NCBI GenBank assembly: GCA_015068065.1 | Contig: SVLE01000017.1 | Location: forward strand, 1-32,338 | Reading direction: 5' to 3' | DNA: 32,338 nt | Source of the DNA: Oscillospiraceae bacterium | GTDB taxonomy: Bacteria > Bacillota > Clostridia > Oscillospirales > Oscillospiraceae | Shown here: positions 1 to 32,338 of the stretch, in pieces | Numbering within the stretch: the stretch's first letter is position 1 | How the letters are laid out: the number at the start of each line of letters is the position of its first letter | Notes under the pieces: generated by a model | What the model was told of the DNA's origin: nothing | The model's database searches: none | The model's input: only the letters and a program-made list of their open reading frames with translations | Made by a program: the position numbers and the translations under genes

Positions 1-858
1 TTTATACTGCAGTTTACCCCCATTTCCCGTTCCTACACCAGCAGTATCACCGAGGACAGCGTCATCCCCGAGCCTCTGCAGTATAAGGCGCGCAACGTGT
101 GGGATGCACCTAAGCGTATTGAGGAGTGCGTAGCGCTGCTGAAGGCGCGGCGGGAGCTGGAACCCGAACTCCCCTGCTATGCCTATGAGTACCATTTCTG
201 GCGCGCCCAGATGCGTGACCCCGGTCTGATGGATATCAGCCGCCGGGTGTACGAAGATGTACGATCCCTGAAATTGCTGGATATTCAGGGCTATCTGCAG
301 GACGGCACCAACCGGCACTTCTTCCCCCACGGCTTCCAGCAGTTCATCTTTGCCGAAGCGCTGATGAATCGGGACTGTGATTACGAGGAAATGAAGGCGG
401 ATTATTTCAGCCACCTGTACGGCGAGGACTGGAAGCAGGTCGTGTACTATCTGCAGGGCATTTCCAACGCCTTTGGAGAGAAGTATATGGCCGGCGAGGA
501 CAGTGCCGACCCCGCCCGAGGCACTCACTACAACCCTGCTCGGGTGCAGGAACTGATGAAGGTGGAGGAACTTGCCGCCGTGGCTCGGGAGCTGGCCGCC
601 AAGCACCGCCGGATGCCCCATCGTGTGCAGAATCTTGCTTACCGTCTGCTGGAACGCCATGCGGAGTACTGCCAGAAGCTGGCGCCTGTCTTGGTTGCCA
701 AGTGTCAGGGCTTTGACAAGCTGGCGGTGGAGAAGATCAAGGAATTTGCTGCCGACTTCGGCAAGCACGATTATGAACTGGAGCGCTGGATCGATTTCGG
801 CCTGGCCATTCGTACCCTCGAGGTGCTTGCAAGACAGATGCCTGTCATCGAATATTAA
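1..858 (+). CDS. DUF4838-like glycoside-hydrolase-type protein, C-terminal part
   Basis: The reading frame is open from base 1, so the gene begins before the window and only about 285 C-terminal residues are seen. The GTG at 97 is internal (Val). The visible part starts with a strand reading LQFTPISRSY, followed by a Tyr/Trp-rich helical stretch (YAYEYHFWRAQMRDP) and a long helical tail. This looks like the barrel end and tail of DUF4838 proteins, which resemble alpha-glucuronidases and occur in glycan-use loci. The substrate cannot be told. It converges on the transketolase genes and shares their bidirectional terminator. The call is by resemblance only, and the catalytic half is outside the window. 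Confidence 0.6.
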   Translation, partial: FILQFTPISRSYTSSITEDSVIPEPLQYKARNVWDAPKRIEECVALLKARRELEPELPCYAYEYHFWRAQMRDPGLMDISRRVYEDVRSLKLLDIQGYLQDGTNRHFFPHGFQQFIFAEALMNRDCDYEEMKADYFSHLYGEDWKQVVYYLQGISNAFGEKYMAGEDSADPARGTHYNPARVQELMKVEELAAVARELAAKHRRMPHRVQNLAYRLLERHAEYCQKLAPVLVAKCQGFDKLAVEKIKEFAADFGKHDYELERWIDFGLAIRTLEVLARQMPVIEY

Positions 859-862
859 GCAT

Positions 863-896
863 AAAAAATCACCGCTCCATGGAGCGGTGATTTTTT
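863..896. terminator. Bidirectional intrinsic terminator
   Basis: A perfect 34-base palindrome has a GC-rich core (TCACCGCTCC/GGAGCGGTGA) flanked by six A on the left and six T on the right. It can end the upstream plus-strand gene and the minus-strand transketolase operon. Confidence 0.9.
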
Positions 897-906
897 ATAA
901 GGTTAA

Positions 907-1851
907 TTACTTGCCGCAGAACTCTTTGGCGACCTCAACAATATGGTCGGCGCACAGACCGAACTGCTTGAGCAGAGCGGCAGCGGGGCCGGAGTGACCG
1001 AACTCGTCGTTCACGCCGATGCGGCACACGGGGGTGGGGCACTTCTCGGCCAGGCAGCCGCAGACAGCCTCGCCCAGACCACCGATGACGTTGTGCTCCT
1101 CACAGGTGATGATCTTGCCGCACTCCTTGGCGGCCTTGAGTACCAGCTCCTCGTCCAGAGGCTTGATGGTGTGCATGTTGATGATGCGGGCGGAGATGCC
1201 GGCCTCGGCCAGAGCCTTGCCGGCCTCGATAGCCTCAGCGACCATCAGGCCGTTGGCGATGATGGCGACATCGGTGCCGTCCTGAATGACCTCGCCCTTA
1301 CCCATCTCGAACTTGTAGTTGTTCTCGTCGTGGAACACGGGGACGGCGGCGCGGCCAAAACGGATGTAAACGGGGCCGACATATTCGTAAGCGGCCTTGA
1401 CCATGGCTTTGGCCTCCACATCATCGGCGGGGGACATAACCACCATGCCGGGGATGGAACGCATCACAGCGAAGTCCTCGCAGCACTGGTGGGAAGCACC
1501 GTCCTCACCAACGGAGATACCGCCGTGGGTAGCACCGATCTTCACGTTCAGGTGGGGGTAGCCGATGGAGTTGCGGATCTGCTCAAAGGCGCGGCCGGCG
1601 GCAAACATGGCGAAGCTGGAAGCGAAAGGAACCAGACCCATGGTGGAAGCGCCGGCGGCAACAGCAATCATGTTGCCCTCGGCAATGCCGCAGTTGAAGT
1701 GACGGCCGGGATAGGCCTTTTTGAAGATGCCGGTCTTGGTGGCGCCGGCCAAGTCGGCGTCAAAAACGATCAGGTTGTCATGCTCGGCGGCCAGCTCGGT
1801 CAGCGCGTTGCCGTAGCTGTCGCGGGTCGCGATCTTCTTCACATCTGCCAT
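907..1851 (-). CDS. Transketolase, C-terminal subunit
   Basis: This 314-residue protein matches the pyrimidine-binding plus C-terminal half of transketolase, as found in split two-gene transketolases of Firmicutes and archaea. Visible features are the N-terminal ATRDSYGNAL, the FDADLAGATKTG segment, the conserved NCGIAEGNM (ThDP-activating Glu), the GATHGGISVGEDGASHQ loop and a C-terminal domain with CEEHNVIGGLGEAV. With the N-terminal subunit it transfers two-carbon ketol groups in the non-oxidative pentose phosphate pathway. It starts one base after the stop of the N-subunit gene, with a GGAGG nine bases ahead, so the two are translationally coupled. It ends just before a strong terminator. 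Confidence 0.95.
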   Translation of the reverse strand: MADVKKIATRDSYGNALTELAAEHDNLIVFDADLAGATKTGIFKKAYPGRHFNCGIAEGNMIAVAAGASTMGLVPFASSFAMFAAGRAFEQIRNSIGYPHLNVKIGATHGGISVGEDGASHQCCEDFAVMRSIPGMVVMSPADDVEAKAMVKAAYEYVGPVYIRFGRAAVPVFHDENNYKFEMGKGEVIQDGTDVAIIANGLMVAEAIEAGKALAEAGISARIINMHTIKPLDEELVLKAAKECGKIITCEEHNVIGGLGEAVCGCLAEKCPTPVCRIGVNDEFGHSGPAAALLKQFGLCADHIVEVAKEFCGK

Positions 1852-1852
1852 T

Positions 1853-2698
1853 TTACATCGCCTCCACTTCTGCCAGCTGGGCCTTCAGTTCGGCCATAGC
1901 CTGAGCGTATTCCTCGTCGTTGGGAGCCTTGCCGTGCCAGCCGGCATTGTTTTCCATAAAGCTGACACCCTTGCCCTTGACGGTCTTCATGATGATGGCA
2001 AAGGGTTTGCCCTTGGTGGCCTTGGCCTGAGCAAAGGCAGCCTCCAGCTCGTCAAAGCTGTGGCCGTCCACCACGGCGATCTCAAAGCCGAAGGCCTTGA
2101 GCTTTTCGTCGATAGGATAGGGGCTCATCACGTCGGCAACGGCACCGTCGATCTGCAGACCGTTGTTGTCGATGATGGCGCAGAAGTTGTCCAGATTGTA
2201 GTGAGCGGCGAACATGCAGGCCTCCCACACCTGGCCTTCCTGGATCTCACCGTCACCCAGCAGGGTGTACACGCGGCAGTCCTTGCCCTGGTACTTGGCG
2301 GCCAGAGCCATGCCGGCGGCGGCGGAGATGCCCTGACCCAGAGAACCGGTGGACATATCCACACCGGGGGTCTCGTTCATGTTGGGGTGGCCCTGCAGAT
2401 AGCTACCGATGTGGCGCAGGGTGGGCAGATCCTCCACGGGGAAGAAGCCCTTGTGAGCCAGAGTGGCGTACAGGCCGGGGGCGGTGTGGCCCTTGGACAG
2501 AACAAAGCGGTCACGGTCCTCCCACTTGGGATTCTTGGGATCCACGTTCATCTCCTTGAAGTACAGGTAGGTGAACGCTTCGGTGGCGGACAGGCTGCCG
2601 CCGGGATGGCCGGCCTTGGCACCGTGAGTACCCTCGATGATACCCATACGTACCTTGCAGGCGGTGGCCATCAGCTGCTTTTTCTCGCTGATCGTCAT
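1853..2698 (-). CDS. Transketolase, N-terminal (ThDP-binding) subunit
   Basis: This 281-residue protein matches the ThDP-binding half of transketolase. It has GTHGAKAGHPGGSLSATE near the N-terminus, KGHTAPGLYA, GSLGQGISAAAGMALA, the ThDP motif GDGEIQEGQVWEA and the following DNNGLQIDG. The frame is open upstream to 2806, but I chose ATG 2698. It has GGGAG eight bases ahead and the usual family start, and the upstream ATG at 2779 overlaps the promoter -10 box. The gene is followed after one base by the C-terminal subunit. The pair lies among glycan-degradation genes, so it may feed pentoses or sugar acids, or serve housekeeping. Confidence 0.95.
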   Translation of the reverse strand: MTISEKKQLMATACKVRMGIIEGTHGAKAGHPGGSLSATEAFTYLYFKEMNVDPKNPKWEDRDRFVLSKGHTAPGLYATLAHKGFFPVEDLPTLRHIGSYLQGHPNMNETPGVDMSTGSLGQGISAAAGMALAAKYQGKDCRVYTLLGDGEIQEGQVWEACMFAAHYNLDNFCAIIDNNGLQIDGAVADVMSPYPIDEKLKAFGFEIAVVDGHSFDELEAAFAQAKATKGKPFAIIMKTVKGKGVSFMENNAGWHGKAPNDEEYAQAMAELKAQLAEVEAM

Positions 2699-2777
2699 GC
2701 GGTATGCTCCCTTCGATGTCAATGTTGTAATCGAATTTGTCGCGCGGATTTTGTCCGCAAGCTCCAATATCTGACTC

Positions 2778-2806
2778 ATTATAAAACATTTGGGGAAAAA
2801 GCGCAA
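2778..2806 (-). promoter_or_regulatory. Sigma-A promoter of the transketolase operon
   Basis: On the minus strand, TTGCGC (2801-2806), a 17-base spacer and a perfect TATAAT (2778-2783) precede the start at 2698. The leader of about 70 bases contains a small GCGGA/TCCGC hairpin. Confidence 0.75.
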
Positions 2807-2861
2807 GGGCGGGGGGAATGAAGTTCACAAAAAAAGGGAGAAAATATTGGGTATTTTGACG

Positions 2862-2890
2862 TTGTAATCACCGGGGCCACATGATAGAAT
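2862..2890 (+). promoter_or_regulatory. Candidate sigma-A promoter of the ceramidase-like gene
   Basis: TTGTAA (2862-2867), a 17-base spacer and TAGAAT (2885-2890) lie just before the AAAGGAGG ribosome site at 2901. The -35 box is weak. Confidence 0.5.
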
Positions 2891-2915
2891 GAAGAAAAGC
2901 AAAGGAGGTTTTGCT

Positions 2916-4241
2916 ATGAGTTGTGAAATTCAGGTCGGCTACGGCCGAAAGGATATTATGCCCATCGGCTCCATCGAGATGGGCGGTCTGGGCAATGGCC
3001 CCCACCGCAAGTCCAACAATGCGTTCGACACCCTGTTTGCCACCTGCATCGCCATTACCGACGATCGGGATCAGACCCTTTTGGTGATTACCACGGATCT
3101 GTGCCACTCCATGCAGGGGGTGACGGCGGATGCCCGTAAAATCATTACCGCAAAAACCGGTATTCCTGGTGACCACATCATGATCTCCGCAACCCACACC
3201 CACGCAGGTCCCGACGTGTGGAATCCCGGCCCTCAGACGGTGAATGACTATCTGGAGCAGTGTGCGGTCAAGATCGCCAATGCGGCCTTTGCTGCTCTTG
3301 AGGATCGCAAGCCTGCCCGTATTTACACCGCCATGAAGCAGGTTTCCGGCCTGAATTTTGTCCGCCACTACAAGCGTGCGGACGGCACCTGCGGTGCGAC
3401 ACAGACTCCGGAAAATCCCTGGGTCGGCCACATGACCGAGCCGGATACCCGTATGCGCATTGTGCTCTTCAAGCGGGAAGAGGGGAAGGATATTCTGATG
3501 ATGAACTGGCAGGCCCATCCCTGCTACACCGCGGACCGCTATGATGCTTTGGATCTTTCTGCGGACTACATCTCCGTTGTGCGCAGCTATCTGGAAATCA
3601 TGCTGGACTGCAAGTTTGCCTTCTTCCAGGGTGCCTGCGGCAATCTGGTGACCCGCAGCAAGATCAAGACAGAATACAGCGAACGTGAGATGGTTCCCTA
3701 CGGCAAGCGCCTGGGTGACGAGGCCATCTCTATGCTGAGCCACCTGAAGGAGATTCAACCCGCACCCCTGCAGTTTATCCAGCGTCAGTACCCCTGCCCC
3801 GTGGAGCACAGCACTGACGTGGAGAAGGAGCAGGCTACGGAGCTGTGGAACTACTGGCTGGAGACCGGTGATATGAGCAAGTGCGCTCCCTGGGCCGCGA
3901 AGTTGGGATATCAGTCCGTCTATGTGGCTCGCGCGGTTCTGGAGCGTCTGGGTCTGCCCAAGCATCATGAGATCGAGTTGAACGCCATCCGTCTGGGTGA
4001 GCTGGCCTGGGCCACCGTTCCCGGCGAGATGTTCGATACCTGCGGTGCCTACGTCAAGGACAATTCCCCTGTGGAGAATACCATCATGATGCCCTACTGC
4101 AACGGCGCTTACGGCTACTTCCCCACCATTCAGGCCATTGACTACGGCTGTTATGAGGCGGCCACCCGAAAGTACGCCAGAGGCGCCGCCGAGGAGATGG
4201 CGGAGAATCTGGTGGAGATGCTCCGCGAACTGGACAAATAA
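2916..4241 (+). CDS. Neutral ceramidase-family metallohydrolase, short form
   Basis: This 441-residue protein resembles the N-terminal catalytic domain of neutral/alkaline non-lysosomal ceramidases. It shows the zinc-ligand motif SATHTHAGPD (His94, His96), a second His in NWQAHPCY, the QGACGN loop and an NGAYGY(F) motif near the end. True neutral ceramidases run to roughly 650 residues or more and carry a C-terminal domain and a catalytic Ser in an NSGDVSPN-like loop. Both are missing here, so ceramide hydrolysis is doubtful. Clostridial homologues of this size sit in carbohydrate loci and have no proven substrate. There is no signal peptide, so it is cytoplasmic. The start at 2916 has AAAGGAGG ahead; an in-frame ATG at 2889 lies inside the promoter. 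Confidence 0.8.
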   Translation: MSCEIQVGYGRKDIMPIGSIEMGGLGNGPHRKSNNAFDTLFATCIAITDDRDQTLLVITTDLCHSMQGVTADARKIITAKTGIPGDHIMISATHTHAGPDVWNPGPQTVNDYLEQCAVKIANAAFAALEDRKPARIYTAMKQVSGLNFVRHYKRADGTCGATQTPENPWVGHMTEPDTRMRIVLFKREEGKDILMMNWQAHPCYTADRYDALDLSADYISVVRSYLEIMLDCKFAFFQGACGNLVTRSKIKTEYSEREMVPYGKRLGDEAISMLSHLKEIQPAPLQFIQRQYPCPVEHSTDVEKEQATELWNYWLETGDMSKCAPWAAKLGYQSVYVARAVLERLGLPKHHEIELNAIRLGELAWATVPGEMFDTCGAYVKDNSPVENTIMMPYCNGAYGYFPTIQAIDYGCYEAATRKYARGAAEEMAENLVEMLRELDK

Positions 4242-4248
4242 AATGTGT

Positions 4249-4284
4249 AAAAAACTGCCCGACCTCTCGGTCGGGCAGTTTTTT
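4249..4284. terminator. Bidirectional intrinsic terminator
   Basis: The 16-base arms, which end in CTGCCCGACC, pair across a TCTC loop, with A and T runs at the outer ends. It separates two convergent genes. Confidence 0.92.
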
Positions 4285-4291
4285 ATGTTGT

Positions 4292-6499
4292 TCAGCGCAG
4301 GTTGCGCAGCTCCGGGCTGGTGATGGCGGTGATATCCAGCAGATCCAGTTTAGGCTCGTCGGTGCTTTCAATGTAATCGGCGATGTCTGCAAAGGTCTGC
4401 ATAAAGACAGAGTGGTTGCGCATGCCGGCGGCACGGACGAAGAACAGATCCTTGGTCTGCTCACAGCGCTCCATCAGAGACAGACGGGCGACCTGACGGG
4501 CACGGGCGATGGGAGCGATTTTTTTCTGGTCGCCATTCTGGGTCAGATCGTAGATTTTCAGGAAGGCCAGCCAGTCTTCTGCCAGTACCTGATAGTTCTG
4601 GCACTCGTAGGCCATTCTGCGGGCCATATCCTGATCGCAGCCGGGGGTGCGGATCGCTTTTTCAAAGATGGCCAACGCCTCTTTGGCCATGGAGGCCACA
4701 GAGTACATCACACGTTCGTAATCCCAACGGCGGGGGAGTATGGCCATGGACAGGAGAGAGCCGGGGAAGTGGCGGGGATAGGGCTCGTCCTTGTTGAAGT
4801 AACAGGTTCTGTAATAGGACATGGCGATCAGAGCTCCAGAAGTGGACAGCACGCCCTGAGAGGGAGCCTCCGGATCATGGCGGGCCTTGCGGTTCTCGGT
4901 GATCCAGTTCACCAGGCGGAAGGCGTGTTCTACCTCGTCCTGCATGGGGGCGAAGTGGCGGGCCACATAGCGCTCGGTCGCATCATCTACAGTGCCGGTG
5001 CCTTCAAAGTTCCAGGCGTAGTCGCCAAAGCAGTCGTGGACGCGGTCATAGCTCTTGTCCCACATGGAGTATAGATAGTGGCCCTCGCAGCATTTGGAGT
5101 TGTGGCTGATTTCAGCCATGATCTGGATGTTGCGCAGAGGGTTGGTAAGCAGACTCCAGATATGGTAGCCGTTCCAGGGTGAGGTAAAGGACCGCAGACC
5201 AAGCTCGTCGGGCATGACGTGGAAGTCCAGGATTTCCTTCACGTCCGAATACCACCACCAGTCCAGAACAAGGACATCACGCAGACCTTCTTCGATAATG
5301 CGGACCATGAACTTATCGGCAACATAACCCAGTTTGGATTGCTTGCCTGCCAGCATATCATGGGCGATCATGACGGACTTCATGCCCTTTTCCTTCAGGT
5401 GCTTCAGTACCTTGATGGAATGCTCGATGAACAGCTCGGAACGCTCTTTTTTCCGACATTCGGGGCACTGACACCAGGCGTGGCTGAGGGAGTAGGGATC
5501 CTCGGGGTTTATGCCGTACCCATCCTCCACCTCGTCCAGCAGAACGTTAAAATAGTAGATTTCGTTGGGAAGCAGATATTCGTCGATGATCTGGTCATAG
5601 ATGGAGAACAACAGATCATAGGTTTCGTCACAGCTGGTGCAGAAGCTGGTGGGATTGGGGGTGCCGTCCTCATCCTTGGGGGCAACTTCGGGCAGCATGC
5701 GGGGGAAGAGGGTGTTGTGACCCAGAGAGTTGATGCCGGGGATCACATCCATGCCCCGGTCCTTGGCGTAGCGCACCAGCTCGCCAAACAGGTTGTCGCG
5801 GTAGATGGGGGGCAGGGTCTCGTAGTCATACCACTTGTCTTCGGAGGGGGACCAGTACTTGACGGTCATGGGGGTTTTTAGTTGGGGATACTTTTTCAGG
5901 GGGAGGTACAGATACTCGGCCACCCGGCCGTCATACTGAACGCCCCAGCAGCCGTACAGGGCGATACACAGGTTGTTGATTTTCTTTTCGGCCAGAGCGT
6001 CGATCATGTCCAGCCAGTCCTGCCGCTCCATCATGTTGGAGCCGTAGCGGCATTCTTCCTTATAGCCACGGAAGGGGGCGTCCGGCCAGTCCAGTACTTC
6101 CACAGCGGGGATGACGGCGCTGCGGTCGGTCCAGCGGCACATCTGACGGAAGGAGAGCACACCGTAGAACAGGCCTGACTCACCAAAGCCGGTGATGGTG
6201 ACGCCGGCGGCGCTGACACGAATGCGGTAGGATTCTTTTTCGTTCTTCACTTCAGCGGGGGCGGTGCCCAGCTCCAGAGTGACGGGCAGACCGTCTTCGG
6301 CAAAGCAGTCTTCACCGCATGTCTGGGTCAGAAATGCCTGCATGGTCTCTGCGGCGGTTTTTGCCGGGCCCTTCTGGGCGGCGGGGGCACGGAACTGGAA
6401 TTTTCTGTCGTTGGTCAGCACCAGAGGCTGATCGTTCAGAGCGGTTACCTGCTGGGGGACGGGACAAATCAGGGTTTTGATATCTTTCGGCGTGTACAT
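4292..6499 (-). CDS. GH20-type beta-N-acetylhexosaminidase-like enzyme
   Basis: This 735-residue protein has an N-terminal zincin-like domain (about residues 10-120, with TGFGESGLFYGVLSFRQM) and then a TIM barrel opening with FRGYKEECRYG at about 143. The barrel includes PGINSLGHNTLFPRMLP and the Asp-Glu pair LLDEVED (Asp322-Glu323), which fits the catalytic pair of GH20 enzymes. A helical C-terminal region follows. There is no signal peptide, so it probably acts on imported amino-sugar oligosaccharides in the cytoplasm. ATG 6499 was chosen because AGGAGGGG lies six bases upstream; the longer open frame to 6613 has no such site. It diverges from an AraC regulator that probably controls it. 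Confidence 0.82.
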   Translation of the reverse strand: MYTPKDIKTLICPVPQQVTALNDQPLVLTNDRKFQFRAPAAQKGPAKTAAETMQAFLTQTCGEDCFAEDGLPVTLELGTAPAEVKNEKESYRIRVSAAGVTITGFGESGLFYGVLSFRQMCRWTDRSAVIPAVEVLDWPDAPFRGYKEECRYGSNMMERQDWLDMIDALAEKKINNLCIALYGCWGVQYDGRVAEYLYLPLKKYPQLKTPMTVKYWSPSEDKWYDYETLPPIYRDNLFGELVRYAKDRGMDVIPGINSLGHNTLFPRMLPEVAPKDEDGTPNPTSFCTSCDETYDLLFSIYDQIIDEYLLPNEIYYFNVLLDEVEDGYGINPEDPYSLSHAWCQCPECRKKERSELFIEHSIKVLKHLKEKGMKSVMIAHDMLAGKQSKLGYVADKFMVRIIEEGLRDVLVLDWWWYSDVKEILDFHVMPDELGLRSFTSPWNGYHIWSLLTNPLRNIQIMAEISHNSKCCEGHYLYSMWDKSYDRVHDCFGDYAWNFEGTGTVDDATERYVARHFAPMQDEVEHAFRLVNWITENRKARHDPEAPSQGVLSTSGALIAMSYYRTCYFNKDEPYPRHFPGSLLSMAILPRRWDYERVMYSVASMAKEALAIFEKAIRTPGCDQDMARRMAYECQNYQVLAEDWLAFLKIYDLTQNGDQKKIAPIARARQVARLSLMERCEQTKDLFFVRAAGMRNHSVFMQTFADIADYIESTDEPKLDLLDITAITSPELRNLR

Positions 6500-6529
6500 G
6501 GAGAACCCCTCCTTTTTTGCGGTAAGGTA

Positions 6530-6535
6530 ATTATA
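6530..6535 (-). promoter_or_regulatory. -10 box of the GH20 gene, activator-dependent type
   Basis: A perfect TATAAT lies on the minus strand 31 bases before the start codon. There is no good -35 at 16-18 bases; a TTGAAA sits 21 bases away. Repeats centred just upstream may bind an activator instead. Confidence 0.5.
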
Positions 6536-6559
6536 ACGCTTTCCAATATCGGTTTCTTT

Positions 6560-6619
6560 CAAAATTTTGGCTTGGTTTATCAAAATCTTGGTATTTTTTA
6601 AGACACAAAACAATCTTGG
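6560..6619 (-). promoter_or_regulatory. Candidate AraC operator: repeated CAAAATYTTGG
   Basis: CAAAATTTTGG (6560-6570) and CAAAATCTTGG (6581-6591) are direct repeats exactly 21 bases apart. A weaker copy, AACAATCTTGG, lies at 6609-6619. The 21-base step equals the half-site spacing known for AraC. The proximal copy abuts the -35 zone of the GH20 promoter, and the distal copy lies toward the divergent AraC gene. Confidence 0.5.
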
Positions 6620-6650
6620 ATAGGAAAATGAAAAAATGTTTTTTGAAATA

Positions 6651-6679
6651 TTGCCTTGTGAAACGGGGCGTGATATGCT
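6651..6679 (+). promoter_or_regulatory. Promoter of the first AraC-type gene
   Basis: TTGCCT (6651-6656), 17 bases, then TATGCT (6674-6679) preceded by TGA, which makes an extended -10. Confidence 0.6.
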
Positions 6680-6715
6680 TTTTTAAAAGTATTCACAGTA
6701 CAGAGGTGATTTGTT

Positions 6716-7516
6716 GTGCAACTGCCGCATTTTTCACTATCCAGATTTGGTGTAATCAATGTCGTGGACCGGAAACGCGTCCAACCGGAGGAAATCATCA
6801 GTGCCTATGAGTTTGAATTTTATACCGAGGATTATACCGGCGGAACACTGACGGACGGACGCTTTCGACCGGCACGGACGGGTCAGTATAACCTGTACAG
6901 GCCGGGTCAGCGTCAACAACTGGTGCCCCCTTATAAGTGTTATTACCTGAATGTCGTCACCGCTGACTCGGAGCTTTGTGATTTTTTGGAACACCTTCCG
7001 GAAAGTGGACCGGTCTGGAATATGGATGCGGTAGTGGAGCTGGTGCGGGATATGATGGCAACGCAGGACAAAAACTCGCTGGAGGGACGCATGTGGGTGG
7101 AGAGCTGTGCGTGCCGCATCCTGTCTTTGCTGGCTTCTCAGCGGCTGACCGGTGAGCCGGAGGGACAGGGAGCATTTCTGCACAGAGAGGAATTGATGGA
7201 GGCGGATCGGTATATCCGTGAGAACCTGGCGCAGGACCTTTCTTTGGAGCGGCTGGCGCAGATATGTAATCTGGACCCGACCTATTTTCACAAGCTGTAT
7301 ACCAGTGCTTACGGAAAAACACCGGCACAGCGGGTGCTGGCGCATCGGATCACGGCGGCCAAGATCGCCCTTGTGGAGGGAGAACTTTCTCTGAGTGAGA
7401 TCGCTGCCCGGTGCGGGTTTTCCTCCCACTCCTACTTCAGCAGCAAATTCAGACAGGTCACCGGAAAGACGCCGACTCAGTACAGAGATGCGCTGACGGA
7501 TCGTCTGAAAAAATGA
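6716..7516 (+). CDS. AraC-family transcriptional regulator
   Basis: This 266-residue protein has an N-terminal sugar-sensing (cupin-like) region and a C-terminal AraC DNA-binding domain at about 165-262. The first helix-turn-helix reads LSLERLAQICNLDPTYFHKL. The second has the typical LSEIAARCGFSSHSYFSSKF followed by GKTPTQYR. It starts with GTG, with AGAGGTGAT upstream. Divergent placement from the GH20 gene, and direct repeats between them, suggest that it activates that gene in response to an amino-sugar or glycan breakdown product. No terminator is obvious before spoVT. Confidence 0.9.
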   Translation: MQLPHFSLSRFGVINVVDRKRVQPEEIISAYEFEFYTEDYTGGTLTDGRFRPARTGQYNLYRPGQRQQLVPPYKCYYLNVVTADSELCDFLEHLPESGPVWNMDAVVELVRDMMATQDKNSLEGRMWVESCACRILSLLASQRLTGEPEGQGAFLHREELMEADRYIRENLAQDLSLERLAQICNLDPTYFHKLYTSAYGKTPAQRVLAHRITAAKIALVEGELSLSEIAARCGFSSHSYFSSKFRQVTGKTPTQYRDALTDRLKK

Positions 7517-7519
7517 TTT

Positions 7520-7571
7520 TTGCGGGCTGAGTCTTCAAAGCGGTATAAAGCCCTCTGATTTACAGATAATA
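7520..7571 (+). promoter_or_regulatory. Candidate overlapping promoters of spoVT
   Basis: Two readings overlap. One is a sigma-A type: TTGCGG (7520-7525), 18 bases, TATAAA (7544-7549). The other is a sigma-G-like type: GTATA (7543-7547), 17 bases, GATAATA (7565-7571). SpoVT of Bacillus subtilis is under sigma-G, but the -10 match here is imperfect. Confidence 0.35.
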
Positions 7572-7606
7572 GCATCGTAATTTGTAAAACAAGGAGCTTG
7601 ATATAG

Positions 7607-8146
7607 ATGAAAGCAACAGGAATCGTGCGGCGAATTGACGATCTGGGCCGTGTTGTTATTCCCAAAGAGATTCGCCGCACCATGCGTATCCGCGAGGGCG
7701 ACCCGCTGGAGATCTACACCGACAAGGAAGGTGGGGTCATCTTTAAAAAATACTCCCTGATGGGCGGAGTGACCGAATTTGCCGGACAGCTGTGCGAGAC
7801 CATCAACCGCACCTGCGGTCAGCTTTGTGTGATTACCGACCGGGACAGCTGTATTGCTGTGGCCGGAGTGCCCCGCAGGGAACTGATGGATAAGCCAATC
7901 TCTCACGAACTGGAAGAGCTGATGGAGGGGCGGCAGATCTATCAGTACAAAGAGGGGGCGCGAATCAAGCTGTGCGCGGAAACGGACAAATATGTGGTCC
8001 TGACCGCCGCACCCATTCTTTCTGAAGGGGATGTGCTGGGCAGTGTGCTTCTGGCGGGCGGGGAAGATGCTCCCGCCCCGGGCGAGGTAGAGTACAAGCT
8101 GGTCCAGGCTGTGGCAGGTTTTTTGGGACGGCATATGGAAAGCTGA
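7607..8146 (+). CDS. spoVT: Stage V sporulation protein T
   Basis: This 179-residue protein matches the family length. Residues 1-50 form an AbrB swapped-hairpin DNA-binding domain (MKATGIVRRIDDLGRVVIPKEIRR). Residues 55-178 fit the GAF-like domain of SpoVT. It regulates forespore genes late in sporulation, and its presence argues that the organism makes endospores. The ribosome site AAGGAG lies ten bases before the ATG. It is a single gene between an AraC regulator and gdhA, closed by its own terminator. Confidence 0.96.
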   Translation: MKATGIVRRIDDLGRVVIPKEIRRTMRIREGDPLEIYTDKEGGVIFKKYSLMGGVTEFAGQLCETINRTCGQLCVITDRDSCIAVAGVPRRELMDKPISHELEELMEGRQIYQYKEGARIKLCAETDKYVVLTAAPILSEGDVLGSVLLAGGEDAPAPGEVEYKLVQAVAGFLGRHMES

Positions 8147-8149
8147 AAC

Positions 8150-8182
8150 AATGCGGCGGAGCTGAGATCCGCCGCATTATTT
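8150..8182 (+). terminator. Intrinsic terminator after spoVT
   Basis: An 11-base stem (AATGCGGCGGA/TCCGCCGCATT) with a 7-base loop is followed by a T-rich tail. Confidence 0.85.
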
Positions 8183-8236
8183 TATTCTTAAAGAGCTACA
8201 ATTAAATGGCTGTGGAGACTCAAATAAAAAACATGA

Positions 8237-8264
8237 TTTACATTGTGCGCAAATGTGGTATGAT
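8237..8264 (+). promoter_or_regulatory. Promoter of gdhA
   Basis: TTTACA (8237-8242), 16 bases, then TATGAT (8259-8264) with an upstream TGG extension. It predicts a leader of about 100 bases. Confidence 0.7.
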
Positions 8265-8275
8265 GAGTTTGAAAT

Positions 8276-8347
8276 CAAAAGTGTGTTGATATTGACCACT
8301 TTTGCCGGGAAATATACATACAAAATTAGCCGATTTGTGCATCGGCT
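8276..8347 (+). other. gdhA 5' leader with two hairpins
   Basis: CAAAAGTG (8276-8283) pairs with CACTTTTG (8297-8304), and AGCCGAT (8328-8334) pairs with ATCGGCT (8341-8347). Neither has a T run, so they are not simple terminators. I recognise no known riboswitch. Confidence 0.4.
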
Positions 8348-8373
8348 CAAAATGAAAACAGGAGGAATTTATT

Positions 8374-9732
8374 ATGAGCAAGTATCTTGAGCGAGTACTG
8401 GAAGCCACCAAGGCAAAGAACGCCAACGAGCCTGAATTCCTGCAGACTGTGGAAGAGGTTCTGACCTCTCTGGCCCCCGTGATCGAAGCCCACCCCGAAT
8501 ACGAGAAGGTCGCCCTGCTGGAGCGCATGGTCGAGCCTGAGCGTGTGATCGAGTTCCGCGTGACCTGGATGGATGACAACGGCCAGTGGCAGGTTAACCG
8601 TGGCTACCGCGTGCAGTACAACGGCGCCATCGGTCCCTACAAGGGCGGTCTGCGTTTCCAGTCCAACGTGAACCTGTCCATGATCAAGTTCCTGGGCTTT
8701 GAGCAGACCTTTAAGGATGCTCTGACCACCCTGCCCATCGGCGGCGCCAAGGGCGGTTCCGACTTCGATCCCGCCGGCAAGTCCGACGCGGAGGTCATGC
8801 GTTTCTGCCAGGCCTTCATGACCGAGCTGTATCGTCACATCGGTCCCGATGTTGACGTGCCCGCCGGCGACATGGGCGTGGGTGCCCGCGAGGTTGGATA
8901 TCTGTACGGCCAGTACCGCCGCATCGTCGGTGCTTTCAAGAACGGTGTCATCACCGGTAAGGGTCTGCCCTTCGGCGGCTCCCTGATCCGTCCCGAGGCC
9001 ACCGGTTACGGCGCTGTGTACTACCTGAACGAGGTTCTCAAGCACGAGAACGACAGCATCGAGGGCAAGCGCATCGCTATCTCCGGCTTCGGCAACGTGG
9101 CCTGGGGTATCGTGAAGAAGGTCGCTGAGCTGGGCGGCAAGGTCGTCACCCTGTCCGGTCCCGATGGCTACATCTATGATGCCGACGGTCTGGTGACCGA
9201 GGAGAAGATCGACTACATGCTGGAGATGCGCAACTCCGGCCGCAACAAGGTGCAGGACTATGCCGACAAGTTCGGCGTGCCCTTCTTCGCCGGCGAGAAG
9301 CCCTGGGGTCTGGGCTCCGACAAGGTGGACATCATCATGCCCAGCGCCATGCAGAACGACGTTCACTTGGATTCTGCCAAGAAGATCGCCGCTTCCGGCA
9401 TCAAGTACTACATCGAAGTGGCCAACATGCCCACCACCAACGACGCCCTGGAGTTCCTGAAGGAGCAGAAGCACATGATCATCGCTCCCTCCAAGGCTGT
9501 TAACGCCGGCGGCGTGGCCGTCTCCGCTCTGGAGATGAGCCAGAACTCCGAGCGTCTGGTTTGGGAGGCCGAGGAAGTGGATGCCAAGCTGAAGAGCATC
9601 ATGAAGAACATCCACGACTCTTCCGCCGCCGCCGCGGAGCGCTACGGCCTGGGTTACGACCTGGTGGCCGGTGCCAATATCGCCGGCTTCCAGAAGGTCG
9701 CCGATGCCATGATGGCTCAGGGTGTGTTCTAA
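8374..9732 (+). CDS. gdhA: NADP-type hexameric glutamate dehydrogenase
   Basis: This 452-residue protein has the usual length of bacterial hexameric GDH. The substrate-binding region shows GPYKGGLRFQSNVN, the lysine-bearing PIGGAKGGSDFDP and the PAGDMGVGAREVGYLYGQY block with the catalytic Asp. The Rossmann domain follows from about residue 230 (ISGFGNVAWG). It makes glutamate from 2-oxoglutarate and ammonia, the main ammonia entry in many anaerobes. NADP preference is inferred from the family match and is not proven. AGGAGG lies before the ATG. It is a single gene with its own promoter and terminator, and codon use is strongly biased, as in a highly expressed gene. Confidence 0.96.
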   Translation: MSKYLERVLEATKAKNANEPEFLQTVEEVLTSLAPVIEAHPEYEKVALLERMVEPERVIEFRVTWMDDNGQWQVNRGYRVQYNGAIGPYKGGLRFQSNVNLSMIKFLGFEQTFKDALTTLPIGGAKGGSDFDPAGKSDAEVMRFCQAFMTELYRHIGPDVDVPAGDMGVGAREVGYLYGQYRRIVGAFKNGVITGKGLPFGGSLIRPEATGYGAVYYLNEVLKHENDSIEGKRIAISGFGNVAWGIVKKVAELGGKVVTLSGPDGYIYDADGLVTEEKIDYMLEMRNSGRNKVQDYADKFGVPFFAGEKPWGLGSDKVDIIMPSAMQNDVHLDSAKKIAASGIKYYIEVANMPTTNDALEFLKEQKHMIIAPSKAVNAGGVAVSALEMSQNSERLVWEAEEVDAKLKSIMKNIHDSSAAAAERYGLGYDLVAGANIAGFQKVADAMMAQGVF

Positions 9733-9753
9733 TTTAAAACCGCACATGCAAAC

Positions 9754-9790
9754 AGCGAGCCGGGGCAATCGCCCCGGCTCGCTTTACTTT
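9754..9790 (+). terminator. Intrinsic terminator after gdhA
   Basis: A 13-base GC-rich stem (AGCGAGCCGGGGC and its complement) with an AATC loop is followed by a T-rich tail. Confidence 0.9.
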
Positions 9791-9805
9791 GAAAGAGAAT
9801 AAAAG

Positions 9806-9838
9806 CACGGGCGTGTATGCATTGCATACACGCCCGTG
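9806..9838 (-). terminator. Intrinsic terminator of the 12-gene mdh-hdr-flx-frd-fum operon
   Basis: The 16-base arms are near-perfect around a single T. On the minus strand the stem is followed by CTTTTATTC. It lies 22 bases after the last operon gene, which supports a single transcript ending there. Confidence 0.85.
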
Positions 9839-9859
9839 TTCTTTATGAAGATGGAGAAG

Positions 9860-10420
9860 TCAGTTCTGGGACTGACTCAGATAGGCCGCGCGGCCGGACT
9901 CGTAAAGGTTGTTGCCTTCGCAGTCAATGATGACGAACAGGGGCATTTCTTCCACGTACAGCTTGCGCAGGGCCTCTGCACCCAGATCCTCGTAGGCGAT
10001 CATCTCCGCCTTTTTGATGCACTTGGCCAGCAGAGCGCCGGCACCGCCGATGGCACCGAAGTACACGCCGGAATACTGCTTCATGGCGTCCACAACCTCG
10101 GGCAGGCGGGCGCCCTTTCCGATCATACCACGGGCACCCACACTCATCAGAGTGGGAGCGTAGGCATCCATACGGCCGCTGGTGGTGGGGCCGGCAGAGC
10201 CGATGACCTGACCGGGCTTGGCGGGGGTGGGACCAACATAGTAGATGGTGGCGTCCTTGGGGTCGAAGGGCAGGGACTCGCCCTTGGCGAGGCTCTCGCA
10301 CATGCGCTTGTGACCGGCGTCACGGGAGGTGTAGATAGTACCGGTTAGGTAGACGGTGTCGCCCGCCTTCAGGGTACGGGCCAGCTCCTCGGTCAGAGGC
10401 AGAGTAATATGCTTTTCCAT
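9860..10420 (-). CDS. Class I fumarate hydratase, beta subunit
   Basis: This 186-residue protein matches the C-terminal (beta) part of the iron-sulfur class I fumarases, which are split in two in many anaerobes. It has the swivelling-domain motifs VGPTPAKPGQVIGSAGPTTSGRMD and GKGARLPEVVDAM, and the IGGAGALLA loop. With the alpha subunit it interconverts malate and fumarate. It begins directly after the alpha-subunit stop with no gap, and it is the last gene of the operon. The closely related L(+)-tartrate dehydratase cannot be excluded by sequence alone, but the dehydrogenase and reductase genes upstream favour fumarase. Confidence 0.93.
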   Translation of the reverse strand: MEKHITLPLTEELARTLKAGDTVYLTGTIYTSRDAGHKRMCESLAKGESLPFDPKDATIYYVGPTPAKPGQVIGSAGPTTSGRMDAYAPTLMSVGARGMIGKGARLPEVVDAMKQYSGVYFGAIGGAGALLAKCIKKAEMIAYEDLGAEALRKLYVEEMPLFVIIDCEGNNLYESGRAAYLSQSQN

Positions 10421-11263
10421 TTACAGCACCTCCGTCTTGTGGCGGGTCACGTGGCAGTTGATGTTGATGGCGCAGGGCATGCCGGCGATGTGGGTGGGCA
10501 GAGTCTCAATGTTCAGGCCAATGGCCGTGGTACGCCCGCCGAAGCCCTGAGGACCGATACCCAGTGCGTTGATCTTGTCCAGCATCTCTTTTTCCAGATC
10601 CGCATAGAAGGGATCGGGATGACGGACATCCAAAGGACGCATGATGGCCTTTTTAGCCAGCAGAGCCGCCTTGTCGAAGGTGCCGCCGATACCCACACCC
10701 ACCACAATGGGGGGGCAGGGGTTGGGACCGGCCGCCTCTACGGTCTCGATGATAAAGTCCTTGATACCCTGCAGGCCGGCAGAGGGCTTGAACATGCGGA
10801 TAGCGCTCATGTTCTCACTGCCGAAGCCTTTGGGACCCAGCGTGATCTTCACCTTGTCGCCGGGGACGATTTCGGTGTAGAGCATGGCGGGGGTGTTGTC
10901 TCCGGTATTGCCCCGGCGGACGGGGTCGGCCACCACGGACTTGCGAAGATAGCCGTTGGTATAGCCACGACGCACGCCCTCGTCCACAGCTTCACGCAGG
11001 TCGCCATCCACAAAATGTACGTCCTGACCGATTTCCAGGAACACACAGGCCATGCCGGTGTCCTGACAGATGGGCACGTTCTCCGCGTCGGCGATATTGT
11101 AGTTTTCGATGATGTTGTCCAGCACGCCCTGAGCAATCTGGCCGTCCTCACAGGCACGGCAGGTCTCAATGGCACACTTCACGTCACCGGGCAGATGGGT
11201 ATTGGCTTCAATGCACAGACGCTCCACCACGTCGGTGATCTGATTCACACTGATCTCACGCAT
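10421..11263 (-). CDS. Class I fumarate hydratase, alpha subunit
   Basis: This 280-residue protein matches the 4Fe-4S-binding alpha subunit of class I fumarase. It shows CQDTGMACVFLEIG with the first cluster cysteine, a second conserved Cys in the PNPCPPIVVGVGIGGTFDKAA segment, and the GPQGFGGRTTAIGLNIE block near the end. The labile cluster makes the enzyme oxygen-sensitive, in keeping with a strict anaerobe. I chose ATG 11263 because AAGGAGG lies eight bases ahead and overlaps the stop of the flavoprotein gene. The open frame begins 11 codons earlier, inside that gene. It supplies fumarate to the reductase encoded immediately upstream. Confidence 0.94.
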   Translation of the reverse strand: MREISVNQITDVVERLCIEANTHLPGDVKCAIETCRACEDGQIAQGVLDNIIENYNIADAENVPICQDTGMACVFLEIGQDVHFVDGDLREAVDEGVRRGYTNGYLRKSVVADPVRRGNTGDNTPAMLYTEIVPGDKVKITLGPKGFGSENMSAIRMFKPSAGLQGIKDFIIETVEAAGPNPCPPIVVGVGIGGTFDKAALLAKKAIMRPLDVRHPDPFYADLEKEMLDKINALGIGPQGFGGRTTAIGLNIETLPTHIAGMPCAININCHVTRHKTEVL

Positions 11264-11276
11264 GGTCGGAGCCTCC

Positions 11277-12878
11277 TTATCTCTCGTGCCGGGCATACTG
11301 GGGCAGAAGCAGGGGAGAAACGCCCTGCTGCTCGATGCCGGCCTTGCTCAGCATTTTGGCATAGTCGTCCACATGCTTCAGGCCGGGGGTGCCCAGAGTA
11401 ACTTCCTTGGCCTTGGCGGCGGCAGCTTTACCGGCGTTGCGGCCGAAGACGATGATGTCCAGCAGGCTGTTGCCCATCAGGCGGTTGCGGCCGTGAATGC
11501 CGCCCACGGCCTCGCCGGCCACCAGCAGGTTGGGGATGGTTTTGGTGAAACCCTCGCCGCCAATCTCCAGACCGCCGTTCTGATAGTGCAGGGTGGGGTA
11601 GATCAGGATGGGCTGCTTGCGCATATCGATGCCGTAGTTCAGGTACATACGCAGCATGGCGGGGATGCGGCGCTCGATGGTACCCTCGCCGCCGATCATT
11701 TCGATCATGGGGGTGTCCAGCCACACACCGCTGCCCAGAGGGGTAGTCACACCCTTGCCGCGGGTGGAGCACTCGCGGATGATGGAGGCGGCGGACACAT
11801 CGCGGGTCTCCAGGGGATGCATGAAGGCCTCGCCCTCGCAGTTGACCAGCATGGCACCCAGAGAGCGTACCTTCTCCGTCACCAGCGCGCCAAAGATCTG
11901 GGAGGGGTAGGCAACGCCGGTGGGGTGGTACTGGATGGTGTCCTGATACAGCAGGGGAGCACCGGCGCGGTAGCCCAGGATCAGACCGTCGGCAGTGGCA
12001 CCGTAATGGTTGGAGGTGGGGAAGTTCTGGTAGTGCAGACGGCCGGCACCACCGGTGGCAATGATGACGGTCTTGGCGCGGGCGACGGAGTAGTCGTCGG
12101 TCTCCATGTTCAGCAACACAGCACCGGCGACCTGGCCCTTTTCGTCCTTGAGCAGTTCCACGGCAGAGGTAAACTCCACAACGGGAATGCCGCGGTTGAT
12201 GACCTCATCGCGCAGAGTGCGCATGATCTCGGCACCGGAGTAGTCCTTGCAGGCGTGCATACGCTTGCGGGAGGTGCCGCCGCCGTGGGTGGTGACCATG
12301 TTGCCCTCGGCGTCCTTATCGAACATAACGCCCAGCTCGTTTAGCCACTGGATGGCGTCGGGGGCCTCCATGACAAGGCGGCGCAGCAGCTCGGGACGGG
12401 CGGCGAAGTGGCCGCCGCCGAAAGCGTCCAGATAGTGCTGGACAGGGGAGTCGTTGGGCTTGTCAGCGGCCTGAATACCGCCCTCGGCCATCATGGTGTT
12501 GGCGTCGCCAATGCGCAGCTTGGTGACCATCATCACGTTGGCACCGGCCTCGTGGGCCTCAATGGCGGCGGAAGAACCGGCGCCGCCGCCGCCGATGACC
12601 AGCACATCCACATCGTAATCGATTTTGGACAGGTCGATGTCAGCGCCCAGCAGGCGGCTGTTGGAGTGGAGCAGATCGGTCAGCTCCACGGGGGCCTTCT
12701 GCCCCTTGTTGGGGCCAATCTTGATTTCTTTGAAGCCCTCAGCCCGGTAGTCGGGATGATAGGCCTTGAGTAGCTCATCTTTTTCTTCGGCGGTCATGCG
12801 GCGGGGCTCCATGCCCATGCGAGCGGCACGGGTAGCCTCCACCTTTTTAATGGATTCAAGCATATCAGGTGTAAACAT
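11277..12878 (-). CDS. FrdA-like fumarate reductase flavoprotein, soluble type
   Basis: This 533-residue flavoprotein belongs to the fumarate reductase/succinate dehydrogenase/L-aspartate oxidase family. About 88 N-terminal residues precede the FAD fold (LVIGGGGAGSSAA, 93-105). Then come AEGGIQAA, the QYHPTG active-site loop, RDVSAAS with the likely catalytic Arg, and HGRNRLMGNSLLD. The His that covalently holds FAD in E. coli FrdA (SHTVAAEGG) is replaced by Asn127 (ANTMMAEGG), so FAD should bind non-covalently. A FrdB-like gene lies 12 bases upstream and fumarase follows. No FrdC/FrdD anchor is present. The likely role is fumarate to succinate in the cytoplasm; another enoate is possible. 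Confidence 0.9.
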   Translation of the reverse strand: MFTPDMLESIKKVEATRAARMGMEPRRMTAEEKDELLKAYHPDYRAEGFKEIKIGPNKGQKAPVELTDLLHSNSRLLGADIDLSKIDYDVDVLVIGGGGAGSSAAIEAHEAGANVMMVTKLRIGDANTMMAEGGIQAADKPNDSPVQHYLDAFGGGHFAARPELLRRLVMEAPDAIQWLNELGVMFDKDAEGNMVTTHGGGTSRKRMHACKDYSGAEIMRTLRDEVINRGIPVVEFTSAVELLKDEKGQVAGAVLLNMETDDYSVARAKTVIIATGGAGRLHYQNFPTSNHYGATADGLILGYRAGAPLLYQDTIQYHPTGVAYPSQIFGALVTEKVRSLGAMLVNCEGEAFMHPLETRDVSAASIIRECSTRGKGVTTPLGSGVWLDTPMIEMIGGEGTIERRIPAMLRMYLNYGIDMRKQPILIYPTLHYQNGGLEIGGEGFTKTIPNLLVAGEAVGGIHGRNRLMGNSLLDIIVFGRNAGKAAAAKAKEVTLGTPGLKHVDDYAKMLSKAGIEQQGVSPLLLPQYARHER

Positions 12879-12890
12879 GGATTCCCCTCC

Positions 12891-13565
12891 TTACTTCTCG
12901 ATGTCCCGGTGGTTGTAGAGTTCCTGCATCTCGGTGATGGGCTTCTGCATGATGGCCTCGATCAGCTCGTCATAGGCACCGGAGTTGATCTCTTCCACGC
13001 GGGCTTCCAGATGCTCAGCCTTGGGAGCAATGTACTTGCCGGTCAGACGGCGGGCCAGCAGACCCACCATGGGATGGGAGATACCGGCGGGGCAGCGCAC
13101 GGAGCAGCAGCCGCAGCCCACACAGTCAAAGGACTCCTCGGCGCACTTTTCCAGCTCGCCCCGCTGAGCGTAGGCGATGTACTGCATGACGTTCAGCCCC
13201 TGAGTACAGGCCTTGGTACAGGCGTTGCAGCCGATGCAGGCGTACAGCTCGGGATACAGTTCCATCATCACACGCTGATCAGCCTTGATTTCGTTGATGT
13301 CGTAGGTGCGCTTGTCGGTGGGGAAGAAGGGGATGGAGGCCACATACATGCCCTCCTGCACCTGAGTCTGGCAGGCCAGACAGGTCTTCAGCTCGTTCTG
13401 TCCCTTGATGCGGTAGATGGTGGCGCAGGCACCACAGAAGCCGTGGCGGCAGCCGCAGCCGCGCTTGAGGGTATAACCGGCGTATTCCATAGCCGTCATG
13501 ATGGTCAGATCAGCGGGAACGGAATATTTTTTGCCGAAAAAGTAGACATTTACCATGTTTTCCAT
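12891..13565 (-). CDS. FrdB-like iron-sulfur subunit with 2Fe-2S and two 4Fe-4S sites
   Basis: This 224-residue protein starts with a plant-type 2Fe-2S domain (Cys39, 44, 47, 62, in GCRHGFCGAC). It then carries two cysteine groups: Cys110/113/116/120 and Cys148/151/154/158. In classical FrdB/SdhB the last cluster is 3Fe-4S because one Cys is missing. Here Cys151 fills that gap, so a second 4Fe-4S cluster is likely. The C-terminal tail is short and has no CCG domain. It should pass electrons to the FrdA-like flavoprotein encoded next. Archaeal thiol:fumarate reductase TfrB joins a comparable N-terminal half to an HdrB-like half; here HdrB is a separate gene in the same operon. AAGGAGG lies ten bases before the ATG. 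Confidence 0.88.
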   Translation of the reverse strand: MENMVNVYFFGKKYSVPADLTIMTAMEYAGYTLKRGCGCRHGFCGACATIYRIKGQNELKTCLACQTQVQEGMYVASIPFFPTDKRTYDINEIKADQRVMMELYPELYACIGCNACTKACTQGLNVMQYIAYAQRGELEKCAEESFDCVGCGCCSVRCPAGISHPMVGLLARRLTGKYIAPKAEHLEARVEEINSGAYDELIEAIMQKPITEMQELYNHRDIEK

Positions 13566-13580
13566 GTTGGCATTACCTCC

Positions 13581-14447
13581 TTAGTATTCGTTGGGCAGTT
13601 CGTCCACCTGGTCAAAGCGGAACACGGGGCCGTCCTTGCATACATACTTGGTGCCGATGTTGCAGCGGCCGCACTTGCCCACGCCGCACTTCATGCGCAG
13701 TTCCAGAGTGGTGTAGACCTGCTCCTTGGAAAAGCCCATCTCCTGCAGGGCCTGCAGGCAGAACTTGATCATGATGGGGGGACCGCACAGGATAGCGGTC
13801 TTATCGGTGGTAAAGCCGATCTCCTTCAGGTAGTTGGGAACGAAGCCAACATGGCCGTCCCAGCCCTCCTGCTCCCGGTCGATGGTCAGGTAGATGTTGA
13901 CACCGGGGATCTTGGACCAGACCTCTTCAATCTCCTTGCGCTGGACCAGATCGTCCGCGGAGCGGGAGCCGTAGAGGATGTCGATGGTGCCGTAATTGTC
14001 CCGGTTGTCCAGAACGTAGTTGATGACGGAGCGCAGAGGGGCAAGGGCGATACCGCCGGCGATGAACAGCAGGTTCTGACCCTTGAGCTCGGTCTCCACA
14101 GGGAAGTTGTTGCCGTAGGGGCCGCGGACCATGATCTCATCACCCACCTGCAGGGAATGCAGATGCTCGGTGAGCTGGCCGCAACGCTTGATGGAAAACT
14201 CCTGAAACTCCTTATTGGTGGGGGAGGAGGTGATGGAGAACATGGCCTCGCCCACACCGGGGGCACACACCATGGCACACTGGCCGGGCATATGCTCAAA
14301 GAGCTTGCCACCGCCGGGGGCATTGACCCGGAAGGTCTTCACGTCCGGAGTCTCGGTGCGGATATCGGTGATGATGCCCACCTGAGGGATCAGGGTGTCC
14401 CGCATAAAGCCGGGATTGTATTTACATTCATGCATCGGCTCAGACAC
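13581..14447 (-). CDS. FlxA-like NAD(P)H/FAD oxidoreductase subunit
   Basis: This 288-residue protein is of the ferredoxin-NADP reductase/AsrB/hydrogenase-gamma type. It has a FAD domain (FSITSSP at 70-76, RGPYGN at 108-113), a nucleotide domain (GGIALAPLRS at 131-140, CGPPIMIK at 221-228) and a C-terminal 2Fe-2S site (Cys254, 259, 262, 270). In the Flx-Hdr complexes of sulfate reducers this subunit oxidises NADH. It begins with GTG, with GGAGG seven bases ahead, two bases after the previous gene. It is the NADH entry point inferred for this operon. NADH over NADPH is assumed from the family. Confidence 0.9.
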   Translation of the reverse strand: MSEPMHECKYNPGFMRDTLIPQVGIITDIRTETPDVKTFRVNAPGGGKLFEHMPGQCAMVCAPGVGEAMFSITSSPTNKEFQEFSIKRCGQLTEHLHSLQVGDEIMVRGPYGNNFPVETELKGQNLLFIAGGIALAPLRSVINYVLDNRDNYGTIDILYGSRSADDLVQRKEIEEVWSKIPGVNIYLTIDREQEGWDGHVGFVPNYLKEIGFTTDKTAILCGPPIMIKFCLQALQEMGFSKEQVYTTLELRMKCGVGKCGRCNIGTKYVCKDGPVFRFDQVDELPNEY

Positions 14448-14449
14448 GC

Positions 14450-15472
14450 TTAACCCTCCTTTCCAAAGGCCTTGATGACCTTAACAATGTTCAGATGGCT
14501 GGGGCACTTGTCCACGCAACGACCGCAGCCCACACAGGAGAACATACCGTCGTTGTTGGCGGGGAAGTAGGCTAGCTTGTGCATGAAGCGTTGGCGGAAA
14601 CGTTGCAACTGGCTGGTGCGGTTATTGCCGTGAGCCATCATGGTGAAGTCGGAATACATGCAGCTGTCCCAGCAGCGGAAGCGCTGCACACCGTCGCCGG
14701 TGCTGTAGTCGCGGATGTCGTAGCACTGGCAGGTGGGGCACACGAAGGTGCAGGTGCCGCAGGCCAGGCAGGGCTTGTACAGCTGCTCCCAGATGGGGGA
14801 GTCAAAGCGGGTGTCTGCCGCTTCGGCGCCCCAGCCTTCCAGAGTCAGGTTGGCATAGGGCAACTTTTCCAGCATGGTGCGGATGGCAATCTTGGCCTGC
14901 TCCACAGTGTCCTCGTCAGCGTCCTCGAACAGATCGCGCAGAGCTTGTGTCAAGGAAGTGCCCTTGTCGGTTTTAGCCTCCCAGTAAAGCCAGTCGCCCA
15001 CCATCCAGGTGACCACATCGCCCTCGGGGGCGGCGGGATCAACGCCAAAGGCGGTACAGAAGCAGGAGGTATCGGGGCGGCCGCAGGCAAGGGCCACGAT
15101 GATACCGTGGGCCCGGCGGGCAGCGTAGTAGCTGTCCACGGGATCGGACAGGAACACCTTGTCCAGCACGGCCACACCCCGCACATCACAACCCTTCATG
15201 CCAAAGACCACGAAGGGCTTGTCGCACAGTTCCTGAGGAGTGATGGACAGCTTGCCGTCCTCGCGGTGGCAGGAGTACAGAGTCTCGCTCTGGGGGAAGA
15301 ACACATCCTTGGGGGATTTGACGGTTTTCAGGGTGTCCAGATCCACCTGAGCATCCTTCTGCCACAGGGCATAATCGGTCTGACTGGTGCTGCGCACAGG
15401 CAGAAACAGATCCTGAGTCTGGGCGATGCGCTCGTACAGGGCGGGCAGATCGGCTGTTTTGATCTTAAGCAT
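14450..15472 (-). CDS. 4Fe-4S dicluster protein, AsrA/FlxB-like
   Basis: This 340-residue protein resembles subunit A of anaerobic sulfite reductase and the matching Fe-S subunit of Flx complexes. Residues 1-230 form the conserved domain with FGMKGCDVRGVAVLD and ALACGRPDTSCFC. Two 4Fe-4S sites follow: Cys235/238/241/245 and Cys313/316/319/323. Such proteins relay electrons between the flavin subunit and the rest of the complex. It overlaps the upstream gene by eight bases. The name FlxB is assigned from gene order relative to the published flxABCD cluster, so B and C could be swapped. Confidence 0.82.
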   Translation of the reverse strand: MLKIKTADLPALYERIAQTQDLFLPVRSTSQTDYALWQKDAQVDLDTLKTVKSPKDVFFPQSETLYSCHREDGKLSITPQELCDKPFVVFGMKGCDVRGVAVLDKVFLSDPVDSYYAARRAHGIIVALACGRPDTSCFCTAFGVDPAAPEGDVVTWMVGDWLYWEAKTDKGTSLTQALRDLFEDADEDTVEQAKIAIRTMLEKLPYANLTLEGWGAEAADTRFDSPIWEQLYKPCLACGTCTFVCPTCQCYDIRDYSTGDGVQRFRCWDSCMYSDFTMMAHGNNRTSQLQRFRQRFMHKLAYFPANNDGMFSCVGCGRCVDKCPSHLNIVKVIKAFGKEG

Positions 15473-16442
15473 GGGTCAGGCCTCCTTCCGCCACCACAGA
15501 GGGCTCAGCGTCCTCCTGAGTAAAGCTGGTGAGGGGAGCCTTGGCATCTACGTCCTCGCCGGCCTGATACTCGCCGTACAGGCTGTTGATATCCTTGATG
15601 AACTTGCGGTTGAACAGGTGCAGGGGAATGCCCTGAGGACATACACGGCTGCACTCGCCGCAGTCGGTGCATCGTCCGGCCACATGGAAGGCGCGGATGA
15701 TGTGGAACATCTTTTCCTCGAAGGAGGTGGTGTTGGCCTTCTGAGTGGAGTCAAACTTGGTGGAGTCGAACACGCACTTGCGGCAGGAGCAGGCGGGGCA
15801 CACATTGCGGCAGGCGTTGCAGCGGATGCACTTGGACAGCTCACTCTGGAAGAAGGCAAACTTTTCCTCCGGGTTCATGGCTTCAATGGCGGCCACCTGA
15901 GCAAAGCGGTCGGCATCGGCGGTATCGGCAGATTCGCCGATCTGCTCGTCGCAGACCATGTGGGACTTGCCCTTACAGACGTGGCAGCGCTCCAGCATGG
16001 CGTCCTTATAGGCGACGGTGCGCTCGCCGTAGAGAGAGTCAATGGTGAGGTATTCCTCGGCGTTGGGATAACCGGCACCGTGAACATCCAGAATACCATC
16101 CGTACCCAGTTTGGAAACGGAAAGCTTGCCCTTACAGCCCACGCCGATGATGTAGGCTTTGTCCCGGTCCACCCGGTGTTCTTTCATCAGCTGGACAAAA
16201 CTGTAGCTGTCGCAGGGCTTGAGAAAAACCAGGGTCTTGCCCTCCAGCTTGGAGGCCTCGATCATATATTTGCTCAGGTTGGCGCCGCAGAAGCCGTTAT
16301 AGACAAAGTCCTTCAGCTCTTCAGCACTGTGGAAGAAAGCGGGTTCGGGGTCATAGACGTATTCGCCCTTCTTCCAGCCCAGCACACGCTGAACTTCGCC
16401 GCTTTCCAGCAGGGCCTTGGCCCGCGTGATCAGTTCTTGCAT
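15465..16442 (-). CDS. 4Fe-4S protein, FlxC-like (F420-hydrogenase-beta related)
   Basis: This 325-residue protein has an N-terminal domain like the beta subunits of F420 hydrogenases and related Fe-S proteins (VFLKPCDSYSFVQLM, GVGCKGKLS). Several extra Cys follow (CHVCKGKSHMVC). Then come two 4Fe-4S motifs: Cys205/208/211/215, with three more Cys just after, and Cys258/261/264/268. It is probably an electron-transfer subunit between FlxA and the FlxD/HdrA part. It overlaps FlxD by 13 bases and the next gene by eight, which supports a joint complex. The exact cluster content is unknown. Confidence 0.8.
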   Translation of the reverse strand: MQELITRAKALLESGEVQRVLGWKKGEYVYDPEPAFFHSAEELKDFVYNGFCGANLSKYMIEASKLEGKTLVFLKPCDSYSFVQLMKEHRVDRDKAYIIGVGCKGKLSVSKLGTDGILDVHGAGYPNAEEYLTIDSLYGERTVAYKDAMLERCHVCKGKSHMVCDEQIGESADTADADRFAQVAAIEAMNPEEKFAFFQSELSKCIRCNACRNVCPACSCRKCVFDSTKFDSTQKANTTSFEEKMFHIIRAFHVAGRCTDCGECSRVCPQGIPLHLFNRKFIKDINSLYGEYQAGEDVDAKAPLTSFTQEDAEPSVVAEGGLTHA

Positions 16443-16876
16443 CTCAGATCCCCCAATCGCACGTTTTTACCCAGAGAGCGGATCTTGGCCACGAAGGAGT
16501 TCATGGTCTCGGAAAACTTCACGCCCTCGGCGGCGGACACCCACTCCACGCGGGTGCGGCCGTTTTCCACGCCGATGAAGTCCAGCATGGAGAACAGGAG
16601 TGTCATTCTGCGCCGGGCGTAGTAGTTGCCGGTGGAGTAGTGGCAGTCGCCGGGGTGGCAGCCGCACAGGATCACACCGTCCGCGCCCTTTTCAAAGGCG
16701 CGCAGAATGAACATGGGATTGACACGGCAGGAGCAGGGCACGCGGATGATCTTCACATCCGCAGGATAGCTCAAGCGGCTGGAACCGGCCAGATCGGCGC
16801 CCGCGTAGCTGCACCAGTTGCAGCAGAAGGCCACGATTGTGGGGCGGAACTCTTCGTTATTCTGATTTACCGGCAT
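16430..16876 (-). CDS. FlxD/MvhD-type 2Fe-2S subunit
   Basis: This 148-residue protein matches MvhD, the small 2Fe-2S protein that hands electrons to HdrA in hydrogenase-Hdr and Flx-Hdr complexes. Conserved features are FCCNWCSYAGADLAG, RVPCSCRVNP and DGVILCGCHPGDCHY, followed by the YYARRR segment. The start at 16876 (MPVNQNN) has GGAGG ten bases ahead and overlaps the end of hdrA by ten bases. The frame extends a further 33 codons upstream, but that part lies within hdrA and does not look like the family. It is a strong marker that NADH, not hydrogen, feeds HdrA here, because no hydrogenase genes are adjacent. Confidence 0.93.
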   Translation of the reverse strand: MPVNQNNEEFRPTIVAFCCNWCSYAGADLAGSSRLSYPADVKIIRVPCSCRVNPMFILRAFEKGADGVILCGCHPGDCHYSTGNYYARRRMTLLFSMLDFIGVENGRTRVEWVSAAEGVKFSETMNSFVAKIRSLGKNVRLGDLRCKN

Positions 16877-18855
16877 ATCGCATCCACCTCCGCAATGATC
16901 TGTCTGTTGGAGAAGCCATGCAGGTCCATGGCACCGCTGGGGCAGGCCACGGTACAGGCGCCGCAGCCCTGGCACAGGGCGCTGTTGACGCTGGCCACAC
17001 GGCGCTCCTCGCGGACGCCGTGGTCGTTGACCAGACGCACCTCATAGGTGATGGCACCGTAGGGGCACACATTGGCGCAGGTGGAGCAGCCGTTACACAT
17101 CAGCTCGTCCGCCTGAGCGGTGCAGGGGTTGGTTTTCAGCTTATCCTTAGCCAGCAGGCCAATAACCTTTACAGCTGCTGCACCTGCCTGGGCCACGGTC
17201 TCGGGGATGTCCTTGGGACCCTGGCAAACACCGGACAGGAATACGCCGGCCGTGGGGGACTCCACCGGGCGCAGCTTGGGGTGAGCCTCGGTGAGGAAGT
17301 TGTTGGTGTCGATGCTGGCGGTGAGCATGGTGGCAATCTTGCGCACATCGGGGTTGGGCTCGATGGCGGTGGCCAGCACCACCATGTCGGCCTTCTTCAG
17401 AATCTGCTTGTTGTCCAGCAGATCCACGCCATGCACCAACAGGGAACCGTCGGGCTGGGGAGCAACCTTGCCTACCTGACCCTTGATATAGTTCACGCCG
17501 TAATCTTCCACCGCGCGGCGGTAGAACTCGTCAAAGTTCTTACCGGGGGTACGCACGTCGATGTAGAACACAGTCACGTTCACATCGGGATACTTGTCCC
17601 GGATGAGCATGGCGTGCTTGGCGGTGTACATGCAGCAGATTTTGGAGCAGTAGGGCTTGCCACGCTCGTCGGAGCAGCGGCTGCCCACGCACTGGATGAA
17701 CACGATCTCCTTGGGGGCCTTGCCGTCGGACAGGCGCTCCAGATGGCCCTTGGTGGGGCCGGCAGCATTCATGATGCGCTCCAGTTCCAGAGAGGTGATG
17801 ACGTCCTTGCTCTGGCCGTAGGCATACTCGCCGTACTGGTCCAGCTTGATGGTGTCAAATCCGGTGGCCACCACGATGGCACCGTAAGTTTCGGTGATGA
17901 TCTCGTCCTGCTGCTTGTAGTCGATGGCGCCGGCCTGACACACGGCGGCGCACACGCCGCACTTGCCGGTCTTAAACTTGATGCAGCTTTCCGTGTCGAT
18001 GACGGGAACGTTGGGGATGGCCTGAGCGAAGGGGGTGTAGATGGCGGAGCGGGTGTTCAGGCCGCGGTTGAACTCGTTGGCGGTCTTACGGGAGGGGCAC
18101 TTTTCCTGGCACACGCCGCAGCCGGTGCATTTGGTCATGTCCACCATGCGGGCCTTTTTGCGGATATCCACGGTAAAGTTGCCCACGAAGCCGGAGACCC
18201 TCTCCACTTCGCTGTATGTATGGATGGTGATGTTCTCGTGAGCGGCGGCTTCCACCATCTTGGGGGTCAGAATACAGGCAGAGCAGTCCAGGGTGGGGAA
18301 GGTCTTGTCCAGCTGAGACATTCTGCCGCCGATGGAGGGAGTCTTTTCCACGATGTCCACCTTGTAGCCCGCGTCGGCGATGTCGATAGCGGTCTGGATG
18401 CCTGCGATACCGCCGCCGATGACCAGTGCACGCTTGGTCACGGCGCTCTCGCCAGCCTGCAGGGGAGTGTTCAGATGGACCTTGGCCACCGCCGCACGCA
18501 TGAGGATGACGGCCTTTTCCGTAGCCTCGGTCATATCCTTGTGGATCCAGGAGCAGTGCTCACGCAGGTTGGCGATCTCCACCATATAGGGGTTCAGGCC
18601 GCAGCGCTCGGCGGCCTTGCGGAAGGTGGCCTCGTGCATTCTGGGGGAGCAGGAGCACACCACAATGCCGGTCAGGCCTTTTTCCGCGATGGCGGCGGCG
18701 ATGCGGGACTGGCCCGCCTCGGAGCACATATAGGGATAGTCTTCTGCGTGGCAGACGCCCGGCTCCTTCAGAGCCATTTCCGCCACTTTCTTTACATCCA
18801 CCGTTGCGGCGATATTACTTCCGCAATGGCAGACAAAAACACCGATTTTCTGCAA
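16867..18855 (-). CDS. hdrA: HdrA-like electron-bifurcating flavoprotein subunit
   Basis: This 662-residue protein has the full HdrA layout. It opens with an N-terminal FVCHCG domain, then a FAD-binding fold (VIGGGIAGIQTAI from about 145) and the GGRMSQLDKTFPTLDCSACILTPKM region. A CTGCGVCQEKCP cluster, further Cys near 290-306 and a thioredoxin-reductase-like part follow. The C-terminus has two 4Fe-4S sites (CNGCSTCANVCP, CQGCGACTVACP). HdrA holds the bifurcating flavin in known Hdr complexes. I chose TTG 18855 as start, giving MQKIGVFVCHCG. The GGAGG at 18864-18868 is eight bases from it, whereas the alternative GTG at 18864 overlaps the ribosome site. Confidence 0.95.
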   Translation of the reverse strand: MQKIGVFVCHCGSNIAATVDVKKVAEMALKEPGVCHAEDYPYMCSEAGQSRIAAAIAEKGLTGIVVCSCSPRMHEATFRKAAERCGLNPYMVEIANLREHCSWIHKDMTEATEKAVILMRAAVAKVHLNTPLQAGESAVTKRALVIGGGIAGIQTAIDIADAGYKVDIVEKTPSIGGRMSQLDKTFPTLDCSACILTPKMVEAAAHENITIHTYSEVERVSGFVGNFTVDIRKKARMVDMTKCTGCGVCQEKCPSRKTANEFNRGLNTRSAIYTPFAQAIPNVPVIDTESCIKFKTGKCGVCAAVCQAGAIDYKQQDEIITETYGAIVVATGFDTIKLDQYGEYAYGQSKDVITSLELERIMNAAGPTKGHLERLSDGKAPKEIVFIQCVGSRCSDERGKPYCSKICCMYTAKHAMLIRDKYPDVNVTVFYIDVRTPGKNFDEFYRRAVEDYGVNYIKGQVGKVAPQPDGSLLVHGVDLLDNKQILKKADMVVLATAIEPNPDVRKIATMLTASIDTNNFLTEAHPKLRPVESPTAGVFLSGVCQGPKDIPETVAQAGAAAVKVIGLLAKDKLKTNPCTAQADELMCNGCSTCANVCPYGAITYEVRLVNDHGVREERRVASVNSALCQGCGACTVACPSGAMDLHGFSNRQIIAEVDAICR

Positions 18856-18860
18856 AACGC

Positions 18861-19241
18861 TCACCTCCGGTACTTTCTGAACGCGCTCATCAGCAGCTGC
18901 TGAGGCGTTTCTTCGTCCAGCAGAGCGGGCACCTCGTCAGGGGAGAGGTAGGTCTGACCCCGCTGACGCAGCACAAGCTGCCGGGCCGCATCAATGAGCT
19001 TGCCGGGCTTGACGCCACGGGGGCAGCGCTCCACGCAGGCAAAGCAGCTCAGGCACTTGTAGAGGGATTTGGAGGCGGTCAGCGCCTCAATGTCATCCCG
19101 CTGAATATAAGACACGAACTGGTGGGGCTTGATGTCCATCTCGTTGAAGGAGGGGCAGGAGGCGGAGCACTTGCCGCACTTCATGCACTTGAGGGGGTTG
19201 ACACCGCTGATCTCGGCGATCAGCTCAGACTGCTTGCTCAT
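18861..19241 (-). CDS. hdrC: HdrC-like iron-sulfur subunit
   Basis: This 126-residue protein has two 4Fe-4S motifs (Cys19/22/25/29 and Cys63/66/69/73) and the KPHQFVSYIQ segment between them, typical of HdrC. It moves electrons from HdrA to HdrB. It overlaps hdrB by four bases (ATGA), a sign of coupled translation, and it ends just ahead of the hdrA start. It has no transmembrane segment, unlike HdrE/DsrM types, so the complex is cytoplasmic. Confidence 0.93.
   Translation of the reverse strand: MSKQSELIAEISGVNPLKCMKCGKCSASCPSFNEMDIKPHQFVSYIQRDDIEALTASKSLYKCLSCFACVERCPRGVKPGKLIDAARQLVLRQRGQTYLSPDEVPALLDEETPQQLLMSAFRKYRR
18864..18868 (-). promoter_or_regulatory. Ribosome site that decides the hdrA start
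   Basis: GGAGG overlaps an in-frame GTG at 18864 and so cannot serve it. It is eight bases from the TTG at 18855, which gives the family-typical N-terminus. Confidence 0.7.
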
Positions 19242-20023
19242 TTGTCCTCCTCCTTAATGCCAAGGGCTTCGGCCAATAGCTCGGTGAAGTAGACCACCGG
19301 CAGCTTGCCGCTCTTGGCCAGATTGTATTTGCACAGGGGGCAGGCGGTAACCAGGCACTCTGCCTGGAAACCGGCGGCACTTTCCGTAATGCGGTCACAC
19401 AGGCTGTTGGCCAGATCCGGGTCCTTGAGAGATATGTACCCGCCGCAGCATTCGTTGCGGTAGGGGTAGAGGACTGGCTCGGCACCCAGAGCGCGAATGA
19501 AGTCTTCCAGAATGGTGGGGTCCTCAGGATCGTCAAAGGCCATCACGCTGCTGGGACGCAGCAGCAGGCATCCGTAGTAGGCACCGATCTTGCGGCCGGT
19601 CAGGGGATTGACAACTTTCTTTTTCAGCTCGTCAAAGCCCACGACATCCCGCAGGACCTCCAGATAATGGAGGACCCTGGTCTCGCCGCAGTAGGGCTTG
19701 TCCAAACCCATATAATTGTTGGCACGGGTTTGGATGTCCGGCACATTGGCCATGTCATCGTTCACCCGCTTGAGCACGTGATAGCAGGCGGAGCACACGG
19801 CGACCAGATCCTGACCGTGCTCCTTGGCGTCGTTCAGTGCTCGGACAGAAGGCAGCTTGCTGGCGATTTCGTCGCTGCCCAACGGGTAGACGCCGCCGCA
19901 GCACTGCCAGTCTTTGATCTCGTCCAACTCAAAACCAAGAGCCAGAGCGCACTGTCTGGCCCAGCGGTCCAGATCCTTTGCCTTATTGCGCAGGGTGCAT
20001 CCGGGATAATAGCTGTATTTCAT
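19238..20023 (-). CDS. hdrB: HdrB-like subunit with two CCG domains
   Basis: This 261-residue protein carries two full cysteine-rich CCG motifs. The first is Cys9, Cys41-Cys42, Cys77, Cys80 (YPGC, WQCCGG, CSAC). The second reads YYGC, ECCGGY and CPLC. In methanogens these bind noncubane 4Fe-4S clusters that split a disulfide. All ligand Cys are kept, so the cluster chemistry is probably active. No coenzyme M or B is expected in a clostridium, so the partner is unknown: an unidentified disulfide, or direct transfer to the FrdB-like subunit. It starts 21 bases after the dehydrogenase gene. Confidence 0.94.
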   Translation of the reverse strand: MKYSYYPGCTLRNKAKDLDRWARQCALALGFELDEIKDWQCCGGVYPLGSDEIASKLPSVRALNDAKEHGQDLVAVCSACYHVLKRVNDDMANVPDIQTRANNYMGLDKPYCGETRVLHYLEVLRDVVGFDELKKKVVNPLTGRKIGAYYGCLLLRPSSVMAFDDPEDPTILEDFIRALGAEPVLYPYRNECCGGYISLKDPDLANSLCDRITESAAGFQAECLVTACPLCKYNLAKSGKLPVVYFTELLAEALGIKEEDK

Positions 20024-20044
20024 GGCTGATCCCTTCCTTACAGT

Positions 20045-20992
20045 TTAAATATTCAGGCCCTTGATAACTTCTTTCAGAGCATTGGCACTGGCCTGCAGTT
20101 TTTCAATCTCCTCGTCGGTCAGATCCACCGGCAGTTTGCCCTTGATGCCATCGGGACCCAGAATGGTCAGAGTGCTGATACACACATCCTCGATGCCATA
20201 CTCACCGTGCATCATGGAGGAAACGGTGGCTACGCTGTCATAGGCAGATACCAGCAGAGAGCAGATCTTCTTTACAGAAGCGGAGACGGCGTAGAAGGTG
20301 GCGCCCTTTTTGGCAATGATCTCGCCGCCGGACTTCTGGACATAACGCAGAGTATCTTCCGGATCAAAGGGGGTGTTGACAACGCCGCGCCGAATCATCA
20401 GATCCTCGAAGTCACGCAGTTGGCATCCGGAGACGTCGGCGCAGGACCAGGGAATGAAAGAGCTATCGCCGTGCTCACCAAAGACGTAAGCATGGATGTT
20501 CTGCTGAGCAATCTTCAGGTGATCGGCCAGATCGAAGCGCAGACGGGAGGTGTCCAGAATGGTGCCGGAGCCGATGATCTGGTGCTCAGGCAGACCGGAG
20601 ATTTTAGTGAACACATAGGTCATAATGTCAACGGGATTGCTGACAATGACATACAGTGCGTTGGGGGCAACGGAAACAATTTTTGGAGCGATATCCTTGA
20701 GAATATTTACATTGGTCTGAGCCAGTTCGATGCGGCTCTGGCCGGGCTTGCGTCCGATGCCGGAGGTGATGATCACGATATCGGAATCGGCGGCATCGGC
20801 ATAGTCGCCGGCAATGACGGAGATGGGCTCGCGGAAGCTGGTGCCCTGAACGATGTCCATGACCTCGCCCTCGGCCTTATCCTTGTTGATATCAATCAGC
20901 ACGATGTCGGATACGATATCTTCCAGAGACAGCGTATACGCAATGGTTGCACCTACGTTTCCGGCACCGATGATAGTTACTTTTCGATTCAT
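20045..20992 (-). CDS. LDH-fold dehydrogenase with malate-type specificity residue
   Basis: This 315-residue NAD-dependent protein is built like L-lactate dehydrogenase (IIGAGNVGAT, VLIDIN with Asp34 for NAD, GSGTILDTSRLR, YVFGEHGDSS). At the substrate-specificity position before KPG, lactate dehydrogenases carry Gln (NQKPGETR). Here it is Arg81 (IGRKPGQSR), as in malate dehydrogenases (RKPGxxR). It heads an operon with fumarase and fumarate reductase. I infer malate dehydrogenase, reducing oxaloacetate with NADH; automatic annotation would probably say lactate dehydrogenase. The ribosome site is a modest AAAAGGGG. The promoter carries Rex-like sites. Confidence 0.85.
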   Translation of the reverse strand: MNRKVTIIGAGNVGATIAYTLSLEDIVSDIVLIDINKDKAEGEVMDIVQGTSFREPISVIAGDYADAADSDIVIITSGIGRKPGQSRIELAQTNVNILKDIAPKIVSVAPNALYVIVSNPVDIMTYVFTKISGLPEHQIIGSGTILDTSRLRFDLADHLKIAQQNIHAYVFGEHGDSSFIPWSCADVSGCQLRDFEDLMIRRGVVNTPFDPEDTLRYVQKSGGEIIAKKGATFYAVSASVKKICSLLVSAYDSVATVSSMMHGEYGIEDVCISTLTILGPDGIKGKLPVDLTDEEIEKLQASANALKEVIKGLNI

Positions 20993-21031
20993 AAAATGAC
21001 CCCTTTTCCTAATAAAGCATGTGATGCGAAA

Positions 21032-21049
21032 TGGTTATTTCTTTAACAA
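21032..21049 (-). promoter_or_regulatory. Rex-like operator, downstream copy
   Basis: On the minus strand this reads TTGTTAAAGAAATAACCA. The left half matches the clostridial Rex half-site TTGTTAA exactly, and the right half (ATAACCA versus TTAACAA) matches at five of seven positions. It lies just after the predicted transcription start. Confidence 0.55.
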
Positions 21050-21058
21050 ACACTTTTT

Positions 21059-21086
21059 ATTATAGTTATATTCTTAACAAAAACAA
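21059..21086 (-). promoter_or_regulatory. Promoter of the mdh-hdr-flx-frd-fum operon
   Basis: On the minus strand, TTGTTT (21081-21086), 16 bases and a perfect TATAAT (21059-21064) precede the first gene by about 60 bases. No other gene lies between this and the tRNA. The stretch 21087-21286 holds only AT-rich sequence and a small GGCGG/CCGCC hairpin at 21192-21206. Confidence 0.55.
21063..21080 (-). promoter_or_regulatory. Rex-like operator, promoter copy
   Basis: On the minus strand this reads TTGTTAAGAATATAACTA. The left half is an exact TTGTTAA, and the right half matches the inverted half-site at five of seven. It fills the spacer between the -35 and -10 boxes, where a bound repressor would block RNA polymerase. 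Its centre is 31 bases from the other copy, three helical turns. Confidence 0.6.
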
Positions 21087-21286
21087 GGGATAGAATAGAA
21101 AATAGGGGTATAAATCTTAAGGGTTGTTTGGGGAAATTTTGTATAATTTGTCAAAAAGGCGGGTGGCGTCGGTTTTTCGGCAGAAAAAGCAGGCGGACGA
21201 ACCGCCAAAAGATGGGGGCAGTCACTTGGCAATCATGGTTTACTTGCCGTATTCGACGCAGAAAAAGAAGATGGGGAAGATAAAAA

Positions 21287-21322
21287 ATGTCGCCGCAAGC
21301 GATATGACACTTGCGGCGACAT
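21287..21322 (-). terminator. Intrinsic terminator of tRNA-Leu
   Basis: The 13-base arms (ATGTCGCCGCAAG and complement) have a 10-base loop. On the minus strand a run of six T follows. It begins right at the tRNA CCA end. Confidence 0.9.
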
Positions 21323-21405
21323 GGTGCGCCTGAAGGGACTCGAACCCACACGCTGAAAGCACGAGAACCTAAATCTCGCATGTCTACCAATTCCATCACA
21401 GGCGC
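21322..21405 (-). tRNA. tRNA-Leu(UAG)
   Basis: The cloverleaf is complete on the minus strand. The acceptor stem is GCGCCTG/CAGGCGC with discriminator A and an encoded CCA. The D-arm contains TTGGTAGAC. The anticodon stem CGAGA/TCTCG encloses the loop TTTAGGT, giving anticodon UAG (21369-21371). A long class II variable arm fits leucine, and the T-arm reads GGGTTCGAGTCCC. It reads CUA, with wobble to other CUN codons. Its own promoter and terminator flank it. Confidence 0.96.
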
Positions 21406-21434
21406 ATGTTCACGTGACGGGTGATGCAGCATTT

Positions 21435-21463
21435 ATGATACAGGAACGGGGTGGAAAAGTCAA
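21435..21463 (-). promoter_or_regulatory. Promoter of tRNA-Leu
   Basis: On the minus strand, TTGACT (21458-21463), a 17-base spacer and TATCAT (21435-21440) lie about 30 bases before the tRNA 5' end. Confidence 0.75.
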
Positions 21464-21578
21464 CCGATGAGCGAAGAACCGCAACAAAAGCGACAAACGG
21501 TTATATCGGGTGGAAAAGGACTTAATTAAAGAGAGAAAAGGAGAATTCGCAGACAAATGTCGAAAAAACAGGGACGGA

Positions 21579-21613
21579 ATACCACCATAGAGGTACAGAA
21601 TTCATGGTATATT
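21579..21613 (+). promoter_or_regulatory. Extended -10 promoter and inverted repeat before the XRE gene
   Basis: TGGTATATT (21605-21613) is an extended -10 without a clear -35. ATACCA (21579-21584) and TGGTAT (21605-21610) are inverted arms 20 bases apart. The right arm overlaps the -10, a possible self-repression site. Confidence 0.35.
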
Positions 21614-21665
21614 TTGTGAGAAAGAGTCGTGCGGCACATGTGATGTGAGAAAGGGGGGAGAGGCG

Positions 21666-21869
21666 ATGAAATATCTGGTCGGGGATACGCGGTACGAAAA
21701 AGGGGTGAGTCTGCGCTGTCTTGCGCAGCGGGCAAGGATCACCAGGAGCTATCTTCAGCGGATTGAGGCGGGAGAGGCAAGGCCCTCTTTAGAGATTATG
21801 GTGCGTATTGCCAATGCCCTTGAAAGCCCTTTGGAAGCACTGTATCGGGAAGAGGAATGCAGAGACTGA
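21666..21869 (+). CDS. Small XRE-family helix-turn-helix regulator
   Basis: This 67-residue protein is almost entirely one XRE/Cro-type domain. It reads SLRCLAQRARITRSYLQRIEAGEARPSL in two blocks, followed by LEIMVRIANALESPLEALY. Start ATG 21666 has GGGGGGAGAGG just ahead. An ATG at 21645 is in frame but less well placed. The target is unknown, and autoregulation is possible because an inverted repeat overlaps its promoter. A second small gene follows after 29 bases, probably on the same transcript. This stretch is more AT-rich than its neighbours. Confidence 0.8.
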   Translation: MKYLVGDTRYEKGVSLRCLAQRARITRSYLQRIEAGEARPSLEIMVRIANALESPLEALYREEECRD

Positions 21870-21898
21870 GAAAGAACACAGGATAAAAGGAGAAGAAC

Positions 21899-22132
21899 AT
21901 GAAAAGCGAGCGGTTGGAAAAAGAAACAAAAAAGGGCAAAAGCCAGCAAGCGTATGAGGACGCAGGCATAAACCCGGAACTGGACTGGATGATCCGTGCC
22001 GGAATCACAGATGGCAGAAGGTGCAGAGATTATGCTACCAGAGAGGAGACTGCGCTTATGATCGCGGCGGCTCTCCGGTATTGGACAAGCTGTGTATTCA
22101 GAATGCTAGACGGAGAACCGGGGGAAATATGA
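21899..22132 (+). CDS. 77-residue protein with a single SLH-like motif
   Basis: This small protein has a clear ribosome site (AAAGGAG) seven bases before the ATG and a terminator just after its stop. The first 20 residues are charged and Lys/Glu-rich. Residues 29-62 (LDWMIRAGITDGRRCRDYATREETALMI and on) resemble the segment seen in S-layer-homology-like tails of clostridial and phage amidases (AxxxGITDGxxPxDxATREExAxMxxRA). There is no signal peptide, so a wall-binding role is not evident. It is co-transcribed with an XRE regulator. The function is unknown, and the motif likeness is from memory of the family. Confidence 0.65.
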   Translation: MKSERLEKETKKGKSQQAYEDAGINPELDWMIRAGITDGRRCRDYATREETALMIAAALRYWTSCVFRMLDGEPGEI

Positions 22133-22139
22133 GTACATC

Positions 22140-22181
22140 AAAGGCACAGGACCGTGAGTATAGGTCCTGTGCCTTTATGTA
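22140..22181 (+). terminator. Intrinsic terminator after the XRE/SLH-like gene pair
   Basis: A 14-base stem (AAAGGCACAGGACC and complement) with a 9-base loop is followed by TTTATGTATG. It lies between two convergent units and could also act weakly for the LysR gene. Confidence 0.85.
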
Positions 22182-22198
22182 TGTGCCGAGGGATGAAC

Positions 22199-23092
22199 TT
22201 AAAGTCCGGAGTAAGGCATATAATCCAACGTCAGCACATACTCACGGAAATCCAGCGCGGCCCGACCCATATAGCGTTTGGGATTCCAGATAATAGCAAT
22301 AGGACGGGGGGGACAGTCGGACAGGGGAATGAAGTGGTTATTGTTTCCCAGAAGGCCGGCGATATGGCCGCTTTGGGTGGTCAACGCCACACCGAAGCCT
22401 GCTTCGATCAGCTGGCCGCGCAGCATATAGTCGCACTCGAGGGCGGCATGATATTGGATCCCGGCTGTGCGGAACAGATCATCACAGTATTTGCGGAAGG
22501 GGAGAGAGGGGGGAAGGTTGATAAAATTCTCGTCACGGATCTCATTCAAGGTGATGCTGTCCCGTGCGGACAAGGGGTGATCTTTGGAAACGCAGAGGAA
22601 AAGCGGTTCTTCCCGGATGACTTGATATTCCAGCCCGGAAAGAGACAAATCATCCGTTCCGGTGATGGCAAAGTCTACCTCCATGTCCAGCAACATGCGA
22701 CGAAACTGGTCAGGGGTGCTGTTCAGCTGGCGGATGGAGTAGTCGCGAAACCGGTCCTGAAAGCCGCGTACAAGTCCGGCCCAGACCAGCGCATTGCCTG
22801 TGGTCAGAGAAATGCGGCGCTCTCCTTTTTCTCGATAGTCCTCGATATAGGCCCGCCCGTTTTCCAGCGCACCCAGCGCCTGAGAAACGTATTCCAGATA
22901 CTTTGTGCCCGCTTCGCTCAGCTGCAGTGTACGGCCTACTCTGTTAAACAATTTGATACCCAACTGCTTTTCCAGATTGATAATGGTGTTGCTCAGAGTT
23001 GTTTGGGAAATATACAGCTTTTCCGCGGTGCGGGTCAGATGTCCGTTGGCGGCCAGTTCGTGGAAATATTGAAGCTGCTGTAACGTGACCAT
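22199..23092 (-). CDS. LysR-family transcriptional regulator
   Basis: This 297-residue protein has the LysR winged helix at 1-60 (LQQLQYFHELAANGHLTRTA, then LYISQTTLSNTIINLEKQLG and LFNRVGRTLQLSEAG). The two-lobed effector-binding domain runs from about 90 to the end (FAITGTDDL, EEPLFLCVSKDHPL, GQLIEAGFGVALTT). AGGAGG precedes the ATG. It diverges from the CoA-transferase/SDR genes with about 120 bases between, so it most likely controls them in response to their substrate or product. The effector is not predictable. Confidence 0.95.
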   Translation of the reverse strand: MVTLQQLQYFHELAANGHLTRTAEKLYISQTTLSNTIINLEKQLGIKLFNRVGRTLQLSEAGTKYLEYVSQALGALENGRAYIEDYREKGERRISLTTGNALVWAGLVRGFQDRFRDYSIRQLNSTPDQFRRMLLDMEVDFAITGTDDLSLSGLEYQVIREEPLFLCVSKDHPLSARDSITLNEIRDENFINLPPSLPFRKYCDDLFRTAGIQYHAALECDYMLRGQLIEAGFGVALTTQSGHIAGLLGNNNHFIPLSDCPPRPIAIIWNPKRYMGRAALDFREYVLTLDYMPYSGL

Positions 23093-23116
23093 GGCGCCCT
23101 CCTGAAAACATTTAAA

Positions 23117-23143
23117 ATTATGAATGTATTATACTGAGATTAT
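23117..23143. promoter_or_regulatory. Three ATTAT boxes in 11-base steps
   Basis: ATTAT occurs at 23117, 23128 and 23139, exactly 11 bases apart and so on one face of the helix. The middle copy holds the minus-strand TATAAT (23128-23133) that can serve the LysR gene. It is a candidate LysR operator. Confidence 0.4.
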
Positions 23144-23146
23144 GCG

Positions 23147-23176
23147 TTGTTTTTTTTCTTTTGTCAATGGTATACT
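23147..23176 (+). promoter_or_regulatory. Promoter of the CoA-transferase/SDR genes
   Basis: TTGTTT (23147-23152), 18 bases, then TATACT (23171-23176) preceded by TGG, an extended -10. Confidence 0.6.
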
Positions 23177-23214
23177 AAAAATGACTTAATACGTCAAAGA
23201 TTGGGAGGATGACA

Positions 23215-24411
23215 ATGCAGACTGGAGCATTGAGCGATGTTAAAATTCTGGATCTGACCCGTGTGCTCAGCGGGCCTTACGCAGCTATGTGGCTGGGGGA
23301 TTTTGGTGCAGATGTGATCAAGATCGAAATGCCGGTCAAGGGGGATGACGCCCGCTTTACCCCGGTTCATGTGAACGGGAACAGTACCTTCTTTGCCGCC
23401 ATGAACCGCAATAAGCGCAGCATTACCCTGAATCTGAAGGATCCTGAAGGAAAGGCCATCTTCCTTGAAATGGTCAAGCAGGCGGACGTGGTCATGTCCA
23501 ACTACCGCCCCGGTGTTATGGAGCGGCTGGGCCTTGGCTATGAAGATCTGTGCAAGGTCAACGAGCGCATTATCTTTGCCACCGTTTCCGGCTTTGGCCA
23601 GAACAGCAAGTATGCCCAGCGCCCTGCCTATGACTGTGTGGCTCAGGGTATGGGCGGCATCATGAGCATGACCGGTGTGGAGGGCGGTGGCCCTACCCGT
23701 GCAGGCGCTTCCGTTGCCGACATCACTGCGGGCATCAACACCGTGGTGGGTATTTTGACGGCTCTGCATGCCCGTACTTTGACCGGTAAGGGGCAGAGCG
23801 TGGACATTGCGTTGGTGGACTCTGTGTTGGCGCTGATGCCCTCCGAGAGTATGCGCTACAACGTTACCCGCAAGGTCGTGCCCCCTCTGGGCAACCGCTA
23901 CATCGGCAATAGCCCCTACGGTGCGTTTAAGGCCAAGGACCGCGACTTTATGCTGGCCTGCGGCAGCGACAAGCTGTTTGCCAAATTCTGCACGGAAGTG
24001 CTGAAAAAGCCGGAACTCCTGGAGGACGAGCGCTTCCGCATCATGGCCAGACGCTCTGATAACCATGAGCTGGTCAAAAAGATGGTGGAGGATTGGGCCA
24101 GCCAGTACACCGCGGAAGAGTGCGTGGACATCATCCTGGCTGCCGGCGTGCCTGCGGGACCCATCTATAATATGGAAGACATCTATGCCGATGATTACTT
24201 CGTGAACGATCGCGAGATGCTGCTCAAGATGGAGCAGCCCGGCATCGGTGAGTTGACGGTGACCAACAACCCCATCCGGCTGTCCGATACCAAGTCCGCC
24301 ATCCGCCGCCCCGCCCCTCTGCTGGGTGAGCACAACGAAGAAGTGTACGGCGATTGGCTGGGTTTTGACGCGGCTAAGATCGAAGAACTCAAAAACAAAG
24401 GAATTCTGTAA
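23215..24411 (+). CDS. CaiB/BaiF-type (class III) CoA-transferase
   Basis: This 398-residue protein matches formyl-CoA/CaiB-type CoA-transferases. It shows LDLTRVLSGPYAAMWLGDFGADVIKIE at the N-terminus, LKDPEGKAIFLEMVKQADV, the catalytic Asp140 in AYDCVAQGMGG, and GQSVDIALVDS. Such enzymes move CoA between carboxylic acids through an aspartyl-CoA mixed anhydride. I chose ATG 23215 because GGGAGG lies six bases ahead; the ATG at 23209 abuts that site. The SDR gene follows 19 bases later. Donor and acceptor are unknown; succinyl-CoA and acetyl-CoA are common donors in the family. Confidence 0.92.
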   Translation: MQTGALSDVKILDLTRVLSGPYAAMWLGDFGADVIKIEMPVKGDDARFTPVHVNGNSTFFAAMNRNKRSITLNLKDPEGKAIFLEMVKQADVVMSNYRPGVMERLGLGYEDLCKVNERIIFATVSGFGQNSKYAQRPAYDCVAQGMGGIMSMTGVEGGGPTRAGASVADITAGINTVVGILTALHARTLTGKGQSVDIALVDSVLALMPSESMRYNVTRKVVPPLGNRYIGNSPYGAFKAKDRDFMLACGSDKLFAKFCTEVLKKPELLEDERFRIMARRSDNHELVKKMVEDWASQYTAEECVDIILAAGVPAGPIYNMEDIYADDYFVNDREMLLKMEQPGIGELTVTNNPIRLSDTKSAIRRPAPLLGEHNEEVYGDWLGFDAAKIEELKNKGIL

Positions 24412-24430
24412 TAAGCAAGGAGAGATAACT

Positions 24431-25168
24431 ATGGGAAGACTGGATAACAAAGTTGCCATCATTACCGGCGCGGCCGGCGGTATTGGCTATGCCACAGCGG
24501 AAAAGTTTGTGGAAGAGGGCGCTAAGGTCGTCATCTGCGACATGGCGGAAGAGCGTCTGAAAAACGCCGCGGAGGAGCTGGGCAAGAAGGGCGAAGTGAT
24601 GTGGGCCAAGGTCGACATCTGTGATGAAGAGGCCGTGAATGAGATGGTCAAGAACGCCAACGATCGTTTTGGCAGTGTGGACATCCTGATCAACATTGCC
24701 GGCATCACCAAGGACGCTCAGTTCTATAAGATGGATCTGGCCCAGTTCCGTCAGGTTATCGACGTGAACCTGATGGGCAGCGTTAATATGTGCAAGGCTG
24801 TCGTGCCTTACATGATGGAGCAGCGCTGGGGCCGCATCATCAACACCTCCTCCGTGTCCGCTCTGGCCGGCAACTTTGGTCAGACCAACTACGCCGCCTC
24901 CAAGGGCGCCATTCTGGCCTACACCCGTTCCATGGGACACGAGCTTGCCAAGTACGGCATCACTGTCAACTCCATCGTTCCCGGTGCCATCCTGACCCCC
25001 ATGACTATGGCGATTCCGGAAGATATCCGCGCACAAAAGGCGGCCAGATTCCCCACCAAGCGCTGGGGCGAGCCTCGTGAGATTGCCAACGTGTATGCGT
25101 TCCTGGCCAGCGAAGAGGCCTCTTACGTGAACGCCACCTCTGTTACCGTGGACGGCGGTTTCTATTAA
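24431..25168 (+). CDS. Short-chain dehydrogenase/reductase, FabG-like
   Basis: This 245-residue classical SDR has the cofactor motif TGAAGGIG, an Asp after beta-2 (VVICDMAEE) that favours NAD(H), and NIAGIT in place of the usual NNAG. The catalytic Ser lies in NTSSVSALAG and YAASK holds the Tyr and Lys; the protein ends in TVDGGFY. It would oxidise or reduce a 3-hydroxy/3-keto acyl thioester or an alcohol. Pairing with a CoA-transferase under a LysR regulator suggests it acts on a CoA-bound acid, not in fatty-acid synthesis. ATG 24431 has AAGGAG upstream; the longer frame lies inside the previous gene. Confidence 0.92.
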   Translation: MGRLDNKVAIITGAAGGIGYATAEKFVEEGAKVVICDMAEERLKNAAEELGKKGEVMWAKVDICDEEAVNEMVKNANDRFGSVDILINIAGITKDAQFYKMDLAQFRQVIDVNLMGSVNMCKAVVPYMMEQRWGRIINTSSVSALAGNFGQTNYAASKGAILAYTRSMGHELAKYGITVNSIVPGAILTPMTMAIPEDIRAQKAARFPTKRWGEPREIANVYAFLASEEASYVNATSVTVDGGFY

Positions 25169-25184
25169 TTAAGAAGCAGAAAAC

Positions 25185-25218
25185 ACCGCAGGATCCATTG
25201 ATCCTGCGGTATTATTTT
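25185..25218 (+). terminator. Intrinsic terminator after the SDR gene
   Basis: An 11-base stem (ACCGCAGGATC and complement) with a CATT loop is followed by ATTATTTT. Confidence 0.85.
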
Positions 25219-25320
25219 GTGTCGGGTGCTGAGATGAAATAAGGCGGCCCTCCGTTTTTTTTCACAAGAGAGGGGCGGGGAAGAACGGTGAATTTTTATT
25301 TACAGAAACTGACAAATATC

Positions 25321-25349
25321 TTGCGGGGTTTATGTGGTTATGCTAAAAT
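25321..25349 (+). promoter_or_regulatory. Promoter of the GMP synthase gene
   Basis: TTGCGG (25321-25326), 17 bases, then TAAAAT (25344-25349) preceded by TGC, an extended -10. The leader is short, about 30 bases. Confidence 0.7.
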
Positions 25350-25386
25350 AGACACATCCTAATTTGATATTTTGGGAGGCTTATCC

Positions 25387-26676
25387 ATGAAACAGGACAT
25401 GATCCTCATCCTTGATCTGGGCAGCGAGGGAAATCCCCGTCTGGCCCGCGAGATCCGCGCTATGGGCGTGTATACCGAGATCCATCCCCATGATATTACT
25501 GCCCCTGAGTTGGCCGCTTTGCCCAACGTGAAGGGCATCATCCTCAACGGCGGCATCAACCGCGTGGTGGACGGCGTGGAGATCGATGCATCTCAGGCGG
25601 TCTACAACAGCGGTCTGCCCATCTGGGCTATCGACCACAAGGGCGCTGCCCCTCTGGCCGACGAGGGCGCGGATCGGGAAAAGGCCATCCGTGACTTTGT
25701 TTTCGGCACCTGCAAGGCCGACACCAACTGGAACATGGAAAACTTCATCGCCGATCAGGTGGAGTTGATCCGCAAGCAGGTGGGCAATAAGAAAGTGTTG
25801 CTGGCCCTGTCCGGCGGTGTGGACTCCTCTGTGGTGGCCGCGTTGCTCATTAAGGCCATCGGCGATCAGCTGACCTGCGTCCACGTTAACCACGGTCTGC
25901 TGCGCAAGGGTGAGCCCGAGCAGGTGGTGCAGGTCTTTGGTAAGGAACTGAATGCCAATCTGGTCTATGTGGATGCCGTTGACCGCTTCCTGGACAAGCT
26001 GGCCGGCGTGGCCGACCCCGAGACCAAGCGCAAGGTCATCGGTGCGGAGTTCATCCGCGTGTTCGAGGAGGAGGCCCGCAAGCTGGAGGGCATCGAGTTC
26101 CTGGGTCAGGGCACCATCTACCCCGACATCATCGAGTCCGGCACCAAGACCGTCAAGGCGGTCAAGTCCCACCACAACGTGGGCGGTCTGCCTGAGGACC
26201 TGCAGTTCGAACTGGTGGAGCCTCTGAAGATGCTCTTCAAGGACGAGGTGCGCGCCTGCGGCGTGGCTCTGGGTCTGCCCTCTGCTATGGTCTACCGTCA
26301 GCCCTTCCCCGGCCCCGGTCTGGGTGTGCGCTGCCTGGGTGCCATTACCCGTGACCGTCTGGAGGCCGTGCGTGAGTCCGACGCCATCCTGCGTGAGGAG
26401 TTCGCCAAGAACGGTCTGGAGGGCAAGGTGTGGCAGTATTTCACCGCCATCCCCGACATCAAGTCTGTGGGTGTGCGCGATAACAAGCGCGCCGACGAGT
26501 GGTGCGTCATTCTGCGCGCGGTGAACACCGTGGACGCCATGACCGCTACCGTGGAGGAAGTGCCCTACGCGCTGCTCCACCACATCGTCAACCGCATCAC
26601 CAACGAGGTCAAGGGCGTCAACCGCGTCCTGTTCGACCTCACGCCTAAGCCTACGGGCACAATAGAGTGGGAATGA
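25387..26676 (+). CDS. guaA: GMP synthase with degenerate, shortened amidotransferase domain
   Basis: This 429-residue protein is shorter than usual GuaA (about 510-525). The ATP-pyrophosphatase half is intact (LSGGVDSSVV at 141-150, HVNHGLLRKGE, GQGTIYPDIIES) and so is the dimerisation domain (RQPFPGPGLGVR to the end KPTGTIEWE). Residues 1-80 still look like the start of the class I amidotransferase domain. Where the nucleophile should be (GICYG) it reads AIDHKG (Asp83), and about 80 residues that would hold the catalytic His and Glu are absent before NWNMENF. It should amidate XMP with free ammonia or with a separate glutaminase. GGGAGG lies before ATG 25387. Confidence 0.93.
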   Translation: MKQDMILILDLGSEGNPRLAREIRAMGVYTEIHPHDITAPELAALPNVKGIILNGGINRVVDGVEIDASQAVYNSGLPIWAIDHKGAAPLADEGADREKAIRDFVFGTCKADTNWNMENFIADQVELIRKQVGNKKVLLALSGGVDSSVVAALLIKAIGDQLTCVHVNHGLLRKGEPEQVVQVFGKELNANLVYVDAVDRFLDKLAGVADPETKRKVIGAEFIRVFEEEARKLEGIEFLGQGTIYPDIIESGTKTVKAVKSHHNVGGLPEDLQFELVEPLKMLFKDEVRACGVALGLPSAMVYRQPFPGPGLGVRCLGAITRDRLEAVRESDAILREEFAKNGLEGKVWQYFTAIPDIKSVGVRDNKRADEWCVILRAVNTVDAMTATVEEVPYALLHHIVNRITNEVKGVNRVLFDLTPKPTGTIEWE

Positions 26677-26700
26677 CAGAATAATACCAACTGGCTTGCA

Positions 26701-26736
26701 AGTGGCCCGGAACCAGACGGTTCCGGGCCACTTTTT
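26701..26736 (+). terminator. Intrinsic terminator after guaA
   Basis: A 14-base stem (AGTGGCCCGGAACC and complement) with an AGAC loop is followed by five T. Confidence 0.93.
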
Positions 26737-26741
26737 GCAGA

Positions 26742-26779
26742 AAAAACAGTGCCGTCCGAAAGCGGACGGCACTGTTTTT
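26742..26779. terminator. Bidirectional terminator, mainly for the first Gfo/Idh/MocA gene
   Basis: The 17-base arms include five A and five T at the outer ends, with an AAAG loop. It follows the minus-strand gene by 14 bases and also backs up the guaA terminator. Confidence 0.92.
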
Positions 26780-26793
26780 GTGGAATGGTTGAG

Positions 26794-27819
26794 TTACGCC
26801 TCGGGGTAGACGATCTGGACGGGCTTGCCCAGAGCGGCGGACTCCACGGTGGCGCGGCAGACGGCCACGGTGGAAGCACCCTCGATGGAGGCGATGGGGT
26901 TGGGAGCATCCTCCAGAATGGCGTTGACAAAGTCGGTAATCTCGGCCTTCATGTTGTGGCCCACGGGATCGCAGGGCAGGATCTTGGGGGCGGTGAAGTT
27001 GTTGCCGTTCTTGTCCACCTGATACAGCTTCATCTCCTTGCCGCGGCTCTCGAAGATGATAGTGCCCTCGGTGCCGTACAGGCAGGTGCGCATGGTGTAG
27101 TCACGCTTGACACCGATGGAGCAGAACACCTTGCCGATGACATCGTTGGGGAACTTGTAGATGGCGATGGTGGAGTCGTTCACGGGCCAGTCCAGCAGGT
27201 ACTTGTGGTTGGAGTAGGCCATGACCTCGGTGGGGTTGCCGGCCACCCAGCGCAGGAAGTCCACGGCGTGGCAGCCGCCGCCGATCATGCCCTCGCGCTC
27301 GGGGGTGACGCGCCAGTCGTTGTAGCCGCGGGCGCCGCGGTAGCTGTGGGCGTACTCGCTCTCCACGAACACCAGATCACCGATGGTGCCGGCGTCAACC
27401 AGCTGCTTAGCCTTAGTGAAGTTGGGGTTGTAGCGGACCACCTGACCCACCATCAGACGGGTGCCGGTCTCCTTCTCAACGCGGCGGATCTCGGCGCACT
27501 CTTCGTTGGTCAGGGCCATGGGCTTCTCCAGCAGCACGGGCTTGCCGGCGCGCATGAAGGCGCAGGCCATTTCACAGTGGGTGTTGTCGGGGGTGGTGAT
27601 GATGGCCAGGTCCACCTTGGGGTCGTTGACCAGTTCGCGGTAGTCGGTCACGGTGATCTGGGGCTTGTACTCCTTGCGGCGGCGCTCCAAGCGGTTGTCG
27701 GTGGCGCTGTCACAGATGGCATACAGCTCGCAGTTGGGGTTGGCCAGAACGCCCTTCAGATGGAAATCGGCGATTTCGCCGCAGCCGATCACGGCTACCT
27801 TAAAGATCTTCTCAGACAT
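26794..27819 (-). CDS. Gfo/Idh/MocA-family oxidoreductase, copy 1
   Basis: This 341-residue protein has the N-terminal Rossmann fold (VAVIGCGEIADFHLKG) and the EKPMALT motif with the conserved Lys of the family. A C-terminal alpha/beta domain carries GGCHAVDFLRW, with the usual catalytic His region. Such enzymes oxidise or reduce sugars, inositols or sugar acids with NAD(P). It is a close paralogue of the gene at 28072-29097, with roughly four in five residues alike by eye. The differences gather in the N-terminal 15 residues, near FTKAK, and at KILPCDP. It has its own terminator and candidate promoter. The substrate is unknown. Confidence 0.93.
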   Translation of the reverse strand: MSEKIFKVAVIGCGEIADFHLKGVLANPNCELYAICDSATDNRLERRRKEYKPQITVTDYRELVNDPKVDLAIITTPDNTHCEMACAFMRAGKPVLLEKPMALTNEECAEIRRVEKETGTRLMVGQVVRYNPNFTKAKQLVDAGTIGDLVFVESEYAHSYRGARGYNDWRVTPEREGMIGGGCHAVDFLRWVAGNPTEVMAYSNHKYLLDWPVNDSTIAIYKFPNDVIGKVFCSIGVKRDYTMRTCLYGTEGTIIFESRGKEMKLYQVDKNGNNFTAPKILPCDPVGHNMKAEITDFVNAILEDAPNPIASIEGASTVAVCRATVESAALGKPVQIVYPEA

Positions 27820-27853
27820 AATACTTGCTCCCTTTCTTTTATGTGGTAAAAGT

Positions 27854-27900
27854 ATGGTGGTAAGACATATGTGTCTTTATAATCATATGGTAGCAAGACA
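27854..27900 (-). promoter_or_regulatory. Repeats around the promoter of Gfo/Idh/MocA copy 1
   Basis: ATGGTGGTAAGACA (27854-27867) and ATGGTAGCAAGACA (27887-27900) are direct repeats matching at 12 of 14 positions, 33 bases apart. They flank the predicted -10. AAGACATATGTGTCTT (27862-27877) is a 16-base inverted repeat. Both could be operator sites. Confidence 0.4.
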
Positions 27901-27903
27901 CAA
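27876..27903 (-). promoter_or_regulatory. Candidate promoter of Gfo/Idh/MocA copy 1
   Basis: On the minus strand, TTGTGT (27898-27903), 16 bases and TATAAA (27876-27881). The start codon is about 57 bases downstream. Confidence 0.45.
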
Positions 27904-28019
27904 GCTCATTCACAAGGGTAATTTGTTTGGTACCATCTTCAATTTGTTGGAAAATTTTGTGGTATGACGCTCATTGGCAGGGTGATGTTCTATTGGTTCG
28001 CATCATTTTTCTTGTGCAA

Positions 28020-28050
28020 AAAGATGCCGCCCGAAACGGGCGGCATCTTT
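28020..28050 (-). terminator. Intrinsic terminator of Gfo/Idh/MocA copy 2
   Basis: The 14-base arms (AAAGATGCCGCCCG and complement) have an AAA loop. On the minus strand a T-rich tail follows. It means the two paralogues are separate transcripts. Confidence 0.88.
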
Positions 28051-28071
28051 ATATATCAAATTTAAGCGAAA

Positions 28072-29097
28072 TCAGTTTTCGGGATAGACGATCTGCACGG
28101 GCTTGCCCAGCTTGGCAGACTCCACGGTGGCGCGGCAGACAGCTACGGTGGACGCGCCTTCGATGGAGGAGATGGGGGCGGGGCGATCCTCCACGATAGC
28201 ATTGACAAAGTCGGTGATCTCGGCAGCCATATTGTGACCGATGTTTTGGACGGATACCAGCTTGGGGGCGGTGAAGTTGTTGCCGTTCTTGTCTACCTGA
28301 TACATCTTGATCTCGTTGCTGTGGCCTTCGATGATGATAGTGCCCTCGGTGCCGTACAGGCAGACGCGATTGGCCTTGTCGCGCTTGACGCCGATGGAGC
28401 AGAAAATCTTGCCAATCACGTTGTTGGGGAACTTGTAGATGGCAATAGTGGTATCATCAACGGGCCAGTCCGTCAGGTACTTGTGGTTGGAATAGGCCAT
28501 GACCTCGGTGGGGTTGCCGGCCACCCAGCGCAGGAAGTCCACGGCGTGGCAGCCGCCGCCGATCATGCCCTCACGATCGGGGGAGACACGCCAATCGTTA
28601 TAGCCGCGGGCGCGGCGGTAGCTGTGAGCGTATTCGCACTCTATGAACACCAGCTCACCAATAGTGCCCTCGTCAACCAGCTGCTTGGCGCGGACGCGGG
28701 GGGGATTATAGCGGCCCACCTGGCCCACCATCAGGCGGGTGCCGGTCTCCTTTTCCACACGGCGCATCTCGGCGCAATCCTCGTTGGTCAGTGCCATGGG
28801 CTTTTCCAGCAGCACGGGCACGCCGGCACGCAGGAAGGCGCAGGTCATTTCACAGTGGGTGTTGTCCGGGGTAGTAACGATGGCCATATCTACGTTGGGA
28901 TCGTTGACCAGCTCCCGGTAATCGGTCACGGCAATCTGGGCCTTGTACTCCTTGCGGCGGCGCTCCAGACGGTCATCGGTGGCGTTGTCGCAGACGGCGT
29001 ACAGCTCACAGTGGGGGTTGGCCAAAACACCCTTCAGATGGAAATCGGCAATCACGCCGCAGCCGATCATGGCTACATTCAGCTTTTTTTCGGACAT
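28072..29097 (-). CDS. Gfo/Idh/MocA-family oxidoreductase, copy 2
   Basis: This 341-residue protein has exactly the same length as copy 1 and can be aligned without gaps. The Rossmann motif (VAMIGCGVIADFHLKG), EKPMALT and GGCHAVDFLRW are all kept. The changes between copies are concentrated at GRYNPPRVRAK, RDKANRVCLYG and KLVSVQNIG, which may line the substrate pocket. It diverges from an AraC regulator followed by a rhamnosidase. A role in deoxysugar or sugar-acid conversion is therefore likely, with the actual substrate unknown. It has its own promoter and terminator. Confidence 0.93.
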   Translation of the reverse strand: MSEKKLNVAMIGCGVIADFHLKGVLANPHCELYAVCDNATDDRLERRRKEYKAQIAVTDYRELVNDPNVDMAIVTTPDNTHCEMTCAFLRAGVPVLLEKPMALTNEDCAEMRRVEKETGTRLMVGQVGRYNPPRVRAKQLVDEGTIGELVFIECEYAHSYRRARGYNDWRVSPDREGMIGGGCHAVDFLRWVAGNPTEVMAYSNHKYLTDWPVDDTTIAIYKFPNNVIGKIFCSIGVKRDKANRVCLYGTEGTIIIEGHSNEIKMYQVDKNGNNFTAPKLVSVQNIGHNMAAEITDFVNAIVEDRPAPISSIEGASTVAVCRATVESAKLGKPVQIVYPEN

Positions 29098-29153
29098 AAC
29101 TCTTGCTCCTTTTGTTTTTTTGTGATAGAAATAAGATTGGAAACTGTGCGCAC

Positions 29154-29182
29154 ATCATATCAAACCGCGTGGGGTGCCACAA
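29154..29182 (-). promoter_or_regulatory. Promoter of Gfo/Idh/MocA copy 2
   Basis: On the minus strand, TTGTGG (29177-29182), 17 bases, then TATGAT (29154-29159) preceded by TGA, an extended -10. Confidence 0.65.
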
Positions 29183-29198
29183 TGGTAGCTTGTTTGAT
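29159..29198. promoter_or_regulatory. Inverted repeat in the copy 2/AraC divergent region
   Basis: ATCAAAC (29159-29165) and GTTTGAT (29192-29198) are exact inverted arms 26 bases apart that bracket the copy 2 -35 box. ATGGTAGC (29182-29189) is shared with the repeat before copy 1. Confidence 0.4.
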
Positions 29199-29231
29199 GT
29201 TTTTCTTCGCTTTGTTGGAAGGGGTGGTGTG

Positions 29232-30047
29232 GTGAACAACAACGAAATGCCAATCGTGGCATACTGCGCCCGGGAGCAGTTGACCAGATCGAACTGCCAC
29301 GGTCCGGTGATCCGCCGGTTCTTCGTGGTGGAGTGCAACGAGAACGGAAAAGGCGGTCTGGTGATCAACGGCAAGGGCTTTACCTTTGGCCCGAGGCAGT
29401 GCTATGTGCTGCTGCCCGGAGACACGGTGACGCAGATGTCCGATGCAAAGCAGCCCCGGGGCGGGATCTACTGTATCCTTGACGCGCCTATGCTGGCGCA
29501 GTATTTCAAGGCGGCGGGGATCACTTCCGAAAATCCATTTATTCCGGAACGGCTGTTTCCTCAGGTCCAGCAGTGGCTGACCAAAATGCTGGCGGATTTC
29601 AACAGCCGGGATGCGGGTGCGCCCCTGCGGCAGGCGGGGAATATTTACGGCCTTCTTGGGGCGCTGCTGCAGGAAAAGCCTGCAACCAGAACGGACGCCA
29701 TCAGCAAGGCTATCGGCATTATGGATACCGACTATTCAGAGCCGCTGAGTGTGGAGGAACTGTCCCGGACCCTGGGACTGGAGCGGACCTATTTTTCCAG
29801 CCTGTTTAAGGAAAAGACGGGTTATTCGCCCTATCGGTATCTGACGGCCCTGCGCATCAAAAAGGCCTGCCTGTTGTTGGCGGAGACGGACTTGAGCGTG
29901 GCGGAAGTGGCTGAGCTGGTGGGGCTGGATGCCCGGAATTTTGCCCGGCTGTTCAAAAAAGAGATCGGCAAAACACCTCTGGAATATAAAAAAGCGCCCC
30001 GGGAAAGCCGCATCAGCGAAAAGCGTCTCGACCCACCCAACCTGTGA
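29232..30047 (+). CDS. AraC-family transcriptional regulator with cupin-like sensor
   Basis: This protein has about 271 residues. The N-terminal half resembles a cupin sensor (RFFVVECNENGKGGLVINGKGFTFGPRQCYVLLPGD). The C-terminal AraC domain has LSVEELSRTLGLERTYFSSLFKEKTGYSPYRYL in two blocks and the second helix-turn-helix (LSVAEVAELVGLDARNFARLFKKEIGKTPLEY). I chose GTG 29232 because GAAGGGG lies about seven bases ahead; the adjacent GTG 29229 and ATG 29247 are alternatives. It is divergent from Gfo/Idh/MocA copy 2 and 31 bases ahead of the rhamnosidase, so it probably controls both in response to rhamnose or a related sugar. Confidence 0.88.
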   Translation: MNNNEMPIVAYCAREQLTRSNCHGPVIRRFFVVECNENGKGGLVINGKGFTFGPRQCYVLLPGDTVTQMSDAKQPRGGIYCILDAPMLAQYFKAAGITSENPFIPERLFPQVQQWLTKMLADFNSRDAGAPLRQAGNIYGLLGALLQEKPATRTDAISKAIGIMDTDYSEPLSVEELSRTLGLERTYFSSLFKEKTGYSPYRYLTALRIKKACLLLAETDLSVAEVAELVGLDARNFARLFKKEIGKTPLEYKKAPRESRISEKRLDPPNL

Positions 30048-30078
30048 AATTAGAGCAATCTGTAAAAGGAGAATCAAT

Positions 30079-32064
30079 ATGTATATTTGTCATCCCGATT
30101 TTGCCGAACTGACGCCCATTAACGTGTTCCACAAGGAATACGCAGAGGTTGAGCCCGTTGCCCATCCGGAAGAGCTGCAGAATAAGCACATCCTCTTCCG
30201 CAAGAAGTTTACTCTGGATTCCGTCAAAAAAGTGACCATGAATATCACCGCCGATGACTACTTCAAGCTCTACATCAACGGCAAATTCGTCACTCAGGGT
30301 CCCGCGGCGGGCTATATCCGAGCCTATAATTTCATGGAGATCGATATTACCGACTATCTTATTGCGGGTGAGAATACCATTGCCGTACATACCTACTATC
30401 AGGGCCTTGTGAACCGCGTATGGGTGTCGGGTGATCTGCGCGAGATGCTCTATGCTGAACTGTATGCCGACGGGGAGAAGATTCTGGAAACCGATACTTC
30501 ATGGAAGTGTACCTATCATACCGGTTACACCGCCTGCTGCGTGACCGGACTGGATACCGCGTTTATGGAGTGCTACGACAGCGGTGCGCACGAAGTGGGC
30601 TTTGCCGCTCCTGACTTTGATGACAGTGCGTGGGGTTATGCCGCCATTCGCGAGAATGCGGACTATACCCTGAAAAAGCAGGAGATCAAGCTGCTGGACA
30701 TCTATGACGTTGCGCCTGCATCCATGGAAAAGGTCGGCGACACACTCAGAATTGACATGGGCTTTGAAGCCATCGGCTACGTCTGCGCCGACGCAAAAGG
30801 AAATAAGGGCGATACCATCATCATCCGCTGCGGTGAGGAACTCAATCCCGACGGCAGCGTGCGCTACGATATGCGCTGCTGGTGTCTATACGAGGAAAAG
30901 TGGATTCTCTCCGGTGGAAACGATACGCTGGAACAGTACGATTACAAGGCGTTCCGATATATTAATATTATTGTTCCGGAGGATGTTGAGATCAGCAACA
31001 TCCGCATGAAGGTGCGTCACTATCCCTTTGAGAAGAAGGCCGTGTACAACACCGACAATGAAAAGCTGCTGAAGATCCTCAAGCTCTGCGAGGACACCGC
31101 CAAGTACGGCACGCAGGAGAATTACATGGACTGCCCCACCCGGGAAAAGGGGCAGTACCTCAATGACATGACCATCTCCGCCCGTGCTCAGGCCACCCTG
31201 ACCGGCGATACCACCATGTACAAAAAGGCCATCATGGATAACTGTATGGGGTCGTTCATCTGTCCGGGCATGATGTGCGTGACCAATTGCTCCATGATGC
31301 AGGAGATCGCCGACGCTTCCATGCAGATGCCGGCTCAGGTATGCTGGATCTATTCTATGGATGGGGACATCGAATTCCTGAAGTCCATCGAGCCCTATAT
31401 GACTGGCCTTTATCACTACTTCCGCGACACCTATATGAACGAGGATGGCCTGCTTGAATCCGTCAAGGATAAGTGGAATCTGGTGGACTGGCCCCCGAAT
31501 CTGCGTGACGATTACGATTTTGACCTGTCCAGACCTGTTGGTGCCGACGGGGCCCATAACGTGATGAACGCCCACTGGTACGGCTTCCTCTGTGCAATGG
31601 ACGAGTATTATACGATTATCGGAAAGCCTGTTACGGGCATACGGGAAAAGGTGAAGGCGGCCTTTATCGAGGCGTTCTACTCCGAGGAACTGGGGCTGTT
31701 TGTGGACGCTATTGGATCCAAGCACGCGGCCATCCATTCCAACATCCTGCCCCTGCTCTTTGACATTGGTACGGAGGATGAAGCGCTGAAACAGCGCCTG
31801 ATCGATTATATCCATCAGCGCGGACTGACCAATACGGGCGTATCCATCGCATATTTTGCACTGGCCGCACTGAAGAAGCACGGCAGAGAAGATATTGCGC
31901 TTGAACTGGCACTGGACGAGGGACTGTGGCTGCTCATGCTGTCCGAGGGTGCGACCACCACCTTCGAGGCGTGGGGCAAGGATCAGAAAAAGAACACCAG
32001 CCTGTTCCATCCCTGGGCAACGGCGCCCGCCATCATCTTTGCCGAAGGTGTAAGATATTATTAA
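30079..32064 (+). CDS. GH78-type alpha-L-rhamnosidase-like enzyme
   Basis: This 661-residue protein has an N-terminal beta-sandwich part (FRKKFTL, YFKLYINGKFVTQGP at about 61-75) and a second beta domain with a DMGFEAIGYV stretch. An (alpha/alpha)6 barrel starts near 325. The family acidic residues are kept in DCPTREKGQYLND (Asp351, Glu356, Asp363), and the later Glu in TTTFEAWGKDQ is Glu630. The family removes terminal rhamnose by inversion. There is no signal peptide, so it acts on imported rhamnosides inside the cell. AAAAGGAG precedes ATG 30079. It is co-transcribed with the AraC gene. Confidence 0.88.
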   Translation: MYICHPDFAELTPINVFHKEYAEVEPVAHPEELQNKHILFRKKFTLDSVKKVTMNITADDYFKLYINGKFVTQGPAAGYIRAYNFMEIDITDYLIAGENTIAVHTYYQGLVNRVWVSGDLREMLYAELYADGEKILETDTSWKCTYHTGYTACCVTGLDTAFMECYDSGAHEVGFAAPDFDDSAWGYAAIRENADYTLKKQEIKLLDIYDVAPASMEKVGDTLRIDMGFEAIGYVCADAKGNKGDTIIIRCGEELNPDGSVRYDMRCWCLYEEKWILSGGNDTLEQYDYKAFRYINIIVPEDVEISNIRMKVRHYPFEKKAVYNTDNEKLLKILKLCEDTAKYGTQENYMDCPTREKGQYLNDMTISARAQATLTGDTTMYKKAIMDNCMGSFICPGMMCVTNCSMMQEIADASMQMPAQVCWIYSMDGDIEFLKSIEPYMTGLYHYFRDTYMNEDGLLESVKDKWNLVDWPPNLRDDYDFDLSRPVGADGAHNVMNAHWYGFLCAMDEYYTIIGKPVTGIREKVKAAFIEAFYSEELGLFVDAIGSKHAAIHSNILPLLFDIGTEDEALKQRLIDYIHQRGLTNTGVSIAYFALAALKKHGREDIALELALDEGLWLLMLSEGATTTFEAWGKDQKKNTSLFHPWATAPAIIFAEGVRYY

Positions 32065-32067
32065 ACA

Positions 32068-32102
32068 AAAAGCCGGCTGACACATCGTGTCAGCCGGCTT
32101 TT
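32068..32102. terminator. Bidirectional intrinsic terminator
   Basis: The 16-base arms (AAAAGCCGGCTGACAC and complement) with an ATC loop lie between the convergent rhamnosidase and phosphofructokinase genes. Confidence 0.93.
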
Positions 32103-32115
32103 ACGTTGTGGATGA

Positions 32116-32338
32116 TCAGGCCTTTTCCAGAGCCAGAGTGCGGGTGGTCACATCGCAGACCTCAGAGGGGCCAAAGTACTGGATGGCGCCGGGGTAGACG
32201 TAGCAGGTCTCCACAGCCCACTCAGCGCGGTGTGCCTCGAAGAACTTGAAGGGGGCGCCGTCCAGCTCCACCAGAGCCTTGCGGATGACGGGCTTGTCCT
32301 TGCCGTTGCGGCGCTCGATGTTCATCATCTTGGTGATG
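32116..32338 (-). CDS. PPi-dependent 6-phosphofructokinase, C-terminal end (partial)
   Basis: The last 73 codons are visible, and the gene runs off the right edge with no start in the window. The sequence [16 protein letters not shown], then [17 protein letters not shown] and TRTLALE, resembles the C-terminus of the long PPi-dependent phosphofructokinases of clostridia. These phosphorylate fructose 6-phosphate reversibly with pyrophosphate. The short visible part limits certainty, and the active site lies outside. Confidence 0.7.

What the first reader, a model, noticed from the sequence alone, without database searches (positions are those of the whole stretch)
9860..20992. Twelve-gene operon predicting a soluble, electron-bifurcating NADH:fumarate reductase joined to malate dehydrogenase and fumarase
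Seen: one minus-strand run of twelve genes with overlaps or tiny gaps, one promoter region, and one terminator at 9806-9838. The order is LDH-fold dehydrogenase, hdrB, hdrC, hdrA, flxD (mvhD), flxC-like, flxB-like, flxA, frdB-like, frdA-like, fumarase alpha, fumarase beta. Known: FlxABCD-HdrABC complexes oxidise NADH and reduce ferredoxin plus a disulfide by flavin-based bifurcation, and thiol:fumarate reductase links Hdr-type chemistry to fumarate. Inferred: here the high-potential branch ends at the FrdAB-like pair, so fumarate reduction would generate reduced ferredoxin without quinone, cytochrome b or membrane anchor. The operon would carry oxaloacetate to succinate as one unit. I know of no described complex with this gene set, but I could not search.
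Basis: partly seen in the sequence, partly recalled or inferred. Interest (0 to 1): 0.95.

Follow-up and report, generated by a model that had tools for sequence, protein, structure and literature searches.

The report
Soluble ferredoxin-making fumarate reductase operon
A gut bacterium carries twelve genes in one row that look like a soluble machine which turns oxaloacetate into succinate and uses part of the energy to charge ferredoxin; the idea was already proposed for another bacterium, and the same gene row turns up in other gut bacteria, including Blautia.

Summary
In detail: twelve minus-strand genes (9860-20992), junctions of -13 to +21 bases, a terminator and a candidate promoter. The order is MDH-type dehydrogenase, hdrB, hdrC, hdrA, flxD, flxC, flxB, flxA, frdB, frdA, fumA, fumB. 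Sequence evidence favours a soluble NADH:fumarate reductase that also reduces ferredoxin: Hdr cluster motifs intact; a FrdA with the dicarboxylate active site but no covalent-FAD histidine; a FrdB with two full 4Fe-4S motifs and an HdrC-like domain; no frdC/sdhC gene over cut-off. In 66 of 66 related loci with room, the nine hdr-flx-frd genes keep this order.

It is not a first. A "succinate operon" with this content, and the bifurcating reading, is in print for Pseudoclostridium thermosuccinogenes (PMC7282089, citing a 2019 preprint I could not read), and tfrAB among flx-hdr genes for sulfur oxidisers (PMC6315080). I found no paper showing the activity.

What I add: spread in gut Bacillota; Blautia luti carries the genes although its recent energy budget assumes a plain NADH-dependent enzyme (PMC12773636); Rex-like operators before the operon (36 of 68 loci against 3 of 196 control upstream regions); and frdBA lying beside several kinds of partner.

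The parts
20045..20992 (-). LDH-fold dehydrogenase, most likely malate dehydrogenase (mdh)
   Evidence: NCBIfam places it with L-LDH, but the specificity loop reads GRKPGQSR with Arg at LDH position 102; 53 of 54 sequences (window included) have GxxR[KR]PGQ[TS]R, one fits no pattern, 0 of 54 have Gln. The meaning of position 102 is recalled.
19238..20023 (-). hdrB, two intact CCG motifs
   Evidence: both motifs in 70 of 70; closest solved chains 9sfi_C, 8rvv_B, 8rvu_b, 5odc_B
18861..19241 (-). hdrC, two 4Fe-4S motifs
   Evidence: motifs in 70 of 70
16867..18864 (-). hdrA, flavin subunit expected to bifurcate electrons
   Evidence: HdrA2 model 794 bits over positions 1-640; 5odc_A E 6e-204 over residues 6-663
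16430..16879 (-). flxD (mvhD); start moved in from the ORF start at 16975
   Evidence: Pfam FlpD 182.5 bits; matches positions 642-773 of the HdrA2 model, i.e. the part that HdrA lacks
15465..16442 (-). flxC-like, 4Fe-4S dicluster protein
   Evidence: Pfam Fer4_8; position and order kept in 66 of 66 loci
14450..15472 (-). flxB-like, AsrA / sulfhydrogenase beta type
   Evidence: ShyB 199 bits, AsrA 143.6 bits, both under their cut-offs; solved relative 9nez_B
13581..14447 (-). flxA, FAD/NAD(P)H-binding input subunit
   Evidence: FAD_binding_6, NAD_binding_1 and DHODB Fe-S domains; hydrogenase gamma 232.8 and AsrB 193.1 bits, under their cut-offs
12891..13565 (-). frdB-like subunit: 2Fe-2S domain plus HdrC-like 2x[4Fe-4S] domain
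11277..12878 (-). frdA-like fumarate-reducing flavoprotein
12615..12878 (-). N-terminal extension of FrdA (residues 1-88), candidate docking element
   Evidence: predicted with confidence (block pLDDT 86-97); before the flavin fold, which starts near residue 90; its role is a guess
10421..11263 (-). fumA, class I (Fe-S) fumarase alpha; likely start 11263
   Evidence: NF004885 fumarate hydratase 414 bits over a 276 cut-off; tartrate dehydratase model 180.8, below 365
9860..10420 (-). fumB, class I fumarase beta
   Evidence: NF005310 'Fe-S-containing hydro-lyase' 290 bits over 238; Pfam Fumerase_C 195.5; tartrate dehydratase beta 94.7, below 264
21059..21086 (-). candidate promoter TTGTTT-16-TATAAT
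   Evidence: read by eye; the consensus scan did not list it
21063..21080 (-). Rex-like operator 1 (12 of 14), between the -35 and -10 boxes
21032..21049 (-). Rex-like operator 2 (12 of 14), downstream of the -10 box
   Evidence: the two are the only matches with up to 3 mismatches in the window (11 of 100 shuffles also gave two or more)
9806..9838 (-). intrinsic terminator
   Evidence: 15-pair stem, T-rich tail

Best explanation
The operon encodes the reductive route from oxaloacetate to succinate as one unit. A dehydrogenase of LDH fold makes malate, a class I fumarase makes fumarate, and a soluble Flx-Hdr-Frd assembly reduces fumarate. NADH gives two electrons to FlxA; they pass through FlxB/FlxC and FlxD to the HdrA flavin, which splits them. 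One goes down to ferredoxin; the other goes through HdrC and HdrB to the HdrC-like FrdB and on to the FrdA flavin, where fumarate becomes succinate. Net: 2 NADH + fumarate + oxidised ferredoxin give 2 NAD+ + succinate + reduced ferredoxin, about -33 to -49 kJ/mol under standard conditions (my arithmetic from recalled potentials). Rnf can then turn the ferredoxin into an ion gradient. Shown here: genes, order, conservation, motifs, predicted folds, rnfC matches in the assembly. Inferred: physical complex, direct HdrB/HdrC-to-FrdB transfer, bifurcation, direction, regulation by Rex.
Confidence: 0.7

Rival explanations
1. Two-step route through a thiol: Flx-Hdr bifurcates and reduces a small disulfide at HdrB, and the dithiol then reduces fumarate through FrdBA, as in thiol:fumarate reductase, without a stable Flx-Hdr-Frd complex.
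For: Both HdrB cluster motifs are intact in 70 of 70; five of 38 phylum-wide loci hold hdrC, hdrB and frdB with no hdrA found (four of them with frdA; the fifth, L148, is a 3.8-kb contig), an unfused counterpart of TfrAB; FrdA scores best with TfrA.
Against: TfrB holds its own CCG domain; here it lies in HdrB, which would have to serve both halves. No gene for a thiol carrier is among the twelve named by HMM. FrdB's dicluster domain is HdrC-like, which suits direct docking.
Confidence: 0.15
2. FrdBA is a plain soluble fumarate reductase fed by reduced ferredoxin or NADH, and Flx-Hdr is a separate NADH:ferredoxin/disulfide enzyme that is only co-transcribed.
For: FrdBA occurs with no hdr gene detected nearby in 17 of 38 phylum-wide loci, e.g. 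beside pyruvate carboxylase (L144) or malic enzyme (L145). The B. luti authors write of a NADH-dependent fumarate reductase (PMC12773636).
Against: In the clade of the window the linkage is without exception in what I examined (66 of 66), the flxA-frdB gap is small at the median (23; largest 894), and the linkage recurs with other gene orders. Spending ferredoxin on fumarate would waste energy.
Confidence: 0.1
3. The operon serves biosynthesis: succinate is carried on to 2-oxoglutarate by a ferredoxin-dependent synthase and then to glutamate by the neighbouring glutamate dehydrogenase (reductive branch of the citric acid cycle).
For: A glutamate dehydrogenase gene converges on the operon at 8374-9732; no PF00285 citrate synthase in the window's assembly, its congener G032 or G056; in the double-HdrA group the genes next to frdBA look like kor and sucC (read by eye).
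Against: The POR_N hits in 350-370 aa frames, which I take for KorA type, occur in 5 of 7 genomes but not in G000 or G032. In B. luti, whose genome holds the same nine genes and fumAB, succinate is a major fermentation product (PMC12773636).
Confidence: 0.08
4. It is part of a quinone-linked membrane fumarate reductase whose anchor lies elsewhere in the genome.
For: In three phylum-wide loci a protein with two ferredoxin motifs follows frdBA; in L173 and L174 it also matches the formate dehydrogenase gamma (cytochrome b) model at 55 and 61 bits, under its 115.85 cut-off (L176 by motif only).
Against: No Sdh_cyt over cut-off and no Fumarate_red_C in 7 of 7 genomes (4 of 7 have Sdh_cyt hits well under the cut-off); the quinone-side 3Fe-4S pattern is replaced by a full 4Fe-4S motif in 54 of 54; no such gene among the twelve.
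Confidence: 0.03

Closest known systems
Succinate operon of Pseudoclostridium thermosuccinogenes (PMC7282089; 2019 preprint cited there, not read)
   Same: Fumarate hydratase, Flx-Hdr complex genes and two fumarate reductase genes in one operon; ferredoxin-coupled fumarate reduction already proposed; operon up about four-fold at low CO2, not significant for every subunit (passages read).
   Different: By locus tag numbers the fumarase lies on the far side of Flx-Hdr and a possible succinate transporter at the other end; here an MDH-type gene comes first and a class I fumarase last, with no permease. I did not compare the sequences.
tfrAB with flxABCD-hdrABC and korABCD in Escarpia laminata symbiont and Thioflavicoccus mobilis (PMC6315080)
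   Same: Fumarate reductase genes among flx-hdr genes; a direct complex suggested (passages read).
   Different: Gammaproteobacterial, within a reductive citric acid cycle cluster with korABCD.
FlxABCD-HdrABC of Desulfovibrio vulgaris (Ramos et al. 2015; seen as a reference, not read)
   Same: Same seven-gene set.
   Different: Its title names a NADH dehydrogenase/heterodisulfide reductase involved in ethanol metabolism. Sequences not compared.
Thiol:fumarate reductase TfrAB of Methanothermobacter (recalled; NCBIfam NF004900/NF004898)
   Same: Soluble; FrdA best matches TfrA; FrdB, HdrC and HdrB each match a part of TfrB (31.8, 28.2 and 35.2 bits, cut-off 385).
   Different: TfrB is one fused chain; here three. 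FrdA reaches 328 of the 718 bits required and matches TfrA only to position 411 of 546.
8-methylmenaquinol:fumarate reductase (SdhABE)
   Same: HdrB scores as highly with its SdhE anchor (131.2 bits) as with HdrB (130.3), both under their cut-offs: an HdrB-like subunit coupled to an FrdAB pair has a precedent.
   Different: Membrane-bound and menaquinol-dependent (name of the model; rest recalled).

Membership tests
FlxABCD-HdrABC NADH dehydrogenase/heterodisulfide reductase | All seven subunits encoded together | tested here: met
   66 of 66 relatives with room
FlxABCD-HdrABC NADH dehydrogenase/heterodisulfide reductase | HdrA of the flavin, multi-cluster type; HdrB with two CCG motifs | tested here: met
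   HdrA2 794 bits over model positions 1-640 of 777, under its 1100 cut-off; FlxD, a separate gene, matches the rest; 5odc_A E 6e-204; CCG motifs 70 of 70
FlxABCD-HdrABC NADH dehydrogenase/heterodisulfide reductase | NADH oxidation coupled to ferredoxin reduction | not testable with these tools
   needs purified enzyme
Electron-bifurcating fumarate reductase operon as proposed for P. thermosuccinogenes | Fumarase, Flx-Hdr and a two-gene fumarate reductase in one operon | tested here: met
   content compared with the description in PMC7282089
Electron-bifurcating fumarate reductase operon as proposed for P. thermosuccinogenes | Sequence homology with that operon's FrdAB | not tested
   its sequence was not fetched
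Thiol:fumarate reductase (TfrAB) | TfrB as one chain with 2Fe-2S, dicluster and CCG domains | tested here: not met
   the parts are separate genes frdB, hdrC, hdrB
Thiol:fumarate reductase (TfrAB) | TfrA over its curated cut-off | tested here: not met
   328 bits, cut-off 718
Quinone-linked fumarate reductase / succinate dehydrogenase (complex II) | Cytochrome b or other membrane anchor | tested here: not met
   none in the operon; no Sdh_cyt over cut-off, no Fumarate_red_C in 7 of 7 genomes; the window's assembly is 87.6% complete
Quinone-linked fumarate reductase / succinate dehydrogenase (complex II) | 3Fe-4S pattern next to the quinone | tested here: not met
   a full C-x2-C-x2-C-x3-C motif instead, 54 of 54; the meaning of the pattern is recalled
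Quinone-linked fumarate reductase / succinate dehydrogenase (complex II) | Covalent-FAD histidine in FrdA/SdhA | tested here: not met
   Asn127 in 49 of 49; His motif in 0 of 79
Fumarate reductase / succinate dehydrogenase flavoprotein superfamily | Catalytic His/Arg set | tested here: met
   His318, Arg338, His431, Arg466 by alignment to SdhA chains, invariant in 49; pattern in 78 of 79 of the close set
L-lactate dehydrogenase against malate dehydrogenase (first gene) | Gln (LDH) or Arg (MDH) at position 102 | tested here: met
   MDH state: Arg in 53 of 54 sequences from this operon position, window included, Gln in 0 of 54; rule recalled; HMM prefers LDH

The most novel reading that the evidence does not exclude
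FrdBA is a plug-in fumarate-reducing tip that docks on HdrC-type partners through an HdrC-like FrdB, and evolution has wired it to several donors: the Flx-HdrABC bifurcating engine, a double-HdrA engine beside what look like kor genes, HdrCB alone, and a dicluster protein with a cytochrome-b-like part. In gut Bacillota such as Blautia the first version would make succinate formation an unrecognised source of reduced ferredoxin, worth about 0.56 ATP per succinate through Rnf with the stoichiometries of PMC12773636 (my arithmetic), under NADH-sensing Rex control.
Probability: 0.5. Interest if true: 0.75.

Novelty: new member of a known kind. Interest (0 to 1): 0.52.

Why it matters
If true, succinate formation in such gut Bacillota conserves energy without a quinone or a membrane fumarate reductase. 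Their energy budgets would then be too low: for B. luti at 0.42 succinate per glucose I get about 0.23 ATP per glucose more than the 3.05-3.15 published. B. luti is a cultured species in which the proposal can be tested directly. The family also offers a natural series for asking how an Hdr engine hands electrons to a tip other than a heterodisulfide.

Tried and rejected
Membrane fumarate reductase: rejected on the iron-sulfur pattern and on searches for anchors. L-aspartate oxidase: NadB models score below TfrA, the gene has an frdB partner, and no nadA or nadC is among the twelve genes named by HMM; the Glu that I recall as specific for NadB seems not to be there, but I made no alignment with NadB. 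Propionate route: no methylmalonyl-CoA mutase in 7 of 7 genomes. Biosynthetic 2-oxoglutarate role: weakened by the missing KorA-type hit in G000 and G032. Tartrate dehydratase for fumAB: below cut-off. A gene fusion of frdB with an hdr part was looked for through the open-frame lengths of the 39 FrdB matches (225-320 aa); none has room for a whole extra subunit. Paper searches that gave nothing: 'bifurcating fumarate reductase', the locus tag I recalled for a Clostridium thermocellum MDH, Rex with fumarate reductase. The 2019 preprint is not held. The flavoprotein fold list is filled by residues 68-527, so it does not test whether the N-terminal extension has a known fold.

Counts and rows dropped: the genome scan kept the best 80 of 547 stretches; the 66 of 66 leaves out 14 loci that end too close to frdB. 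L025 and L018 come from the same contig by length (G032:C38, 55,807 bases). The Rex count uses 68 relatives plus the window (37 of 69; 36 of 68 without the window). Alignment A3 (FrdB) holds the window, 34 of 38 phylum-wide, 15 of 80 close and 4 of 6 first-relative sequences; A4 (FrdA) holds the window, 32 of 38, 12 of 80 and 4 of 6. I chose the close ones by hand; L151, L153, L171 and L172 were left out of both without a test; L148 has no frdA hit, and L164's frdA was dropped by my script's strand check although its ORF is open. Loci share ancestry, so the counts are not independent events. The class labels in the tree were assigned by me.
Full report
What is there. Twelve minus-strand ORFs fill 9860-20992. 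With the starts of flxD and fumA moved inward, the junctions are -13 to +21 bases. A stem of 15 pairs with a T-rich tail ends the operon at 9838-9806, and the convergent glutamate dehydrogenase gene has its own terminator-like stem at 9754-9783. Upstream lies a promoter read by eye, TTGTTT-16-TATAAT, and beyond it a tRNA-Leu gene.

Who the genes are. HMM scans give a fumarase alpha over its cut-off and a beta subunit over the cut-off of 'Fe-S-containing hydro-lyase', both clearly above the tartrate dehydratase models; a FrdA closest to TfrA but far under its cut-off; a FrdB with a 2Fe-2S domain and a dicluster domain; FlxA of the AsrB/hydrogenase gamma kind; FlxB of the AsrA/sulfhydrogenase beta kind; an FlxC with a dicluster domain; FlxD as FlpD/MvhD; HdrA of the HdrA2 kind; HdrC and HdrB. 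HdrA aligns over nearly its whole length with HdrA of a solved heterodisulfide reductase/hydrogenase complex (5odc_A, E 6e-204). The first gene is an LDH-fold enzyme that NCBIfam calls L-LDH. Its specificity loop reads GRKPGQSR; Arg instead of Gln at LDH position 102 is the mark of malate dehydrogenases (recalled). Of 54 sequences from this place in the operon, window included, 53 carry it, one fits neither pattern and none carries Gln.

Conservation. FrdA with its N-terminal extension was found in 7 of 60 genomes of the kinship set, the window's included, and in only 2 of 37 of its own genus. All six others hold hdrBCA-flxDCBA-frdBA in the same order with an mdh homologue upstream. A scan of 84,980 species genomes with the FrdB alignment gave 547 related stretches, of which 80 were kept: Blautia, Mediterraneibacter, Oliverpabstia, Hominisplanchenecus, Anaeromassilibacillus and many Oscillospiraceae and Lachnospiraceae MAGs. 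The other 467 stretches were not examined. Of the 80, 66 have room for the nine core genes, and 66 of 66 have them in order on one strand; of 54 with wider room, 53 have fumA and fumB, 42 mdh and 41 all three. In L020-L023 fumAB was not found in the fetched stretch; a fumC gene sits between mdh and hdrB in all four (Pfam for L021; 89-90% identity in the other three). An Asp-Al_Ex type permease gene follows in 5 of the 6 first relatives; the P. thermosuccinogenes operon has a possible succinate transporter at its end.

A modular family. In 398 genomes drawn from the phylum, FrdB was found in 39, the window's included. Of the 38 others, 16 have hdrA and flxD nearby: 14 of these have hdrB and hdrC too, and the other two (L158, L172) lie on contigs that end nearby. 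Five of the 16 have flxA, B and C; in the other eleven no flxA or flxB was detected, and in the five I read by ORF (L157, L160, L163, L166, L170) a second, giant HdrA-like gene lies near hdrA. Another 5 of 38 have hdrC and hdrB with no hdrA found (L148 on a 3.8-kb contig), and 17 have no hdr hit. Among the 17: pyruvate carboxylase precedes frdBA in L144, and L149 and L151 have an upstream gene of the same length and like start; a malic enzyme precedes it in L145, with genes of like size and start in L139 and L146; in L173 and L174 a protein with two ferredoxin motifs and a weak cytochrome b match follows. Next to the double-HdrA loci lie genes that look like kor and sucC, read by eye. In the FrdA tree the window's clade is one side of a branch (92/87), and the other loci with the flx set fall elsewhere: L143, L147 and L152, with frdBA before hdr, and L161 apart. 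So the association recurs with different gene orders, either gained more than once or kept through rearrangement.

Genome context. Seven genomes with the operon were searched by family. No Sdh_cyt over cut-off (4 of 7 have weak hits up to E 0.1, all under it), no Fumarate_red_C, no methylmalonyl-CoA mutase. rnfC is over cut-off in 6 of 7, twice in the window's assembly. ATP-type PEPCK is found in 3 of 7, in the window's assembly as two pieces on two contigs. Citrate synthase PF00285 is in 4 of 7, not in G000, G032 or G056. Succinate as an end product fits best.

Regulation. The 300 bases before the first gene hold a Rex-like operator (TTGTTAANNNNTTAACAA, recalled) with at least 12 of 14 matches in 37 of 69 loci against 0.8% of shuffles. 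In the same loci 36 of 68 operon upstreams against 3 of 196 other upstream regions reach that score (loci related, operon upstreams richer in A+T: 35% against 42% G+C). The window has two such sites, the only two in 32 kb with up to three mismatches; two or more also came up in 11 of 100 shuffles, but here both lie within 90 bases of the first start, one between the -35 and -10 boxes. Rex was found in 5 of 7 genomes, but not in the window's own incomplete assembly. An NADH-sensing repressor fits an NADH-consuming operon.

How it most likely works. NADH enters at FlxA; FlxB/C and FlxD pass electrons to HdrA; the HdrA flavin sends one to ferredoxin and one through HdrC and HdrB to FrdB and FrdA. 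With E0' values of -320 mV, +33 mV and -420 to -500 mV (recalled), the sum is -49 to -33 kJ/mol. Every step after the gene content is inferred.

What is already known. PMC7282089 (passages read) names the succinate operon of P. thermosuccinogenes, assumes ferredoxin-linked fumarate reduction "as proposed previously", reports about a four-fold rise at low CO2, and notes that added H2 nearly abolished succinate in earlier work. Its source, a 2019 preprint, is not held. PMC6315080 (passages read) suggests a complex of Flx-Hdr with OGOR and thiol:fumarate reductase. No paper with 'bifurcating fumarate reductase' is in the library, and the listings showed no biochemical test that I could see; subscription journals are mostly not held.

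What is new here, as far as these searches show. Blautia luti MSK.16.34 carries the nine genes with fumAB and without mdh in front (L093), and 5 of 5 Blautia genomes with the operon have no Sdh_cyt over cut-off, though its own and B. glucerasea's have a hit just below it. The 2026 study of B. luti fermentation (PMC12773636; passages, outline and section 18 read) finds succinate as a major product, fumarate reduction with reduced methyl viologen at 0.5-1.0 U/mg, and strong frdAB transcription. Its theoretical pathway uses a NADH-dependent fumarate reductase, and the main text does not hold the words heterodisulfide or Hdr. I take its frdAB to be this pair; the strain may differ and I did not check the gene. 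If the enzyme bifurcates, each succinate brings one more reduced ferredoxin for Rnf. The Rex-like operators and the set of alternative partners are also additions.

Verdict. A real, strongly conserved operon whose proposed mechanism is likely but unproven and already in print for another species; interest comes from its spread in cultured gut bacteria and from the direct test this allows.

Noticed in passing
window 8374-9732 (+): NADP-type glutamate dehydrogenase gene (659.6 bits over a 536 cut-off) converges on the operon; both have terminator-like stems between them.
   Followed up: partly
window 22199-23092 (-) and 23209-24411 (+): A LysR-type regulator, about 1.2 kb upstream of the operon, diverges from a class III CoA-transferase gene. 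CoA-transferases of this class also lie next to frdBA in L145 (HMM) and L140 (by eye).
   Followed up: partly
window 21322-21405 (-): tRNA-Leu gene with a terminator-like stem just after it, upstream of the operon.
   Followed up: no
G001-G036 and G046: Only G032 of 36 other species of the genus has the operon's FrdA, while G046 of another family has it at 87% identity: patchy, possibly moved sideways; many of the genomes are incomplete.
   Followed up: no
L052: Two hdrA matches one after the other within the operon (81% and 89% identity): a duplicated or split hdrA.
   Followed up: no
L050/L051 and L061/L063: Two contigs of the same MAG each hold a copy of the operon or its frd end; duplication or mixed bin.
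   Followed up: no
L157, L160, L163, L166, L170, e.g. L166:11955-15251: HdrA-like protein of about 1060-1490 aa with more than one HdrA-type stretch near hdrA, hdrB, hdrC and frdBA, with kor- and sucC-like genes nearby.
   Followed up: partly
L141 4006-5268 (- in the turned stretch): A 420-aa protein with two ferredoxin and two CCG motifs lies on the opposite strand near fumAB and frdBA.
   Followed up: no
window 907-2806 (-): Split transketolase pair (C-terminal and N-terminal parts as two genes).
   Followed up: no
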